DNA from: Pseudoalteromonas sp. MEBiC 03607
GTDB lineage: Bacteria; Pseudomonadota; Gammaproteobacteria; Enterobacterales; Alteromonadaceae
NCBI RefSeq assembly: GCF_004792295.1
Contig: NZ_SRRY01000001.1
Coordinates: forward strand, 3,355,501-3,419,500
Length of the DNA stretch: 64,000 nt
Direction: 5' to 3'
A program made the translations under genes and the position numbers. Below, in pieces: positions 1 to 64,000 of this stretch. Each line of letters begins with the position of its first letter. The first letter of the stretch is position 1. A model generated the notes under the pieces. The model was given only the letters and a program-made list of their open reading frames with translations. It was not told the origin of the DNA and did not search any database.

Positions 1-134
1 TGAACAGGACAAGCCACATGACGGCCTTTTCGAGCAATAGCGGCATCAAGTTCTGGCACCAATGCCGCCAAGACTTGAAGCCATTGGCCCTTGAGATATG
101 GCCTTACTGTTTCAATTTGTAAAGGTAACGCCAT
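1..134 (-). CDS. N-terminus of a primase-like protein (partial, runs off the window)
   Basis: The ATG at 134-132 has a strong SD (TAAGGAGG) seven bases upstream. The 44 visible residues begin MALPLQIETVRPYLKGQW and end GRHVACPV at the window edge. A basic stretch followed by a CP-V/H zinc-ribbon start resembles the N-terminus of plasmid and ICE primases with a zinc-ribbon/Toprim layout, but the diagnostic part is outside the window. It is the last visible member of the leftward DNA-processing operon and has its own hairpin leader. Placement after radC fits the start of the family's hotspot 3. The function is an inference from 44 residues. Confidence 0.5.
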   Translation of the reverse strand, partial: MALPLQIETVRPYLKGQWLQVLAALVPELDAAIARKGRHVACPV

Positions 135-225
135 ATAACCTCCTTAAGTAAAAAGCCGACTCCTACCACTGGTGGTAAAAGTCAGCTTAGGTCCTGCATT
201 AAGCCGTTTGGTTAATGCAGGAACG
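135..225 (-). promoter_or_regulatory. Two-hairpin leader of the primase-like gene
   Basis: In mRNA sense a perfect 10-bp inverted repeat (CCTGCATTAA, arms 193-202 and 212-221) is followed by a second hairpin (arms 154-161 and 180-187) with an inner ACCAC/GTGGT pair. The SD lies just after the second stem and is only partly pairable with CCTAAG upstream. This is the least typical member of the leader family described for this operon. Confidence 0.55.
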
Positions 226-567
226 TTAGTCAAGCTGGATATCATGTCGTCTTAATAGCCACATGATGGAATCACGAAGCACATCAGGATCGACAACCGC
301 AGCCATCGCGCAAACACGAAAGCAAAATGGCGCTATTTCGTCATTTTGAATCCACGACAATACATCCTTGCGCAACCGAGTACTGACACGACCATCCAGC
401 AATACACGCATCGCATCCAATAGAATGCCTTCGCGTAACTGCCAGATTTCCGTGTCAGACCAAGTGACTGGGGCATCATCAAACTCAAATAGAAATTCGA
501 GCTGTGATGATGTGTGTTGATGGGACTGCTTTTGTGATGTAGGAGAATGGGCAATGCGCCCATTCAT
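226..567 (-). CDS. Conserved hypothetical protein, 113 aa
   Basis: No family recognised. The protein has a polar, Gln/Ser/His-rich first 25 residues, an acidic patch (FEFDDAPVTWSDTEIW), and then predicted helices with several Arg and Cys. There is no signal peptide or membrane segment. Its ATG overlaps the radC stop codon by one base (TAATG), so it is translationally coupled to radC, and unlike its neighbours it has no hairpin leader. This suggests it is made in fixed ratio to RadC. It belongs to the core SXT/R391 recombination block by position only. Confidence 0.6.
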   Translation of the reverse strand: MNGRIAHSPTSQKQSHQHTSSQLEFLFEFDDAPVTWSDTEIWQLREGILLDAMRVLLDGRVSTRLRKDVLSWIQNDEIAPFCFRVCAMAAVVDPDVLRDSIMWLLRRHDIQLD

Positions 568-1064
568 TAAAGATAACCGCGTTCGGCAAGCGAAACGCAG
601 CCCTCGGATGCGACTACGACATGGTCAAGCGTTCGAATATCAACAAGTGACAAGGAGTCACGAAGTCGATGAGTGATGCGTTTATCAGCTTCACTAGGCT
701 CAGGATCACCCGATGGATGGTTATGAACCAGTATCACTGCTGCCGCATTAAGTTCCAAAGCCCGCTTTATTACTTCCCTTGGATATACGCTCGCCGCATC
801 TAAAGTGCCTTTAAATAGCTCTTCAAATCGAATAACGCGATGCTTTGTATCAAGAAACAGCACGCCAAAGACTTCATGCTCATACTCGTGCATCAGTGTT
901 TGCAGGTATGAGAACGCCGACGATGGCTGTTCAATTTTGCGACCTTTACTCAATCGACCACGGGCAAGTTTAAGCGCCATATCTATGATATCCGCTTCAG
1001 TCACTTGCTCAGGAACGATGTAAGTACCGACTTCTTCGCCAGCTAAGAACTTTTTGTTTTTCAT
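567..1064 (-). CDS. radC: RadC-family JAMM/MPN protein, 165 aa
   Basis: The JAMM metal-site pattern HNHPSGDPEPSEAD is present near residues 110-125, preceded by the typical EVFGVLFLDTKHRVI strand. RadC proteins on mobile elements are common beside recombination genes; the old DNA-repair role is unproven and the biochemical activity is unknown. I place the start at the ATG at 1064, which has GGAG at the right distance; the longer frame begins at a TTG. It sits between the VWA gene and the coupled 113-aa gene, and its leader at 1065-1146 has the cleanest two-hairpin structure of the operon. Confidence 0.85.
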   Translation of the reverse strand: MKNKKFLAGEEVGTYIVPEQVTEADIIDMALKLARGRLSKGRKIEQPSSAFSYLQTLMHEYEHEVFGVLFLDTKHRVIRFEELFKGTLDAASVYPREVIKRALELNAAAVILVHNHPSGDPEPSEADKRITHRLRDSLSLVDIRTLDHVVVASEGCVSLAERGYL

Positions 1065-1146
1065 AGGAGTCTCCAAAAAAAAGCGGAGACGAACCCATGC
1101 CCTGCGGGGACGGAATCGTCCCCGCAGGGTGGTAAAGTTGATGTGG
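1065..1146 (-). promoter_or_regulatory. SD-pairing two-hairpin leader of radC
   Basis: Hairpin A is a perfect 12-bp inverted repeat CCCTGCGGGGAC/GTCCCCGCAGGG (1100-1111 and 1118-1129) with a 6-nt loop. Hairpin B is GTCTCC/GGAGAC (1085-1090 and 1069-1074) across an 8-10 nt U-rich loop. Its 3' arm contains the GGAG that serves as radC's SD. Confidence 0.7.
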
Positions 1147-2802
1147 TTACTGAATTAACAGTTGTTGTGTTACTTCGAATAACTCACGCTTTAGATCTTT
1201 GACGTCATTAATCACAATGCTTTGAGGAAAGAATTTCTCAACACTGCGTGTTTGAATCCCGATCCCCAGCAGCTCAAAGCCACTGCGTCTGCACCGGTCA
1301 ACAATGTCATGCGTTGCAGCCCAATCATCTGGGTCACCATCCGTTAGCACTATCATTAGCTTTCGCTTCTGTTTTTGCGCTAACAAACTATTTGCCGCAA
1401 ACCACATCGCTTGTGCCATAGGCGTACAACCTCGTGGTTTTTGGTCAAAACAGGCAGCCCGATGTCGAACCGATTGCTTGGGCAATAACGCGATAGAAAC
1501 TTCCTGATGAATACCAGGAAAATAACTGACCGCAGGTACAACACCCGGTATGCCTTCCAGTGCCATGGCTAAAGCCAAAGCGGCTTCATTGGCAACATGA
1601 AAGTACTTTCGATTACCCTCGCCAATGGGCTTACCCATTGAGCCCGATATATCGACAAGCAAGTGCACAGCAGCATTGGGCGCAATGCGAGGTTGCCTTT
1701 GAATAAACAATCTCGACTCACCTGCTTGTGAAGCGGCAAGACGATGGGTTGCAACTCGAAGACCGTGCCCTTTAGCATGATTCCGATTGTCCTGACTGGA
1801 CTGAACCATGCCCCTAAGTCGGGCTCGAATTTGAGCGGACTCAGACGCCGATAAGGTCAAGATGGCCTCGTCACCCAACATAGCTTGCTCTGTTTGGGGC
1901 AAACTGAGTGGAGTGACGCCCTGATGTCCTTCAGCTTGTTCCGACAACACTTCTGCCACTTGTGCAAAGGTATCGGGTTCAAACTGAGCGGCACTGGCCT
2001 CTAGGGCTTGTCGCAAATTGTCAGCTTGATCAGAGTTATCTGAATCACCTGTTTCAGCAACATCCCCCGTTGCAGACGAGTCTGTTTCCGGGGTTTGACT
2101 ATCACTACTGTTATTGCTGTCATTACTCGCATCTTGTCCAATGTCATCACCGCTATCAGCATCAGACTCATCCTGTGGTGGACGAGATTCTTCTTCCAAC
2201 ATGGCAACGATGGCATCGACAAGTTTCAGCACTTCACCTGTAGACCCTAAGCTAGGCACTGCTGTTAGCATGGCGCTTAACCGGCTCATCGCTGTGGCAG
2301 GAAAGAGTTGTCTCACTCTTTTATCGACTGCTTGATACAAAGGCGTCAGCGCTTTCTGGCCCAGAAAATGGCATCTCAAGCGGAACAACAACCATGCTTG
2401 CAAGTTAGATGCAGGCTCAAGCTGTTCAGGTACACACATTTGCTGTGTGTCCACCATGTACTCAATCACTTGCGAAATACTGCGCCGGGTTCCGGGGTAA
2501 TCCTTTGCCAATTCGTTTTCAATGCGAACGTCCTCAATGATATTGAGAAGTGCCTTACGGATCGGTTTGGACGACGCCTTCTGCACCATTTCAAAATTAG
2601 TATGCCGAATATGCGCCGCTTCATGAGCCAGATAACCCCAAGCTATCTGTTGATAGTGTGGGTCGTCTGGGTTTGCTGTTGGGATCACAATCCGCTCACC
2701 ATCGGTAAACGCATCTTGTCCTTGAATAAGCACCTTCACACCAAACTTTTCGCCATAAGCGGCGGCAACGATTGGCAGTGCGTTTTTTAATGGATGATTC
2801 AT
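1147..2802 (-). CDS. VWA-domain protein with an N-terminal HExxH motif (CobT-like partner of the CobS-like ATPase), 551 aa
   Basis: The C-terminal third holds a von Willebrand A domain with the MIDAS motif DISGS (about residue 385) and a later TDGDPDDW stretch. The N-terminus has HEAAHIRH at residues 60-67, a zinc-metallopeptidase-like HExxH. Between them lies a low-complexity acidic linker of about 70 residues rich in Asp, Ser, Asn and Gln. VWA proteins paired with MoxR/CobS-type AAA ATPases act as chaperone or insertase modules, and the AAA partner is encoded three genes upstream. The family name CobT reflects the cobaltochelatase relative, not cobalamin synthesis here. The substrate is unknown; proteolytic activity is only suggested by the motif. 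Confidence 0.75.
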   Translation of the reverse strand: MNHPLKNALPIVAAAYGEKFGVKVLIQGQDAFTDGERIVIPTANPDDPHYQQIAWGYLAHEAAHIRHTNFEMVQKASSKPIRKALLNIIEDVRIENELAKDYPGTRRSISQVIEYMVDTQQMCVPEQLEPASNLQAWLLFRLRCHFLGQKALTPLYQAVDKRVRQLFPATAMSRLSAMLTAVPSLGSTGEVLKLVDAIVAMLEEESRPPQDESDADSGDDIGQDASNDSNNSSDSQTPETDSSATGDVAETGDSDNSDQADNLRQALEASAAQFEPDTFAQVAEVLSEQAEGHQGVTPLSLPQTEQAMLGDEAILTLSASESAQIRARLRGMVQSSQDNRNHAKGHGLRVATHRLAASQAGESRLFIQRQPRIAPNAAVHLLVDISGSMGKPIGEGNRKYFHVANEAALALAMALEGIPGVVPAVSYFPGIHQEVSIALLPKQSVRHRAACFDQKPRGCTPMAQAMWFAANSLLAQKQKRKLMIVLTDGDPDDWAATHDIVDRCRRSGFELLGIGIQTRSVEKFFPQSIVINDVKDLKRELFEVTQQLLIQ

Positions 2803-2871
2803 GGGAGTCTCCTAATCATTAGGGGGAATACTCCCTCAGCGGGAGCGTTTCCCCGCTGGGAATGTGGATGT
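2803..2871 (-). promoter_or_regulatory. SD-enclosing two-hairpin leader of the VWA gene
   Basis: In mRNA sense hairpin A pairs CAGCGGG with CCCGCTG (2852-2858 and 2837-2843). Hairpin B pairs GGGAGT with ACTCCC (2830-2835 and 2803-2808) and encloses an inner CCTAAT/ATTAGG pair directly before the SD. Confidence 0.6.
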
Positions 2872-3312
2872 TTAAACCTGTGCTTTTAGCTTATCCAGAT
2901 CGTATTTTTGACCTAACCAAGCCACCAATTGAGCTGGACTCTCGTGCTGTTCAAATGACGTTTTAAGCTGGTCTAAACTCAGGATGTCATCCAATGTCAG
3001 ACCGTACTGGTCTTGTAACTGAGTAGACACCTCGTGTTGATATTGCAGCCAGGCCCGCTCAAAAGCGGTTTGCTGCAATGCCATGTTTGGAACAAATACC
3101 ATGGCCGTTACCCAAACACCTTGCCCGTCCGCATCTGCGATCAGCACAGGGTTCTTGGGGATCACGACACTATGTGTTGAGTAGGACCGTTGTACTAACG
3201 CTCGACAACACGCCACTTCTGGTATCGATTCGCTTTCAACCGCATCAGTCACACCACGAAAATGTGCTTCAAACTGGTTCAGTTGGCTGGGGTTATGGAT
3301 GGTTGATTGCAT
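2872..3312 (-). CDS. Conserved hypothetical protein, 146 aa
   Basis: No recognised domain. The first half contains beta-type segments (SVVIPKNPVLIADADGQGVWVTAMVFV) and the second half is helical and Gln/Leu-rich. It is cytosolic by appearance. It lies in the cobS-WGR-317aa-146aa-VWA run of the recombination block, all leftward, and has its own hairpin leader. Position suggests it belongs with the CobS/VWA module, but there is no direct sequence evidence. Confidence 0.6.
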   Translation of the reverse strand: MQSTIHNPSQLNQFEAHFRGVTDAVESESIPEVACCRALVQRSYSTHSVVIPKNPVLIADADGQGVWVTAMVFVPNMALQQTAFERAWLQYQHEVSTQLQDQYGLTLDDILSLDQLKTSFEQHESPAQLVAWLGQKYDLDKLKAQV

Positions 3313-3373
3313 AATTTCCTCTCACAAAGTTCAGAGGACATGCGCCCTTCAGGGCAACATGCCCTCAAGGACG
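3313..3373 (-). promoter_or_regulatory. SD-pairing leader of the 146-aa gene
   Basis: Hairpin B is a perfect TCCTCT/AGAGGA pair (3333-3338 and 3317-3322), and its 3' arm AGAGGA is the SD. Upstream are a GCCCTTCAGGGC dyad (3344-3355) and an overlapping alternative AGGGC/GCCCT pairing with 3361-3365. Confidence 0.6.
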
Positions 3374-4327
3374 TTAAAAATAAAATGAGTTTGGTACAGT
3401 CGAACCAAGGTTTGGTCTGACGGTTGGTTGGGGTATTGCATGCAAGTTATCTGCCTGAGCAGATACTGGCTGTGCGGGTTTAGATTCAGGTTTGGGCATC
3501 AGTTGTCTGATATCCAATTGACCTTCACCGTGCATTCTCATCTTGTCTGGATCAGACAAAATTAAAATGGTCGCCATCAGTTCGTGATAGAGATTGTCTG
3601 TCACAGGGCCGGTCTTCGGCAGACGAACAAATAAATTGTCCATCGCTTCAACCATCGGCTGAACTCGATGATCCAGGAATGACAAACCATCCAACTTGTC
3701 TCTTAACCGCTTCAGAGGATTAAGGGCACGCTGACTGATTTGATTCTTTCCTGCAACGGAACGCTCAAAAAGATCATTGGCATCACGAGCCACCTCCCTA
3801 AAGAGGGTGTGTCCCATACCATTGACCTTGTCATCTAAGCCACCAGCTTGTTCAGCTGGTTGCATTCGATAAATGGCATAATCGAACTGAAGCCGTTGTT
3901 CCACGTCTTCGATGGGCGATAATGCACGCCGGATTGCATCTGCAAATTCCGGGTGTTTTGCAACCCAGTCAAACGTCACCTGATCATAGTTGTCCAAGAA
4001 CAACTGCTTGCACTGCGCAAACTCCTGACCGATCCGGTCAAGCTCTGGAACAATCTGATCAATTCTGTCTTCAGGGACGGCATAGCCACCTAAAAACCGC
4101 ACACCGACTTGCTCACACAAGCGCTGCGCTTCTTTCTTAAGCCTTTCAAAGTTCGCCAATGCCTCAGGGTCGCAAATTTTTTTACTCCCTAAGCTGGCAA
4201 CATCCTTCGGTGGAAGTTGGCTGCCATTGGCTAGTCTGAAATCTTCAGGCCTTAGTTTTTTTCTACCGCTCCAGATGGAACAGTCGATGTGACAAATCAA
4301 AAGTTTGTCGAGGGTTTGAATACTCAT
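3374..4327 (-). CDS. Conserved hypothetical protein of the CobS/VWA block, 317 aa
   Basis: The protein is mostly alpha-helical (residues 40-230 have many Arg/Glu/Gln-rich helices), followed by a Pro-rich, probably disordered tail from about residue 275. There is no signal peptide. The C-terminus ends NSFYF, which is nearly the same as the NYYF end of the WGR protein and the SSFYF end of Exo. This shared hydrophobic C-terminal tag is unexplained. Its context between the WGR and VWA genes suggests a role with the CobS-like ATPase. I cannot name a family. Confidence 0.6.
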   Translation of the reverse strand: MSIQTLDKLLICHIDCSIWSGRKKLRPEDFRLANGSQLPPKDVASLGSKKICDPEALANFERLKKEAQRLCEQVGVRFLGGYAVPEDRIDQIVPELDRIGQEFAQCKQLFLDNYDQVTFDWVAKHPEFADAIRRALSPIEDVEQRLQFDYAIYRMQPAEQAGGLDDKVNGMGHTLFREVARDANDLFERSVAGKNQISQRALNPLKRLRDKLDGLSFLDHRVQPMVEAMDNLFVRLPKTGPVTDNLYHELMATILILSDPDKMRMHGEGQLDIRQLMPKPESKPAQPVSAQADNLHAIPQPTVRPNLGSTVPNSFYF

Positions 4328-4425
4328 AGTGCATCCTCATGCGAGATGGGGACGCACCACTCCCAGCAGGAGCAATGGCCCCCGTTTGGGTGGTAGTAGT
4401 TGACGCGCTAATGGCAATACCACTA
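4328..4425 (-). promoter_or_regulatory. SD-pairing leader of the 317-aa gene
   Basis: GTGCGTCC pairs with GGATGCAC (mRNA sense, 4350-4357 and 4329-4336, one G-U pair). The 3' arm begins within the GAGGA SD. Upstream, ACCAC/GTGGT (4390-4394 and 4356-4360) closes a larger GC-rich stem. Confidence 0.55.
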
Positions 4426-5193
4426 TCAGAAATAGTAATTTTGCGAATCAGGCGACGATTGGTTGAGATCGATTTTCACAGGCATTAAGTCCAGTGCTTC
4501 AGCAATCGGGCGAACCCGCTCTAAATCACTGCCTAATAGCCTCAATACATCTTTTTCCAACTTCAGTTGGTCGGATACCTCTATCCCTTCAGGACTCGCT
4601 ACTGTGAGCGAACACAGAGGTGGTAATTGACGCTTAAAGGCCAGTAACAGCAACAATGGCCATGGGCCATCATCCGTGTTAACAATGCCAGCGCCTTCAC
4701 CTGACACCATGCTGATTTGATTGGTACTAGGTAATCTGCTTTTGCAAAACCCTAAGGACCATTCTCCAATCCTGACCTGGTTATCATCAATAACAGCCAA
4801 GCCATAGGCTTCAAGCAGCTTTGCCATATCGAACAACGCTTTTTGAGCCAGCGAGACTTGGCCATTGACGTCCTTGCGAGTACGAAACTCCCAACTGACG
4901 TTATTGGCGCACGCGACGCTATCTAGCGCATTTGAGAATTCAAATGGCCGCCCTTGATGATCGATGCCGACTTGTCCAACCAATCGATAACCCTTGTTGA
5001 TTTTCTCATTGATTCGTCGGTCTGCTTCAGCGTTAGGATCAGTCGAGTCAATCAATCGCTGCTGCGACAATTGACCAGCTTTTCCAAACCGAACTTCAAT
5101 CTCCTGGGTGTCTGGTCCAACGTAAATGGCCCATTCTTTGGCTGTCCCATCAGAATGACTGTAACGGTAAAGAGCAAAGCACTTTTCCATCAT
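4426..5193 (-). CDS. WGR-domain protein, 255 aa
   Basis: Residues 5-80 fit a WGR domain: an aromatic first strand, then IYVGPDTQEIEVRFGKAGQLSQQ, where RFGKAG stands for the WGR/RWGR core. WGR domains bind nucleic acids in PARPs and in bacterial proteins linked to MolR/VWA systems. The rest (residues 90-255) is unrecognised and ends in NYYF. The likely start is the ATG at 5193, overlapping the cobS stop by one base (TGATG), so it is translationally coupled to cobS. A longer reading would begin at a TTG. Coupling implies a stoichiometric partnership with the AAA ATPase. Confidence 0.65.
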   Translation of the reverse strand: MMEKCFALYRYSHSDGTAKEWAIYVGPDTQEIEVRFGKAGQLSQQRLIDSTDPNAEADRRINEKINKGYRLVGQVGIDHQGRPFEFSNALDSVACANNVSWEFRTRKDVNGQVSLAQKALFDMAKLLEAYGLAVIDDNQVRIGEWSLGFCKSRLPSTNQISMVSGEGAGIVNTDDGPWPLLLLLAFKRQLPPLCSLTVASPEGIEVSDQLKLEKDVLRLLGSDLERVRPIAEALDLMPVKIDLNQSSPDSQNYYF

Positions 5194-6152
5194 CAATCCT
5201 CCCAGTGGTCACCGAAGACATCAGCGGCAATACGGTGAATGGCTTCACGTTGCTCCAACTCAGCACGAGCCGTCAAAGACCGAACCAGTGCATACTCCAC
5301 TGCGTTAGGAGCACCTTTAAAAGCAAGTGTTAACTTTGCCCAGCGCACCAAGGTCCGAGTGGACATGGTGATACTAAGCTCTGCACCGCCATCCGCGCCC
5401 CCAATAAAAAGACGACGAATGTCACCAGCCACTTTCACCATTTTTTGGCGAAAGACTTCTGGCAAGCCCGGCGCAACATTCTCCAGAATGGCTTCCTCTA
5501 CAGAAGGCTCTGCATAGGTCGCTTCGATGATTCTAAAGCGATCAAGAAAAGCCAAATTCTGTTGAAGCACGCCTTGATACAAGCCCGTTTGGTCACCGCT
5601 GCCCGCACTGTTGCCGGTAGCGATAAAACGAAACTTGTTATGTGGCATGATGATCTCACCGCCATTTTGTGCGATGACCAACGGGGCACCTTCCAAAATG
5701 TCATTGAGCCCAGCCAGTTCAGCAGGCTCAGCAAGATCCATTTCATTAATGATCAGCAAATGGCCATGCTTTACAGCCAGTGCCAGCGGTCCATACACAA
5801 AGGTCATGTTGCCATTAACCAGCGTGTGGTGACCGATAAGATCGGACAACTCCAATCGACCGTGCGCAGTAATTTGCTGAACAGGCCAATTCAATCGAGA
5901 AGCAACTTGGCAAATTAGCGAGGTCTTACCGCATCCAGTGGGGCCTGTAATATACAAACCGTCACCGTCTGGGTTAGACAAAAACGCCAATACGTCACGT
6001 AAGTCTTCTTTTCTAAAAACATACTCGTCCTTGCGAACGGGAATGTTTGGATGGGTAGTGTCGGCACTAAATCCTTCCAGAACGAAAGCATCAGGAGCCG
6101 GAACATTAAACGCTTGATTCACTTGAACCAAAAATGGAGATTGTTCAGTCAT
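5193..6152 (-). CDS. cobS: CobS/MoxR-type AAA+ ATPase, 319 aa
   Basis: Walker A is GPTGCGKTS (about residue 70) and the Walker B-like segment is LLIINEMDLA, with Asn-Glu where most MoxR proteins have Asp-Glu. A sensor-1 type FIATGNS follows. MoxR/CobS ATPases work with VWA partners, and that partner is encoded at 1147-2802. I choose the ATG at 6152 because GAGG lies 7 bases upstream inside the hairpin leader; the longer frame to 6269 would run through the leader. In SXT this position is named cobS, though a cobalamin role is not expected. Confidence 0.8.
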   Translation of the reverse strand: MTEQSPFLVQVNQAFNVPAPDAFVLEGFSADTTHPNIPVRKDEYVFRKEDLRDVLAFLSNPDGDGLYITGPTGCGKTSLICQVASRLNWPVQQITAHGRLELSDLIGHHTLVNGNMTFVYGPLALAVKHGHLLIINEMDLAEPAELAGLNDILEGAPLVIAQNGGEIIMPHNKFRFIATGNSAGSGDQTGLYQGVLQQNLAFLDRFRIIEATYAEPSVEEAILENVAPGLPEVFRQKMVKVAGDIRRLFIGGADGGAELSITMSTRTLVRWAKLTLAFKGAPNAVEYALVRSLTARAELEQREAIHRIAADVFGDHWED

Positions 6153-6361
6153 GGTAAACCTCATCTGTTTTGACGAGGCCCCATGCCCTAACAGGGAATG
6201 AAGTCCCCGTCGGGTGGTGTGTTGATTGTGGTATGGCTGTGTATGTAAGAGTTCAGCTCGCTCTATCATTCGTACCCAGCATTGGCTACGAGTGAAACTG
6301 CTTTCTGATGCACTCGATGTAAGCGCATGAGAAAGGAGCCGAAATCGGCTCCAAGTGAACG
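6153..6361 (-). promoter_or_regulatory. Exo-cobS intergenic leader with SD-pairing hairpin
   Basis: CCTCGTC pairs with GATGAGG (6172-6178 and 6159-6165, one G-U pair); GAGG is the SD of cobS. Upstream is a CCCTaacAGGG dyad and a second GGGGA/TCCCT arrangement. The remaining 130 bases (6230-6361) hold no further gene that I can support. Confidence 0.55.
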
Positions 6362-7378
6362 TTAAAAGTAAAATGAGCTCGGCGAGTCACCTGGCAGAAC
6401 CAAGTTCTCTTGCTCAAGGCTGATTTTGATTGGTGTTTCAACGGGCTGCTCTGGCTTATTGGTGCTGATACGCAACCGCTCTTGTGGCGCTTTTCGGTAA
6501 GCGGCTAAAACCTGTTCATCCAGCTCGCCTAACTTATCGGTGGCCAATTGCTTATAGTCCACCGTGCCCGCCATCATGTAGCGGCTGAGTTTGACCCCAG
6601 CATAATCCGCATGAGCGTAGTTACCCATCATGGCGACCAATTTTGACTGAGCGTCTCGCATTTCCTCTTTCAAAGATTTAATGTGATTTTCCAGTCGGAC
6701 CACTTCGGCATGTGCTGAGCAATACTGTCGAGACAGCGATGTCCAACGGTATTGGGCTTCACCCTTGGGAACAAAACAATCTTGCTCAGGGCATTTTGAC
6801 GGTTCTTTTTTGGTCTGTACTAACTCCCAAAACTGAAGCGCTGTTTCTTGCAACTCAGTTAAGAACGCCGCGTCTCGTTGTATTTCAAACTCAATCAGTT
6901 GATCCTCAAAATAGAATACCAACCAACCACGCGTGCTATTGGCGACCAGTATTTGATGCTGTACTTGTACCCAATACAACTGGTACGCCTCGCTTTGTTC
7001 TCGGTGAGCTTGCACATCCTCAAAAACTGACTGGCAAGGACATTTCAGTTCAACGGGCTCGCCCGCATCGTTGATGCCATCAAAGCTGGCTCGAAAGATT
7101 GCGTTATGATCGGCTTCTGCACATAACGGCAGAAGAAAGTCATTATGCGCATTCTCAAATGCTCGCCTTGCTTGAGGCTCCAACCGTATACCGCGAAGCA
7201 CATTTGGATTATTCGACAGGTCTTCCGGTAATACGAATCCAGTTTTTTCTGCCCATAATCGCCAAGGTGTTTTGTAGGGTGAACGCCCCATAATAATTGG
7301 GGCTTCAGATGCCGTAACCCCTGCAATGCGCCACTGGTGCCATGCAGGAGTACGTTGTGATAGGTCGATAACCTTCAT
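6362..7378 (-). CDS. exo: YqaJ/lambda-Exo-type 5'-3' exonuclease, 338 aa
   Basis: The N-terminal half carries the YqaJ recombinase signature: WHQWRIAGVTASEAPIIMG, then FDGINDAGEPVELKC, which supplies the Asp and Glu-x-Lys of the PD-(D/E)XK active site. The C-terminal third has a coiled-coil stretch (VVRLENHIKSLKEEM). Together with Bet it forms a two-component single-strand annealing system; in SXT/R391 ICEs these genes promote recombination between coexisting ICEs. It is separated from bet by a 47-aa membrane-protein gene and ends in the shared SSFYF tag. Confidence 0.85.
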   Translation of the reverse strand: MKVIDLSQRTPAWHQWRIAGVTASEAPIIMGRSPYKTPWRLWAEKTGFVLPEDLSNNPNVLRGIRLEPQARRAFENAHNDFLLPLCAEADHNAIFRASFDGINDAGEPVELKCPCQSVFEDVQAHREQSEAYQLYWVQVQHQILVANSTRGWLVFYFEDQLIEFEIQRDAAFLTELQETALQFWELVQTKKEPSKCPEQDCFVPKGEAQYRWTSLSRQYCSAHAEVVRLENHIKSLKEEMRDAQSKLVAMMGNYAHADYAGVKLSRYMMAGTVDYKQLATDKLGELDEQVLAAYRKAPQERLRISTNKPEQPVETPIKISLEQENLVLPGDSPSSFYF

Positions 7379-7439
7379 ATTGTCTCCTTTGAGGGGGAGA
7401 CTCCCCCGAAGGAGAGAACGCCCCTTCAGGGTTAAGTGG
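7379..7439 (-). promoter_or_regulatory. SD-pairing leader of exo
   Basis: GTCTCC/GGAGAC (7396-7401 and 7382-7387) pair across an 8-nt loop; GGAGAC is the SD. It is preceded by a CTCCttcggGGGAG hairpin and a CCCTgaAGGGG dyad. Confidence 0.65.
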
Positions 7440-7583
7440 TTACTTTGCAGCTTGTGCTAACGCTGTTTGGTGCTGAACAACACTTGCTTGAACCGAATCA
7501 ATTGCCGCTTTACCGGCTTGAATCGAACCTACGACAAGGGCAACAACCAATACCAAGCGAAAAAGTGAGGCTGATTTAGTCAT
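7440..7583 (-). CDS. Small single-pass membrane protein, 47 aa
   Basis: The ATG at 7583-7581 is preceded by GGAG in a hairpin leader of the same type as its neighbours. The product is 47 residues. After MTKSASLFR comes a hydrophobic segment of about 14 residues (LVLVVALVVGSIQAG), then a polar Gln/Ala-rich tail ending AQAAK. It could be a membrane anchor or a secreted peptide with a signal sequence cut near QAG/KAA. The conserved leader architecture and its place between bet and exo argue that it is a real gene. Function unknown. Confidence 0.6.
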   Translation of the reverse strand: MTKSASLFRLVLVVALVVGSIQAGKAAIDSVQASVVQHQTALAQAAK

Positions 7584-7664
7584 GGAAGATCTCCAAAAAA
7601 AGACGAGACCTTCCCCCTGACGGGAGAATAATCCCGCCAGGGTTAGTAAAATGAATGCGTGGCG
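7584..7664 (-). promoter_or_regulatory. SD-pairing leader of the 47-aa gene
   Basis: GGAAGgTCTC pairs with GAGAtCTTCC (7605-7614 and 7584-7593); the 3' arm includes GGAGA, the SD. Hairpin A pairs CCCTGgCGGG with CCCGtCAGGG (7633-7642 and 7615-7624). Confidence 0.65.
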
Positions 7665-8483
7665 CTAAGAAGCTAAAGGCTGTGTGAGCGCTTTGGCTGC
7701 TTGTTGCTGTGCATTAAATATTTCTTGTTTCGCAAACGTCAGTTCAACACCTTGAAAATGTTCATTGGCATATTCCAATGCACTATTCCAAGCGTTTGAA
7801 GCTTCCGCCCGCTCGATAAGCTTGTAAACAAGCCCTCGGGTTCGATCATCAACTTGCTCGGGTGGAATCACCGATGGCTCAACAACGTGTGTTGCTTGGC
7901 CTTCGATAATTCGCTCCGCTTCGTCTTGATCGAAAATTCCCACAAAGCCAAACGCAATGCGGGAACACTGGATCATGGATTTATGCCTTAGCATTCGCTT
8001 AGTGTGCGTCTGCCATGGACCATCTACACGGTAAGGGCCATTTTTGCCGTTACCTTCAAAAGGCGGTCGATAGACTTCATCCAGGTACTCAGTGATTTTG
8101 ACTGGATGCGAACGGTCGCGCCGGTAGATGATGCATTCCATCCATTCCGGGCATTCTTTCGCGCCATCCAGGGAGACTTTGTTTTCTGAAGTCTTAAACT
8201 CCATGCCATCAAACTGGTCGTGTTGATTAATGATGCGAGACCATCCATCGACACCTACCACTGGAATAATCCCAGCTTGTTTATCAGGGAACGCAAAAAT
8301 CTCTTTGGTGAAAGGGTTCAGGCCGTACTGATCTGCAACCACCAAGAGCGCCATCATCTGCTCATTGGTCGGTGCACTACCGTCACGTTGCTTGAATGCT
8401 GTTGCTTTTAGGGTATCGAACAGTTTGTTTGGGTCGACACTAAAGCGCTCAGCAAAGCGTTGGATTAGCTTTGGTTTTTCCAT
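7665..8483 (-). CDS. bet: Bet/RecT-family single-strand annealing protein, 272 aa
   Basis: The sequence matches the RecT/Bet group: LFDTLKATAFKQ, then MALLVVADQYGLNPFTKEIFAFPD, and GVDGWSRIINQHDQFDGMEF around residues 75-110, followed by the conserved RMLRHKSMIQCSRIAFGF. It anneals complementary single strands and works with Exo; the pair is lambda Red-like. The start is the ATG at 8483, within a GGAGTC-type SD hairpin; the longer reading starts at TTG. Ssb is encoded just upstream in the same operon. Confidence 0.9.
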   Translation of the reverse strand: MEKPKLIQRFAERFSVDPNKLFDTLKATAFKQRDGSAPTNEQMMALLVVADQYGLNPFTKEIFAFPDKQAGIIPVVGVDGWSRIINQHDQFDGMEFKTSENKVSLDGAKECPEWMECIIYRRDRSHPVKITEYLDEVYRPPFEGNGKNGPYRVDGPWQTHTKRMLRHKSMIQCSRIAFGFVGIFDQDEAERIIEGQATHVVEPSVIPPEQVDDRTRGLVYKLIERAEASNAWNSALEYANEHFQGVELTFAKQEIFNAQQQAAKALTQPLAS

Positions 8484-8562
8484 TATGGACTCCGACAATC
8501 AAAGTGGGAGTCTGCCCCTGACGGGAAAGTACTCCCGGCTGGGTTAAAGCGTTTTTGCTCGG
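8484..8562 (-). promoter_or_regulatory. SD-pairing leader of bet
   Basis: GACTCC/GGAGTC (8507-8512 and 8488-8493) pair across a 13-nt loop and enclose the SD of bet. Upstream is a CAGCCGGGA/TCCCGTCAG-type GC-rich stem. Confidence 0.65.
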
Positions 8563-8982
8563 TTAAAAATCTGGTTCAGGATAAGTTTGTGCCCAATGAG
8601 CTTGGGAGCTTGCATCATCCGCCGCTGATGGCTCAGATGTTTTGTTCACACTATCCAGAAGCAGAAACTCGTCCGCGTCCACTTCGGTCAATCGATGCTT
8701 AATACCATCTTTCTCCCATGAGCGAGTGCGCTGAGGCCCTTGAACAAAAAGCTTAGCTCCTTTTTGGATCAAATCTTTTGCCCTTAGCCCTAACTTAAAT
8801 CCACCACGATCTCGAAAAACGACCCGATGCCATTCCGTATGCTCTTTGAGCTCATTGGATTGACGGTCGCGCCATTTCTCAGAAGTGGCCAGCGAAATGC
8901 TGGTCACCAAATCACCTGATGGATAGGCTCGCGTCTCTGGCTCAGAGCCAACGTAGCCTATGAGTGTTACTTGGTTTTTCAT
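8563..8982 (-). CDS. ssb: Single-stranded DNA-binding protein, 139 aa
   Basis: An OB-fold SSB: MKNQVTLIGYVGSEPETR at the start, SISLATSEKWRD, then TEWHRVVFRDR, all in canonical order. The C-terminus is acidic and ends YPEPDF, comparable to the DDIPF-type tip that binds partner proteins. It protects ssDNA during conjugative entry and recombination. The gene starts 15 bases after the stop of the 108-aa gene with a plain AGGAG SD and no hairpin leader. It is shorter than chromosomal SSB (about 175 aa). Confidence 0.9.
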   Translation of the reverse strand: MKNQVTLIGYVGSEPETRAYPSGDLVTSISLATSEKWRDRQSNELKEHTEWHRVVFRDRGGFKLGLRAKDLIQKGAKLFVQGPQRTRSWEKDGIKHRLTEVDADEFLLLDSVNKTSEPSAADDASSQAHWAQTYPEPDF

Positions 8983-8997
8983 GATGTTCTCCTCGTC

Positions 8998-9324
8998 TTA
9001 GTTGAACTCTGTGCACACAGTCGCTTCTACCCGACTGGGCAAAGAAGACTGACGACGCAGATAGGTTGGTATTTCGAGTAAAGCCATGTCGTACTGATGT
9101 GGCTCTTTGTAATACGCAGATGTCAAACGGGGCATACCAGGAGCTTTAGGCACTGCCATTGGACGACGTTTTGATGTTGGTGTGAGCAATCGTTTGATTT
9201 GAATAAGTACAAATAGAAACGGGCGCACGCATTGACGAGCAAGCAATCGCAAAAGCGACCAGCTCAGTTTTGCAAGCAACATAATGCCTGCGACTTGGAT
9301 AATAAATCCGAAGATATATTCCAT
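8998..9324 (-). CDS. Small membrane-anchored protein, 108 aa, first gene of the recombination operon
   Basis: Residues 3-33 form a hydrophobic segment (IFGFIIQVAGIMLLAKLSWSLLRLLA), followed by an Arg-rich region (RPFLFVLIQIKRLLTPTSKRR) with a second possible amphipathic or membrane helix. The tail is soluble. No family recognised. It is the first gene after the divergent control region and is followed closely by ssb. Its leader has the strongest SD hairpin of the set, a perfect 11-bp pair. Confidence 0.6.
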   Translation of the reverse strand: MEYIFGFIIQVAGIMLLAKLSWSLLRLLARQCVRPFLFVLIQIKRLLTPTSKRRPMAVPKAPGMPRLTSAYYKEPHQYDMALLEIPTYLRRQSSLPSRVEATVCTEFN

Positions 9325-9400
9325 TGGTGACTCCTTAATTAGGTTGTGAAGGAGTCACCCCCAACAGGGGAAAACTCCCCCAGTTGGGTGGTGAAAAGGC
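9325..9400 (-). promoter_or_regulatory. SD-pairing leader of the 108-aa gene (perfect 11-bp hairpin)
   Basis: GGTGACTCCTT and AAGGAGTCACC (9349-9359 and 9326-9336) are perfect complements around a 12-nt loop. The 3' arm contains the full AAGGAG SD, so the ribosome site would be closed when the hairpin forms. A second stem (CCCAACtggGGGA / TCCCCtGTTGGG) lies upstream. Confidence 0.75.
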
Positions 9401-9691
9401 GAACCGCAAGGAACGCATGGTTGAGCATGTAAAAACATGCAGGCTATTTGTTTAAGGAGGCTAGCTACCTCTTAGTACCACTGAGAAAACTCAGCGGCGG
9501 GCTTCCTTTGAGCTCATGCTCTCAGGCGCAGATATCACTGAAACAGATCAGCAATATTTGATAGTCAGTGTAACCGTCTTATCCAGACAGGATAGTTAGA
9601 AAGATGCTCAATTCTTCCACCTAGCTGAAAGGCCATTACCTCACAGAGGATTAGGCTAGGGACTGATTATTGTCATATCAGGAGCAAACTT
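9401..9691. promoter_or_regulatory. Divergent control region between the recombination operon and the DUF1845-like gene
   Basis: The 291 bases between oppositely oriented genes must hold promoters for both. I see an ACTGAG/CTCAG dyad near 9480-9495, GCATG-type inverted repeats near 9415-9440 and a clear AGGAG SD before 9692. I cannot confidently place -35/-10 boxes. In SXT/R391 ICEs many such operons are activated by SetCD; I could not verify a SetCD box by eye. Confidence 0.4.
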
Positions 9692-10294
9692 ATGGCCCAA
9701 GCAAAACCCAATTACTCAAAACCCATCTTTGAACAATCATTCACAATTAACAGCTTACAGGCGCAACGTGTCGTTGACCGTGTTTTTAGGCGCACGGTCA
9801 GTGCGCTTTACGGAATCGATGTCATCCTACGCATCATTGGCGATGAGAACGAAATTGATGAAGTGGAACAGATCATTAGCCAGTTGATCGAGGATTGCGC
9901 TAAGGCGGTAGACAAAGAACAAGCTCGTTTGGACAAACTGATGGAGTCCAACGGCATCGATGAAGTACCTGACTACACCGACCCGATTACCTTCATCGCC
10001 AAAATCAGCTCGCCTCAGGTTGGCCAGTTTGTTGGCTTAGTGCGCAAACTCGATGCATTGATGATCTCAATGGACACCCTCTGGTTATCTAGCGTGCTTA
10101 GCAACAAGCAACGTGTTGATGGCAACTACGCATGGCAACAGCGCATCATCAAACTTGCTCGGCGCATTATTGATATCGAAATTCGTGCACGAAAATCAGC
10201 CCAAGCTAAGGGTAAAGAAGCAGAAGTTGAGCAAGCGGTGCCTTCAACCGATGACGATATCACTGAAGAGGAAACAGATACCCCCTCCAACTAG
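9692..10294 (+). CDS. DUF1845-like protein (AcaB-type putative regulator), 200 aa
   Basis: This is the only rightward gene in the left 9 kb besides the neighbouring nuclease. It is helical, with YGIDVILRIIGDENEIDEVEQIISQLIEDCAKAV in the first half and a charged Glu/Asp/Thr-rich tail. It resembles the DUF1845 family carried by SXT/R391 and IncC elements, whose IncC member AcaB is a reported transcriptional regulator. It sits at the s063 position of SXT, divergent from the recombination operon, consistent with a regulatory role. The family call is from general resemblance. Confidence 0.55.
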   Translation: MAQAKPNYSKPIFEQSFTINSLQAQRVVDRVFRRTVSALYGIDVILRIIGDENEIDEVEQIISQLIEDCAKAVDKEQARLDKLMESNGIDEVPDYTDPITFIAKISSPQVGQFVGLVRKLDALMISMDTLWLSSVLSNKQRVDGNYAWQQRIIKLARRIIDIEIRARKSAQAKGKEAEVEQAVPSTDDDITEEETDTPSN

Positions 10295-10316
10295 CCAGCT
10301 AGGCTCCCATCACACT

Positions 10317-10333
10317 GCCCCTCTTGAAGGGGC
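10317..10333 (+). terminator. Terminator-like hairpin after the DUF1845-like gene
   Basis: GCCCCT/AGGGGC form a short GC-rich stem 22 bases after the stop, followed by CTCTTCATCTTGCTGTATTTT. The U tract is weak, so termination efficiency is uncertain. Confidence 0.45.
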
Positions 10334-10402
10334 TCTTCATCTTGCTGTATTTTCTATCAAAATCATTAAAATGAATTTAACTGTCATTTTTGGCCAATTT
10401 AC

Positions 10403-11077
10403 ATGAATAGAACTAATTTTCTCGTTACCTTCTTAATAGCGTTGTTCGCTATCCCTGCATTTGCAGAACACCCAACATCGTTCAGCCAGGCAAAACGATT
10501 TGCCCGAGAAATTTACCAAGACAACCAGAGTACGTTTTACTGTGGATGTAGCTATAACAATGATGGTGCGATTGATGCTGCATCTTGCGGATATGAACCA
10601 AGGAAGCAACCGAAACGAGGAGAACGCTTAGAGTGGGAGCACGTTGTCTCAGCTTGGGAAATTGGCCATCAACGCCAATGCTGGCAAAATGGTGGTCGTC
10701 GGAACTGTGAAAAGAATGATGCTGAGTTTTCTAAAATGGTGTCGGATCTCCATAACCTTGTACCATCTGTAGGAGAACTCAATGGGGATAGATCAAATTT
10801 TCGATTTGGCATGTTTCCGAATGAACCAAGAGCCTATGGTCTATGTGATTTCGAAGTTTATTTCAAAGACCGTCGAGCAGAACCACCAGCTAACCGTCAG
10901 GGTGATATTGCTAGAATTTATTTCTACATGCTAGATCAATACGGCCTAAGACTAAGCAGGCAACAAACTCAGCTTTTTGAAGCTTGGTCAAGAATGGACC
11001 CTGTTGATGAATGGGAAATTACACGAGACAATCGAATTAAAGCCTTACAAGGCAATAAAAACCACCATATAAAATAG
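10403..11077 (+). CDS. Periplasmic or secreted endonuclease I (EndA/Vvn type), 224 aa
   Basis: A signal peptide (MNRTNFLVTFLIALFAIPAFA) with an AFA/E cleavage site precedes the Endonuclease I fold. EWEHVVSAW carries the catalytic His of the His-Me finger, followed by DLHNLVPSVGELNGDRSNFRFGM. Cysteine pairs such as FYCGC and CWQNGGRRNCE fit a periplasmic, disulfide-bonded nuclease like Vvn, Dns or EndA. These enzymes degrade incoming or extracellular DNA non-specifically. It lies in hotspot 4 and is closed by a strong hairpin at 11088-11110. A nuclease on an ICE could block competing transformation. Confidence 0.85.
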   Translation: MNRTNFLVTFLIALFAIPAFAEHPTSFSQAKRFAREIYQDNQSTFYCGCSYNNDGAIDAASCGYEPRKQPKRGERLEWEHVVSAWEIGHQRQCWQNGGRRNCEKNDAEFSKMVSDLHNLVPSVGELNGDRSNFRFGMFPNEPRAYGLCDFEVYFKDRRAEPPANRQGDIARIYFYMLDQYGLRLSRQQTQLFEAWSRMDPVDEWEITRDNRIKALQGNKNHHIK

Positions 11078-11087
11078 ATAATAAAAT

Positions 11088-11110
11088 AATAGGGGCAGTA
11101 TGCCCCTATT
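11088..11110. terminator. Bidirectional terminator between the endonuclease and the 172-aa gene
   Basis: AATAGGGGC (11088-11096) and GCCCCTATT (11102-11110) are perfect 9-bp complements with a 5-nt loop. A T-rich run follows on the + strand and an A-rich run precedes it, so it can end transcription from both converging genes. Confidence 0.8.
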
Positions 11111-11135
11111 TTAGATCCCACCAATTAAACTGTAT

Positions 11136-11654
11136 TTATTTTGAAATCTCACTTTGCAACTTAGCTATGAATGGATCTATGGATCTATCGTATTCATTGT
11201 AGTGATCAATGCCCGCCATTGAACCATATTCATCGTCAGCTTTTTTTGCAACATTGTTGACCTCCGAGTTTAAATCTGTGAAAACCAACAACGAACCATC
11301 AACTTCCTCAAAACTCTCACTATAAGTAGGATTTAACAACCTTACAGTGCTAGACAAATTACCTAAAGCCGCATTAAAACCGGAAACGTCTAAGATCGCA
11401 TCGGCTTTACTTGAGCCATCCAACTTAACAAGTTCAGACTCTCTATCGCTAAAAGCCTTTGATATTAGCGACTTCCTATTCTCAAGTATTGCTTCTCGTA
11501 TGAGTTTTTTCCTTAACTTTGTACGAGTAGACTTCGCAGAAGATAGTGTACTACTTGAACTTGAGCTATATGATGGCTCATCATCTTCAGTAACAGCATC
11601 ATATATTTTTTTTGCCCCCCATATAACAAGAGGAGCAGCGAACCACCAAGCCAT
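11136..11654 (-). CDS. Unknown protein with N-terminal membrane segment, 172 aa (third gene of the dynamin-like operon)
   Basis: It starts MAWWFAAPLVIWGAKKIYDAV, a short hydrophobic or amphipathic membrane anchor, followed by a Ser-rich linker (PSYSSSSSSTLSSAKS), a basic stretch (RTKLRKKLIREAI) and a soluble domain with no recognised family. It starts 19 bases after the GTPase stop in the same orientation and ends at the shared terminator. The whole operon is AT-rich compared with the flanking ICE genes, a sign of separate acquisition. A membrane-tethered partner or effector of the GTPase is a reasonable inference. Confidence 0.6.
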   Translation of the reverse strand: MAWWFAAPLVIWGAKKIYDAVTEDDEPSYSSSSSSTLSSAKSTRTKLRKKLIREAILENRKSLISKAFSDRESELVKLDGSSKADAILDVSGFNAALGNLSSTVRLLNPTYSESFEEVDGSLLVFTDLNSEVNNVAKKADDEYGSMAGIDHYNEYDRSIDPFIAKLQSEISK

Positions 11655-11673
11655 AAATACCTCCCATCAAGAG

Positions 11674-13947
11674 TTAGTCGCTAGACTTAAGAATTAATAA
11701 CGTGTCATCGATAAGTGAGACACATACATCAACTTCATCAATATCATATTCAACTTTCGCATCAGCCTTTAAATTTTCAATATATTCATCAGTTTTGATG
11801 ATTAGCTCATCCAAACCAGCTTTGATTGCCTTAGATGTACTATTCCAATACTCAGTTACAGCTTTCTCTATGTCATCAAACACCGACTCTTTACGAATTG
11901 CTTCTGCGGCTTTTTTTGCGAGTGATTTTTGCCAACTACCACCAGCTAGTCGATATATTATGTAACCAATTGCCGCAGCAAGAGCAATACCTATGGTAAT
12001 AGGACCACCGATGGCTGCAACGAATGAAGTTACTGTAGTAACACTTCCAACCAACCCTAAAGACACTAATACTCCAGCTGCCTTTCCAACTAAAATATAT
12101 GCACCTAAATTACTTGCTATAGTCGATACATATAATGCCATAGCTCCAAGACTTCCTAATCCCGCAAGACCTCCAACAAAAGCCGCTCTCGAGTTAAATT
12201 CACTAAACTCTGCACCCAATCCAGATATTTGGGTATCAATTCCTGTAGTTGAGATTGTGGGGGCAGCTTCCTGCCATCTCAGCAACAAAGAATCTAATTC
12301 CGTCGATACGGCTTTACCACTAGTCTTTAATGTGCTTTCTAATTTTGTAGTCAAAAGCTGACCAATATAATTGCCTAACTCAGATTGAGCCTCTTTCTTG
12401 TCCGAATAGGTGTCATTGATAAGCTCTTCGAGACCTTCAACAGAAGTGTTGTATTTGTAATAGGTACTCATAACATCCAAGTCGTGTTTTTTGTGGCTAT
12501 TACATGATTCAATGAGAGAGTTAAAATCTTTTATCAACTGAGTAGACAACTCACGAAATCGCGCATCCTTCTCGTTGACCTCCTTAATTCTTTCGAAAGT
12601 CTCCGATTTCTTGTTTTTTAGATTTTCAATCTCACTCAATAGCATATTTTCGATATTCTTTAGAATATTAGAAATATACTTATCTACTATTGATGCTTGG
12701 TTCAAAGTTAGAGACGAAGCCATTTCGGTGATTTTTCGCAATGTATCACTACGATAGTCATTATTTTCACGCCAAAATGGTTGAACTCGTGCTGTTAGTT
12801 CTGAACTTTCTGGTAATTGCGTAATAAATCCATCTTCCATCCATGATGAAAATATTAAATTATCTAGTTGCTTCTTAATTCTCTTGAAGGTTACACGACC
12901 TACAGCTTCCACATCATCCTTGCTTATTTCAGAGTGACAATGAGACTGAATGAACATTAAATGATCAAGTGGTTTCTCCTTATCCACTGGTGGTCTCTGC
13001 CTGATGATATTTGATGCAAACCCTAAATCACTATCTTTGAAAAAACCCGTATGATTTGAAACAAAAACCACACCATCAGCAAGTTCTACACCACCGAGAG
13101 CCTTCTCAGTATCAGACTCATCTGAACCGTTAAGATCCCCAGGGGTATCCAACAACCAAACCGAACGAAGTATCTCGGAATCTGAAAAAACAATTGCGAT
13201 ATAAGCCTCATTTAATACATCATCTTCATGATTGTGTACTCCTAATCTATCCAATATTTCTGAACCACCTTGTTCAATTAAATATTTTTCGACATCAACT
13301 GGTGAATGAACCATATGCGGCTTAAAGCCCTTCTTAAACACAGCCACATTTCCTGAAATTGTTTCAGGCTTATCTGATTCGTGCATAAGAAGATTAACAA
13401 CACATGTTGCTGGTTGGTATTTGGTCGGGAGCAATGACTGATTGATAACAGTGTTAATCAGTGTTGACTTACCTGCATCAAAATGACCAAAACATCCAAT
13501 TACAGGCTTTCTATTAAGTCCATCTACTACAGCCTCAAGCTGTTCAACCTTACTTTTAAGCCCTATTGAATCGATATACTCATGATTGTAGCAATCGATA
13601 CTATCTTTCACTGATGAAATAAGCGACTTCGCTGCCTCTACCTTAATTTTGATAGTTTGCTCACCAACTTCTGACATAATGTAATCATCCTCTTTATAAG
13701 TGTATTCCGTTAAAATTTCATAATACTTGCTTGGCTGAATCCCAACAGCTGATAAATACCCAGCAATCTTAATTGCATCAGCATTCATTGGTTGACTTTC
13801 AATTCTTGAAACAGCCCGTTGATCCAGTGTTCTTCCAATTCCAAAAACCTCAGACCTTGCAGCAACATCACTTTGGGACAAACCCGCATTTTCTCGGCTT
13901 GAAATTAAGAAAGTTCTTAAACGCTCATTTAGTTCATCGTGTTTCAT
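11674..13947 (-). CDS. HTH-dynamin-like GTPase with membrane hairpin, 757 aa
   Basis: Three parts are visible. Residues 5-75 form an XRE-type HTH (SSRENAGLSQSDVAAR then QRAVSRIES). Residues 145-400 are a dynamin/GTPase domain: G1 P-loop GHFDAGKS at 154-161, G3 LLDTPGD about 265-271, and a region without a clear NKxD. After long helical and coiled-coil stretches (400-590), residues about 595-685 are strongly hydrophobic with Gly/Ala, a membrane hairpin as in bacterial dynamin-like proteins. An HTH fused to a dynamin is unusual and suggests the protein represses its own promoter through the operator at 14215-14290. Bacterial dynamins remodel membranes, and some protect against phages; a defence role here is an inference. 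Confidence 0.75.
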   Translation of the reverse strand: MKHDELNERLRTFLISSRENAGLSQSDVAARSEVFGIGRTLDQRAVSRIESQPMNADAIKIAGYLSAVGIQPSKYYEILTEYTYKEDDYIMSEVGEQTIKIKVEAAKSLISSVKDSIDCYNHEYIDSIGLKSKVEQLEAVVDGLNRKPVIGCFGHFDAGKSTLINTVINQSLLPTKYQPATCVVNLLMHESDKPETISGNVAVFKKGFKPHMVHSPVDVEKYLIEQGGSEILDRLGVHNHEDDVLNEAYIAIVFSDSEILRSVWLLDTPGDLNGSDESDTEKALGGVELADGVVFVSNHTGFFKDSDLGFASNIIRQRPPVDKEKPLDHLMFIQSHCHSEISKDDVEAVGRVTFKRIKKQLDNLIFSSWMEDGFITQLPESSELTARVQPFWRENNDYRSDTLRKITEMASSLTLNQASIVDKYISNILKNIENMLLSEIENLKNKKSETFERIKEVNEKDARFRELSTQLIKDFNSLIESCNSHKKHDLDVMSTYYKYNTSVEGLEELINDTYSDKKEAQSELGNYIGQLLTTKLESTLKTSGKAVSTELDSLLLRWQEAAPTISTTGIDTQISGLGAEFSEFNSRAAFVGGLAGLGSLGAMALYVSTIASNLGAYILVGKAAGVLVSLGLVGSVTTVTSFVAAIGGPITIGIALAAAIGYIIYRLAGGSWQKSLAKKAAEAIRKESVFDDIEKAVTEYWNSTSKAIKAGLDELIIKTDEYIENLKADAKVEYDIDEVDVCVSLIDDTLLILKSSD

Positions 13948-13956
13948 TTTTGAGAC

Positions 13957-14205
13957 CTATGATTTCAGCCACTTGTATATACCGTAAGTTCCAGCACCAA
14001 TCGCCAATGGAGCTGCCGCAGTAATTGCAAGCCCGGCAACCATTCCACCACCAACTACACCACCTATGGCGGCAAGACCGGAAGTGACACCAGCAGCGCT
14101 TAAACCTGCAACGGAACCTACCGCTGATACGGCACCAATTGAACCACCTACACCGCCGAGGCCACCAACAGCACCAGCGACTTTCGATTTATCTTCCATT
14201 TCCAT
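13957..14205 (-). CDS. Gly/Ala-rich hydrophobic membrane protein, 82 aa (first gene of the dynamin-like operon)
   Basis: After a charged start (MEMEDKSK) nearly the entire protein is Gly, Ala, Val and Ser, with two hydrophobic stretches, and ends GTYGIYKWLKS. The composition resembles the hydrophobic hairpin of the GTPase encoded next (gap 9 bases), as if it could co-insert with it. It also resembles pore-forming or bacteriocin-like peptides. Either the ATG at 14205 or the one at 14199 could be used; neither has a strong SD. The promoter lies directly upstream. Confidence 0.6.
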   Translation of the reverse strand: MEMEDKSKVAGAVGGLGGVGGSIGAVSAVGSVAGLSAAGVTSGLAAIGGVVGGGMVAGLAITAAAPLAIGAGTYGIYKWLKS

Positions 14206-14214
14206 ACCAACATC

Positions 14215-14290
14215 TAGACAAATATGACTAACACAACAACAATTTAGACAATTAAGTCTAACATGTCAACACATCAGACCTATTTGTCTA
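14215..14290 (-). promoter_or_regulatory. Promoter with concentric palindromic operator of the dynamin-like operon
   Basis: Leftward promoter: -35 TTGACA (14269-14264), a 17-base spacer, -10 TAAATT (14246-14241). The spacer is overlapped by TAGACAATTAAGTCTA (14245-14260). Flanking it at equal distances are TAGACAAATA (14215-14224) and TATTTGTCTA (14281-14290), exact reverse complements. Both repeats share one centre, 14252.5, and half-sites are spaced 30 bp. This is a classic repressor layout; the HTH of the operon's GTPase is the obvious candidate ligand. Confidence 0.75.
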
Positions 14291-14404
14291 AATTTTTTAC
14301 GTGAAATGTAAATTGAGAACTGTACAGCTCAGCACGCAAGGAATACAAATACCAAGGTTGGGTAATGCTTTCTCAGAAGTTCAATGGTTATTTCATATCG
14401 ATAT

Positions 14405-14431
14405 AGAAGGCTTTGCATCACAAAGCCTTCT
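14405..14431. terminator. Perfect 11-bp hairpin between traN and the dynamin-like operon
   Basis: AGAAGGCTTTG and CAAAGCCTTCT (arms 14405-14415 and 14421-14431, loop 5 nt) lie 16 bases after the traN stop. No clear U tract follows on the minus strand, so it may act as an mRNA 3' end or a Rho-type barrier rather than a textbook intrinsic terminator. Confidence 0.55.
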
Positions 14432-14446
14432 GTTCTAAGAGTGCAC

Positions 14447-17400
14447 TCAATTATTTCCAGAAATTTCTTCCGTCGCCTCCTGACGCAGTTTCTGGGCATC
14501 CATGCCGTTTAGCCGTTCAATGGCCCTGTCTGCGGCACTCTGACGATTTCCATCAACGTTTAGCGTGCTTCCTGAGCCGGTGAGTCGTTCCAGATCCAGT
14601 GACGGCACTTCAGGTAGGTTGCCCGTGATCGACAAAATACCTATCCATTCATCCAGATTGACTTGGCTCCAATCTACCTGGTTTAACTGACTCGCGGTCA
14701 AACCTTCACAGTTTGGTGACTTGGCACTGCCCCAACCAAGGCCCAATTGAGGACGTACTTGTTCTTGAATTATCCGTGAAAGCGGCGAAGTAAAGCAGCA
14801 ATATGATTGCCGTTTCTCAACACAGGCACCTAAGAACTTAGACTTGCAGTAAGAGCCTACGTAGTGGCAACTCTTCAATACCCGCTTAGCGTTCATCTCA
14901 AACTCACTCTGCTCACATTTCCAGATAAGCTGAATGAGGATCATGGTGACTGAGTAAATCATGTAGGCCGTCATAACCGTACTCAGAACCGCGCCAGCAG
15001 CGCCACCCAGCGCAAAGTTACCACCCGATACAACACCATCGGCTCCAACCGCGCCACCAACGTTACTAAACAGTGCCGATTGCGCCCCCGAACCAAAGGT
15101 AGAGCCTACCCACTCAGCCGTTTTGTTGGTCAACACCTGCATAAAGCCAGTCGCAGCTTGCTCCGCTCCCGCGCCAGCAGCCGCTGATGGCCCAGCCCCC
15201 ATGAGAGAGTCCCATGCAGACACAAAAGGCTCTTTAACCGCACTCCAGGTACTCGTGATCGGTTCCCTAAGCGTATTCCACGAACCATAGATTGCCGAAG
15301 ACGGATTCATGGCCATGACTGCCGTATCAAGCTTGTTAACCGCCACTATCATCGTGATGTAGTCCGATAACGACACGCCACTTGGCTTTTCACAGCAATC
15401 CACTATGCCACCAACGGCTTTTTTGCACTGGCCAGCATTACCTTTAAAGACCGTACACTCGACGTTATCTTGGCCATCAGCTCCCGTGCATGACATATCA
15501 TTGGTCATAAACTGCGCAGCATTGAGCATCGCAGCGGCCTCTGCAAAGTTAGCCTGCTTGATTGACTCTGGCTCTAAACAATCTGTGCCCATACAGCGAA
15601 CTGGGCCCTCACAGTTGAATTGAGTTTCCATTCGTGCATTTTGCACTTCAACGCTTTGTCCACAGTCATACACCAGACTTTGGATATAACAGAAGCCTTC
15701 ATGACCAGCTCCGCCTTCAGTGCATTCGGTTCTGACATATTGGCAAGCCGGATTTTGCTCTAGCGCTGCACACGTATTGGTGGTCGTGTTTTGTCCGTTA
15801 TTGACGATAGTTTGAGTATTACCATTGGCATCTACCCAGCTATCTGAGCTGCCCATGTTGAACTCAGGATGAGCAGTCGAAGCATTGTAGGTCGCTCTTG
15901 CCCTCCAGCATGAGAGCCCCAGTCCATCAGAGCTTCCACGACTGGTTAAATGAGCAGGAGACGAAACAACCGCCGGATAAAGACTTCCAAGCTTAGCCAA
16001 CTCGCCACTACCAACCGTTAACCCGTCGATTCGTTTTGTGCCAGTATCCAAACACTGCCACTGCACCGCAGTAAACTGATCCGTTTGCATCAAGCATTGG
16101 TCTATGCCCGGATCACTTGATTGATGAACAATGTCTTGCTCTAAGTATTTGCCAGAGAAGGTCAATGAAGCGCTCAGTTTCGCAGGAGCCAAACACTTCT
16201 GAACTTCTCGGCTGCAAGTGTCGAAATCGACTTTGTTCCAGCCGGATTCACATCTGGAACGAGTGACTTCCTGAGGTTCATGCCACGAAATAATCGACCC
16301 ATTAACGACCTTGCACAATGAGCCAACCAAGGTTCCTTTTGGACAGGTCATTTCAGGGTACTTAATGGACGGTTTCGTCTCTGTGACCGATTCTTTATTG
16401 CCCGTCAGTGAGAGTGTCGTTTTCCAACCATTTGCCTTGGATGGCGACTCGGTGATTTTTATCTCAGTATTTTGATTATCAAAAATCCTCAGTGTCGCGT
16501 TTCCAGTTTGCATAGTACTGCTGTGCTGTGGAACAAAGCTGAGCGTTTCAGAGCTAAAGCAACCGCGCTCAATGGACCAGCTTTGTTGATGTGTTTCAGC
16601 GGATACACGTCGCTCTAACTGACACTGAGTAAGCGTGCTGATCTTCTCGCACACCTGGTAATCCGGTACATGCTTGGTTTCAGTAAATGGCGTAATCGTC
16701 TGAGTAGGCTCACAGGCCTCAAAACTACTCGGCATAAGATTGGATACCACACACTTTGGATCGCTGGTTTGCAATCCACAGTCATAGGTATCGGTAAAAC
16801 GAATGCATTCACCTTTATCATTGGTCTCGGCACATTCTGACGACATGAATCCACAGGAAGGATTTGCTTCAAGCACTTGGCAGGCCTGATTTTCAATCCC
16901 CTTATAGCTTTCGTCATCCACACTCACTTGTACACGCCGACACAAAGGCGATATGCCAGCCACAGGGCTTGGGGCAAAATAGGATTCACAAACTGAAACA
17001 CCATTGACCACCGTACATCCGTTGGTTGAAGAAGGCTGATCCGTGCATTGAATGCTGTAGTCTGAAAACTTCGTCGGGATATCCGCTGCTTGTTCGATAC
17101 AGGATTGTGGCGACCAACTATCATTCATCACCACCTTGGTTGGATCAAAGCGCACCTTGATGCGTGCATACCCCTCACCACTACCCGTTACCGATACGCG
17201 AATTTTTACCGGCACTTCTAAACCTGGTTCTACCGCTTTTAGCTTGGCAGTGAGATCGGTATTTGGATTGCGCTCCCAACTGGTACTGAGCTCGCAGCGA
17301 CCTGCCGTTTCTGGTGGAAAGTTATTGTTCGGCCCAGACCAGACTTTCTGATCGCCAAGCCACACTTGCATGTAGTCATCCCATTTGGCGTACTCAAGAA

Positions 17401-18139
17401 CGGCTGAGGTAATCGCATCGGGGTTCACGACTTTGAGTGTGATGGCCTGTTCAAACACTTTACAACGGCCACTCCAGTAGTTGTCACCAATTCGTCCTAT
17501 CCAAACTTCAAGACACCCCTCACCACAAGAGCGAAGGTTCATCGGTCCAGAAACATGCTCAATAATGCCTGCCGTGTAATCGTGAGTAATAGTGCAGCTG
17601 TTAACCGCTGTATTGAGCCTGTCACATTGCTGGTAATTTGGGCTGCCTTCACCTTGAGACTCACAGCCTGGGAAGCTTTGGGTTAATAGATTGGGGTCAG
17701 TTTGAACCGCATCAGTTAATGCCCAAAGGGGATCATTGACCATATCTGGCCGAGACCTGTCTTTGATTTGTTGTAGCGAACGAAACGCGTCACCCGTAGC
17801 GCCAATTTCGGATGCCATGCTCTCTTGGCGCTGCGTCCCCAATTGATTCATGCTGGCATCAGAGCCATAAACGCCCGTTAAGACATCCAATGAGCCCTGA
17901 TCCATACCAGGGAAAAGCTCTTGCAAGTTAATGGACTCATTACCACTGCCATTCGGCACCGACAATGTATTGCCATTGAGTGCGGGCATCGTCCAGTTTT
18001 GCAGCAATTGCTTACCTTCTTGTTGTCCGCTTAGGCCGGATTGGCGCTGCACATCAGCGGCCACACCATGTAAGGGCAAGCACGCCATAGTGATTGATAA
18101 AATACCCGCTAACACTCGGGTAAAAAGTGTTGGTTTCAT
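14447..18139 (-). CDS. traN: TraN, outer-membrane mating-pair stabilisation protein, 1230 aa
   Basis: A signal peptide (ILSITMACLPLHGVAA) is followed by a very Cys-rich protein with repeated patterns such as CLVLEANPSCGFMSSEC-like and LEQNPACQYVRTEC blocks, typical of TraN of SXT/IncC type. F TraN is about 600 aa, while SXT-type TraN is about twice as long, as here. It contacts the recipient surface to stabilise mating pairs. A hydrophobic segment near residues 1045-1075 precedes a last Cys-rich region. It is the last gene of the traC-to-traN operon, two bases after traU. Confidence 0.92.
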   Translation of the reverse strand: MKPTLFTRVLAGILSITMACLPLHGVAADVQRQSGLSGQQEGKQLLQNWTMPALNGNTLSVPNGSGNESINLQELFPGMDQGSLDVLTGVYGSDASMNQLGTQRQESMASEIGATGDAFRSLQQIKDRSRPDMVNDPLWALTDAVQTDPNLLTQSFPGCESQGEGSPNYQQCDRLNTAVNSCTITHDYTAGIIEHVSGPMNLRSCGEGCLEVWIGRIGDNYWSGRCKVFEQAITLKVVNPDAITSAVLEYAKWDDYMQVWLGDQKVWSGPNNNFPPETAGRCELSTSWERNPNTDLTAKLKAVEPGLEVPVKIRVSVTGSGEGYARIKVRFDPTKVVMNDSWSPQSCIEQAADIPTKFSDYSIQCTDQPSSTNGCTVVNGVSVCESYFAPSPVAGISPLCRRVQVSVDDESYKGIENQACQVLEANPSCGFMSSECAETNDKGECIRFTDTYDCGLQTSDPKCVVSNLMPSSFEACEPTQTITPFTETKHVPDYQVCEKISTLTQCQLERRVSAETHQQSWSIERGCFSSETLSFVPQHSSTMQTGNATLRIFDNQNTEIKITESPSKANGWKTTLSLTGNKESVTETKPSIKYPEMTCPKGTLVGSLCKVVNGSIISWHEPQEVTRSRCESGWNKVDFDTCSREVQKCLAPAKLSASLTFSGKYLEQDIVHQSSDPGIDQCLMQTDQFTAVQWQCLDTGTKRIDGLTVGSGELAKLGSLYPAVVSSPAHLTSRGSSDGLGLSCWRARATYNASTAHPEFNMGSSDSWVDANGNTQTIVNNGQNTTTNTCAALEQNPACQYVRTECTEGGAGHEGFCYIQSLVYDCGQSVEVQNARMETQFNCEGPVRCMGTDCLEPESIKQANFAEAAAMLNAAQFMTNDMSCTGADGQDNVECTVFKGNAGQCKKAVGGIVDCCEKPSGVSLSDYITMIVAVNKLDTAVMAMNPSSAIYGSWNTLREPITSTWSAVKEPFVSAWDSLMGAGPSAAAGAGAEQAATGFMQVLTNKTAEWVGSTFGSGAQSALFSNVGGAVGADGVVSGGNFALGGAAGAVLSTVMTAYMIYSVTMILIQLIWKCEQSEFEMNAKRVLKSCHYVGSYCKSKFLGACVEKRQSYCCFTSPLSRIIQEQVRPQLGLGWGSAKSPNCEGLTASQLNQVDWSQVNLDEWIGILSITGNLPEVPSLDLERLTGSGSTLNVDGNRQSAADRAIERLNGMDAQKLRQEATEEISGNN

Positions 18140-18141
18140 GG

Positions 18142-19170
18142 TTAACCTCCCGAGTTACAGCAATCTTGCCAGCGCCACAAAATGTAGAGCGCATCTTCTC
18201 CGGCACCGGGGATCGTTCGCCACTCTCCCCATTTCATGGTGCTTTCACCAATGACATGCGCACTTTCAGTTTCTGGTACAGGGAAGAACATACTCATCTT
18301 GTATTGGGATTTCGGCAGCATGGGTTCGATAACAGGTCGGCATAGCGCACTGTTCCCCATTGTTCGCCTTGCAAGACCACGCCTGTGTTGAGCTGCGATT
18401 GCACGCGCCGCTAAATGGCTGGTGTTTTCTGCTAATGAGCCAAAGGCTAAGGTATGGCCAGATAACGGATAGAGATGCCCCCAACTGCCAGCACACCAAA
18501 ACAACTGGTCGATGGGTTTACCAAGCGTTGATGAGGCAGCGTCAGCGGTACAAGCAGATATAGCCAATGGATTGGCAACGGCAGCCGCTTCAGGCTGAGT
18601 AAAAAAGGCCAGTTCATCGTTCAGCCATGTTGGGTCCAATTCCGACAAATACATCAAGTCAAAGTCCATGTAACCATCGGCATTGCAATTGCCATCCATG
18701 AACAAATCGAGCATGACCAAAAGCGGAAAGGCGTAATAATGGTAATGGTAGAAAGCGAGATCACCGGTGTCGTATTCACCCTCGCCATGACCACCTTGCA
18801 GTCGTCTATCACCTAACGGTAAACGAATCCCTCCCAGGGAAGGCGAACAGCCCGGCGATCTGACCAGTTCAATCAGACGAGCTGGCTCCCACATGCTGGT
18901 AACAATACCTGGTCTTGGCACGCCTAAGTTGTCTTCACATAAGCAAAATGACTTGTTTGATGCGCCGCTTGGGACACTGCCTGAGCCAAGCGGAAGCCCT
19001 GCAACCCGGATAGGAAAAATGCATGACCAGCAAACATCCGTCAGCAACTTGCCCGACAATAAACCCGCGTCTGGGCAGGTCAGGTCGGCTTTAGCAGGAA
19101 TAGATGCGCCCAGGACAAGCATGACAACGAGAGTCCGCAACCGACGATACGTATTATTGAGCTTTTTCAT
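18142..19170 (-). CDS. traU: TraU, conjugative pilus assembly protein, 342 aa
   Basis: The sequence matches TraU: CPDAGLLSGKLLTDVCWSC and IFPIRVAGLPLGSG after a signal peptide, Cys-rich, with periplasmic features such as PLGDRRLQGGHGEGEYDTGDLAFYHYHYYAFPLL. F-type TraU is needed for pilus assembly and DNA transfer. The start at 19170 has AAAGGAG upstream; a slightly longer frame starts with TTG. It overlaps the end of traW by 17 bases, so the two are coupled. Confidence 0.92.
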   Translation of the reverse strand: MKKLNNTYRRLRTLVVMLVLGASIPAKADLTCPDAGLLSGKLLTDVCWSCIFPIRVAGLPLGSGSVPSGASNKSFCLCEDNLGVPRPGIVTSMWEPARLIELVRSPGCSPSLGGIRLPLGDRRLQGGHGEGEYDTGDLAFYHYHYYAFPLLVMLDLFMDGNCNADGYMDFDLMYLSELDPTWLNDELAFFTQPEAAAVANPLAISACTADAASSTLGKPIDQLFWCAGSWGHLYPLSGHTLAFGSLAENTSHLAARAIAAQHRRGLARRTMGNSALCRPVIEPMLPKSQYKMSMFFPVPETESAHVIGESTMKWGEWRTIPGAGEDALYILWRWQDCCNSGG

Positions 19171-20281
19171 GAACAAGCTCCTTTGCTGGAATTTCTTCTA
19201 TTTCAAACGCAAACCCCTTTGCTTGAACAAACGATGGGGTGACTTGCAGATCAAAGCGCTGCTTTAGCGAGGCATTGAGAAGGTAAACCGGACTATCCAA
19301 TGTCTTTTCGAGCGCATTGAGGCGATTCCAGCCTTGGGCACGGTCGAGCTGCGTGGTGATAAGCGTAATGCGGCGCAGTGTCCTATCTTGCGTCTTAAGC
19401 CAATGCGCTACTGCGTCCACTTCCTCAGAGTTCGACGCATTAAACACCACGAGCTGCTGAGTAAATGGCAAGGCTTTGAGCGGGTTAATACGCGTTCCTG
19501 CTGGGATCAATGTTCGGCCATTAGCATCCAATAGTGGCCGCTGCATGACGATGGTTGGATCAACCATTCTTATCCGATACTGCGTGGCTTTGGGTAAGTC
19601 AGTAAATGTTTGGCGAGACCAGAAACGCTCAATGGCTTTTTTCTTTAACGCGCCGAGGTCAAGCGACTGTAAACGCTGCATCGCCACTTGCATCAAATCC
19701 GGTTCTAAAATCGAATGAATCGGACCGCGTTGACCCAATGAACCGCTATTGCCAGTTTCAATTTGTCGCTGCAACCAGTCCTTGCTGTAAACCCCTAGTG
19801 CACTTGCAGTCACCTTGTCATCGTCTATGCGGAAAATGGCAGGCACGCTAGTCACCCGCCAGTGCACAAAGGCTTTCGGATCGATTCGAACCTGAGGAAC
19901 AGGATCAAGTCCCGCCATCAGGGTATGCCAATCACGGATAGCCGCCCCCAAGGTCTTTCCTTCAGGAATTCCCCGAAACAACACAATAGCGCCGGTAGCA
20001 CTGGCCTCTTTAAATAGCTGCTTCAGTGACGAATCACCCAATGAGGACGACGCAAATATCAACCATTCATCGCTGTGTTTGAGCGACACAGGTTGTTCAA
20101 CCGGTGCAAAAGGCTCAATAAATTCAGATGAGCCATCCACAGCACTTTGTAAAATGCTGCGGCTCATTTCGACGATCTTTTTGTCTTCGTCTGACAACGG
20201 ATAAGGCTCTTGTGCCCAGGAAACTTGAACCCAAGACAATGGAGCAACCAACCAAAATAAGAGACATAGTCTTTGCATCAT
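19154..20281 (-). CDS. traW: TraW with fused TrbC-like N-terminal domain, 375 aa
   Basis: A signal peptide (about residues 1-23) precedes a TrbC-type region (residues 70-190; LIFASSSLGDSSLKQLFKEA and VTSVPAIFRIDDD). A TraW-type region follows (residues 215-370; FWSRQTFTDLPKATQYR, then RTLIPAGTRINPLKALPF). In F, TrbC and TraW are separate periplasmic proteins that interact during pilus assembly; here one chain carries both, as in SXT-type systems. A strong AGGAGG SD precedes the double ATG. It is followed by coupled traU. Confidence 0.88.
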   Translation of the reverse strand: MMQRLCLLFWLVAPLSWVQVSWAQEPYPLSDEDKKIVEMSRSILQSAVDGSSEFIEPFAPVEQPVSLKHSDEWLIFASSSLGDSSLKQLFKEASATGAIVLFRGIPEGKTLGAAIRDWHTLMAGLDPVPQVRIDPKAFVHWRVTSVPAIFRIDDDKVTASALGVYSKDWLQRQIETGNSGSLGQRGPIHSILEPDLMQVAMQRLQSLDLGALKKKAIERFWSRQTFTDLPKATQYRIRMVDPTIVMQRPLLDANGRTLIPAGTRINPLKALPFTQQLVVFNASNSEEVDAVAHWLKTQDRTLRRITLITTQLDRAQGWNRLNALEKTLDSPVYLLNASLKQRFDLQVTPSFVQAKGFAFEIEEIPAKELVHEKAQ

Positions 20282-20288
20282 CTACCTC

Positions 20289-20801
20289 CTACCAAAGCGG
20301 CCAAGCGCGACCGACAATCTGCTCGCGCTTAACGGCATTCCAATAGCGGGAGTCGAAACTTGTTGCAGCCTCGCCGGAAAACCAATATTCGTTTTCTTGC
20401 AGCGTCAATGAGCGGCTAAATTCTGTTTCAGCCACACCAAGACGCTGGGCTAATGCCATGCCGGTAGAGACTTGAGCACCATTCACCAGCACATGCTCAG
20501 GAGTCACATTGACTTCATCCCCAGGCATCCCTGTTAGGCGTTTCAGCATACGAGTACCGTCGTTATATAACGGAGCAAGTCCTTTTGAGTGGAAGGCATA
20601 CAAACCATCCTTAACGGGCTCTTTATTCCATAGGTCAATCAGGTACACCGTGGTATCAGGCAGGCAGCGCTCTTGCTGGGTATCAATACCTATTCGGTAG
20701 CGCATCATGGCGTAGGTGCCTACCAAGGCCATGATTAACGCAAGAACGGTCAACCGGATGAGGTATGGCCGCCAAGGCATTCTTTTACGGAGTATCTGCA
20801 T
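20289..20801 (-). CDS. trhF: TrhF/TraF-type signal peptidase-like protein (S26), 170 aa
   Basis: One N-terminal membrane helix (LIRLTVLALIMALVGTYAM) precedes an S26-like periplasmic domain: RMLKRLTGMPGDEVNV carries the general-base Lys and the conserved G-x-PGD, and FSGEAATSFDSRYWN is the late box. Where leader peptidases have the nucleophilic Ser-Met-x-Pro motif, this protein reads CLPDTTVYLID. Family members probably process the pilin or a Tra protein. It overlaps the trbI-like gene by 17 bases with a good AAAGGAGGTG SD. Confidence 0.8.
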   Translation of the reverse strand: MQILRKRMPWRPYLIRLTVLALIMALVGTYAMMRYRIGIDTQQERCLPDTTVYLIDLWNKEPVKDGLYAFHSKGLAPLYNDGTRMLKRLTGMPGDEVNVTPEHVLVNGAQVSTGMALAQRLGVAETEFSRSLTLQENEYWFSGEAATSFDSRYWNAVKREQIVGRAWPLW

Positions 20802-21132
20802 GAGACACCTCCTTTGAGCCTACTGGCACGAATACAGAATCATCTGCACCCACCACCGCTTGGGCATCCAGCACGATAAAACCGGCTGCTTTTAACTTTT
20901 CAATTTGCTGATTGGTCTGAAACAACCTGGATTCGATGTCTTGTTCGCTGGCATTAGGACCCAGTGACAACACCGCCTCCCCAAAATCCACGACTGCAAT
21001 GGGCGTACTTAACGCCAACTGGCTGTGGATGGGTTCGAGTGTTTTCATTAAGAGCCAACTGGTCATTAAACCGCTACCAGCAATAGACAAAGTAATAGAG
21101 GCCATAAATGGCCAAAGCGTGGTCTTATTCAT
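20785..21132 (-). CDS. TrbI-like F-type conjugation protein, 115 aa
   Basis: An N-terminal membrane helix (ITLSIAGSGLMTSWLLM) is followed by a periplasmic domain with IAVVDFGEAVLSL and the C-terminal FIVLDAQAVVGADDSVFVPV, the pattern of F TrbI (a type II inner-membrane protein affecting pilus retraction). It overlaps traC by 8 bases and trhF by 17, so all are coupled. The name is by family resemblance. Confidence 0.65.
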   Translation of the reverse strand: MNKTTLWPFMASITLSIAGSGLMTSWLLMKTLEPIHSQLALSTPIAVVDFGEAVLSLGPNASEQDIESRLFQTNQQIEKLKAAGFIVLDAQAVVGADDSVFVPVGSKEVSHADTP

Positions 21133-23524
21133 AGCCTCGCTCCTTTAACAACTGGGAGATGGCATCAGCAACAGAAAGGCCTTTGCGCGTTAACTGCTTA
21201 ATCGCGTTTACATCTTCTGCACGGGACGAGTACAACAGCTTGTGAAACGGATCGACGATGAGGCGGCCAATCCCGGTGCCCATCTCGGTAATAAAGAAAA
21301 TTTCGGAATAGACACCCGTGACGGTATGAACCGTTTTCAGGTACTCATAACCGCCTTCACCTAATGGCAAACGGCCTTCTTTTTTGAGCGCGTTGATGGT
21401 TTCGGCTTTTTGGCCAAGCAGGTACATATTGGCCGAGTTTTCAGCGATGGCTTTTCCTGTAGGGCTGTCATACAAATCGTTGACCGACTGCGTTACCGTC
21501 ACAGCACTGCCGCCATATTTTCGAAATCGACGGTAACCCGTTTCGATGAACTTACCGACATCACCTTGAGTCAGCAGATCCCAGGCTTCGTCAATGAACA
21601 CAATCTTGCGACGATCCCGCTCACCTAAGTACATCTCTTGTTGGATTTGGTAGATAAGCTGAAGCAACACCACTTGTTGCAGGTGCTTGCGCCCCTTGAG
21701 CTCTTCTAACTCCAAAACGGTGAAACGGTTTTTGAAGCGAATATTGTTGTGGCCATTAAAGAAGCGGCCATATTCGCCCTGTGTCGTAAACGGATAGAGC
21801 TGCTCACCCACGTCCTGCACACGTCGGTCTTCATGATTTTTTAAAGCCTCTGCCACATCATCAACTAACATGGCACGACCTTTTTTCTCCCACAGCTCAC
21901 GGGTCTGACGCTTTAGGTTGGCCATCTGAAAATCGGTTAATGACTGCGTAGGCGCGGCCATTGCGGCCAATAACCCAACCAAAACATCCGCTTCTTCGTC
22001 ATAGTCCTCAACGATTTCAAACGGGTTTAAGCAAATGCCACTGTCCCGCCCGAACTGTAAGAACTCTCCGTCATAAACTTCACACAGTTTTTCATAGGAG
22101 CGGCCAACATCAATCACCCAGCATTGCCCGCCTTCAGATAAGTAGGAGGAGATGATTTCGTTCACCAGGAATGACTTACCCGAACCCGATTGCGCTGCTA
22201 TGCAACAGTTGTAATTACTGCCCGAGTCATAAAGGGATACACTCATGATCTGGCCATTACGGGAAACAAAGTTAATCACCGGCGTGCCAGTGCCTTTCCA
22301 ATCCGCAAACAAAGGCAAGAGAGGGATCACATGCCGTGTCGCCATGGTCTTGAATCGAAACAAGTCGTTCATCGCCTGGCGATCAGCACCAAATGGCAAG
22401 GCATTCAGGAAAATGGGCAAACAGAAGTACTTGTCTTCCATCAGCTCAAATCCGAGTTCTTTGAAATAGGTTCGAGCATTTGAAACAGAGCTGATCGACG
22501 CCTCTTCCGTCGGGGAAAACAGCGTTAAGGTCATATTTGCCCGAATGGGACGATCACCTTCCTGCAAGGCTTCAAAAAGAACATCAAACCCTTTTTTCTT
22601 GGCTGCAAGCACCGGCACAAACTTGAGCATCGGGCCATAGGCCTGATTGACCGCCCATTGACGCTTCGTCTCTAGACGAGATCGCATCGCCTCGGCTGAA
22701 GGAAAGTGAATGGTGACATTCAGTAAAAAGCTTCCGCGTAAACCGCGACTGCCCGTCATCATATCGCCCGCAAAACTTGCGGCATGACCAAACCAGATCC
22801 GCTCAGGCAAGCGCTTAAACGATAAGGTTTTAACTCGGTAATCACCCAGCATCAGACCTTGGCTATCCACCTTGATAGCTCGGTCATAATCCAACACTTG
22901 CTCTCGAAGTGGTTTATCTGCCTCGCTGCGAATTGGAGATGGATTACGCCAAGAAGCATCTTTTCCCCAGTTAAGCTGCGCACTTAATGCCGCGAGCCAG
23001 TTTCGGTCAGTCATCTCAGAGACGCGAAAACCAACCGTTGCCAGCGCTTGCGAGAAAGAAGCCCGAAGCGCGGATGCTCGACTCAACTCACGCTCCGTCG
23101 GTATAGGACTTTCCAAAGGCAATTTGCAGGTGACGATCAGTTGAAAGTTGCGTACCTGAGTCTGGGTCGATTCTTCTATCGGTTGAACCGTGCCCCCATC
23201 GAGGAAATCCGCACGTTTGCGTATCGACGCCCTAAGCAATGGATCGGATTGACGATGCCGTAAGCCCATCATGCGTTGAAGGTCGGTTTGAATATCAGGC
23301 GAGGCGTACAGGCCAAATTGCAGCAAAGTGTCTTTTGGCCAGTCGTTGTTGAGTAGAACATTAACCCTGTCTGCAACAGACTCATCACCACCGGGCAAGG
23401 GGTCACATAGAAAACCAAAGCCAACACTTTGGTCTTCCATGAAAAACAGTTGCTCATCGTCGGAATAGGCCAACACAGGCAATAGCTCAGAAGCTCGTTG
23501 CCCTGAATACAAAGAGGCTTTCAT
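21125..23524 (-). CDS. traC: TraC, VirB4-type ATPase of the type IV secretion system, 799 aa
   Basis: Walker A AAQSGSGKSFLVNE is near residue 445 and Walker B KIVFIDEAWDLL near residue 660, followed by GGSAVTVTQSVNDLY, as in VirB4/TraC ATPases. The protein energises pilus assembly at the inner membrane. I choose the ATG at 23524 (MKASLYSGQ), which overlaps the dsbC stop by one base (TAATG); the longer frame has no SD. The gene heads the traC-trbI-trhF-traW-traU-traN block. Confidence 0.95.
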   Translation of the reverse strand: MKASLYSGQRASELLPVLAYSDDEQLFFMEDQSVGFGFLCDPLPGGDESVADRVNVLLNNDWPKDTLLQFGLYASPDIQTDLQRMMGLRHRQSDPLLRASIRKRADFLDGGTVQPIEESTQTQVRNFQLIVTCKLPLESPIPTERELSRASALRASFSQALATVGFRVSEMTDRNWLAALSAQLNWGKDASWRNPSPIRSEADKPLREQVLDYDRAIKVDSQGLMLGDYRVKTLSFKRLPERIWFGHAASFAGDMMTGSRGLRGSFLLNVTIHFPSAEAMRSRLETKRQWAVNQAYGPMLKFVPVLAAKKKGFDVLFEALQEGDRPIRANMTLTLFSPTEEASISSVSNARTYFKELGFELMEDKYFCLPIFLNALPFGADRQAMNDLFRFKTMATRHVIPLLPLFADWKGTGTPVINFVSRNGQIMSVSLYDSGSNYNCCIAAQSGSGKSFLVNEIISSYLSEGGQCWVIDVGRSYEKLCEVYDGEFLQFGRDSGICLNPFEIVEDYDEEADVLVGLLAAMAAPTQSLTDFQMANLKRQTRELWEKKGRAMLVDDVAEALKNHEDRRVQDVGEQLYPFTTQGEYGRFFNGHNNIRFKNRFTVLELEELKGRKHLQQVVLLQLIYQIQQEMYLGERDRRKIVFIDEAWDLLTQGDVGKFIETGYRRFRKYGGSAVTVTQSVNDLYDSPTGKAIAENSANMYLLGQKAETINALKKEGRLPLGEGGYEYLKTVHTVTGVYSEIFFITEMGTGIGRLIVDPFHKLLYSSRAEDVNAIKQLTRKGLSVADAISQLLKERGYE

Positions 23525-24216
23525 TAACGCCCCTCCAACCAAGCAGAAAGGTCATAAGGACGACCTCGGCTGATGCGACCATCATTGGCGACAATGAAAG
23601 GCACGCCTTGAATGCCCAGGATTTGAGCTGTCACCAAGGTACGCTGCATTGGTTCTAAGTTGCAGGCATCATCCTGTTCTAGGTTACCAATCCGGCCATT
23701 GAGCAATGCATCGGTGGCCGCTTTCTTGTCACGCGCACAGCCAAGCTGGCGAACCTGACGCTCTGAATCAGGACCAAGCACTGGCACAGGGAGAATTTGG
23801 AAGGTGTATTCTTTGGTTAGTGGTAAGGCTTGTTTCAAAAGCTCATGGCAATGCGGGCACCGAGGGTCAACAAAGACCACCACTTTCTTTTTGCCTTCAC
23901 CCAGCGTCAGTGGATTTAAATCATCCATTTTTAAACCAAGACGACTTAAGTCCAGTGTGTTTCCCGCTTCTCGAATTTCTTCAAGGCTGGTAAGCGGCTT
24001 TTTAGACCAGGCATCATAGAGTGTGCCATCAATGACGAACCGGCCACTGTCTGACATGAAAACAATACGGCCATTACTTTCAACCGCTTTCATACCCGTG
24101 ACAGGTAAAGAAACCATGCCGTCAATTTTGCCAACGGGCGACACTTCAGACACAGGTTCAGCTTGAACCAATGGAGACAGCGCAAGCGCCAGAATAATTG
24201 GAGATAGTTTTCGCAT
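23524..24216 (-). CDS. dsbC: DsbC-like periplasmic disulfide isomerase, 230 aa
   Basis: A signal peptide (LSPIILALALSPLVQA), an N-terminal dimerisation-type region and a thioredoxin fold with active site DPRCPHCHELLKQ (CPHC) and the cis-Pro loop GVPFIVAND. DsbC shuffles disulfides, a need explained by the Cys-rich TraN and TraU encoded downstream. It is coupled to traC by a TAATG overlap. A 131-base gap, without recognisable gene, separates it from mosT. Confidence 0.92.
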   Translation of the reverse strand: MRKLSPIILALALSPLVQAEPVSEVSPVGKIDGMVSLPVTGMKAVESNGRIVFMSDSGRFVIDGTLYDAWSKKPLTSLEEIREAGNTLDLSRLGLKMDDLNPLTLGEGKKKVVVFVDPRCPHCHELLKQALPLTKEYTFQILPVPVLGPDSERQVRQLGCARDKKAATDALLNGRIGNLEQDDACNLEPMQRTLVTAQILGIQGVPFIVANDGRISRGRPYDLSAWLEGR

Positions 24217-24347
24217 GAGGAGTCCTCGTTAATGTAAATCGAGGCTCCAGTCTATGCAGTTGTCCTATGTGGACTCGGTTAGATAGATTGAAGAAATCGC
24301 AATCTAACTAGGGGGCTTATAGCTCGTTGAGGTTTGTTATAAACGAA

Positions 24348-25298
24348 TTACTCGGCGTTTGCGTTAACAAGCCAATCATCAAGCACTTGCTTTAATTTAT
24401 CTAATTGCTCTTGATGTTTTGCTTGATTCTTTGCCAATTTGTTAATGTTCTGCAACTTCCAACGAATCGCTGGCAAGTCTGCTGCATTAGGATAGTCAAA
24501 CAATGCCCAGTCAGGTTGCCCTCTTTTGAATGACATAAGGAAAGCATGATCCCTTTCTGTGAAATGTTTTTGCAGTTCAATTAACATCATGGGCCTAACA
24601 GAGGCTAAGTCTTCGCATTCAACTTTTTCAAAAGTCATTCCGTCAAATTCTGCCTGAAATTTCTCATTCAGAGGCTGCCAGTTTGGCGACATGACTTCAT
24701 TAATGGGCCGAGGGTGACTTAATGTATAGGTTAAAAAACCCACCAAAATCTCTCTCGAAATCCCTTCACTGCCAAGTAACATACGCACATCAAATATGTC
24801 GCGAGGATGTTGGCGATCCATTGCAGCACACAATTTCCCACCATACAGATCGGGAAGACTGACTACCTGAATCTCAGCATAACCAAACTCGTTTTCAACA
24901 GACTCTTTAACTGGCATTATCTCTGCACTATGCAATGTACCTCTGGCGACGGGCGACACTTCAATTTTGATTGTCGCAACCGGACTTGATACAACGATTC
25001 TCAGTTCATCAGCTTTATTATCCTGAAATGCCGCTCGGATTTCTGGTTGAGTATTTATTCTGTCTGTAATCCGCTGCAATGCAGCTCTGACATTAACCAA
25101 AGCCTCATCTCTTGGTTCAAGTGGAAGATAAGCAAGATCAATATCTACAGATAACCGAGGAAAATCTCTCACAAATAAATTAATGGCGGTGCCACCTTTA
25201 AGTGCAAAAACCGTCTCTGTTGCTACCACAGGAAGCATTCTTATGAGCAAGGAAACCTGTTTGTAATATGGGCTATCTTTATCCATTATGTTGCTCAC
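24348..25298 (-). CDS. mosT: MosT, AbiEii-like nucleotidyltransferase toxin, 316 aa
   Basis: The nucleotidyltransferase signature is visible: FALKGGTAINLFVRDFPRLSVDIDLAYLP around residues 25-53, with the GG-T and D-x-D-L motifs of the AbiEii/DUF1814 group. In SXT, MosT is the toxin of the MosAT pair that maintains the ICE. It lies between traA and dsbC (hotspot 2), the same place as in SXT. It overlaps mosA by 20 bases, with the antitoxin translated first. Confidence 0.85.
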   Translation of the reverse strand: MSNIMDKDSPYYKQVSLLIRMLPVVATETVFALKGGTAINLFVRDFPRLSVDIDLAYLPLEPRDEALVNVRAALQRITDRINTQPEIRAAFQDNKADELRIVVSSPVATIKIEVSPVARGTLHSAEIMPVKESVENEFGYAEIQVVSLPDLYGGKLCAAMDRQHPRDIFDVRMLLGSEGISREILVGFLTYTLSHPRPINEVMSPNWQPLNEKFQAEFDGMTFEKVECEDLASVRPMMLIELQKHFTERDHAFLMSFKRGQPDWALFDYPNAADLPAIRWKLQNINKLAKNQAKHQEQLDKLKQVLDDWLVNANAE

Positions 25299-26070
25299 CT
25301 TTTTTGACGCTTAATATCTCTGGCACTGTGATTTGATATCGCTCATCAAAACGTCCTTTTTCGACAACCTGCCGCTTTCCTGCTCCCAATTTAATTCTTG
25401 TTTCATCTATGCGATTGACCCACTGGTGATCGTAGTATCGACCCAGAAATAGAAATATTCGGTTTGCCTGAACAGAACTGCTTCGTTCAAGAATATCTTG
25501 TACTTTTCTAGGGCTAAGATTGACTAAACCCTGAAATAATTCTGCGACATGCTCAAATGAAATCAGCTTCCCAATCCCGTCTACCACTTCATAGGCAGCA
25601 AGTTCTGCACAGCTGACAGTGAGTTCTTTCTCTTTAACCGTGATCCTTTTCAAATCTTTCTCGGGATTCACTTCAAGCTTATGGTTTCCACAGTAAAACC
25701 AATTCTGATAAGGGAATTCACGAAACCATTTTGGTAAGGACGACTTGTTTTTAACGCAAATCCAAACTTGCTCTTTGTTCAGCTGTAAATAGTGACTCAG
25801 TCCTTGGTGAGTTAAGCTGCTCAATCCAGCCAAATGAACTGAAACGCCCAATTGCACATCTAATGCTTGAATGGCATCAACCCAAGTTGGCTTCATATCG
25901 CCTTGCGCATTTGGACGATAGTACACACCAGAACTAAGCTTCTTCAGCCAACCGTTCTGCGCGTACTTCTGAGCCAACGAGTAGCTCACGCCGTTTTCAG
26001 TCAGCCATTGCTGAAGTACTAGCGCACCAGGAGAAGTATGAGCAACAAGCCAGTTTATCTTAGATGACAT
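25279..26070 (-). CDS. mosA: MosA, AbiEi-like antitoxin, 263 aa
   Basis: The N-terminal part looks like a winged helix (WLVAHTSPGALVLQQWLTENGVSYSLAQKYAQNGWLKKLSSGVYYRP), typical of the AbiEi/COG5340 antitoxins, which repress their own promoter. The rest forms the family's C-terminal domain. I place the start at the ATG at 26070 rather than the upstream frame start at 26112, because the upstream part runs across the direct-repeat operator. Gene order antitoxin-toxin and the 20-base overlap match mosAT. Confidence 0.82.
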   Translation of the reverse strand: MSSKINWLVAHTSPGALVLQQWLTENGVSYSLAQKYAQNGWLKKLSSGVYYRPNAQGDMKPTWVDAIQALDVQLGVSVHLAGLSSLTHQGLSHYLQLNKEQVWICVKNKSSLPKWFREFPYQNWFYCGNHKLEVNPEKDLKRITVKEKELTVSCAELAAYEVVDGIGKLISFEHVAELFQGLVNLSPRKVQDILERSSSVQANRIFLFLGRYYDHQWVNRIDETRIKLGAGKRQVVEKGRFDERYQITVPEILSVKKGEQHNG

Positions 26071-26156
26071 TTTAACACCAAAAGTATGAATATCACGAAC
26101 AGTATAAACCATATAGTTTATTGTGACAGTGATTTTAACACTTTAGGTATTAATAT
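26070..26156 (-). promoter_or_regulatory. Direct-repeat operator region of mosAT
   Basis: TTTTAACACCAAAAGTATGA.. (26070-26093) and TTTTAACACTTTAGGTATTA.. (26133-26156) are imperfect 24-base direct repeats, spaced 63 bases, directly before the mosA start. Their position suits autoregulation by the MosA winged helix. The rest of the gap to traA (26157-26289) holds only an AT-rich stretch and a short GTTGTGTAGACC repeat. Confidence 0.5.
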
Positions 26157-26289
26157 ACCAAATACTGTAAACCAAGCCCGCTAATGCGGCGTTGTTGAAA
26201 TGAAAAGGTCTACACAACACCACCAATAACCCGATGTTGTGTAGACCTAGTTTGATTACCTTAAGTGAACTGCCTACTGTGGCTCACAT

Positions 26290-26676
26290 TCAGGTGCCCA
26301 GTAAAACGGCGCTGATTGCTGGAACTGTTGTGCCAATGACTTCTTGAGTGCTAGCAACAACAGGTAAGGTTGCAGACATAACACTTTCAACGACGGTTGG
26401 CGTATTGTAGAGACCCATACCGCCACCAATGCCCAAGGCAAAAGCCATCAAGCTTTGGCGAGCGATACCGCCCACAATACCCACCAGAACCATGGCTCCC
26501 GCTACGATCCGTCCCAAAGTACCTTGGGTCCAATCTTTTAGGGTATCCCACACATCAGTGAAAGCATCACCACCGGTGCCCGCAAATGAGGGCTCCGAAA
26601 TCATTAACGCCATTAAACCAAGCGCACCAATGGTCATTAGGCGCTGAGTTTGAATGGTGCGAACTGCATTTGTCAT
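26290..26676 (-). CDS. traA: TraA, pilin precursor, 128 aa
   Basis: A long leader (MTNAVRTIQTQRLMTIGALGL.. ending SFAG) precedes two hydrophobic segments around GRIVAGAMVLVGIVGGIA and LMAFALGIGGGMGLY, the layout of F-type/TrhA pilins. The subunits form the conjugative pilus after processing. The ATG overlaps the traV stop (ATGA). It is the last gene of the traLEKBVA run, and its 3' side borders hotspot 2. Confidence 0.9.
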   Translation of the reverse strand: MTNAVRTIQTQRLMTIGALGLMALMISEPSFAGTGGDAFTDVWDTLKDWTQGTLGRIVAGAMVLVGIVGGIARQSLMAFALGIGGGMGLYNTPTVVESVMSATLPVVASTQEVIGTTVPAISAVLLGT

Positions 26677-27245
26677 TCGTTAGTTTCTCCGTAGATACTC
26701 AAGTTATCGCGCTTACCATCAGCTCCCGCTGAGGCTGAATCGCTTTGAGTCTGAAGTGGACGTAGCACTGGCGAAACCGTTCGAGGTGCTGACACCCCAA
26801 TATCCCACCGGCGCGGTTCAATTTCGGTAAACACGTAGCTGGATAAATTCAGATCTCCACGTTCATCCTCCCAAGGCGCAATCCAAATTCGCATCACCCT
26901 TGAAGGAATGCGAATAGGTGCAGACTGCTGCGTCTCAGGTAATGCTGGATGGCTCAGCAGTCCTGTCTCTAAATCAGATTGTGAATACCCAGAGGGAGAA
27001 CCAATTCGAGTCGCCACAGCATCAATCGTCTTGGGTGCAGCGCCATTACTGGTAAGCTCATAGACTTCACGAGCGGATAAACAGCGCACACCGTCAGGCA
27101 TACCTGGGCATCCATATTCACTACTCCCAAGACCCAATGAACTACAGCCAGACAATAAGGTTGAGCCGACTGCCAATAAAAGTAATCCAGCTTTAGACCA
27201 CTGTTTTGACTGGTGCTTTGGGTTGTTCTGCATTGATGTCGTCAT
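26673..27245 (-). CDS. traV: TraV, outer-membrane lipoprotein of the conjugation core complex, 190 aa
   Basis: The lipoprotein signal LLLAVGSTLLSGCSS has a lipobox LSGC (Cys near residue 34). The mature part contains YGCPGMPDGVRCLSAREVYELT, characteristic of TraV/VirB7-like proteins, and IRIPSRVMRIWIAPWEDERGDL. TraV anchors the TraK-TraB channel in the outer membrane. It overlaps traA by four bases. Confidence 0.93.
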   Translation of the reverse strand: MTTSMQNNPKHQSKQWSKAGLLLLAVGSTLLSGCSSLGLGSSEYGCPGMPDGVRCLSAREVYELTSNGAAPKTIDAVATRIGSPSGYSQSDLETGLLSHPALPETQQSAPIRIPSRVMRIWIAPWEDERGDLNLSSYVFTEIEPRRWDIGVSAPRTVSPVLRPLQTQSDSASAGADGKRDNLSIYGETNE

Positions 27246-27319
27246 GGTTCACTCTCCTCTGGATACACATCTTATTGTCTGAAACGGACTTCGATCGGTT
27301 AGCAACATGCAGGATTTTT

Positions 27320-28609
27320 TCATCTTCTTGCACCTACCCCTTGTGAAGTGGCCAATGACAACGAGGCCCCACGAGTGACTATGACTTCAATTTTCCTTGC
27401 AGCGTCTACCTCTATGACTGGGAACATATTTTCAGCCATGTCCAAATAGAACTTGGCCACTCGATCCAATGCTTTACCTGTGCCTTTAATCGCAGCGCCT
27501 TGTAATGCTTCTTGGCTCATGACTTGCTGGTACAGCTGAGTATCACCGGCATTACCCGTCTGAATCGTTGGTACAGGATTCACATCAAATGCGCCAGCCA
27601 AGCCCTGAAGGAATCCGGCCATCATCGATTTGGCCACCAGCTGGCCTTGTTTCGACACTAATCGGCCACGAATACCGGCTTTGCCGTCTTCACCCACGGC
27701 ATAAGAATCCAGTCGTGTTTCAATGACGCCACCATCTTCTCTCACACATGAAATGGTCTCGCCTCGCAAATAAGCACGCTCAGAGCTCAAATCACCGTAA
27801 CCTGCGGCGATCAAGAAACACTCTTTGATATCCGCTCTAAATCGGTTAGGTAAAATGGCTTCCTTTTGAATCCTCAGCAATGCAGGAAAAGGTTCACGTC
27901 TTGCAGACTCGTGAGTAGGTGCGTCCAAACCCGTGATCAAAGTACCTGAGATGATGCTGCCCGCCGGTAGATACAAAGGCGGCGCTTCTTGCACTACAAC
28001 TTCTGGCTCGACAACCACTTCAGGCTCAATCATACGAATCGTGATTGGCGGCAATGGAACATCCCGTGCTCGTGAACCTTGGCCACTGGCTGGCTGCTGA
28101 TAGAGCGGATCTGGCAGCGGCGCATTGGCAAAATAGTCGTCTGGGTTAGACGGCAGTGGCTTTTCTTCTTTAGGTAATTCCATGGCAGATAAAGGCACTT
28201 CAAAACGGCTATTTGTGCCTTCAACTGCTGAATCACCTCCAGCGCGAACATCATCAAGCTCCGCTCGAAGGCGAGCCAACTCCGCATTAACCTCACTTGG
28301 TATTGAAGGCGAACCTGGGCTTAGCCGTCCTGAATCGACGTCACGACGCAAGCGCTCAACTTCACGACGTAACTGTTCATTGCGCTCACTGAGTAGTTTT
28401 ACGTTCGCAGCCAAACTATCGACCCCAACATCACGAGTATTGGTATCCGTAAGAATGTGCCGGATCGTTTCCTGTCGGTTCCGACTGCTTGAGCCATCGT
28501 CAGGATTAGGTGAAAACACCGTCACCATAAGAATGAGACCACCAGCAATACCAGCAACCGATAGGCCACGCTTCATGTTCGGGCTCATTTGTTCCCATTG
28601 TGCTTTCAT
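27320..28609 (-). CDS. traB: TraB, VirB10-like channel scaffold, 429 aa
   Basis: An N-terminal membrane helix (GLSVAGIAGGLILMVTVF), a coiled coil (ERNEQLRREVERLRRDV), a Pro-rich stretch, and the VirB10-type C-terminal domain (YLPAGSIISGTLITGLDAPT, then NRFRADIKECFLIAAGYGDLSSERAYLRGETISC). TraB spans the periplasm and links inner- and outer-membrane parts of the secretion channel. It is followed by a 74-base gap before traV and preceded closely by traK. Confidence 0.94.
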   Translation of the reverse strand: MKAQWEQMSPNMKRGLSVAGIAGGLILMVTVFSPNPDDGSSSRNRQETIRHILTDTNTRDVGVDSLAANVKLLSERNEQLRREVERLRRDVDSGRLSPGSPSIPSEVNAELARLRAELDDVRAGGDSAVEGTNSRFEVPLSAMELPKEEKPLPSNPDDYFANAPLPDPLYQQPASGQGSRARDVPLPPITIRMIEPEVVVEPEVVVQEAPPLYLPAGSIISGTLITGLDAPTHESARREPFPALLRIQKEAILPNRFRADIKECFLIAAGYGDLSSERAYLRGETISCVREDGGVIETRLDSYAVGEDGKAGIRGRLVSKQGQLVAKSMMAGFLQGLAGAFDVNPVPTIQTGNAGDTQLYQQVMSQEALQGAAIKGTGKALDRVAKFYLDMAENMFPVIEVDAARKIEVIVTRGASLSLATSQGVGARR

Positions 28610-28611
28610 CG

Positions 28612-29511
28612 TTATTCACCTCCCACAAGAAGCGAAGGTCGCTGACTTTCCACCGCTTCTTCACGATGATTGCGAACAACCACATACAACTCAGTCTTTT
28701 CACCCGGCAACAAGATATTGCGAGGCCAGTAGGCGCTTGCCACTATATCTGGTGCATGACAGGCTATTTCACTGGCTTCTATCGGTTCATCAGCAAAGCT
28801 TTCAACCAGTCCTACATAGACGGTGAAGTAATGTCCCGTCACAATTTGCCCCTGCTTAAAACCAAACTTTAAGCCTGGCTGAAAACATTTAGGGCTTATG
28901 TCTGTTTGGCCAGCCAAACGGATGTCATAACCTTGTGGCAACTCATTTAATGCAAGGCGTCTAAGTAAGTCTCGTAGGTTATCGACGTATGGCTGAGCTG
29001 TTTCCCAAGTGGCGGCTTTTCGGTTCACGACGCCCTTAATAGGCCACTGCTGACCATCAATAGCTAAGGTGACTTCACGCGGTGGAATACGACGAGGGAC
29101 TAAGGTGACAGATAACGCGGGCGCTTCCTGACCAGGCGGAGTGATGTAAAGTGAAACCGGTGATTCTTTGTCCGTGGCCACATATACAACATTCCCCTTG
29201 ATTTGCGTCTGAGCATCACTGGTTGTTCTCACCTGAGGCGATTCAAACGGCGTCACAATCCGATTCAGATGCCCAAGTGCCACAGGGATCAGTTCATTAA
29301 CTCCCGGTGTCATCAGTAGTGTTGTTGGCGTATCTGCTGCAACCGTATTGCTTTGAACCGGTGGATTTGCAGTAGCAGACTGTTTCATCACACTGGCTGG
29401 CACAATTGGTAATTCCACGTCTGCATACGACGCTTGAGATAACAAGACGCCACTCAAGCTGATTGCGATTAAGCTTGGTGTCATCCATCGACTAATTTTT
29501 GTTCGCATCAT
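28612..29511 (-). CDS. traK: TraK, VirB9-like secretin-type protein, 299 aa
   Basis: A signal peptide (ending QASYA/D) precedes a beta-rich periplasmic protein with SPVSLYITPPGQEAPALSVTLVPRRIPPREV and the C-terminal LPGEKTELYVVVRNH, as in TraK. It is the outer-membrane partner of TraV and TraB. It overlaps the traE end by 20 bases and stops two bases before traB starts. Confidence 0.93.
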   Translation of the reverse strand: MMRTKISRWMTPSLIAISLSGVLLSQASYADVELPIVPASVMKQSATANPPVQSNTVAADTPTTLLMTPGVNELIPVALGHLNRIVTPFESPQVRTTSDAQTQIKGNVVYVATDKESPVSLYITPPGQEAPALSVTLVPRRIPPREVTLAIDGQQWPIKGVVNRKAATWETAQPYVDNLRDLLRRLALNELPQGYDIRLAGQTDISPKCFQPGLKFGFKQGQIVTGHYFTVYVGLVESFADEPIEASEIACHAPDIVASAYWPRNILLPGEKTELYVVVRNHREEAVESQRPSLLVGGE

Positions 29512-30118
29512 TCACCCTCCGGTTTTGCTCTTGGGTCAACTTTTCACGAACTCGCTTCGTTCTAGCTTGCCCCTCGTACGTATCCATCCAACTGAGCTTT
29601 GGACGGTATTGCTCAATATCGATGTCAAACTCATAAGTGCGAGTTTGGCGCTGTTCATCTCCAGATGGTCCAGAGACCAATGAATAACCGGTCACAAAGA
29701 CATGGCCGGTTTCATACTCATACTCCACTTGTCTGGGTTGGAATTTGAGCGTGACTCGGTCTTCACGGATTTGTCTTGCCTGAATCTCCAGTGCATCGAC
29801 CACTTGCTGGTACACCGCAGGTGAAAGTAGCGGCTCGATAGCAACCCGGATAAAGGACACATTGCCCGGCGTCACGTTGCCCATAAGCTCAGCTAGGTAG
29901 AGCCCCCAGGATTCCAGGTAAGGCTGAGTGGCTTGGTTTCGTGACACTTCAGCCGTTTCAGACAAGGTTGGTGGTTGAATGGCTACCACGGTATTGCGAG
30001 AAAATGCCGCTACCGCAAGTAGCAAGTTTGATAGCACCAGCACCGCTATCAGGAACCGTTGCCATCGGTTCTCTAATTGCGTGCCTTGCCATGATTTTAA
30101 AAACACGTCGAACTTCAC
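29492..30118 (-). CDS. traE: TraE, VirB5/VirB8-position pilus assembly protein, 208 aa
   Basis: One N-terminal helix (RFLIAVLVLSNLLLAVAAFS) and a periplasmic domain with PYLESWGLYLAELMGNVTPGNVSFI, the usual TraE signature. It is needed for F-type pilus assembly. It overlaps traL by four bases (ATGA) and traK by 20. Confidence 0.92.
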   Translation of the reverse strand: MKFDVFLKSWQGTQLENRWQRFLIAVLVLSNLLLAVAAFSRNTVVAIQPPTLSETAEVSRNQATQPYLESWGLYLAELMGNVTPGNVSFIRVAIEPLLSPAVYQQVVDALEIQARQIREDRVTLKFQPRQVEYEYETGHVFVTGYSLVSGPSGDEQRQTRTYEFDIDIEQYRPKLSWMDTYEGQARTKRVREKLTQEQNRRVNDANKN

Positions 30119-30402
30119 GGCAGATAGCTCCTGATAAATGGGTTTGGGATCGTCTTGGCCTTGGTTGGCAGCAGTCCGGCCCAGTAGATGGCGTGAAGAA
30201 TAAAACCATCCGGGCGACCATCACGAAAACGCCGATAGAGCTTGGTTGTCACCAACCCCAACAGGCATAAAACCAAGGCATTACCGGTAAAAATGCCGAT
30301 CACTAGCCCCAACAGAATGGGAGCCATCTCGTCGGCACTCCAAAGCAGGAAGTGCGGCGGGTCATCGATATAGGACGGAATACTCACAGGTTCCATAGTC
30401 AC
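30115..30402 (-). CDS. traL: TraL, small inner-membrane pilus assembly protein, 95 aa
   Basis: It has two hydrophobic stretches (LLWSADEMAPILLGLVIGIFTGNALVLCLLGLV) and a typical RFRDGRPDGFILHAIYWAGL end, as in TraL of F-type systems. It is the first gene of traLEKBVA; hotspot 1 lies directly upstream. Confidence 0.92.
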   Translation of the reverse strand: MTMEPVSIPSYIDDPPHFLLWSADEMAPILLGLVIGIFTGNALVLCLLGLVTTKLYRRFRDGRPDGFILHAIYWAGLLPTKAKTIPNPFIRSYLP

Positions 30403-30532
30403 TCCTCGTTGTTTGAATTGAGAAGTGAAGGATGCCCCGAAATAACTCAGGGCTGTGGTCAGGTAGATATCGAATTCTTGAAGGTTTTGAACTATCGAGC
30501 GCTAGTTCATCTGTTCTAGGGAGGTGGTTGTC

Positions 30533-31639
30533 TTAAAAATTGATATTTCTGACATTTGACTTATTGATTTGCTTAGTCAAATCGTAACTGGTTAACTGAG
30601 CTACTATCTGCTCTGAAACACCTAAATCGTTTGCAATATCAAAAATCGAAATACCCAGATGCTCGTTAAGCTGATCTATTGCAGCTGATAAAAGCTCTGG
30701 CTGTTCCATTGGTATTTGATCATCCAAGTCTTCTGTTTTCGATTGACCCGATTTATTCAAATAAACATTGGCGGTTCTGTACTGTTGCGACGAAATTAAC
30801 CCAAGATAATTAGCTCGATAAATTATTGCTCTCGCACTAACACGCCATCTAAGTTTCAATGCAAAGATTTTCTCCCACCTGATTCGAACAGGTCCCACAC
30901 ATTGAGGAAACTCTTTCAGAAAAGCCTTACGTGGAAAAAGAAACGCACTTGCAAAAGCATCAGCTTCTCTCTCTGTTTTAGCACACCCAGTTTCTACACC
31001 TTGATGCAAAACCAAATGGCCACATTCATGCGCCAAATCAAAGCGCATTCTACAGCAGCTTTCCTTCGCATTATTTCTTACTATGATGGGTCTTTTTCGA
31101 TTCATTGATAACGCATCAACTTTATCTGAAACACCATCAAAGCAAGTGATTACAGCGCCATTATTCTCCAGTACTCTTACCATGTTTGTAACTGGTGCAT
31201 CCAATCCCAGACCCCAGTTAATACGACATTGCTCCGCTGCTCTTTCGATATCCTCCGCACTCAGATCTGATTCTTCAAAATCAATAAAATTGGCAACAGG
31301 CAACTCAAGATGATCTTCAATAATCTCAACTAATAGTTCAAAAATGGTGCCCAGAGCCAATACTCGATTTGCAAGTCCAACTGGTGTTGTTTTGCGCTTG
31401 CGAAAGTGGCATTGCTCATACTTAACATCATTTTGTGGTTTCTTAAAAAAGAAATCACTTTTCACTTTTAATACTTCAGCCAATGCTAAAAGCAGGTCTT
31501 CAGCAGGTGGTTTAACACCTGCTTCAAGCTGATGTATAAACTGACGACTGACCGCAACTAACTCACCAAGTTCTTGTTGAGTAATTCCGGCCATCAATCT
31601 CGCCAGTCTTAGTTTTTCACCAAAAAATTCGTTATTCAT
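30533..31639 (-). CDS. XRE-HTH plus ImmA/IrrE-type metallopeptidase, 368 aa
   Basis: Residues 8-65 are an XRE HTH (ARLMAGITQQELGELVAVSRQFIHQLEAG). Around residues 195-240 the zinc site FDLAHECGHLVLH is followed by EREADAFASAFLFP, the ImmA/IrrE pattern. A helical tail follows from 300 on. Such proteins control mobile elements or toxin systems by cleaving or sensing a repressor. It overlaps the end of the upstream 223-aa gene by 8 bases, so the two form a pair in hotspot 1. The pair is AT-rich relative to the tra genes, consistent with cargo. Confidence 0.8.
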   Translation of the reverse strand: MNNEFFGEKLRLARLMAGITQQELGELVAVSRQFIHQLEAGVKPPAEDLLLALAEVLKVKSDFFFKKPQNDVKYEQCHFRKRKTTPVGLANRVLALGTIFELLVEIIEDHLELPVANFIDFEESDLSAEDIERAAEQCRINWGLGLDAPVTNMVRVLENNGAVITCFDGVSDKVDALSMNRKRPIIVRNNAKESCCRMRFDLAHECGHLVLHQGVETGCAKTEREADAFASAFLFPRKAFLKEFPQCVGPVRIRWEKIFALKLRWRVSARAIIYRANYLGLISSQQYRTANVYLNKSGQSKTEDLDDQIPMEQPELLSAAIDQLNEHLGISIFDIANDLGVSEQIVAQLTSYDLTKQINKSNVRNINF

Positions 31640-32303
31640 GATTTACTGCATTTTTCGACTTTTTCTTAATTTTGATTTTAGAAACAGCCGATTCAAGTTC
31701 AACACCATGAGAAACATTCTCATCAGTATCTGTTATTAACGTAACCTTAGAATTCATTGGCACTTCCCAGTTGACTACAATTTCACCAACATCGCTATAA
31801 CCAACGAAAAAGGCGCGATCTACACATTTAGTTTGATCAGTGCTCAGAACAAAAAACCAAATGATCTCTGACGGACTATCTTGTGTTGAAAATAACTCCA
31901 TTTGCATCATAGCTTCGTGGGAACGTATCAGTTTCCCTGATGGGAGTTTGTCAGGCTGACCTTTCCAGAAACGAACTGGAACGTCAGCGATACTAAACGT
32001 AAACCTCCCTTTCGGAGTCAGTATCTTAAGCCAATCAACTTCAAGTGACTTTCTTACTAAATGTGTACAACAACACTCATAGGACCTTATGCCCAATGAT
32101 TTGTTGGTGTCACCCAAATCTCTGTTGTGTAAATCTACAACTTCTGCTCGAACATCTGCTAAAAGCTGAGCAACTTCAATTAGCTGACTTTCTTTAAAAT
32201 TAGGGTTTAGTGTCATCGGTGTATTCAAATTTGTTACCTCAGGTAGTAAAGCAATAGGATTAGATACCATGGACAATAATATGCTAATTTTTAAATTTGT
32301 CAA
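31632..32303 (-). CDS. Unknown protein paired with the HTH-ImmA protease, 223 aa
   Basis: No family recognised. The middle is beta-rich (LTPKGRFTFSIADVPVRFWKG, SEIIWFFVLSTDQTKCVDRAFFVGY) and the C-terminus very basic (KIKIKKKSKNAVNHE). ATGs exist at 32303 and at 32270 (MVSNPIALLPEV); neither has a good SD. It precedes and overlaps the protease gene, so it is likely the partner: a toxin kept in check, or the repressor that the protease cleaves. Direction of the relationship is not visible. Confidence 0.55.
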   Translation of the reverse strand: MTNLKISILLSMVSNPIALLPEVTNLNTPMTLNPNFKESQLIEVAQLLADVRAEVVDLHNRDLGDTNKSLGIRSYECCCTHLVRKSLEVDWLKILTPKGRFTFSIADVPVRFWKGQPDKLPSGKLIRSHEAMMQMELFSTQDSPSEIIWFFVLSTDQTKCVDRAFFVGYSDVGEIVVNWEVPMNSKVTLITDTDENVSHGVELESAVSKIKIKKKSKNAVNHE

Positions 32304-32341
32304 CCTACCACCAACTTGTTAACCAGAGACTAAAATGTAAA

Positions 32342-32986
32342 CTAAATTTTCTTCTGCAAGTGTCTTAACGCCAACCCCGCCATCAATGCTAAACCGATGA
32401 TCAACGACGGTAACACCACCGGTGGAATAGCCAGCGGGGCGAACAATCCCATAAACAGCAAGATGACGCCTGAGCCCAGGATAATCATGCTGTAGCGGTG
32501 AATGATAGGGCTCGAAAAATCAAAGGTTGTTTTCTTAATCTTCCATGTCATCAAGCCGTCCCACAGTGCTGGTAACATTAGAATAAGCGCAAAGGGCAAC
32601 CAGACCATCAGCAAAGCAAATCGAGTGAACACTTGGTACAACACATCAAAAAATGCCTGAATACGGTCTTCTACCCAGACAAACCAAAAGCCTCCCATGT
32701 TCTCCATCCCTTTAGAGCGCAGTCGCTGCTCTTCAGTGGGGATTAGAAAATCACGCACAGATTGCTCCATCTGCGTATCCACAACCCATGACTGATACCA
32801 GCGATGGCTAGTTTGACCAATCCAATAGCTTGTTTGAGCGCCCAATTGATTTTGGATCATCTGCTTCTCTTTACTAATGACCCGGCCAGTCCAATCACCG
32901 GGCACTAACACGCCAATGGCAATAATCTCCAACATCAGTGCCAGACACAGCAGCCAAACCGACTTATGCTTGCTCATGCCAAACAT
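32342..32986 (-). CDS. DUF4400-like membrane protein of the traD region, 214 aa
   Basis: Four hydrophobic segments are visible: LLCLALMLEIIAIGVLVPG, ALLMVWLPFALILMLPALW, MIILGSGVILLFMGLF, and PPVVLPSLIIGLALMAGLAL. The layout (one N-terminal helix, a periplasmic part, three helices) fits the DUF4400 family found beside traD in SXT/R391 and related ICEs. It overlaps the upstream gene by 23 bases. The role in mating is unknown. Confidence 0.7.
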   Translation of the reverse strand: MFGMSKHKSVWLLCLALMLEIIAIGVLVPGDWTGRVISKEKQMIQNQLGAQTSYWIGQTSHRWYQSWVVDTQMEQSVRDFLIPTEEQRLRSKGMENMGGFWFVWVEDRIQAFFDVLYQVFTRFALLMVWLPFALILMLPALWDGLMTWKIKKTTFDFSSPIIHRYSMIILGSGVILLFMGLFAPLAIPPVVLPSLIIGLALMAGLALRHLQKKI

Positions 32987-33524
32987 CCTCTTCTACTCGC
33001 GCCAGCATGGCTGCAACGGTTGGCGTCATAATCCGGGCTTTAATCACTTGCTGAAGCCGCTTTGTCGTCGTATGACCAGTGACATAACGCACGTCGATGC
33101 GTCCTTCAGCCAGATACGCCATCCGATTTGGACGATTACGCATCCAGGTGTGGAAATACACACCATCCACGGCGGCCCACTCGAAATGGTCAGGATCACG
33201 CAGGCGAATCCCCGTTAAAGCACTGGCGGCAGTCCAGGTCAAGGCCTCAATGAAATGCCAAAGGCGTACACTGTCATCATCACAACTGACTTCTTCATAA
33301 CTGCCCAAGCCATTACACAGACACAAATCAAAGATGGAATGGCCATCTAAAGTGAGCGCATCTGTTAAATAGTCCGCCAAACAGTGCACTGAGGCCAAAG
33401 CATGAGGCCAGTCGGTTTCAAGCAGTCTTAGAGCTTCCTTGAACTGGGGATTATGTTGCTGCCACTGAGCAATCATTTCTTTACTGGTAAGTGTTGTCAT
33501 TTTCAGACAGACAGAATGATGCAT
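32964..33524 (-). CDS. Conserved conjugation-region protein next to TraD, 186 aa
   Basis: No recognised domain. It is soluble, with GSYEEVSCDDDSVRLWHFIEALTW in the middle and a helical end. An AAGGAG SD directly after the traD stop codon supports the ATG at 33524. Its conserved place between traD and the DUF4400 gene indicates a core function of SXT-type elements, perhaps with the coupling protein. The alternative start MTTLTSKEM is eight residues downstream. Confidence 0.6.
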   Translation of the reverse strand: MHHSVCLKMTTLTSKEMIAQWQQHNPQFKEALRLLETDWPHALASVHCLADYLTDALTLDGHSIFDLCLCNGLGSYEEVSCDDDSVRLWHFIEALTWTAASALTGIRLRDPDHFEWAAVDGVYFHTWMRNRPNRMAYLAEGRIDVRYVTGHTTTKRLQQVIKARIMTPTVAAMLARVEEDVWHEQA

Positions 33525-33533
33525 ACAGACTCC

Positions 33534-35354
33534 TTATGCTGCCTGTGTAGAGCTGGTTAAAATAGGAATGCGACCTTTGATCACGCGGCCACCTGAAAGC
33601 TTGGCGATGTACTCCAGGTTGGGGAGCTGACCTAATAACTGCGGTGGAAACATATCGCCTTCTTCCTCCATCAAGCGTTCGCCATGATTGCCGGTAAACA
33701 ACGCGGGGCTATCCGAGTTAGACGACATACCTTGAGTTTGCATGATGTACTGCAACCGAGTTTTAGGCAGATTGTCGGTAATGTACTGCTGCGTTTCGGC
33801 ATCCATCACCCGAAGGGCTATCAGGTTGTTGATGTTACCTAACACCTGGCGAGCCTTAGCTTCACTGCCTGTACGAGCGGCAAAGTCAGCAAAGGTCTGA
33901 GTAGCAATCACACAACGCATTTTTGCGCCACGGCCTTTGTTGAGCAGTTGAATGAAGGGATCGTTGACGACTTCAGCCGCCTCATCGATGAAGATATTTA
34001 CGGGACGATTTTCCACACCATAGTTATAGCGGTCACCGGCCACAGCGGTAAGATCGGATAAAAGCAACGAACCAATGGCGCTGCCAACCATGGCGTCGGT
34101 TAATGAATCCAAGCCGATATACGCCACTTGGGCATTGTTGATAATACGGCCAGAATCCGTAATTAACCGGCTGTCATCCACGTCGTTTGCAATAGGTGAT
34201 AACAGTGGACCTAGTTCACTTGAGGTGAGCATATTGAGCACCGGCATCAGTGAAGCCACCATCTTGGAATAGTGGGTTCTGTCATGTTCAAACATGCTCA
34301 AAAGGCCTTCCAAATCAGTATTGGCGGCAACAGGCTGAATGCGTTCATAGTAAAAAAGCAGCATCGCCATAGCTTGTTTTGCCAAGGTATTAGCCTTTTC
34401 GGTAAAGCGCTTAATCTCCACACTAAAGTTTGGATACACCTGCTCCCCCCAGGCTGTGACGGCTTTTACTACCAAGCCTTCTGGGCCACCTTCCAAGAAT
34501 CGCCTCAGTGTTTTCAGATCAGGACGTTGTGACGTAAGCAACAAACCTTGCACTATGTTGTTCAATGCCATTTGGCCAAAGGCTTTAAATGGATCAGCCC
34601 CGGTTTCAGATGGGATTAGTGCCGCAATACGGCTGGCAATTTCAGTGCCCCGGTTAAAGTTTCTCAGGGGATTAAGGCGTACTGAATGCTCTGGAAAACC
34701 CGGATGAAAATACACAAAGCGCTCTGGACTACCGGCGGCAATACAAGCTCGCTGCGCATTATCCTTAAGTTCCTTGTCTCCCTTAGGGTCAATAATAATC
34801 ACGGCTTCATTACGCAAAATGGCCTGGGTGATCATCGCATCAAAGCATCGGGTTTTTCCGGCACCGGTCGTACCGACAATTAAGGTATGGCCTTCTGTGT
34901 GACCAACTGGCTGATACACATCTTCTTCTTTGGGCTCGACACCATGAATCCAGGTCGAACCCATTTGTTTGCCGTGACCTTGGTTAAGCAAGGTTTGCTT
35001 ATCCCTTTTTAGAATTTCATAAGCGCGTTGAGCATGACGTTGGTCCCACTCAAAGCCATACCCTAACCACAATTCATCAGGATGTTTTGCCATCACCTTT
35101 TGTAAATGCGAAAGCTCCATAAAAGCCAATGGCTTACCTTTTAATCCTATCTGCAACTTATAAAGACGGTAAGCCTCAGGCAGGCGATACAACGCCATGC
35201 CCGAGGAAATCCCTGTCATCCACCAAAATGGCTCAGGTGGTAGCTCAGTCAGCATTTCTGCGGCAATCGCCCCAGTGGCCCCAACCAGCCAGCCTGCTGC
35301 TGCCATGGCTTCATAATTCGTGCGCCAAGGCATCTCATATGCGTTTTCTTTCAT
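33534..35354 (-). CDS. traD: TraD, conjugative coupling protein, 606 aa
   Basis: Walker A VGTTGAGKTR (about residue 160) and Walker B VIIIDPKGDKEL, plus NIFIDEAAEVVN and the later CVIATQTFADFAARTGS, match TraD/VirD4 coupling ATPases. Two short N-terminal hydrophobic segments anchor it. It delivers the TraI-bound strand to the secretion channel. It follows traI by 47 bases, the normal order of this ICE family. Confidence 0.95.
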   Translation of the reverse strand: MKENAYEMPWRTNYEAMAAAGWLVGATGAIAAEMLTELPPEPFWWMTGISSGMALYRLPEAYRLYKLQIGLKGKPLAFMELSHLQKVMAKHPDELWLGYGFEWDQRHAQRAYEILKRDKQTLLNQGHGKQMGSTWIHGVEPKEEDVYQPVGHTEGHTLIVGTTGAGKTRCFDAMITQAILRNEAVIIIDPKGDKELKDNAQRACIAAGSPERFVYFHPGFPEHSVRLNPLRNFNRGTEIASRIAALIPSETGADPFKAFGQMALNNIVQGLLLTSQRPDLKTLRRFLEGGPEGLVVKAVTAWGEQVYPNFSVEIKRFTEKANTLAKQAMAMLLFYYERIQPVAANTDLEGLLSMFEHDRTHYSKMVASLMPVLNMLTSSELGPLLSPIANDVDDSRLITDSGRIINNAQVAYIGLDSLTDAMVGSAIGSLLLSDLTAVAGDRYNYGVENRPVNIFIDEAAEVVNDPFIQLLNKGRGAKMRCVIATQTFADFAARTGSEAKARQVLGNINNLIALRVMDAETQQYITDNLPKTRLQYIMQTQGMSSNSDSPALFTGNHGERLMEEEGDMFPPQLLGQLPNLEYIAKLSGGRVIKGRIPILTSSTQAA

Positions 35355-35401
35355 TCATGCTCCGCAAATAACCGTTTGCAATCCGCTTAATTTCAAATGG
35401 A

Positions 35402-37552
35402 TTAACGTTTAGCGTGAGCGGTAAACAGAACCGTTTCCCCCTCATCAAACTGGCATTCGTCACTGGCCGAGATCCCCCGAAGCAGCTGTCCGGCTGGAAT
35501 ACCATGCTCATTGGCGACTAGGCGTAGGGTTTGAATTGTGACGCGAATACCATCGGCACTATGATCCACGTCTGGGTAATCGCCATCGGTCAGTAAGATG
35601 GGCAAATCTTTCACAAAATTAACCATCTGTTGGCGCTGTGCGTGTTTGGGGTCTGTACATGAGTTCGTATTGGGCGCAATCGGCTTTTGCTTACGCTCCG
35701 CTCTTTTGGCGGGCTCCTTTGCTTGGGCATTGGTTGTCTCAGTTCGACTCGGACGCTGTGAAGCCTCATCGTTCTGAATTACTGACACTGATTCTGCGTC
35801 TTGATTGGAGAGGTCTATCAGTGCAGTAAGCCCTTTAGAAATCGATACTTTCAGCAGTAACCCTTGCTCCTGAACGCCATCATTCGTAGTCACAGTTCTG
35901 GCCTTACGTGTCGGGTTTGCTGGATCTAGTTCAAGCCAATCTAATTGACTGAGTTCAGCAAGCAGTTTTCGGGGAGCGCACCAGCGCCTTACGGCATCGG
36001 GATAGCGGATCAGTATCTGTTCACCAACCATAACCAACGCACTGCTGGCCTCTGGGAGCCACGCCAAAGATTCAGGGAGATTCAATGCCTCTGCATCGTG
36101 CTGGTTTGCGTTATTCGCGATTGCAGCATCGCTTGAATGGTGAGGCTTTTCGCATCCATCACCTGGAACATTTTCATTTGCCTGAAGGTGATTAACATCA
36201 CTGGCATGACGAAGTTCATCATCTTGTTCGGACGATTTTGTTGATGGCAACTCAGACGAATTGCTGTGTTCAATTGATAATGACTCTTCAGGCAAGTCTG
36301 GATGCTCACTGGAACGACTCTGAGGTTCTGCTTGTGTTTGTTGTGTTGCTTCCCACTCAGGTTTACTAAACAGCGTAACACCACTTGGCACATTCGAGCT
36401 GAACAATAAATCGGCTTCAGATATATGCAGCATGGGTAACCAGATTGGCTTGTCGTCTTTGATCAGCACTTCAGGGGCAAGGCTTTCATATCGCTCATTT
36501 GAGGCGGATTTAGTGGCCAATGCTCGCTCAATGAGGATGTCCGCAAGGGTATCGGGATCTCTTGGTATGCCTGGTATCTTGTCTTTTGCCAATAGCTCAA
36601 TGATGTCCTTAGCCGCGCTTTTCCAGACCAGGTAAAGATGGGTTGATTGATTTGATTTTCGTACCCAGACTCTGGCGTCTCGCTGATTGACTAACCATTG
36701 GGAACTGGCAAGTAATCGCCTCATGGCATCAAGTAGATAGCGTTCGACTGGGACACCAAGGGCATTGTCGTCAACGGAAATACGTTGAGCTTTCAGATCT
36801 CGCTGGACACTGGTTTGGTCGGCTTCAATGACCAATTTAGAAAGGACATGCTCGGGATCGGTATTGCCAATTGCTTCCAGCATGGCTTGCAAAATTTCAG
36901 GGCCAGGTTGAGTTAACCAGGCGAGCAACTCAGGTGTCATCACCCGGTTTAACACCAGAATTGAAAATTGCTCGTGTCGCTTGCACCGTCCATCGCGCCA
37001 GCGAATGAAATAGCGTTCAATACTGTTGTTTGTGGTCCACTGGGTTAAGGTTTCTAAAAAAGGGTTCCACTGATAGCGTCCATCTTCGTCCGTGATGGAC
37101 AAGTCTGAAACAGGCTTACCAATATCATGGAACAAACCGCCAAGAGCAGCCGCAACACGCCACCTTGGTTCCAGCTCTTTTTTTTCAACAGGTGTGCCAC
37201 TGGCAACAAAGATGATCCCTTCAGCTGCTTGTGCCGCCCAGAAAGCGACTTCCAACGAATGACGTAATAAACCACCCGCACCACTGTGATGATGATGCTC
37301 AGATGCTGGCAGCAAGTGGACATAAGCCGCCAGATGATCAATGCAGGGCTGAATCAGCCTTTGAAACTCACGCTGATTAAAGCCAAGTACCTGGCGCAGT
37401 TTGGCAATTAGCTCGTCTTGTGTGGACTGCAAATCCTCGGGTGACGCAGCTGGCAACCCCTTCAGGAATGGCGGGTAGCGTGGAATCTCCGTATCCAGTT
37501 GCGATGACAGCTCTGGTAGTGCTTTGGCTTGAAAAAATAGGTTTTTGAACAT
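35402..37552 (-). CDS. traI: TraI, MOBH-family relaxase, 716 aa
   Basis: The N-terminal TraI_2 region has the MOBH histidine motif HHHSGAGGLLRHSLEVAF (about residues 85-105) and the HD-type GLFHDIGKPVSDL (about 138-150), which bind metal and cut the oriT strand. The middle (residues 410-500) is low-complexity, rich in Ser, Glu, His and Asn; the C-terminal domain is conserved in SXT TraI. In R391, TraI also drives replication of the excised element from oriT. The length equals that of SXT TraI. Confidence 0.95.
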   Translation of the reverse strand: MFKNLFFQAKALPELSSQLDTEIPRYPPFLKGLPAASPEDLQSTQDELIAKLRQVLGFNQREFQRLIQPCIDHLAAYVHLLPASEHHHHSGAGGLLRHSLEVAFWAAQAAEGIIFVASGTPVEKKELEPRWRVAAALGGLFHDIGKPVSDLSITDEDGRYQWNPFLETLTQWTTNNSIERYFIRWRDGRCKRHEQFSILVLNRVMTPELLAWLTQPGPEILQAMLEAIGNTDPEHVLSKLVIEADQTSVQRDLKAQRISVDDNALGVPVERYLLDAMRRLLASSQWLVNQRDARVWVRKSNQSTHLYLVWKSAAKDIIELLAKDKIPGIPRDPDTLADILIERALATKSASNERYESLAPEVLIKDDKPIWLPMLHISEADLLFSSNVPSGVTLFSKPEWEATQQTQAEPQSRSSEHPDLPEESLSIEHSNSSELPSTKSSEQDDELRHASDVNHLQANENVPGDGCEKPHHSSDAAIANNANQHDAEALNLPESLAWLPEASSALVMVGEQILIRYPDAVRRWCAPRKLLAELSQLDWLELDPANPTRKARTVTTNDGVQEQGLLLKVSISKGLTALIDLSNQDAESVSVIQNDEASQRPSRTETTNAQAKEPAKRAERKQKPIAPNTNSCTDPKHAQRQQMVNFVKDLPILLTDGDYPDVDHSADGIRVTIQTLRLVANEHGIPAGQLLRGISASDECQFDEGETVLFTAHAKR

Positions 37553-37708
37553 AGTGAACCTCCGACACGATAGTGTGAAGGTTCAATCCAGTGTTGCTGG
37601 TTAATTAGATTCAAAGATTTAATACTTAAATGTGCAGACAATGTATTTAGGTCTTTTTGAACCCGATAAAATAAGCGCGTTGAAATACTAAAATTCAGGT
37701 TACGGGAA

Positions 37709-38890
37709 TCAGGATACCTCTGCCGGTTTGTTTTTTAGCGCTTCAGCCGCTTTTTGCAGCGGCCCTTTTAAAGCTTTTTCTAACTTAGTCATCTGCTCTA
37801 AGTGCCATGCAACCGCTTTGGGCCACGTATCTTTATTGAAGCCATCAGCTTTGGTCGAAAACTGAATACGACAAGATTTCTTTTCATCCAATCTCATCCA
37901 TTCAAGCTCCGCACCAAATACTTGTTCAATTTCCTGTTTGGACTCAAGCAAGGAATCAAAGAGATATTTATTCTCTTCGGTAATCCCACGGCTAATCCAA
38001 AGCTCAACTCTAAGCTCTTTTTGCAGAAAAATCAGGTTATACGGACAACCACTCAGTCCAGAACCGGCTGATAGCCAATGATCTTTACTCGGGCTAATGT
38101 TGTTGTAGAGCTGGCACGGACTTTTCTGAAACGCCTCTAATGCTCGCTCCCAGTATTCGCGACGCACCGTATGACGGTTTTTCAGTACCACTTCGGTCGT
38201 TTTTTCTTCCGCTTCTTTGGCATTAATACCGATCATCAGCTCCTTCGCTTCGGGCGTGGGGATGATCTGGTCAATATTGATGAGTAGCTGCTCACCCAAC
38301 GAATAAGGGGTAATTTTAAAGCATGCAATACTAATACCTTGCCCCAATAGCCAAAGTGCAGTACTGGTCACTTCTTTGCGAAAGTTTGCCGCAACTAACA
38401 TAATACGCTGGCTGTTACCTAGATTGAGCTTGACCTCATCCAGATCTGGCGCATCCAGAAATTCGCAAATTCTTTGACTGGCATTAAGTTCAGCAACCTG
38501 CGGGACATTTAACGGGTCAACATCTCCTGTTACAGGTTCATAGCGGTCCAAGTACTGCTGGTAGATTTCAACTATTTGCGCCTTGGTCAAACTGGCGCAA
38601 TAAGAGGCATATTTAAGTGCCTGCCAGACCACATCACGGCCGCTGTCATCCAGTTTATTTTCAATGATGACCAAGTTGCCATCTTTATCTAGCGCAAGTA
38701 AATCTAAACGTTCGCGGGTATCATCAAAGCCATCGAACTCCTTTTGAATAATTAATAACTCTTCACCCAGCGCAGAAGGCTCATGCGCCAACCATTCCTG
38801 AAGGTGTTTTCGCTCAGAAAAGCCAAGCTCACTGAACTTCTTTGCCCTAACAGGACTAATCCTGTTGGTTTGATGATTTACCGTGAACAT
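37709..38890 (-). CDS. PD-(D/E)XK nuclease-like protein with DUF4268-like C-terminus, 393 aa
   Basis: Residues 55-95 contain RLDLLALDKDGNLVIIENKL, then DVVWQALKYASYC. The Asp and Glu-x-Lys fit the PD-(D/E)XK active site of Holliday-resolvase/RE-like nucleases. The C-terminal half (WERALEAFQKSPCQLYNNISPSKDHWLSAGSG) matches the DUF4268 style of predicted restriction proteins. It is the last gene of the hotspot-5 cargo, 71 bases after the 808-aa gene, in the same orientation. It could be the nuclease arm of that unnamed system, or an independent defence gene. Confidence 0.7.
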   Translation of the reverse strand: MFTVNHQTNRISPVRAKKFSELGFSERKHLQEWLAHEPSALGEELLIIQKEFDGFDDTRERLDLLALDKDGNLVIIENKLDDSGRDVVWQALKYASYCASLTKAQIVEIYQQYLDRYEPVTGDVDPLNVPQVAELNASQRICEFLDAPDLDEVKLNLGNSQRIMLVAANFRKEVTSTALWLLGQGISIACFKITPYSLGEQLLINIDQIIPTPEAKELMIGINAKEAEEKTTEVVLKNRHTVRREYWERALEAFQKSPCQLYNNISPSKDHWLSAGSGLSGCPYNLIFLQKELRVELWISRGITEENKYLFDSLLESKQEIEQVFGAELEWMRLDEKKSCRIQFSTKADGFNKDTWPKAVAWHLEQMTKLEKALKGPLQKAAEALKNKPAEVS

Positions 38891-38961
38891 GGTTATTTAT
38901 CCTATTACTTAGCACTTTTTACCGCTTCAATTTCATTTACAGAATTATTTAACAAAGCCAT

Positions 38962-41388
38962 TTAGCAACTGAGCAAAATCGCATCTCTAGAGTCGGGATT
39001 TATCTCTTTCCATCGCTTGATTAATGTTGTGACGCAGGGGTTACCCGCAAGCTGATTCATACGAACCCAATCAACATCTAGCAAATCAGCAAGTAATTCG
39101 ATGTCCAATTCACCTTGCAAGGTGTGCCATTGTCGGATGCTTGGCTGTCTCATCAACTGAGCTTTTGGAGAGGTTAATCCACCGACAACAAAATATCCCT
39201 TTTCTTTGTCGTACCATATGCGTTGAATACCCGGTATGTTACTCATCCAGCGTTTGATGTCGTTTAAAGGCTTATCGAAGTATCGAGATAACAAGGTATC
39301 TAAACTACCACTGATTGATGTATCTTTTTTCTTACCTCGCTTATCTAACCAACGCTGAATAACCTCTTTTTTCACCTGATAGTAAGTCACCTTCGTTTCA
39401 TTTTGCTGATGGAGCGAAACTAATTGTTCTTGCCATAATTCAACTAATTCGGGTAACTCACTTTCAAATCGCATTGTTGCCTTTTGGCTGGATAACACGC
39501 CATCATCACTCAACTCTTTGACAATATTGAGCAATACTTCACTATCTGGCAGCACCCAATCCGTCAACGGATAAGGCTTCTGTTTCTTGGTTAAATCCGA
39601 AAGCGCATCTTCCATACCCAGTGGCAATACATTCGTTTGGTCGTAAGATGGATCTTGCATCATGATTGATACTTGTTCGTCCTTATCCTTACTCAAAACA
39701 AGCGTAATTCTTGCCGCAAATCGTCGTTGTTTATCAACTTCAGTACCGTAGTAATCCATTACGACATTCTGACGATAACTATAGGGCCAATTCTCATTCA
39801 TCAAAGTGAGCAAATCATCTACGGATGTTTCGAAATTGGCCAGGTACTCATTTGTTTTCAAAGTCATACCAGAATCAGTGGGATAGAAGGGGATCAACAC
39901 CGGTCTGTCGTTTGAAACCGTAAACAAATAGCCATCAGTAATGACAATGGTTGATTCGTTTAAACAGGCGCGTTGCAATGGCAAGACTTGAGAAACAGGC
40001 CTATCAGAATCAATCAGTAAACGTTTGATCTCTAACTCTTTAAGTACCACTTCAAGCTTTCTAATAATCGCTTCTTTGTAAGCTTTAGTATCTAATAAGT
40101 CGAAATTGTAAGTGTAATATCCACCTTCAGACGCAACGTATAGCTTTATCGGGTCATCGTCTCTTTTTGATTCGATTAACAACCCTTTTTCGACTGGGTC
40201 TCCCGTGACATCATGAGGATTAACGTTGATATGTTGAACTGCACACCGTCCAACTAGCGACTTCGTTAGTGGATAACGATCATCTTCAATACCTTTTTCC
40301 TGATCTAGCAAAATCAAAACGCGGTCCGAACGATCAAGCTTTATCCGTTCAAAGTCATCTGGTGCAATGCCCTCTAGCAAATCCCATGAAACATCGACGC
40401 CTTTCTGTGCAATGAGCGATTTAAATAAGTCTAAGATTTCTTCACAAGCAACAACGGTATTAACTCTTAGGTCTATAACCTTGATTTCACCGGATATCTC
40501 GATGCTTGGGAAAGATGACTTAGCCTTATTGGACTTATGCTTTGTTTTCAACGTCAGTGGTTGGAGATTTAATGTTTTAGCTGAAAGTTCAAAACCATAG
40601 TCACGCGCAAAACGGATAAACGCATCTTGCACTGGTTTTAACACCATAGGCCAACTTTGCTCAAACCTCTTTGGCGTAGAAAGATCCAGAAACGGTCGCT
40701 GTTTACGTGAATTTTTACTCTTTCCAATTTCTTTAAACAGCGTACCTCTCGGTTTTCTTTCATGGCCAGGATACCACCTGACGAGTACCTTATTTTTGTC
40801 ATAGACCCATAGAGGCTTCTTAATGCGATCTATATCATCGTCATTAGATAACGGTCTTAATGGAACATTGGTATAAAACAGAGCAATCTCAGTGGTATTT
40901 CCATCTTTTAACTGCTGAGTTCTACAATCTAGGCTGATCGCATTGACACCGCCAGCCCAGCTATCTACTTTCAATAACGGACAACCTAAGCTGTAAGCAC
41001 CTTTACAATGACCGCCAAAAGCCCGCAATGACCGCATCATTAGTCGAATCCACACAGGATTTAACACCGGTGAATATTCAACTCGAACTGGAGTAATAGG
41101 TTGCAACTCAGCGTCTACAATAGACGGAGGAATATCACTTGAACTTTGTAAAGCCACATAGAGACCAAACTGATTACCATTTTTTTTCATTAAATAGGCA
41201 AACTGCCGACTGTCTAGCTCAGCATCGATACGTTCTTCCCAGGCTTTCTTCTCTTTCCACTGATAGTTGTTATTGATGAGTGGATAGTGATAAACCACAA
41301 ATTTGTTGGCTTTATCTGCATCAACCTCGCTATTCAAATAAACCAAATGAGACAGCGGCAACTTCCTCAAATCTTTATTTTTATCCAT
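38962..41388 (-). CDS. Unknown 808-aa protein coupled to the large helicase (possible Argonaute/pPIWI-like)
   Basis: No confident family. Residues about 60-180 are beta-rich (FGLYVALQ, VNAISLDCRTQQL, EIALFYTNVPLRPL). Around residues 360-400 the segment RVLILLDQEKGIEDDRY.., with LTKSLVGRCAVQHINVNP, recalls the end of an Argonaute MID domain (a Y-x-x-x-K-x-n-Q pattern). The last 150 residues look like winged-helix DNA-binding modules (VIQRWLDKRGKKKD; RWMSNIPGIQRIWYDKEKGYFVVGG). I do not see PIWI catalytic residues or the Arg/Glu signature of pPIWI-RE proteins. The start (MDKNKDLRK at 41388) overlaps the helicase stop by one base (TAATG), so both are made together. Confidence 0.45.
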   Translation of the reverse strand: MDKNKDLRKLPLSHLVYLNSEVDADKANKFVVYHYPLINNNYQWKEKKAWEERIDAELDSRQFAYLMKKNGNQFGLYVALQSSSDIPPSIVDAELQPITPVRVEYSPVLNPVWIRLMMRSLRAFGGHCKGAYSLGCPLLKVDSWAGGVNAISLDCRTQQLKDGNTTEIALFYTNVPLRPLSNDDDIDRIKKPLWVYDKNKVLVRWYPGHERKPRGTLFKEIGKSKNSRKQRPFLDLSTPKRFEQSWPMVLKPVQDAFIRFARDYGFELSAKTLNLQPLTLKTKHKSNKAKSSFPSIEISGEIKVIDLRVNTVVACEEILDLFKSLIAQKGVDVSWDLLEGIAPDDFERIKLDRSDRVLILLDQEKGIEDDRYPLTKSLVGRCAVQHINVNPHDVTGDPVEKGLLIESKRDDDPIKLYVASEGGYYTYNFDLLDTKAYKEAIIRKLEVVLKELEIKRLLIDSDRPVSQVLPLQRACLNESTIVITDGYLFTVSNDRPVLIPFYPTDSGMTLKTNEYLANFETSVDDLLTLMNENWPYSYRQNVVMDYYGTEVDKQRRFAARITLVLSKDKDEQVSIMMQDPSYDQTNVLPLGMEDALSDLTKKQKPYPLTDWVLPDSEVLLNIVKELSDDGVLSSQKATMRFESELPELVELWQEQLVSLHQQNETKVTYYQVKKEVIQRWLDKRGKKKDTSISGSLDTLLSRYFDKPLNDIKRWMSNIPGIQRIWYDKEKGYFVVGGLTSPKAQLMRQPSIRQWHTLQGELDIELLADLLDVDWVRMNQLAGNPCVTTLIKRWKEINPDSRDAILLSC

Positions 41389-44300
41389 TAACCTTGCTCC
41401 CTCATACGCTGCCAAACTATTTTCGAAAACCACTTGAAGCCAGACGTCATTTGATACTCATCGTTCACCAAACAACCTGGTAGAAACAGGATTGAAGCAT
41501 TCTCAACTTTTACTGGCTCCAACATTTCAGAAAAGCCAGATAAGGTACAATCTTCACCAGTTAATAGATTCGCGATAACCAAAATGGCGTTTTCACCACG
41601 GATTTGACGAATCTTCTCCAGCTTCTTAATTAATCCCAAAGGCGCAAATTCAGGATGTTTGCCTGAAGCAAGCCATTGCTCAAAGCCTTCATCTGACTGT
41701 TCCAGAGCAGCAATAGACCAAAATTTCGCATCAACAAAAACATCCGCGTTGGCTATCTCAAAATCATATAGTTCAAATAGCTCATGGTTGTAGACGTCTT
41801 GTTTAGTGGCTAGCTGCTTGTCACTTAGCAATGCGCGAATGCCTTCCTCACCAATACGCCCTTGTAAAATTCGCTGAATCACAACGGGATGAAATGAGAA
41901 TTGCTCTTCAATATCGTTGGCAAACGGCTGAAACGACGTTCGAAAACCTTTACGATTAAACCAATCCGAAATAGCAGGTTGCCTATTAACAACCTCATAA
42001 AGCGTCTGGGGGTTATACTTAATCAATCCCGCTGCACGCTTTGCAAAGAACTGCCAACTTTTTGGGTCGTACCATATTTCACCAGTAACCTTTGATTCCT
42101 CGGGCCGTTCAAAGCACGCCCAACGACACAAAGGCTCAATAATGCCAAACGTATTGTTATGCGGCATCCATTGGAGATCATGCTGTAATACAGCGCGGCC
42201 TAATTCATGCCAAAGTCCTGAAATATCTTCGATACAACCCTTACCTTGTCGTGCATCTCGGATAGCGGAAACTAACTTATTATCAATAATATCTACCGCA
42301 CCAGAGCCATCTTGGGAGCGCGTTTTCAACAGGGCAAGAAAGTTGGAAACCGATGCATCTTCGGAATGAGTAAGATCATCAATCAGCTGATTATTAAGGT
42401 TTGAAACCCAATTTCGGTTGTTAGTACAAACGGTTAATTGGCCGTAGTTGCGAAGATGGCCTGCTACATCATCGCTTAAATGAATAGCGACATGGGGCAC
42501 ATACGTCCAAGCACGTTCAATACGACCAACTTGCTGCTGCACGTCAGCGGCAAGATTCTTAACGTAGTCATTTGTCGCTTTGTAGAGCTTGTTTAGTTCC
42601 TGGATTTTAGCGACTGAGTTATTCATTAACGGCATAATAAATTGCCGCTGCTGCTTACGTGAAAACTCTGAACGCCTGACTAATTTTTCTAAGTTTCTGA
42701 GCTGAAAGCCAGCATGAGACATTTCGTCATCATCGTCATTGCTATCCCATGGTGAAAAGTAAAAGTGCTTACTTTCAATAATAAACAGCGACGTCAGATC
42801 CATCTGCCCTTGAGAGTTAGGCAAGGAGTAATCCAAATTAATGCCATTGGTAGCGGATGCAGTTTGTGTCATTACCACCACGGTACGGCCAGAGTCGAAC
42901 GCCGCTTGATATGCGTGCTCAAATCCTTCTCGCTTTTGTGCTTCAGCATTGAGCAAGCAAATCATCATGGGCTTGCCGTTGACAGCCAAAGGAATAAACA
43001 CATCGTCAAATGAAGACAATACTCCAGTGGTTAAACACTCCATTTCAAGCCAATCAGCGCTCATTCTGCTGTTCTCTGCGGTATCACTTATCAACCACTT
43101 CCGAAGGTATTTGACTGAGTTAACAAAGGCCAGGTGCCCTTTATGTTGTGGCTCATTCGCTGCCAAATGCAGAACGTGCAGTAATTTAAACAACACAGAC
43201 TGCCGGTATTCATACTTGTAATCTGAGTGCTCAGCCTCAAAAAATGCAGCGTTCAAATGCAGTTTTGCCTCCTGAAAAACTGGGGCATTGATAGCATCAT
43301 CAAAGTCGTGGATCGTGGTTTTTAGTGTCGAGCGACGCTTTTCAGATTTATCTTTAACCAACGAGCGGATCACCGCCATTTGTAACTGCTTATCCTCGTC
43401 AGTTTGTAAATATGGAATCGGCTTCTTAAACCAATCTTCGGGGCGCTGCTCAAAGCTATCGCCCAGAAAACTCTCGGTACATTGTGGATTGCGGGCCTGA
43501 GCCACGTAACGCAAAGCGCTTTCAATCCAGCGTATATCGAAATGACCAATCCCCCTTTCGATATAAGAGGTTGCGGATAGTGCAAAAACCAGGTTCCGAC
43601 TCGATAACGAAACCATTAACCCTTCAGGCGTTGTCGGCAATAGTGCGCGTTTAATCTTGATCCTCAACGGGTCAATATCCGCCTCGGCTTCATCCGTGGT
43701 TAACAGCCAGGTTGTTAGGCCAAACATATTCGTCTGAGTATTAGGTAATAGGTTTGATCTACTGAGCGCTTCTAACTCAGGTAAGCTTGTGCGAGGTAAT
43801 GAGAACAGCGATAAACTGGGTAACGCTGTGCTGTAGTAGGATGGTCGATAATCGTTCGCGGGGTCGAACAGTAACCGGTTTAGCCGAACAAGATATTCAT
43901 AAGCTTCGGACTCATCGGTCGCGAACTGTGACAACAGCAAACTGAAGCGTCTGATATATTTCTCCATCACACGCAAAAAATCACCAACATCAACCGATAC
44001 ATCATCGCTTTGCTCATAACTTTTCACTTCAAAGCCATGAGGTTTTTGCTGTAATTGCAAAGGCTCACTGGTTACTAAGTGGTCTGAGCGAAACAGATAT
44101 TTCTTTTCGAACGGAACACCGGATTCATACTGTTTTAAAGGCATTACCAGTGCCCTAGACTGATTCAGATCGACTCCTTTGCTGATCAAATCCTCCTCTA
44201 GCTCCGCAATAAGCTGTTTAAGCTCACTGTAAAGCTCAGGTATAGGTTCAGCAGTAACAAACTGCATTCGCGCTAACAGGCGCTTACCGCCTTCAAGTAA

Positions 44301-45269
44301 TTGACCAATACACTCAGGCGGCTCTTGCACCATTTGGGACTGGGCAAGTAATGTCTGTAGAATGTCCGCTTGGTAATCAAACTCATCAACAAATACAACC
44401 TTTCCGGCCAGTTGGCCGCTCGACATTCTGACTTTCTGTTTACCGTCGTAAAAGGAAGCGAACAGCTTCTGCGTTGTTAACACCAGCAAATGTTGCTTAT
44501 CATCGTGCCAGGCAATCGCCGGGAAAATTCGACGCACCCATTTATTTTCTCTGAATAAACGAAGCTTTTCTTTTGCTTGCTCTGTGAGCTCATGCGTCTT
44601 GCCATGGTGCTTACTGGCATACTTCACAGCCTTCTCTAAGGACGACATGCACCCAAGTAGCGTCCGTTCGACAAAGCCACACAGTTTTCTTAGTTCCTGC
44701 TCTTCTCGTTCGAGTAAGACGCCCATCGAATCAGGGTTTTTCTTTTTATACTCAACATTACGGGCGATTGCTGAAACGTTGTGGCAAGCACGGACTAGAG
44801 CCTCTTTATCAGCATTAGAACGAAACGCACCTAAACCATGAATATCCTCAATGGCCTTATAAGGATCGGGCAAGTCAGACTTTTGAACACCTTGTTCATG
44901 TGGCAGTGCTCGTTGCGAAACCGCACTAACGACAGTTTCATCCTGTGCATAAAGAATACTAACCAGCAAGGGGTTACCCGAGCTGTCTTTTTCACTCGTG
45001 GCACTTTCATAAATGTCATGCAGGATATTCCAGCGATGGGTAACTAAGATGGCCTGCAACCCTTTGGATTTTATAAATTCAAGGCTCGCAGGTATCTTCC
45101 CGCCCGGGCTACGATAAAGAGAACTACTTTTGCCACCGCCTGTTGGGCCTTGCAACTGGCAAAAGCCAGCAATAGCATTTTCGTTCTTTGCATTAACCGA
45201 TAGAGCAAGTGCTTGCTCAATCGTATGCGCAATGATTTGATTATACGAAGTCGGTATTGGCTGACTCAT
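41388..45269 (-). CDS. Large SF2 (DinG/Cas3-like) helicase of unassigned defence type, 1293 aa
   Basis: Helicase motifs in order: Walker A GPTGGGKSS at residues 41-49, motif Ia ILVTHRWN (74-81), Walker B VFVDEFDYQ (292-300), motif III-like FALSATSY (about 565), motif V VVMTQTASATNGINLDY, and motif VI QQVGRIERAW (about 945). Insertions between motifs are long and unrecognised. No nuclease motif is obvious. The motif spellings fit DinG/Cas3-type helicases. It is translationally coupled to the 808-aa gene, and a PD-(D/E)XK gene follows. A 97-base gap separates it from res. Helicase plus Argonaute-like plus nuclease is the content of pPIWI-RE cassettes and recalls DdmDE; membership is unproven. 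Confidence 0.6.
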   Translation of the reverse strand: MSQPIPTSYNQIIAHTIEQALALSVNAKNENAIAGFCQLQGPTGGGKSSSLYRSPGGKIPASLEFIKSKGLQAILVTHRWNILHDIYESATSEKDSSGNPLLVSILYAQDETVVSAVSQRALPHEQGVQKSDLPDPYKAIEDIHGLGAFRSNADKEALVRACHNVSAIARNVEYKKKNPDSMGVLLEREEQELRKLCGFVERTLLGCMSSLEKAVKYASKHHGKTHELTEQAKEKLRLFRENKWVRRIFPAIAWHDDKQHLLVLTTQKLFASFYDGKQKVRMSSGQLAGKVVFVDEFDYQADILQTLLAQSQMVQEPPECIGQLLEGGKRLLARMQFVTAEPIPELYSELKQLIAELEEDLISKGVDLNQSRALVMPLKQYESGVPFEKKYLFRSDHLVTSEPLQLQQKPHGFEVKSYEQSDDVSVDVGDFLRVMEKYIRRFSLLLSQFATDESEAYEYLVRLNRLLFDPANDYRPSYYSTALPSLSLFSLPRTSLPELEALSRSNLLPNTQTNMFGLTTWLLTTDEAEADIDPLRIKIKRALLPTTPEGLMVSLSSRNLVFALSATSYIERGIGHFDIRWIESALRYVAQARNPQCTESFLGDSFEQRPEDWFKKPIPYLQTDEDKQLQMAVIRSLVKDKSEKRRSTLKTTIHDFDDAINAPVFQEAKLHLNAAFFEAEHSDYKYEYRQSVLFKLLHVLHLAANEPQHKGHLAFVNSVKYLRKWLISDTAENSRMSADWLEMECLTTGVLSSFDDVFIPLAVNGKPMMICLLNAEAQKREGFEHAYQAAFDSGRTVVVMTQTASATNGINLDYSLPNSQGQMDLTSLFIIESKHFYFSPWDSNDDDDEMSHAGFQLRNLEKLVRRSEFSRKQQRQFIMPLMNNSVAKIQELNKLYKATNDYVKNLAADVQQQVGRIERAWTYVPHVAIHLSDDVAGHLRNYGQLTVCTNNRNWVSNLNNQLIDDLTHSEDASVSNFLALLKTRSQDGSGAVDIIDNKLVSAIRDARQGKGCIEDISGLWHELGRAVLQHDLQWMPHNNTFGIIEPLCRWACFERPEESKVTGEIWYDPKSWQFFAKRAAGLIKYNPQTLYEVVNRQPAISDWFNRKGFRTSFQPFANDIEEQFSFHPVVIQRILQGRIGEEGIRALLSDKQLATKQDVYNHELFELYDFEIANADVFVDAKFWSIAALEQSDEGFEQWLASGKHPEFAPLGLIKKLEKIRQIRGENAILVIANLLTGEDCTLSGFSEMLEPVKVENASILFLPGCLVNDEYQMTSGFKWFSKIVWQRMREQG

Positions 45270-45365
45270 CTAAATCCTCGTTAACTTGATATTCCTTTTG
45301 AGTTTCGCCCCTTTTTCAGAAGGGGCGACAAGGTTGGAGACAACACAACACCAACAAATGACTCA

Positions 45366-48017
45366 TTAATTCAATTCAGGCACGATCTCTTGTGACCAAC
45401 TGTCTTCCATCAGCATTCTGAACGACATACCACCCGATGCAGCTTCCAACGTAAGCTCACCAGCATCTACCGCCGTCTTGACGTGCTCAGTTAAAAGTTC
45501 AAACAAACGGCGTTTGTACACAGTGTCGTCATTCCCTTTTAAATGCTCGCCCTTGGTTTCCAACACAGAGAATCGGTAACTGCCAGAGTCCGGCTGTTCG
45601 ACGCACACCAACAAGTCAGGGTAAACCTTTTGCTTTTGCCAGCCCTGTAGGCTGTACTCACGCTGATTTACCGCAATGCGATGCCACCAATACACAGACT
45701 CTTGCTTATCCAAATACCAAGCTGTGTCGCGCTCTAAATTGTTCAGCCCATTTTGATAGACCTTTTCGAACAGGCTTTTTTCAAGTTCAGATCCATCTTT
45801 GCGGCGAAGCACCTGATCATGCTCACTGACATTAACCTCTAGGGTTTGCGCCAACTCCCAATTTAGCTTTTCGTTATCAGAAGCAAGTAGACGTAGGGAA
45901 ATATCCCCCTTGTCCAACTTAGACCTGAAGATTTGCTCCGATAATTGCGCAACCTGCTGTTTAATATCGCGCTTCATTTCTTTGAGTAGCTCAAGGCGGT
46001 TAGTAAACAGCGCTTCCTCTGTAACCCCATTGCTACGTAAGGTGTCTAAGGTGTACGTTAACACCCGCATGGCTTGCCATGGGTTTGGAATAACATCGGT
46101 GAGCTGCCTTACCATAAAGGAGATATCCAGGCCTGCACTGGGGTCAAACTCGATGTTTTCGTGAACCGGATCGGCCAAGTCCAATTCGCCTTGGTTATCC
46201 TTGGACATTTTGTAGTCGATACGGGCAATCGTGCGCTGTAATTTGTCGTCCACTAACTGGAAGTTCTCAGCGTTCAAATAAGACAACGACTCCCAATCTA
46301 GGTCACCCAGCACATCCCGTTCATAGTCAAACAAGCGGAAGCCGTCTTTGTAACCTGCATCACGATGCAAAACCCGAGGCAGGAATATTTTAGGGAGGTT
46401 ACGAAAACGTTCTCTACGCAATAAGGTTTCTTTGCTCACTACTGCGGCGGGTTTATTGGCTTCTGTAGCTTTAACTTGATTCGCCACATCTCCCATACCT
46501 TCTTCTTCTAAACCTTGCTTAACACCCGCAACGGCTTCCATCACATCCTGATCAAAGGTGTAGACATAACACTCATCTAAACTTGGTTTTTGCGTCAATC
46601 GCGCATGTGGTTGACGTAGCACCCGGCCAATCATTTGGGTGATTGCCGTTTTTGCGGTCATTTTAGACAACACGGTTAACACATAAGCAAAGGGGCAATC
46701 CCAACCTTCACGTAGCGCATCCTTTGTGATGATGTATTTAACGGGGCACATTTCGCTGAGCAAATCATCATCACCCAACTCGTCTTTGTCAGACGTTTTC
46801 AGGCGAATTTCATTTTCATTCACGCCCAGTTTTTCCATCAAATACTCACGGGCGTCTTCCGCATGCACAAAGGCTGAATCTCGTTGGTCTTTACCTGTGC
46901 GCTCAACACGGATCAGCATGATGGGGCGAATATAGCGACCGGTTTCGTTTTGTAGCAGCCCGGCATCCTGTTCAAGCTCTGCCAATTTAGCGTGCGCAAG
47001 CGACAAGGTATGCTTCCACTCGCTTTTATCTTCGTTGATTAAGTTGATGGGTAACTTAATCATTTGCTCATCTTTCAACGCTTGCCCAGACACATTCACC
47101 AGTACATTTGAGTGATGCTTACCGTTAGCGTTAGGCGTGGCCGAGAGCTCAAGAATAAACTTAGGGTTAAAGCCACACAGGGTTTCTCTTGCGGTTTCGC
47201 TATAGGCTTTATGCCCCTCATCCACAATAATCACAGGGCGAACCATACGTAACACATTGCCCAAGCTTTGTTTGACTGACACTGAGCCTGGGGCTATGCC
47301 TTCTTGCCAACCGTAATCGGATAGATCGTTACAATCTAAATTGCGAATACTGCTTAGCAACGCCTCATTGGCTATGGTGTCATCTTCAATCGGGAAGAAG
47401 GTAGTAAATCGCCCGCTATCGCGGAACATGCGTAGTGTTTCTTTCGATTGACGCGCACTGGATTGCAGCATCAACAACATAACGCACAGGTTTTCGTCGG
47501 TATCTCGCTTGGTAAAGGCGTCGTTCTTTTCGAGCATTTTGACTCGTCCACCCGAAGCACGCTCTAACATTTGGCGATACGGATGCTCACGATTAGCCAA
47601 CTGTTTCCAGGTTTGCTTGTAAATGGCATCCGACGGCACTACCCAGAGCACCATGCCGGTTTGTTGGGTAAACAAATCAGTTTGCAACCGCTCAACCGCC
47701 GCCACGCCAAGTAAGGTTTTACCACCACCCGTCGGCACTTTCAGGCACACGTTAGGGATTGGCCTCTCTAAACCGTCAAATCTTGTGACATAAGGCGCAG
47801 GCACCAAGTGACCGCTTTTGTCTTTAAGTAGGTCAATACGGCGCTCCTGTACCAGAGCTTCCCACGACTCTTTGGCGTAATCGGTTAAGCGGGCCTCTTT
47901 GCCTTTCATTTTCTGAAAAGCAACAAAGTCTTCCGCTTCTTCCTTGGTGTCGGCCAGCTTTTTCAGATAATAGTCCAGCTTATCCAACACACCATTCTGG
48001 TAGTCTTTTAACTCCAT
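45366..48017 (-). CDS. res: Type III restriction subunit Res, 883 aa
   Basis: The N-terminal helicase has Walker A VPTGGGKTLLG (about residue 85), VIIVDEGHKA (DEGH) and IGRVLRQPHAR (motif VI). The C-terminal endonuclease has YPDLLVCVEQPDSG and VLETKGEHL, giving the PD-x(n)-ExK site. Type III Res translocates on DNA and cuts 25-27 bp from the site with Mod. I place the start at the ATG at 48017 (MELKDYQNG), one base after the mod stop; the frame extends 17 residues upstream into mod, without support. Confidence 0.9.
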   Translation of the reverse strand: MELKDYQNGVLDKLDYYLKKLADTKEEAEDFVAFQKMKGKEARLTDYAKESWEALVQERRIDLLKDKSGHLVPAPYVTRFDGLERPIPNVCLKVPTGGGKTLLGVAAVERLQTDLFTQQTGMVLWVVPSDAIYKQTWKQLANREHPYRQMLERASGGRVKMLEKNDAFTKRDTDENLCVMLLMLQSSARQSKETLRMFRDSGRFTTFFPIEDDTIANEALLSSIRNLDCNDLSDYGWQEGIAPGSVSVKQSLGNVLRMVRPVIIVDEGHKAYSETARETLCGFNPKFILELSATPNANGKHHSNVLVNVSGQALKDEQMIKLPINLINEDKSEWKHTLSLAHAKLAELEQDAGLLQNETGRYIRPIMLIRVERTGKDQRDSAFVHAEDAREYLMEKLGVNENEIRLKTSDKDELGDDDLLSEMCPVKYIITKDALREGWDCPFAYVLTVLSKMTAKTAITQMIGRVLRQPHARLTQKPSLDECYVYTFDQDVMEAVAGVKQGLEEEGMGDVANQVKATEANKPAAVVSKETLLRRERFRNLPKIFLPRVLHRDAGYKDGFRLFDYERDVLGDLDWESLSYLNAENFQLVDDKLQRTIARIDYKMSKDNQGELDLADPVHENIEFDPSAGLDISFMVRQLTDVIPNPWQAMRVLTYTLDTLRSNGVTEEALFTNRLELLKEMKRDIKQQVAQLSEQIFRSKLDKGDISLRLLASDNEKLNWELAQTLEVNVSEHDQVLRRKDGSELEKSLFEKVYQNGLNNLERDTAWYLDKQESVYWWHRIAVNQREYSLQGWQKQKVYPDLLVCVEQPDSGSYRFSVLETKGEHLKGNDDTVYKRRLFELLTEHVKTAVDAGELTLEAASGGMSFRMLMEDSWSQEIVPELN

Positions 48018-48018
48018 G

Positions 48019-49845
48019 TTACGCCCCCATAATGCGATGGATGGCGTAAGGCAACTGGCAAAACTCAATGCGTTTCTCAGTTAAGTCTTTCTGGCTCATA
48101 AACTTCGCCACAGCAAAGACAATGGTGCGCTTCTTCGTAGCATTGTTTTTCGCTATAACCTCGACTTTGTCCGCGTTTAATGCCGCTTCATTCGAGCGCA
48201 GCCACTCGCTATCTGGGCGATAGAACAGATGAATACGGAATAAGTCTGTTTCGCCGATAAAACCATCGGCAGAGGCTTTCGCGACCGTTTCTAACGACTG
48301 ACCAGTGGCGGTATAAAACACATAACGTGCGAGCGCGTCGAACGACGGCATGACATCGCCGGTGAGTAAACTTTCAATTTGAATCGGTTCGCCTAAGGTG
48401 CAATAGGTAAAACTGCCACCAATGCCAGGGGAAAACTCATCCACTTTGCGCTCACCGGTGACAGTGAGCACACCGTCTTTGAGCTCTTTTTTGATTTTGT
48501 CGAAATCTTTGCTGTGTTTTGCTTCAACTTTGGCTATTTTTTCAAGGAGTTCTGCGTGCTTTTTCTCAAAGACCGACCAAGTGATTTTTTCAGAAAGCAG
48601 TTCTTGCTTCTGGTTGCCTTTGAAGGGGCATCCGTTGATAACACGGCGAACGCGTTCTGCTGTCACCTCGTCCGCATAATCCTCACATTCAATCAGAATA
48701 AATTTACGATTACCTTCGTCACTCTTATTGGCTTCCAACACAGCGTGCGCCGTCGTACCTGAACCAGCGAAAGAGTCGAGGATGATTGATTCTGGATCAG
48801 TGGCTATTTCGAGGATTCTCTTCAACAATGTTACAGGTTTGGGCGTGAAAAACTCGACACTGTCATTGCCCATGATATTTCGAAGCGTTTTCTTAGCTTC
48901 ATCCGTATGGCTTGCAAAATCATGCGGCCACCATGTACTTGGTACAGTGCCACCACCACCTTTTAGAGCATGTTTATATCTTTTAAAGGCGGGAGCTCCT
49001 TTGCCGTCTTTTCCCCAGTAAACTAGACCATTTTGAATATTTTCTAGATGACGTTCTTTAGAATACCGCCATACCGAAGTCTTTTTGGGCCAAATTTCTT
49101 CCCCTGTATTCGGGTTGATAACTGGATAATAAAGATTAGGGCGTTCGTCTGATGTCTTATTACAGGTGTAATTATCAATTCGATATACGCCATTTTGATC
49201 TTCATGCCTGTAATTTGAGTCATTCCCTTCAGTTCTTTCTAATAAATTACGTTCGAAGCTCTCAGATTTTCGATACACCAAAACATGATCATGCATTGCT
49301 GAAAATCCCTTAGCATCATTCGACGTTGCATACTTTTTCTGCCAAGCGATGTGACCATAGAATGATTCTTCTTTTTGAAAGATTTCATCGAGTATCATTC
49401 GGAGACGATGTTGCTCATTGTCATCAATAGTTACGAATAGCACACCATCGTCTGCTAGCAATTCGTATAACAGAATTAGCCTCGGCCACATCATGCAAAG
49501 CCATTTGTCATGACGTTCCATATCTTCTTTATCAACAGGATTGGCTGACTTTTTCAGCCATTCCTGCATCAATGGTGAGCGTACATTGTCGTTATAACAC
49601 CACCCCTCATTGCCTGTGTTGTAAGGCGGGTCGATAAAAATGCAGTCTACTTTACCGGCATGAGTCGGCAGTAACGCCTTAAGGGCTTCAAGGTTGTCGC
49701 CATGGATGATGAGGTTGTCATCCAGCGATGCCGCCTTGCCTTCCTCCGGTAACGATTTATCTGCAACCACTTTTAGTTCACGAAACGGCACACTCAGGTG
49801 GTGTGAATAAACAAACTGCTTACCTTTAAAATCCAATGTTGGCAT
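48019..49845 (-). CDS. mod: Type III DNA methyltransferase Mod (N6-adenine, beta class), 608 aa
   Basis: Motif IV DPPYNTGNEG (about residue 75) precedes motif I LDSFAGSGTTAHAV (about 355), the order of beta-class m6A methylases. The variable region between them sets the recognition site. It methylates one strand of an asymmetric site and forms the restriction complex with Res. It is the second gene of the island's operon, 21 bases after the WYL regulator. The recognition sequence cannot be read from the protein. Confidence 0.92.
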   Translation of the reverse strand: MPTLDFKGKQFVYSHHLSVPFRELKVVADKSLPEEGKAASLDDNLIIHGDNLEALKALLPTHAGKVDCIFIDPPYNTGNEGWCYNDNVRSPLMQEWLKKSANPVDKEDMERHDKWLCMMWPRLILLYELLADDGVLFVTIDDNEQHRLRMILDEIFQKEESFYGHIAWQKKYATSNDAKGFSAMHDHVLVYRKSESFERNLLERTEGNDSNYRHEDQNGVYRIDNYTCNKTSDERPNLYYPVINPNTGEEIWPKKTSVWRYSKERHLENIQNGLVYWGKDGKGAPAFKRYKHALKGGGGTVPSTWWPHDFASHTDEAKKTLRNIMGNDSVEFFTPKPVTLLKRILEIATDPESIILDSFAGSGTTAHAVLEANKSDEGNRKFILIECEDYADEVTAERVRRVINGCPFKGNQKQELLSEKITWSVFEKKHAELLEKIAKVEAKHSKDFDKIKKELKDGVLTVTGERKVDEFSPGIGGSFTYCTLGEPIQIESLLTGDVMPSFDALARYVFYTATGQSLETVAKASADGFIGETDLFRIHLFYRPDSEWLRSNEAALNADKVEVIAKNNATKKRTIVFAVAKFMSQKDLTEKRIEFCQLPYAIHRIMGA

Positions 49846-49866
49846 CGGTATTCCTTAAATTCTTAA

Positions 49867-50850
49867 TTAATTCTTATGATTAAATTCTGTAGTCTGAGTT
49901 GTACACGGTGTTTCATTGCTATAACCGGGTGCGATTGAGAGATTTTGTACACCATACAGCGCGGCACGATTGTTCAATGCCAGTTGGCATTGACTGGTTG
50001 ATAAGCAAGCACTCTCGGAGCAGTCGACATTCCAGAGTCTAAGCAAATACCCCGCTGTTGCTGCTCTAATCTCAACCTTCATCACGCCACCTTTCATGCC
50101 ATAATCCAGTTCGATCGCTTCACTGTGCTCTATGCGCGGATGCGGCACTAACTCCAATTCAACAAAGCGGTTCCATTGTCGGTCTTGGGTTTCGAGCTCA
50201 CTTTCTTTGATAACAGAAGGCGACAAAGTGGAATCTTCAAGCACAACCGCTTCTTTAATTCGGGTCAGAACAAAGTCTCTGAATTCACCATGCTTGCGGT
50301 CAAAACCACGAACGTGCCAACGCAGGCCATTGTCCACCAGCGTATGCGGCACAATTTCTCGCGTGGTTTCACCGCTCGATAACGACACATAGGTGATACT
50401 CAAGGCTTTACCTTTGTGGATGGCCTCGGTGACTTTCGCCACTATCGATAAACTCGGCTTGTTAAGGTGATAAGGCGCTTCACACGCAAGAGGCGGTTTT
50501 ACCTTTCCAGTGAAGCCATCGCCGTACCCTTGGCTGATGGTTGCCAGTGTTCGAACAACGTCATAGTCGAACAAAGGTTCAAATGCATCACCACGTTTAT
50601 GCAACTTGAGCTTTTGGTCATACTCAATGTTGCTTGGTGCAAGCTCTCGGTACATTGTGAAGTCTTTCGTTGCCTGAGCGGCGGCTATACTGAAGCGATC
50701 GACTAAATCCGCTCGCACCGCTTCTCCCTTAAATAATAAGGTGAAATCAATGTGGGCAATGCGATCCCTGGTTGCTTGTGGCAACTGCGCTATCTGCGAA
50801 AGCCTGTCTGGCTTCGCCACTACCGTTTGTTTCAGACCATCATTTGTCAT
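49867..50850 (-). CDS. BrxR/CapW-like WYL-domain transcriptional regulator, 327 aa
   Basis: The N-terminal half is a winged helix-like region, then KALSITYVSLSSGETTREIVPHTLVDNGLRWHVRGFDRKHGEFRDFVLTRI (residues about 145-200), the WYL domain, followed by a WCX-type end. BrxR and CapW proteins of this shape repress defence operons and are released by nucleic acid or nucleotide ligands. As first gene of the hotspot-5 operon (21 bases before mod) it likely controls the type III system and perhaps the whole island. Confidence 0.8.
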   Translation of the reverse strand: MTNDGLKQTVVAKPDRLSQIAQLPQATRDRIAHIDFTLLFKGEAVRADLVDRFSIAAAQATKDFTMYRELAPSNIEYDQKLKLHKRGDAFEPLFDYDVVRTLATISQGYGDGFTGKVKPPLACEAPYHLNKPSLSIVAKVTEAIHKGKALSITYVSLSSGETTREIVPHTLVDNGLRWHVRGFDRKHGEFRDFVLTRIKEAVVLEDSTLSPSVIKESELETQDRQWNRFVELELVPHPRIEHSEAIELDYGMKGGVMKVEIRAATAGYLLRLWNVDCSESACLSTSQCQLALNNRAALYGVQNLSIAPGYSNETPCTTQTTEFNHKN

Positions 50851-51167
50851 GCGTCTTGTTTATCCAATTCAACCAGATTCTTAAAATTCTGTTTATAAAG
50901 TACGGACCGACATCGCGTAATCACATTGAAAAGCATCACTCAATGCCGCTCTTCATCCGCAATGACTTAGCAATCTCTACCGGTTGAAGCTGGACAGATG
51001 GCTATAAAACACTGAATAGGCCTCAACCTAATTAATTTTATTAGGTATCATCCTATCACAAATTATTTTGTAGGGAAGACTAAGCGGCAACTTTTTGATC
51101 TGGATTGCAATTGCCGCTCAGGTATGGGCGTGAAGACATTGTTTCATACCATTGATGATAGCCGCTA
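50851..51167. promoter_or_regulatory. Left control region of the hotspot-5 island
   Basis: The 317 bases before the WYL gene hold the probable promoter of the island operon. I see an AT-rich stretch (51030-51075) and a short TTAGGTATCATCCTA dyad near 51040-51054, a possible WYL-regulator site. No gene is supported here. Confidence 0.35.
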
Positions 51168-51467
51168 TCAATGCGCTACCCGAACCAGTGGCACCACGAT
51201 GTTACTGCGATGAGATACCCCTTTATCCGACTCAGTAGACATCAGGACTCGTTGCTCACTCTCCCGAACGCGCCTAGCAACTTCTGCCTGGGCTGGTAGT
51301 AATGGCAGCATCCCTTCAGCAATCGCGTCTGGGGCAGACTCTTGGCCACAGGACATCAAGTGCTTCCATGGATCTTTAAGAAAGCGCTCGAACGTGATGC
51401 CAAACTCAATGATGCGGGCAGAGACGAAGATTTCGCCCCAGTATTCAATGTAGGTGTCTTGGTACAT
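51168..51467 (-). CDS. Conserved hypothetical protein, 99 aa
   Basis: No family recognised. The start MYQDTYIEYWGEIF and FGITFERFLKDPWKHLM suggest a small helical protein; the end is Arg/Glu-rich then hydrophobic. AAGAGGAATC upstream of the ATG serves as SD. It lies between the hotspot and the exonuclease gene, where SXT-type ICEs have small conserved genes. A rightward frame overlapping it is judged to be a shadow. Confidence 0.55.
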   Translation of the reverse strand: MYQDTYIEYWGEIFVSARIIEFGITFERFLKDPWKHLMSCGQESAPDAIAEGMLPLLPAQAEVARRVRESEQRVLMSTESDKGVSHRSNIVVPLVRVAH

Positions 51468-51680
51468 GGAAAGATTCCTCTTGTTGGTTATATACCCTGC
51501 CTACTTGCAGCCGCAGCGGTGTTACCTGCATTCGCTCACCCCAATCACATAGAAGATCTATGCTCATGGGGACTCGCTCACTTGCCGCCTAGCTGCAACA
51601 CCAAGTAGTTTGGGTATAACGTAAGTTCACTTTCCATTTTCCAGAGGTTTTCAAATATGCAAGGCTTACCTTGTAGAGAG

Positions 51681-52586
51681 CTACAAAGCTTTAAATCGAT
51701 TGCGGGCATCTTTGTAGTCATAGTGGGCATGTTCTGAGCCGCGATGGTACAAATCATCCAGGCAAGTTTGTTCCTGCGGCAACTCGTCTTCGCTGATTTC
51801 GCGCCACCAATGTTTGTTGGCACCTTTAACACCGTCATGCCAGCGGTAACCGCGCTCTTTTAAATAGTCCTTTACGTCAAACGGCGCACCAAACGCACGA
51901 ACTAACACAGTTCGCCTGTCTGCTTCAGACAACAAGTTTGCAACGGACTCGGGCAACAAATGAAACAACCAGGCCATCGCCAAACAATCGGTTGCAGCTC
52001 GGTGTCCTTCATAGAACCAACCTAAGCGAAGCAGCAGGTACTCAAGCTTTCGACTTTCAAAACCCAGCGCCTTCCAATCTATGCCACTGGCTGAACAGGC
52101 CCAAGATAGATGTCCTAATGCGGCAAACCGCTTTTCAAAGAAAGGACGATCAAACTGTGCATTATGCGCAACCACCAGCGGATCATCGTATAACCAACTC
52201 GCAACCAGTGCATCATCAATGCGCTGGCCTTGCACCATATCATCGGTGATACCGGTTAACTCGGTAATCAGCTCGGGGATTGGCTTGCCGGGATCTTCAT
52301 ACAAGCTGATCACATCAACAATCGACACAATCCGCTTAGCCGAGGGGCTGTAAAGCACCTTAACCATACCAAGCTCAATAATGGACTCGTCATCGGCAGA
52401 CAGTCCAGTTGTCTCTGTATCGAGCAGCACCATTGGCTGTTCATCGCCGACCATAGCAGAAAGTTCAAGTGGCCAGGACTGCGGTTCACGCGTTAATGGA
52501 ATGCGCTCCAGCAATCTAAAATCTTCTGGTCTTTCTGGGATATCCGCGAGGCGCTCTAGCGGAAATGGTGCAGGGGCTCTTGTCAT
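51681..52586 (-). CDS. DEDDh 3'-5' exonuclease (DnaQ-like), 301 aa
   Basis: All three Exo motifs are visible: LLDTETTGLSADDESIIELG (Exo I), VAHNAQFDRPFFEKRF (Exo II) and HRAATDCLAMAWL (Exo III with His and Asp). These match the epsilon-subunit family (pfam Exonuc_X-T). The protein is longer than the isolated domain, with an extra 80-residue N-terminus and a C-terminal region containing GYRWHDGVKGANKHWWREI. It probably trims DNA ends during repair. It lies upstream of rumAB on the opposite strand. Confidence 0.88.
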   Translation of the reverse strand: MTRAPAPFPLERLADIPERPEDFRLLERIPLTREPQSWPLELSAMVGDEQPMVLLDTETTGLSADDESIIELGMVKVLYSPSAKRIVSIVDVISLYEDPGKPIPELITELTGITDDMVQGQRIDDALVASWLYDDPLVVAHNAQFDRPFFEKRFAALGHLSWACSASGIDWKALGFESRKLEYLLLRLGWFYEGHRAATDCLAMAWLFHLLPESVANLLSEADRRTVLVRAFGAPFDVKDYLKERGYRWHDGVKGANKHWWREISEDELPQEQTCLDDLYHRGSEHAHYDYKDARNRFKAL

Positions 52587-53182
52587 TGATGGTTCCTCTT
52601 CAATTCTGTTGTTCGCTTTGGGTTATTTCACTGTGCCACAGGTTTTTCTAAATGCACCTTGGATACCTCAGCGTTTTTTTAATCTTTCTACTGGGTGAAC
52701 CCATGTATGAAGGCTTTGGCTAAGCCTTTCAGAAAGTCTTAGCTAAACCGTTTAGGTAACCCTTACCGATACCCTTTACGTATGGCTTAGCCAACCCCTT
52801 TTCAAACGGTGGCAAAAGGCTTGAACCGAGTTCGACTGAGCATTTTAATGATTCTCCTGACTTCGCTTTAAGCCTGTAAATTCAATACGAAGCAGAATTT
52901 TACTAACTGTTTTGAAACCCTTTGCGAAGGGTTCAACAAGCCTTATCTGACGGTTACTCGACCCATGCGTTAACCAGTAGCAGTAACAGGATCAATAACA
53001 GAAACAAGAGCAGTAGGCAGAAGCAGTATTGTCCAAGCCTTGCAGGCTTTGACGAGGGCGAGCGATCCCCCACATCAAGCTTTTCAACACAAAAGAGAAG
53101 TCACCCACGACACAACGTCTTACTCGAACAACTACAGTTTTACCTACAATTTTACTTGTAGAAATCAGCATAGCATTAGATA
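52587..53182. repeat. Gene-free region with imperfect repeats upstream of rumAB
   Basis: Between 52715 and 52830 there are recurring variants of GGCTTAGCCAACCC (for example GGCTAAGCC at 52718-52726, CTTAGCTAAACC at 52738-52749, GGCTTAGCCAACCCC at 52784-52798). A hairpin AACCCTT/AAGGGTT (52916-52932) is also present. I see no open frame with gene features. The repeats could be a protein-binding array or remains of an element. Confidence 0.4.
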
Positions 53183-53198
53183 CTGTACAAACAAACAG
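53183..53198 (+). promoter_or_regulatory. LexA/SOS box of rumAB
   Basis: CTGTACAAACAAACAG keeps the CTG-N10-CAG spacing of gammaproteobacterial SOS boxes, and lies 29 bases before the rumA start. It predicts LexA repression and induction by DNA damage, fitting RumA/RumB as UmuD/UmuC homologues. Confidence 0.85.
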
Positions 53199-53226
53199 TA
53201 TTAATTATGATTTTTCGAGGTTCGTC

Positions 53227-53676
53227 ATGAGTGTCTCGCTGATAGGCCGTAGCGGCGCACTTGCCTTCATCAAAGCCAAGCGCCTTCGTATCCCATTGTT
53301 CATGGAACGTGTTTCTGCTGGTTTTCCCTCACCAGCGCAGGATTATGTTGAGCAAACGCTCGACCTTAACGAGCTTTGCATCAAGCGACCGGCTGCAACG
53401 TTCTTTGTACGTGTTGAAGGTGATTCAATGATTGATGCCGGGATTCACCCAGATGATATTCTGGTGGTTGATCGCTCTGTCCAAGCAGAACACGGTGACA
53501 TTGTCATCGCAGGCATCCATGGTGAACTCACGGTAAAGGAGCTGCAACTGAGGCCGTGCGTCAAGCTGAACCCAAGAAACCTGGCGTATGAACCTATCCA
53601 TATTCCTGAAGGAACAGAGTTAGAGATATTTGGTGTGGTCACCAATGTGGTGCGAAACATGCGCCGCAAGTCGTGA
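53227..53676 (+). CDS. rumA: RumA, UmuD-like self-cleaving subunit, 149 aa
   Basis: The cleavage region SAGFPSP, the catalytic Ser in VRVEGDSMIDAGI (about residue 70) and the Lys in GELTVKEL (about residue 107) are in place, as in UmuD/LexA-type proteins. RecA filaments trigger cleavage to the active form, which with RumB makes a Pol V-like polymerase. An SOS box lies upstream. rumB follows after 7 bases. The protein is longer than E. coli UmuD by about 10 residues. Confidence 0.93.
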   Translation: MSVSLIGRSGALAFIKAKRLRIPLFMERVSAGFPSPAQDYVEQTLDLNELCIKRPAATFFVRVEGDSMIDAGIHPDDILVVDRSVQAEHGDIVIAGIHGELTVKELQLRPCVKLNPRNLAYEPIHIPEGTELEIFGVVTNVVRNMRRKS

Positions 53677-53683
53677 CTATCCC

Positions 53684-54952
53684 ATGCCTGTATTTGCCTT
53701 GGTGGACTGCAACAACTTTTGCGCCAGTTGTGAGAAGCTGTTTCGTCCTGATTTAAAATATACGCCGGTTGTGGTGCTGTCCAACAATGACGGATGTGTG
53801 GTTGCACGCTCGCGTGAAGCCAAGTTACTCGGTATTAAAATGGGCGTACCCGTCTTTCAGATCAAAGCTGAAATGCAGCGTCATGGTATTTTGGCTTTTT
53901 CGTCCAACTATGCGCTGTATGCAGATTTAAGCAGTCGAGTGATGCGCACTTTGGAGGAGATGGCACCACGAGTAGAGGTCTACTCCATTGACGAAGCGTT
54001 TTTGGACTTAACCGGTATTGAGTCTGCCATATCTCTTGTCGAGTTCGGACAACAAGTGCGAGCGCGCATAGGCCACTGGATTGGGATCACCGTCTGTGTA
54101 GGCATTGCACCGACTAAAACACTCGCCAAGCTGGCTAACCATGCCGCCAAAAAGTATCCAGCCACTCAAGGGGTTGTAGACCTGACCAATCCAGATCGGC
54201 AACGTCGATTGCTCGCATTAGTCCCGGTTGATGATATTTGGGGCGTTGGCAGACGGCTTTCTAAGCGTTTAAATGCTTTGGGTATCACCACAGCCTTAGA
54301 TCTAGCCAATGCCTCTCCTAGAGCCATCAGAGACCAGTTCTCGGTGGTTTTAGAGAGAACCGTCAGAGAGCTCAATGGTGAGTCGTGCATTGAACTTGAA
54401 GAGATCCCGCCAACTAAGAAACAAATCGTCTGTAGCCGTTCATTTGGCGTAAAAGTAACGCAATTTGAATTGTTACGTGAAGCCGTCTGCGAATACGCAA
54501 CCCGCGCCACTGAGAAGCTTCGCAAAGAACAGCAGCAAGCCAAAGTGCTGACCGTGTTTATACGTACCAGCCCCTTTAAGGACAGCGAGCCGCAATACAG
54601 CAACTCCGCATCGGGCGAGTTGTTGATACCCAGTTGTGATACGAGGGATTTTATCGAGCTGGCCAGTCACTTACTCAAGCGGATATGGAAGGATGGTTTT
54701 CGTTATGCCAAAGCGGGCGTCATGCTGTCTGACTTTTACGATCCTAGCATGTTTCAACCAGGACTATTCGATGACGTATCGACCCGTTCTAATAGCCAAC
54801 AGTTGATGTCTGTATTGGACACCATTAATCAAAGCGGTGCCGGAAAGGTTTTCTTTGCTGGACAAGGTACGAAGAAAGATTGGTCGATGAAGCGAGAGCA
54901 TTTGTCTCCCGCCTACACAACACGCTGGGACCAGTTACCACGAGTGAAGTAG
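53684..54952 (+). CDS. rumB: RumB, UmuC-like Y-family DNA polymerase, 422 aa
   Basis: FALVDCNNFCASCEKLFRP starts the protein, with Asp at the catalytic position, and YSIDEAFLDLTG supplies the second acidic motif (SIDE). Then come the Cys-rich helix-hairpin regions and the little-finger domain. With RumA it forms error-prone translesion polymerase (rumAB of R391, UmuDC-like). The start at 53684 (MPVFALVDC) lies 7 bases after the rumA stop; the longer frame begins inside rumA. In SXT itself rumB is interrupted by resistance genes; here it is whole. Confidence 0.93.
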   Translation: MPVFALVDCNNFCASCEKLFRPDLKYTPVVVLSNNDGCVVARSREAKLLGIKMGVPVFQIKAEMQRHGILAFSSNYALYADLSSRVMRTLEEMAPRVEVYSIDEAFLDLTGIESAISLVEFGQQVRARIGHWIGITVCVGIAPTKTLAKLANHAAKKYPATQGVVDLTNPDRQRRLLALVPVDDIWGVGRRLSKRLNALGITTALDLANASPRAIRDQFSVVLERTVRELNGESCIELEEIPPTKKQIVCSRSFGVKVTQFELLREAVCEYATRATEKLRKEQQQAKVLTVFIRTSPFKDSEPQYSNSASGELLIPSCDTRDFIELASHLLKRIWKDGFRYAKAGVMLSDFYDPSMFQPGLFDDVSTRSNSQQLMSVLDTINQSGAGKVFFAGQGTKKDWSMKREHLSPAYTTRWDQLPRVK

Positions 54953-54962
54953 ACCCGGTGAT

Positions 54963-55406
54963 TCAATAGGCATTCACTCTGCGACGCAGCATGTTGAGCT
55001 TATCAACCTGGCGTCGAATATCACTGAAGAATTCTTCTTTCTCCATGGCCAGCGCTAGCTCCCATTCTTTGGCCAAACCTTGGCAGTCCAAAAATGCGTA
55101 TCTCAGCTTCGTCTTTGAAATACGCAGCCCCTTGCTAAAGACCGCGCGTTTGCCTCGTTGACCGTGAAAACTGTTGATGTACCACTCAATGCCAAAGCCA
55201 TACTTAAAGTCTCTGATACGGACACCAAGCAGCCCCCAATCTTTAAAGGGCGCATTCTCGCGAACCTTGTAATGGGTAACCCAAAAGTCATCAACTTCAG
55301 CTCGTGCCAGTGCTTTTAGCCTGTCCGTTTCTTGCTGAAGTAAATCTGATACCTCTGCTTTCCATTGTTCATTGACGATTTCTACCAAACCAATTTCCCC
55401 ATCCAA
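54963..55406 (-). CDS. mobI: MobI, oriT-associated transfer factor, 147 aa
   Basis: The protein sits beside the oriT repeats, convergent with rumB, where SXT/R391 ICEs have mobI. Its length (147 aa) and features (VTHYKVRENAPFKDWGLLGVRIRDFKYGFGIEWYINSFHGQRGKRAVF) agree. MobI is required for oriT-dependent transfer of SXT and can mobilise islands with similar oriTs. The open frame is bounded upstream by TAA directly before TTG at 55406, so TTG is the earliest start; no ATG of similar length exists. Confidence 0.8.
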   Translation of the reverse strand: MDGEIGLVEIVNEQWKAEVSDLLQQETDRLKALARAEVDDFWVTHYKVRENAPFKDWGLLGVRIRDFKYGFGIEWYINSFHGQRGKRAVFSKGLRISKTKLRYAFLDCQGLAKEWELALAMEKEEFFSDIRRQVDKLNMLRRRVNAY

Positions 55407-55700
55407 TTAACCCCAAAAGCCAAAACCACTATCCGTTTGGCTTTTGGATCGAAACGCCAAACGTAAAACTGCCGTAACAATCACTGTTTGGCGTCTCGAT
55501 ATAAATCAACTCGCGCAATCCCATACCTGACAAGGGATACAGGCCGATTTCACTTAAAAACGCCTAAAAAGACGTATTGCCATGAAAATACAAACCGTTT
55601 GGCAAGTTCAGGCCAGAATGCAAACGACGTTTGGCGTCTCGATTTTTTTGGCTCAGTCATCCGCCGCCAAACAGAGCCTATTCTCATACTTTTGCGAAAA
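55407..55700. other. oriT: Predicted oriT region with nested repeats
   Basis: A perfect 12-bp inverted repeat CCAAAAGCCAAA/TTTGGCTTTTGG (55413-55424 and 55436-55447) is followed by ATCGAAACGCCAAAC (55448-55462). That has a near-complement GTTTGGCGTCTCGAT at 55486-55500 and an exact second copy of the latter at 55629-55643. More GCCAAAC/GTTTGGC half-sites are scattered in between. SXT oriT lies at this place, between mobI and the partition genes. The nick site cannot be read from sequence alone. Confidence 0.7.
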
Positions 55701-55743
55701 TGCAATAGGCAGATAGATGAAAGGATTTGTCACCTTTCTGCCC

Positions 55744-55848
55744 ACCGCCAGTGCACCGAGTCCTGATAATGACATTTGAGTGAACCGCCAGAGCACTTGG
55801 ACATACCCAAGCGTGACCAGTGCGGTTGATTGAAAACCGTTAGAGCAC
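55744..55848. repeat. srpC: Candidate srpC centromere repeats upstream of srpM
   Basis: Three copies of ACCGYYAGWGCAC: ACCGCCAGTGCAC (55744-55756), ACCGCCAGAGCAC (55784-55796) and ACCGTTAGAGCAC (55836-55848), with a partial inverted copy at 55816-55827. The first two start exactly 40 bp apart. R391 carries a srpC site upstream of srpM, and the RHH protein SrpR is expected to bind there and to repress. Confidence 0.6.
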
Positions 55849-55870
55849 TTTGAGTGCACAGGAGATAAGT

Positions 55871-56845
55871 ATGTTTGTACTAGGCGTAGATATCGGTTAC
55901 TCAAACCTGAAGCTGGCAATTGGCCAATCAGGCAGTGAACCGAAAACCATTATTCTGCCTGCGGGTGCCGGTCCTGCGGATCGTATGCCGGAGCGTATCG
56001 GTGGAGGCGATGATGAAACTTGTTTGTATGTGTCTGTCGATAATGAGCGTTGGGCGGCAGGTGTGCCTGCTGGACGCCTTCAAGGCTGGGAACGAGAGCT
56101 TCACCCGGAATATCCCACCACAAAAACCTATAAGGCGCTTTTTCATGCCGCCTTGTTAATGGCTGAAACAGAATCCATCGATTTGGTTGTCACTGGATTA
56201 CCGGTTTCCCAGTTTCATGAACCACAACGTAAGTCTGACCTTGTGCAGCGTTTAAAAGGTGTCCATCAAGTGACGCCTAAGCGCAGCATCACTGTTCATG
56301 ACGTCAAAGTGCTGCCGCAGCCTGCCGGTGCCTATATGGATCTGGTTCAAACAGGTGGTGATTTGGGCTTGATTGAAGAAGGTCGCGTCGTCGTCATAGA
56401 TCCAGGCTTCTTTTCTGTTGACTGGGTTGCCCTTGAGGCCGGAGAAATTCGCTACAGCTCATCAGGAACCAGTCTTCAGGCAATGTCCGTGCTACTGGAA
56501 ACGATTGATAAGCTGATTTCGGAAGATCATGGTGCCAAAGTGGGTATGGATCGACTTGAAAAAGCCATGAGAACCGGCGACTTGCAGGTGCTGCTATTTG
56601 GAGAAAAAGTCGATATTTCACCTTATCTGAATGCTGCCATGAAAAAGGTAGCGCCTGTTGCTCTTACAGCCATGCGCCAATCCATGCGTGACGAAAGCAT
56701 CAATGCGGACTTGGTTTTGATCGCCGGAGGGGGAGCCTTGGCTTATAAGGAAGCGGCCAAAGAGATTTTTTCACGAAGCAAGATCATCGTGCCGGAACAG
56801 TCTGTTTTGGCGAACGTCCGAGGCTTCTGGTTTTATGGGGCCTGA
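55871..56845 (+). CDS. srpM: SrpM, ParM-like actin-type partition ATPase, 324 aa
   Basis: Actin-fold motifs are visible: phosphate-1 GVDIGYSNLKLAI at the N-terminus, phosphate-2 VVVIDPGFFSVDWV about residue 170, and adenosine motif VLIAGGGALAYKEA near 290. The filament pushes copies of the excised ICE apart. R391 srpMRC was shown to stabilise the element. The start at 55871 has GGAGATAAGT upstream; the ORF could extend 7 residues from a TTG. srpR follows after 2 bases. Confidence 0.88.
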   Translation: MFVLGVDIGYSNLKLAIGQSGSEPKTIILPAGAGPADRMPERIGGGDDETCLYVSVDNERWAAGVPAGRLQGWERELHPEYPTTKTYKALFHAALLMAETESIDLVVTGLPVSQFHEPQRKSDLVQRLKGVHQVTPKRSITVHDVKVLPQPAGAYMDLVQTGGDLGLIEEGRVVVIDPGFFSVDWVALEAGEIRYSSSGTSLQAMSVLLETIDKLISEDHGAKVGMDRLEKAMRTGDLQVLLFGEKVDISPYLNAAMKKVAPVALTAMRQSMRDESINADLVLIAGGGALAYKEAAKEIFSRSKIIVPEQSVLANVRGFWFYGA

Positions 56846-56847
56846 TC

Positions 56848-57117
56848 ATGAGAGTTGTCGTCAACATTCCCCCAGGGAGCCACCCAGAACTGCTCAAAGA
56901 ATTAGAAAAGACGCCGCCACGGGAACGCGCTGAGCGCCTGCGGATGCTGGCCACCTTTGGGTTAATTCACATGAGCCAACCCAATCTATCCACGACATCT
57001 GTACCGATGGATGGCCTTGCACCAGATGGTGACGTGACTTCTATGAGTACAGCGCCAGAACCCAAAGCAGAATCACGTAAACAATCATTAAAATCAAAAC
57101 TAGGGCTGGGCTTATAA
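56848..57117 (+). CDS. srpR: SrpR, ParR-like DNA-binding partition adaptor, 89 aa
   Basis: Short basic protein with RHH-like start (MRVVVNIPPGSHPELLKELEK) followed by helices and a disordered tail ending KSKLGLGL. It is expected to bind the repeats upstream of srpM and link them to the SrpM filament. It lies between srpM and int, with single-base spacing to int, so partition and integration genes are one transcription unit. Confidence 0.8.
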   Translation: MRVVVNIPPGSHPELLKELEKTPPRERAERLRMLATFGLIHMSQPNLSTTSVPMDGLAPDGDVTSMSTAPEPKAESRKQSLKSKLGLGL

Positions 57118-57118
57118 C

Positions 57119-58360
57119 ATGGCGTTATCAGTTAGCTGGCTCGATGCCAGGTTAAATAAAGAAGCAAAAGAAACCGTAGTAAAAGCCGACCGAGATGGGC
57201 TAAGTGCTCGGGTATCGCCCAAGGGCAAAATTGTTTTTCAGTTTCGTTATCGTTTCGATGGCAAGCAACAGCGGGTAGACATTGGTACTTACCCACTTAT
57301 GAAGCTTGCTGAAGCCAGGAATGAGCTGGATAGGTTAAGGGCAGTACTTGATCAAGGCCGAAACCCCAAGCTCTACCTACAGCAGGAACGGGCGAAGTAT
57401 TCTGCCAACCAAAGCTTCGAATCGATTTTTCGAGACTGGATAGACTCTGCCGGTAAGCAAGGGCTAAAGGAGAAAACGTGGCACTACCAAAAACGAAGCA
57501 GTGAAATATATTTGCTGCCCCGACTTGGCAAGTACCCATTAACTGACATCAATGAATTGTCCTTGCGAAACTGTCTTCGTGAGGTTTCGGAGTCGTCCCC
57601 TTCGAACACAGAGCGCCTAGTGTCTGTTCTGCATAAGTTTTATGACTGGCTGATTGATGAACAAATCTTGGAAATTAACGCTGCTGCTGGGATCACAGCA
57701 AAGAAGGTTGGCGGTAAGAAAGGTAAACGAACTCGGGTGCTAAATGACAACGAGATCAGGATACTTTGGCGCTATTTGCATGAGTCAAAAATCACTGAGA
57801 AGAATCGCATCTACATAAAATTGCTTCTGCTATTGGGCGGTCGCAAGGGCGAACTCATTCAAGCTGAAAAGCATCACTTTGACTTGCAATCTGCAATGTG
57901 GACAGTGCCTATAGAGATCCGTAAACAAGGTGAGAAAATTGGAGCGCCGATCATGCGGCCATTGATTAAACCTGCTATAGAGCTGATTGAACTGGCGATG
58001 CAGATGAGTAAATCAACTTACTTGTTTCCCGCTAACGGACAAGAAGAACTTGCCACAAATGGCTTTGATACCACTATTCCTAACAATGTGAAAATCTGGG
58101 CTCGCAGGTTGCTTGGTATTGAGATGGAACATTGGTCAATGCATGATCTTCGCAGAACCATGCGAACACGAATGTCGGCCATCACGACGCAAGAAGTTGC
58201 CGAGTTGATGATTGGCCACAGCAAAAAAGGGTTGGATGCTATCTACAACCAATATCAGTACCTGGATGAAATGCGTCATGCTTACGACGTTTGGTATCAA
58301 CAGCTAGAGACCATCATCGAGCCGACAGGCTTTCCATTCAACTGGCGTTTCGGACAGTAA
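57119..58360 (+). CDS. int: SXT/R391-type tyrosine integrase, 413 aa
   Basis: P4/phage-type integrase: the N-terminal arm-binding domain has the DUF4102-like pattern (LNKEAKETVVKADRDGLSARVS). Catalytic residues are Arg242 (GGRKGELIQAE), His342 and Arg345 (HDLRR), His367 (GHSKKG) and Tyr375 (AIYNQY). It inserts the ICE, usually into the prfC 5' end, and excises it with Xis. Starts one base after the srpR stop. Its 3' quarter is repeated at 62431-62713. Confidence 0.93.
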   Translation: MALSVSWLDARLNKEAKETVVKADRDGLSARVSPKGKIVFQFRYRFDGKQQRVDIGTYPLMKLAEARNELDRLRAVLDQGRNPKLYLQQERAKYSANQSFESIFRDWIDSAGKQGLKEKTWHYQKRSSEIYLLPRLGKYPLTDINELSLRNCLREVSESSPSNTERLVSVLHKFYDWLIDEQILEINAAAGITAKKVGGKKGKRTRVLNDNEIRILWRYLHESKITEKNRIYIKLLLLLGGRKGELIQAEKHHFDLQSAMWTVPIEIRKQGEKIGAPIMRPLIKPAIELIELAMQMSKSTYLFPANGQEELATNGFDTTIPNNVKIWARRLLGIEMEHWSMHDLRRTMRTRMSAITTQEVAELMIGHSKKGLDAIYNQYQYLDEMRHAYDVWYQQLETIIEPTGFPFNWRFGQ

Positions 58361-58386
58361 AAGAAAGAGGCTCAGTCCTCTTTCTT
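58361..58386. terminator. Bidirectional terminator between int and xis
   Basis: AAGAAAGAGG and CCTCTTTCTT (58361-58370 and 58377-58386) are perfect 10-bp complements with a 6-nt loop, directly after the int stop. The hairpin also covers the last codons of xis, so the C-terminal Glu/Lys of Xis is encoded within the terminator. Confidence 0.75.
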
Positions 58387-58566
58387 CTCATACTCTTCCA
58401 AGTCTTCAATGTGCCACAACTTGTTTCGTGTATTTCGGTTGATACGAGGTTGCGGCAAGCTGCCATCTTTTATTCTTCGCCAGAGCGTCGTATAGCTAAT
58501 GTGGTAACGAGCCATCACTTCGTAAGACGTGAGAAAAGGGGTTACTTGGTGCGCTACTGCTGTCAT
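58372..58566 (-). CDS. xis: Xis-like excisionase (AlpA/MerR-type HTH), 64 aa
   Basis: Small HTH protein: FLTSYEVMARYHISYTTLWRRIKDGSLPQPRI is a MerR/AlpA-type winged helix followed by a basic Arg/Asn-rich segment. Convergent with int, as in SXT. It should bend DNA at the ends for excision. I start at the ATG at 58566 (AGGAG 9 bases away); an in-frame ATG two codons upstream is only one base from GGAG. A nearly identical copy lies at 62725-62919 (differences only in the C-terminal residues). Confidence 0.82.
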   Translation of the reverse strand: MTAVAHQVTPFLTSYEVMARYHISYTTLWRRIKDGSLPQPRINRNTRNKLWHIEDLEEYEKKED

Positions 58567-58844
58567 CTGCATTCTCCTGAAAATCAATGTAAAGCTATCA
58601 TCGCCTGATTCATCACTTGTTGATGGTCAGAAAGATGCATGATTTGTTCAGAAGATCAGCCTTATCACAACACCAGTATCATTGTGCAGTTTACCAAATT
58701 TCCAGTTTACGGCGCAAAGCGCCGTAAATTAGCGTGAAGTTAAACCATCATTACGACAAATATCGATATTCGCTTTGGTTAAAAAGCGTCCAATACAGAC
58801 ATTAACTGATGGCTATTAGATGTCCGTCCGGTGATCATCACCTA

Positions 58845-59430
58845 AGTCTTGATGTTCCAAGGCAACTGACTGTCGATATCAGGCTCTGGCTGACAGAGAT
58901 ATCATGCACATTGGCCTTGGTGCTCTTAACACTATGGATGAGACCAAAAACGTCATCTACACCGATGTGCATTTTCATGCCGAAGTGTCACTTATTGCCT
59001 TTCTTCGTCTGGTGCATTTCAGGATCACGTCCGTTTTTGTTCTTGGTCAAGCTTGGGGCTTCAATGATAGGAGCATCCATGATGGTGCCTTCTTACAAAA
59101 GCTAAGCCTTGCTTTTCCAGGTAGCGATTAATTCGATTAAATAGCTTTTCACCGAGGTTGTGTTTTTCAGTATATGGCGGAAATTTAAGATTGTAGTTTC
59201 GTCCGGCACCGTATAGATGGTGATGCCAGCAAAACGAGACATGGACTCTATCATCACACAGACTATCTTCCATGGCGGTATCGCTGAGATTGTAGAAAGG
59301 CTGCATGCAGTGGATGCGCAACATATTGGACAGCGGATAAAGCTTTCAGCCTCGCAGCGATTTGGAATAATAGCGGGCAATGGGCCGTTCCAGCTCTCGC
59401 CAAGGTAACAAATCATCCATCTGAGATAAT
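58845..59430 (-). pseudogene. Degenerate IS5-family transposase remnant
   Basis: Read on the minus strand in shifting frames, recognisable pieces are MLRIHCMQPFYNLSDTAMED, PDETTILNFRH, KHNLGEKLFNRINRYLEKQ, then [11 protein letters not shown] followed by a stop and FGMKMHIGVDD, and NVHDISVSQSL. Order and wording match IS5-family DDE transposases. Several frameshifts and at least one stop break it, and the C-terminal third is missing. No terminal inverted repeats identified. Confidence 0.8.
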
Positions 59431-59570
59431 AATTTCTCGCGTCATATTTGCTTACGTTTTTCGGTTAACCTTCGGCGTCTGAAAAACTGAACTGAGAGAT
59501 GATTTAGTCCGTTAGTTTGGTTTTAGCTAGTATCGCTTAATTCATGGTATATTTCAGAGGTGCCATAGGT

Positions 59571-61700
59571 TTAATATTGAGCCAGCGTAAAACTCATTTT
59601 CCTGTCTTTAGTGTTTATTTTTTCTAAAACTACACGGATCTTTTTACCGAGCGTAAACTTCGTATTTTTGCTTGCTAGCAGCTGTCTATCGGCATCAAAC
59701 TCAAATTCCCCTAGAGTTTCAGACGAGATCATCCCCTCAACACCGCTGTCTTTTAACTCTACAAAAACACCAAAGCTGGCTACCCCGGATACGCTGGCCT
59801 CAAATGTCTGTCCAATATATTTTTTCATATACTGGCATTTAAGCGAAGCCTCAACTTCCCGACTAATTTCATCGGCTTGCCGCGATTGTAATGAGCAATG
59901 AAGGCTGAGCTGTTCCAATTCGCTAAAGGAATATGGATAAACTTGCTTATCGATTGGAGTCGGCTTAAATTTTTCGAGGCTTAAAAAGCCGAGTATTCTA
60001 TTCAGCGTGCTATTTTCTTTACTTTGAATCTTTGCTCGAATCGCTCTATGCGTTATCAAGTCAGGGTATCGACGAATAGGAGAAGTGAAATGAGCATAGG
60101 CATCATAGGCCAAGCCAAAGTGCCCCTTATTCTCGACTGAATACTCTGCTTGGCTCTGTGAGCGGAGCAATAGTAACCGAATCACATCGCCATCAGAACG
60201 ATGCTCAATTTGACTTAACAGTGCATTATAGTCTTTAGTCGTAGGGTTATCGTCACCACCTAACATTAACCCTTTTTCAGACAAAAGTGATTTGAGTGAA
60301 GATAGCTTTTTCGATTGCGGTCCTGCATGAACTCTAAACAAACTGTTCACTTTATGCTTTTCCAAAAAATTGGCTGTTGCTACATTTGCAGACAACATAA
60401 ATTCTTCAATCATGCGGTGTGCATCATTTCTATCAATGGCGGTAATAGATTCAATTTTACCTTTTTTGTTTAAATTTAGTTTACGCTCGATTGTTTCAAA
60501 CTCAATCGCGTCACGGCTTTTACGGACCTTATTTAGTAGGTTATAGAGTGAGTGTAAATTCTTAATGTGTGGAATAATATTTTTCGCATTTTTTATTTGC
60601 GATTCTCTCCCTGTGATCACCCTATTAGCTTGTTCATAGGTGAGACGAGCATGAGAATGAATGACACCTTCAGTAAACACAGCTTGCGTCATTTTTCCCT
60701 TTGAATTTATTGTCATATCACACACTAATACTAACCTGTCTTGATTTGGATTCAGTGAGCATAGCCCATTTGACAGAGATTCAGGTAACATAGGAACCAC
60801 CAAACCAGGACAATAGATAGACGTTGCCCGAGTTTGCGCCTCAACATCAAGTATATCGTCTGGCTTTACATAATGTGACACATCGGCAATTGCAACTAAT
60901 AGACGCCAGTCTCCAAGCTGAGTACGTTCACAATAAACCGCATCATCAAAATCTTTGGCATCTTCGCCATCGATCGTCATAAAAGGTAAATGACGATAGT
61001 CGATTCGCTCCTTTTTATCATCTTCACTAACTTGCTGGCCAAGTGATGCCGCTTGAGCAACAACGTCAGCACTCCAAGTATGGCAGGCTCCATGACGAAG
61101 CAACGCCAGTTTTGTTTCAAGACCTGAGCTATTAGGCTCACCAAGGACTTCTGTTACACCAACAAGTGCTAGTTGTCGACGATTGGGATAATGGAGGATT
61201 TCACAATTAACATATTGTCCAATCTTAGCTCCAGCCAAGCGACTTCTGTCAACCGATAGTGGATGACATATTTTGGCATTGTCTGCTAACAGAATTATCT
61301 TATTACCGCTCTTTTTCAGAATACCCGCCACGTGCGTCGTATTACGTGTGACAACATTTATCAGTTTGTGACTAGATCTTTTTAACGAGGCTGGAGATGG
61401 CAATACTTTCACTGTATCGCCATCAAATACGTGCTTTAATTGATTCTTAGGTAAGAAAAGGTCTTTCTCATCCGAGTTATATTTAACAAAGCCAAAACCA
61501 TCAGCGTGAATACTTATTGTACCTGTTACTAGGTTGCTTTGATCGATAACTTGATAGCCACTAGTGGCTTTGAACAAGAGCTGGCCATCACGTTCCATAG
61601 CGCGTAATCGCCGCCTAAGCGCTTCTTTTTCTGTGACTTTTTTAAGATTTAAAGCCTGAGCGATTTGTTCTCGATCGAGGTGTTTTTTTACATTAGCCAA
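59571..61700 (-). CDS. RNase R/VacB-like 3'-5' exoribonuclease, 709 aa
   Basis: Domain order: an N-terminal winged helix and cold-shock domain (GTISIHADGFGFVKYN, about residue 62-75), the RNB catalytic core with TIDGEDAKDFDDAVY (about 245), RRYPDLITHRAIR (about 550), and an S1 domain at the C-terminus (GQTFEASVSGVASFGVFVELKD). Chromosomal RNase R is longer, about 800 aa, with a basic tail that is absent here. The gene is AT-rich and shares its strand with the csp gene next to it. It is likely mobile cargo rather than the host's housekeeping copy. Confidence 0.85.
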   Translation of the reverse strand: MANVKKHLDREQIAQALNLKKVTEKEALRRRLRAMERDGQLLFKATSGYQVIDQSNLVTGTISIHADGFGFVKYNSDEKDLFLPKNQLKHVFDGDTVKVLPSPASLKRSSHKLINVVTRNTTHVAGILKKSGNKIILLADNAKICHPLSVDRSRLAGAKIGQYVNCEILHYPNRRQLALVGVTEVLGEPNSSGLETKLALLRHGACHTWSADVVAQAASLGQQVSEDDKKERIDYRHLPFMTIDGEDAKDFDDAVYCERTQLGDWRLLVAIADVSHYVKPDDILDVEAQTRATSIYCPGLVVPMLPESLSNGLCSLNPNQDRLVLVCDMTINSKGKMTQAVFTEGVIHSHARLTYEQANRVITGRESQIKNAKNIIPHIKNLHSLYNLLNKVRKSRDAIEFETIERKLNLNKKGKIESITAIDRNDAHRMIEEFMLSANVATANFLEKHKVNSLFRVHAGPQSKKLSSLKSLLSEKGLMLGGDDNPTTKDYNALLSQIEHRSDGDVIRLLLLRSQSQAEYSVENKGHFGLAYDAYAHFTSPIRRYPDLITHRAIRAKIQSKENSTLNRILGFLSLEKFKPTPIDKQVYPYSFSELEQLSLHCSLQSRQADEISREVEASLKCQYMKKYIGQTFEASVSGVASFGVFVELKDSGVEGMISSETLGEFEFDADRQLLASKNTKFTLGKKIRVVLEKINTKDRKMSFTLAQY

Positions 61701-61930
61701 GAGGCTAATAATATACTCTCGAGCAGGAATGGGGTTTTCATAATGATGAGTGGCAGATACGTTTATTGTGGGATTTAAAATAGTGATTTTCTCTTACAAA
61801 TGCCCTTCGCTATTTACTTAATAAATTAAAATGCTGACTGGTAGTCGTTTCAAACAAAGTGCGAATTAGGCAGTGGGTATGGGTAGTTTGAGTAGCAGTT
61901 GCACTCAAAAAAAATTAATGAGGAAAATAA

Positions 61931-61956
61931 CTCGCTTAACCTGAGGGGTAAGCGAG
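61931..61956 (-). terminator. Intrinsic terminator of the csp gene
   Basis: CTCGCTTA/TAAGCGAG (61931-61938 and 61949-61956) form a stem 44 bases after the csp stop. On the minus strand it is followed by TTATTTTCC and a run of eight T further on. Confidence 0.75.
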
Positions 61957-61999
61957 TAGCAATACGAATTTAGTACGTATTTGAATTAGTAAAACTCAA

Positions 62000-62209
62000 T
62001 TAGATGCAAACTATATTTTCAGCTTGTGGGCCTTTAGCTCCTTGCGTCACGGTAAACTGAACGCTTTGGCCTTCTGCTAAGGTTTTAAAACCATCGCTAA
62101 CAATCGCGCTAAAGTGTGCAAAAACGTCAGGACCTGACTTTTGCTCAATAAAACCAAACCCTTTCGATTCATTGAACCATTTAACTAAACCTGTTGTTGT
62201 ATTAGACAT
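62000..62209 (-). CDS. CspA-family cold-shock protein, 69 aa
   Basis: A complete cold-shock domain: [17 protein letters not shown] (RNP1 KGFGFI) and DVFAHFSAI (RNP2 VFAHF). These small RNA chaperones melt structure in mRNA. The pairing with an RNase R gene (RNase R works on structured RNA and is cold-induced in E. coli) suggests a functional RNA-handling unit. It is followed by a terminator at 61931, so RNase R has its own promoter in 61701-61930. Confidence 0.92.
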
Positions 62210-62430
62210 AATAGATATCCTAGAAATAAAAATATTGACCTGAAATTCAGGAGATAAAGCGGGAAGAAAACGAAAATTTAATTGAGGATAGCACGAGGGA
62301 TTATGAAATAATGCAACGAGGTATGAACATATAAACTTGGCTTTCTCTCAAGCCGTGGATATACGATACGCTTAAATAACCACAACTGCAAGTTTTAATC
62401 TTCTTTATTTAAATTTCAAATCATTAGTGG
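62210..62430 (-). promoter_or_regulatory. Upstream region of csp up to the repeat junction
   Basis: The 221 bases hold an AT-rich stretch with no open frame. As cold-shock genes usually have long 5' untranslated leaders, most of this could be transcribed. The junction with the second ICE-end copy lies at 62431, in the middle of integrase codons. Confidence 0.4.
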
Positions 62431-62713
62431 TCCTAACAATGTGAAAATCTGGGCTCGCAGGTCGCTTGGTATTGAGATGGAACACTGGTCTATGCATGAT
62501 CTTCGAAGAACGATGCGAACGCGAATGTCGGCCATCACGACGCAAGAAGTTGCCGAGTTGATGATTGGCCACAGCAAAAAAGGGTTGGATGCTATCTACA
62601 ACCAATATCAGTACCTGGATGAAATGCGTCATGCTTACGACGTTTGGTATCAACAACTAGAAACCATCATCGAGCCGACAGGCTTTCCATTCAACTGGCG
62701 TTTCGGACAGTAA
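62431..62713 (+). pseudogene. Truncated integrase (C-terminal 93 residues)
   Basis: Begins inside the codon for Pro321 of Int and continues to the natural stop. It retains His342/Arg345 and Tyr375 but lacks the N-terminal and core domains, including Arg242, so it cannot recombine DNA. One residue differs from the full-length protein in this segment (Leu to Ser near position 331). There is no start codon for the full fragment; it is a broken end left by deletion or recombination. Confidence 0.9.
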
Positions 62714-62724
62714 AAGAAAGAGGC

Positions 62725-62919
62725 TCATTCCTCTTTCTTCTCATACTCTTTCAAGTCTTCAATGTGCCACAGCTTGTTTCGTGTATTTCGGTTGATACGA
62801 GGTTGCGGCAAGCTGCCATCTTTTATTCTTCGCCAGAGCGTCGTATAGCTAATGTGGTAACGAGCCATAACTTCGTAAGACGTGAGAAAAGGGGTTACCT
62901 GGTGCGCTACTGCTGTCAT
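62725..62919 (-). CDS. xis: Second xis copy, 64 aa
   Basis: Same HTH protein as at 58372-58566, differing in only two residues near the C-terminus (LKEYEKKEE for LEEYEKKED). The AGGAG SD and the start ATG are conserved, so it should be expressed. Two Xis genes in one locus raise the dose of excisionase; the second copy has no intact integrase beside it but can use the Int in trans. Confidence 0.78.
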   Translation of the reverse strand: MTAVAHQVTPFLTSYEVMARYHISYTTLWRRIKDGSLPQPRINRNTRNKLWHIEDLKEYEKKEE

Positions 62920-63144
62920 CTGCATTCTCCTGAAAATCAATGTAAAGCTATCATCACCTGATTCATCACTTGTTGATGGTCAGAAAGATGCATGATTTGT
63001 TCAGAAGATCAGCCTTATAAAAACGCTGGTATCATTATTCAGTTTACCAAACGTCCAATTTTCGGCGCAAAGCGCCGTAAATTAGCGTGAAGTTAAACCA
63101 TCATTACGACAAACATCGATATACACACTCTAGCTTCTAGAAAT

Positions 63145-64000
63145 TCAGCGTAGCGGTATGCTTCGTAAGTGTGTTTCGATTGCTTCAATCATCGATTTGG
63201 TAAGCGGTAAATGCGCTTTTTCTTTCGCCCATACCTCATGAAAGCCTGCTACGGTTTGTTTGGCGGTATCTAACACCAATTTTTCTGGTAGCATGGCTTT
63301 AGCTGCTAGGTGTGATAACTCATCTAGCGTGAAATCACTGAATTTCTTGCTACGGCTCACCTTCAACGAAGCACTATCATCGGGGATATAAGGAATGGTC
63401 GAGACAAAGTCATAAGCAGGTGCTATCGATGCTGTGAGCTTATCCTTATAGATCACAGACCAATTCTTCAAATGCATATCTGCATTTCCAATTAGCGTAT
63501 TGAACACCAATCGGCGAGTAAATTCTGCGATATCATCGTCTTGGCCTTCGATGCCGATAACCTGAGCAATATTCCGCATACTCGCTTTTTTGTATTTATC
63601 TTGAGGATAAACGCCAAACACTTGCGCAAAGTCCTCAATGTGCACAGCTTGACCATCTGCACGGTCAAAACGTTTGATCACAAACGCACTGTCACCAAAT
63701 TTACCAATACCATTTGGGATATTAGCAATCTTATTAATAGGGAGTAACTGCGTTTCTGGCACATCCATTCCCAACATTCGAGCCAATTCCATCATTGAAT
63801 ATTCATTTTCTGGCACAGCTTCAAATCGAGACGACGGTAATTTTACAATCCAAGAACCACCTTGACCGGTTGCTGGGATCGTCAAACCGCCATTTGCCTG
63901 CTGCACAGCTGAAAACTTCAATTGCACTCCCGCCAATGAAAAACGCATTGGCCCATCTGTCTTCGTTTCATCTTCTATGTCTTGATGCACATTAGGTGGT
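63145..64000 (-). CDS. hipA: HipA-family Ser/Thr kinase toxin, C-terminal part (partial)
   Basis: The frame is open to the window edge; 285 residues are visible and the N-terminus is missing. HipA signatures: SLAGVQLKFSAV, KLPSSRFEAVPENEYSMMELARMLG, FVIKRFDR (ATP-binding), the catalytic loop NADMHLKNWSVI and the metal-binding YDFVST. HipA phosphorylates GltX and is neutralised by HipB, whose gene would lie to the right. R391 has a hipAB-like pair that aids ICE stability; whether this one belongs to the ICE, to an older element or to the chromosome cannot be told. Confidence 0.85.
   Translation of the reverse strand, partial: PPNVHQDIEDETKTDGPMRFSLAGVQLKFSAVQQANGGLTIPATGQGGSWIVKLPSSRFEAVPENEYSMMELARMLGMDVPETQLLPINKIANIPNGIGKFGDSAFVIKRFDRADGQAVHIEDFAQVFGVYPQDKYKKASMRNIAQVIGIEGQDDDIAEFTRRLVFNTLIGNADMHLKNWSVIYKDKLTASIAPAYDFVSTIPYIPDDSASLKVSRSKKFSDFTLDELSHLAAKAMLPEKLVLDTAKQTVAGFHEVWAKEKAHLPLTKSMIEAIETHLRSIPLR

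Follow-up and report, generated by a model that had tools for sequence, protein, structure and literature searches.

A probable antiplasmid gene pair of the DdmDE/ApsAB type beside the relaxase gene of an SXT/R391-type ICE

Genes of the locus and the host element

The window, a stretch of 64,000 nucleotides from Pseudoalteromonas sp. MEBiC 03607, contains three minus-strand open reading frames coding for 393, 808 and 1293 aa (Table 1), in the place that an earlier sequence-only reading had given. That reading also described the helicase gene as coupled to the 808-aa gene, and the overlap is indeed seen: in the sequence TAATG, the partner begins inside the helicase stop codon. A longer frame of 823 aa (to 41433), with a GTG start within the helicase gene, is probably spurious. 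Because dN/dS is 0.05-0.13 in the helicase and 808-aa genes alike (three comparisons per gene; a fourth, with L020, was saturated and without value), both are selected coding genes. Scans for promoters and terminators found fewer sites than in shuffled sequences.

Table 1. Genes and protein features at the locus
Feature	Position	Strand	Evidence or conservation
DUF4268/PD-(D/E)XK gene (PADLOC candidate PDC-S11)	37709-38890	-	393 aa; Pfam and PADLOC; neighbour, non-core
808-aa Argonaute-like (putative distant DdmE-like) partner	38962-41388	-	profile-profile match with DdmE-type partners
C-terminal DVDWVRMNQLAGN, residues 771-783	39040..39078	-	D771, D773, R776 invariant, 22/22
MID-like segment, residues 370-455, D-x-Y-x12-Q ... 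KEL-x-x-K	40024..40281	-	D370, Y372, Q385, K450, K455 invariant, 22/22
Predicted DdmD-type SF2 helicase with C-terminal PD-(D/E)XK nuclease	41388-45269	-	1293 aa; PADLOC, PDB, profile-profile
Nuclease signature D1169..D1180-x-K1182	41724..41765	-	E1166, D1169, D1180, K1182 invariant, 21/21
Motif VI QQVGRIER, residues 912-919	42513..42536	-	Q912, G915, R916, R919 invariant, 21/21
Motif III SAT, residues 565-567	43569..43577	-	invariant, 21/21
Walker B VDEFD, residues 294-298	44376..44390	-	D295, E296 invariant, 21/21
Walker A GPTGGGKS, residues 41-48	45126..45149	-	T43, G46, K47 invariant, 21/21
Type III restriction subunit (res), neighbour	45366..48068	-	PADLOC REase_III, E reported as 0
Type III methyltransferase (mod), neighbour	48019..49845	-	PADLOC MTase_III, E reported as 0
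WYL-domain regulator, neighbour	49867..50850	-	Pfam WYL

The surrounding element is an SXT/R391-type ICE, and the pair lies beside its relaxase gene, as had been claimed. The markers are an SXT-type TraD (TIGR03743, 759.5 bits), a MobH relaxase (412.8 bits), and MobI and a tyrosine integrase, both recognised by Pfam; the pair adjoins mobH and traD. Past the integrase come RNase R and HipA-like genes; SXT/R391 ICEs insert in prfC. The type III restriction-modification (RM) system next to the pair is a variable neighbour, its res gene being missing, broken or replaced at other loci. The WYL regulator is 27-32% identical to WYL proteins adjoining six DdmD-type loci.

Homology of the two proteins

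The 1293-aa helicase is homologous to DdmD. The PADLOC DdmD model matches it with E 2.9e-9, the best stretch covering residues 1060-1193 only. Among PDB sequences, at E up to 1, five distinct sequences matched, all of them DdmD chains (E 2e-9) titled 'Helicase/UvrB N-terminal domain-containing protein'; entries 8u3k, 9bgk and 9ezy also contain DdmE. Profile-profile comparison with the DdmD family extends over 882 columns (99.7%, E 3.7e-27). The SF2 motifs read earlier from the sequence (GPTGGGKS, VDEFDYQ, SAT and QQVGRIER) are all present, and every one of the 16 motif residues examined is invariant in 21/21 sequences, a set that includes the window copy and many near-identical ICE copies. The protein has its own D..DxK nuclease motif (Asp1169, Asp1180 and Lys1182), and the residues of this signature are also conserved in the aligned DdmD rows. 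Judged by its sequence, then, the protein combines an SF2 helicase of the DdmD type with a PD-(D/E)XK nuclease at its C-terminus. In a midpoint-rooted tree with long branches, its own group of 10 rows is split from the other seven (five DdmD-type and two intermediates) with support of 100/100 and a branch of 2.52.

The 808-aa partner is far more diverged. It has no credible HMMER match in Pfam, PADLOC, NCBIfam or PDB; the profile of its family, run with HMMER, finds no DdmE in PDB and does not detect any DdmE-type partner in the set of neighbours retrieved (best E 0.5). Profile-profile comparison with nine DdmE-type partners gives a nearly full-length match (97.5%, E 8e-12, 606 columns). In a parallel profile-profile test, which scored 73.9, the best of 40 column shuffles reached 22.9 and the reversed profile 22.0; as a control, the helicase profile compared with the DdmE set gave 1%, and the profile of the DdmE set recovers the DdmE of known structure from V. 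cholerae and L. casei. The link is made with shallow alignments and depends on which rows are included: once the intermediates L049 and L050 are removed, the DdmE-type rows give 90.8% over 142 C-terminal columns only, and these intermediates alone give 14.5% with the 808-aa family.

Two conserved segments bear on the same relationship. The sequence-only reading had likened the middle of the protein to an Argonaute MID end, and this segment, with its five invariant residues (Table 1), aligns with the D-P-Y...Q...KEL-IK of V. cholerae-type DdmE. The C-terminal DVDWVRMNQLAGN aligns with the DdmE-type C-terminus, for example VDFVR in L049 and L050. By the profile-profile comparison, the 808-aa protein is probably a remote homologue of DdmE-type partners over almost its whole length. 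A canonical catalytic pAgo is not supported: at E up to 1, Pfam has no Piwi domain model for the protein or eight aligned relatives, and the acidic residue on the best candidate for the first strand (D485, the strand being picked from a weak model) varies, with D in 15, E in 4 and N in 3 of 22 sequences. AlphaFold models of the protein are poor (mean pLDDT 41.7 and 51.4), and fold searches with them were non-discriminating.

Pairing, distribution and the third gene

The helicase and 808-aa genes remain paired across ICEs, chromosomal islands and plasmids, often close to other defences, so the linkage in other genomes proposed at the outset holds for these two genes. In the order search, all 12 DdmD-type loci whose contig continues have a partner ORF no more than 25 bases from the helicase end. 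A further set comprises 14 loci: both genes are complete in 11, and three are truncated where the contig stops, among them L012, which in addition is missing the first 80 helicase residues. Relatives beyond SXT/R391-type ICEs occur on E. coli chromosomes beside Gabija-type genes, on plasmids, and in other chromosomal contexts. Genes near relatives include Gabija, CBASS cyclase, Shango and type III RM (nine neighbours were picked for identification and eight matched), and a related Salmonella plasmid locus carries the Shango gene SngB. Of 369 genomes from the class, two had a match to the 808-aa protein and three to the helicase profile, the third being 48 positions with stops, taken as chance. 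Scans of viral contigs found no relative of the 808-aa family or the helicase. A search aimed at ApsA-type helicases covered 343 genomes from the family of E. whittamii and 12 from its genus; it recovered the E. whittamii system alone.

The third gene behaves differently. The sequence-only reading had proposed a cassette of helicase, Argonaute-like protein and nuclease; the helicase/Argonaute-like pair stands, and the nuclease gene falls away as a member. In a neighbour comparison spanning 25 loci, the DUF4268 gene is present at 5/18 judged loci (the window, L002, L010, L018 and L022), downstream of the pair and always directly before mobH. It is missing at the other 13, all of which keep the pair. 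(L003 lies outside the judged set, having an opposite-strand ORF next and then a contig end.) The gene comes and goes beside the pair and is no fixed member of the set. That it nevertheless encodes the effector nuclease of a true three-gene cassette is scarcely credible, and this reading was rejected: its downstream position at five loci speaks for it, but the helicase already has an intact nuclease motif of its own, and the DUF4268 protein is a separate PADLOC candidate, PDC-S11.

Interpretation and comparison with known systems

The two genes probably form an antiplasmid system of the type known from DdmDE and ApsAB, on a divergent branch. The comparisons show the pairing and the order of motifs, the intact motifs themselves, the homology of helicase to DdmD and the remote homology of partner to DdmE-type partners, purifying selection, and mobility near defences. 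Guide use, recruitment, strand choice and a plasmid target are inferred from what has been published on DdmDE and ApsAB, as is plasmid destruction by the window pair. By this analogy, the 808-aa protein would be a strongly diverged pAgo without catalysis, whose MID-like pocket would grip the 5' end of a short nucleic-acid guide. The loaded protein would mark plasmid DNA and recruit the 1293-aa helicase-nuclease, which would load onto the displaced strand, move along it using ATP, and cut the DNA with its C-terminal D..DxK domain; the plasmid would thereby be lost.

Several observations run against an antiplasmid system of this kind: the HMMER-negative partner, the row-dependent profile link, the long helicase branch, the poor AlphaFold models, mismatches to the ApsB motif (x3-K and QH), and the antiphage repute of hotspot 5 in the available text of PMC12409358. 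The last of these belongs to a different account, in which the pair would be mainly antiphage, the partner sensing phage DNA and the helicase-nuclease degrading it. The pair lies on the traI/mobH side of an ICE of the family whose hotspot 5 is a known store of antiphage systems (PMC12409358, as available); the type III RM system adjoins it; and its relatives adjoin Gabija, CBASS cyclase and Shango genes. An antiphage role is nonetheless unlikely, as the tested relatives target plasmids: according to the accessible part of PMC11096173, ApsAB and a 28/25%-identical homologue eliminate plasmids, and ApsAB was inactive against eight phages. The lack of any helicase relative in 50,697 phage records says little on the target. 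It is very improbable that the pair works for the ICE itself rather than in defence, say by protecting or processing ICE DNA in transfer and plasmid-like replication. Its position next to mobH and traD would fit such a role, and the ICE has an actin-like gene (Pfam ALP_N), so there may be an extrachromosomal phase to manage. However, relatives also live outside SXT/R391-type ICEs, and the tested ones destroy replicons.

The published descriptions of V. cholerae DdmDE and E. coli ApsAB place both in chromosomal islands. The broad-host ICE family to which the window element belongs is a spreader of drug resistance, and SXT/R391-type ICEs have a plasmid-like phase. More tentatively than the antiplasmid function itself, and perhaps a little short of an even chance, the pair may form a separate guide-directed branch beside DdmDE, wielded by a conjugative ICE against rival plasmids. 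It may let the ICE evict competing plasmids from the cells it enters, and could set which plasmids coexist with it; with such a machine aboard a broad-host ICE, the ability to act against plasmids would itself become transmissible. If so, the ICE, with its own plasmid-like circular stage, must be spared somehow. The plasmid-like phase thus poses a testable question of self and non-self, and would offer a handle on how DdmDE-type machines discriminate replicons. A diverged partner that retains MID-like residues also helps to reveal the essential parts of the DdmE machine.

Among known systems, pPIWI-RE cassettes resemble the locus in the content first listed for it, namely helicase, Argonaute-like protein and nuclease. 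This reading was rejected: the nuclease gene is without constant linkage, and at E up to 1 (HMMER filters discard most matches with E above about 0.1) no pPIWI-RE Pfam model matches the helicase, the 808-aa protein, or the latter's eight aligned relatives. The type III RM genes, adjacent to the pair and on the same strand, belong to a system of their own; aligning the helicase family with res by hhalign gives 4.4% over 20 columns.

ApsAB (Escherichia coli ST38), compared through the available description in PMC11096173, likewise joins a helicase-nuclease protein to an Argonaute-like protein. Motif VI GRxER is common to both (QAVGRVER in ApsAB, QQVGRIER in the window), which is a lead only. Shango is present in some islands with apsAB-like operons, and SngB is found at the Salmonella plasmid relative of the window pair. 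ApsA is longer, with residues named up to at least 1435. The ApsB motif Y-x3-K..QG..K is partly matched: Y372, Q385 and K455 are invariant, whereas the x3-K lysine is not conserved (K in 13, Q in 6, T in 2 and R in 1 of 22), and QH replaces QG, with His following Q in 9/9 aligned rows.

The resemblance to DdmDE (V. cholerae, L. casei) that the sequence-only reading noted is supported. The differences are the long branch that sets the window helicase group apart; a longer partner (808 aa; about 687 aa for the V. cholerae type), whose link HMMER misses; and the location on an ICE, adjoining type III RM. The likenesses are a two-gene operon, in which an SF2 helicase with C-terminal PD-(D/E)XK precedes a pAgo-like partner; homology of the helicases (E 3.7e-27) and, by profile-profile comparison over 606 columns, probable remote homology of the partners (E 8e-12); and a WYL regulator nearby, in the window as in DdmDE according to the available text of PMC12409362.

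Gene content of the host element

Three minus-strand open reading frames (ORFs) lie where the sequence-only reading had placed a helicase, an Argonaute-like protein, and a nuclease. Upstream on the same strand are genes for a type III restriction subunit (res), a type III methyltransferase, and a WYL regulator; downstream are those for a MobH relaxase and an SXT-type TraD. Judged by its genes, the element carrying the pair (the helicase gene and its 808-aa partner) is an SXT/R391-type ICE, because MobH and TraD are accompanied by MobI, UmuD-like, UmuC-like, and actin-like proteins and a 413-aa tyrosine integrase. The actin-like gene suggests active partition of a plasmid-like form. The insertion site of this ICE family is prfC; RNase R and HipA-like genes lie past the integrase here, and the site may differ. 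Hotspot 5 is presumably the site adjoining traI. SXT/R391-type ICEs are reported to store antiphage systems in hotspot 5 (PMC12409358). A Proteus ICE insertion there is described as encoding two hypothetical proteins, a DNA methyltransferase, and an HTH protein (PMC7606855).

Coordinates of features in the window and at other loci
Feature	Sequence	Position	Strand	Remark
DUF4268 gene	window	37709-38890	minus	PD-(D/E)XK protein
Partner gene	window	38962-41388	minus	808 aa
Helicase gene	window	41388-45269	minus	1293 aa, DdmD-type
res-helicase gap	window	45270-45365		perfect inverted repeat CGCCCCTT...AAGGGGCG, without T tract; GAGG precedes helicase ATG
WYL regulator gene	window	49867-50850	minus	
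Actin-like gene	window	55850-56845		Pfam ALP_N; PRTRC_D and ParM models under their cut-offs
RNase R and HipA-like genes	window	59571-61700 and 63145-63990		past integrase
Pair region with sul2, aph(3'')-Ib and aph(6)-Id (all predicted)	L018 (Proteus mirabilis H110)	2290-4802 and 10492-23677		holds resistance genes besides pair
Very large ORF	L051	2-4303 (cut)		overlaps partner gene 3' end
Very large ORF	L053	11926-17751		1941 aa; overlaps partner gene 3' end
Pair with integrase-like and UmuC-like ORFs	L065 (G391)	5746-12456		ORFs adjoin pair; named by eye

The helicase and its partner

PADLOC identifies the helicase as DdmD (E 2.9e-9), the best stretch covering residues 1060-1193 only. In the PDB (phmmer, E up to 1) it matches just five distinct sequences (best E 2e-9), named 'Helicase/UvrB N-terminal domain-containing protein'; these are DdmD, as three of their entries (8u3k, 9bgk, 9ezy) also hold DdmE. 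Profile-profile comparison with the DdmD family spans 882 columns (99.7% probability, E 3.7e-27); with the neighbouring res subunit it gives 4.4% over 20 columns only. The residues of Walker A, DE, SAT, Q..GR..R, and D..DxK do not vary among nine diverse helicases (alignment A4). Within the window's own group (21 sequences counting the window, many near-identical), none of the 16 residues checked varies. The protein thus seems to combine an intact motor with a nuclease of its own. In a tree of 17 helicases, with several long rows and an arbitrary root, the window's group of ten stands apart from the other seven, five DdmD-type and two intermediates (100/100, branch 2.52).

Neither the 808-aa protein nor nine members of its family has a convincing match in Pfam, PADLOC, or NCBIfam, and the PDB yields none to the protein by phmmer or to its family profile. 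Proteins encoded beside DdmD-type helicases were therefore collected. A DdmD match occurs in 14 of 394 genomes of the host's order, the window's included; the neighbourhoods of the other 13 are loci L041-L053. At all 12 loci where the contig continues (L043, with a broken helicase, is counted; L048, whose contig ends inside the helicase, is left out), a same-strand partner ORF starts at most 25 bases from the helicase end. Three of these partners, at L051-L053, are members of the 808-aa family; the remaining nine constitute a DdmE-type alignment (A6), whose profile retrieves the V. cholerae and L. casei DdmE proteins of known structure.

Compared with A6, the nine-row alignment of the 808-aa family (A5) gives 97.5% probability (E 8e-12, 606 columns), near full length and collinear. 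A parallel comparison scores 73.9. The best of 40 column-shuffled copies reaches 22.9, the reversed alignment 22.0, and two unrelated helicase profiles 23.8 and 21.6; the helicase profile gives 1% against A6. Restricting A6 to its seven closer rows lowers the match to 90.8% over 142 C-terminal columns, and to the two intermediates L049/L050, to 14.5%; plain HMMER searches detect no relation between the 808-aa family and the DdmE-type partners. These shallow alignments point to a remote homology between the two.

In the window protein, D370 and Q385 align with A6's invariant D and Q (spacing 15 in both), and K455 with the invariant K of the A6 KEL-IK helix. All 22 family members keep D370, Y372, Q385, K450, and K455; K376 varies. 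This conservation agrees with a putative pAgo MID pocket, and with the MID-like segment that the sequence-only reading had noticed. Structure models of the protein have mean pLDDT of 41.7 and 51.4, and fold searches on them were not discriminating.

Linkage, neighbours, and distribution

Among 14 loci in genome_contigs, both genes are complete in 11; contig ends cut three, one of which (L012) also lacks the first 80 helicase residues. Purifying selection acts on both genes (dN/dS 0.05-0.13). The comparison of neighbourhoods covered 25 loci, counting the window. Seven (L001, L003, L004, L008, L011, L012, L013) end too soon or are interrupted, which leaves 18 for assessing the DUF4268 gene. It is present at five (window, L002, L010, L018, L022), always immediately before mobH, and missing at 13 (L005, L006, L007, L009, L014, L016, L017, L020, L021, L051, L052, L053, L065). 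The window's type III restriction-modification (RM) system occurs, whole or in part within the contig, at 10 loci including the window; another occupies the same place at L007 and L009 (39% and 31% identity), and res remnants persist at L003 and L012. The window's system is missing from ten loci (L005, L014, L016, L017, L020, L021, L051, L052, L053, L065). Since both vary between loci, the core is the pair, and the DUF4268 nuclease did not hold up as a third cassette gene.

Nine chosen neighbour proteins were searched with PADLOC, and eight matched at 1e-5. The neighbours are Gabija GajA and GajB (L014), a CBASS cyclase (L005), Shango SngB (L016, a Salmonella plasmid), a type III RM (L007), and two weak matches (L053). 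By annotation, L020 and L021 carry nuclease and UvrD genes resembling those beside L014. The large L053 ORF resembles SAVED/LmuA-type effectors at its start and Avs1b later, with weak E-values. The window's WYL regulator shares 27-32% identity with those adjoining helicases at L041, L042, L043, L045, L046, and L048; because defence islands often contain WYL proteins, this link may be a general one.

The Escherichia whittamii relative of the 808-aa gene has matches in 26 of 5,426 E. coli genomes: 25 span at least 80% of the gene, and the 26th genome carries the ICE form (95.5% DNA identity). The 808-aa gene occurs in six of 72,556 plasmid-collection records. Two are Proteus mirabilis records exceeding 4 Mb with a 97.3% copy, and the one examined holds ICE genes. 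The family is present in five of 394 genomes of the host's order. At L065 the pair apparently sits on another kind of mobile element. At L018 roughly 6 kb separates the resistance genes from the WYL gene. In 140 Salmonella plasmid records the helicase match is partial only, and the 808-aa partner is in none; in the 34 listed, the helicase is in 3-4 pieces (residues 1-949, about 53% identity). A decayed helicase copy in plasmid records would be consistent with a role against plasmids.

Comparison with known antiplasmid systems

The pair is most economically read as a two-gene antiplasmid system of DdmDE/ApsAB type that forms a branch of its own. Among the literature matches listed (titles and abstract openings, subscription journals mostly uncovered), no such system was found in an SXT/R391 ICE. 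In V. cholerae, DdmE is described as finding plasmids by means of DNA guides and then recruiting DdmD to translocate and cut (PMC12409362). E. coli ApsAB is reported to remove plasmids, an activity that requires helicase and MID residues and is partially affected by nuclease mutation; the same source gives no activity against eight phages, and describes an active homologue at just 28/25% identity (PMC11096173). The ApsB motif reported there, Y-x3-K..QG..K, is matched in part only by the 808-aa protein. The window helicase shares with ApsAB the GRxER of motif VI, absent from the six other A4 helicases; as a lead only, this may link the window family to ApsAB.
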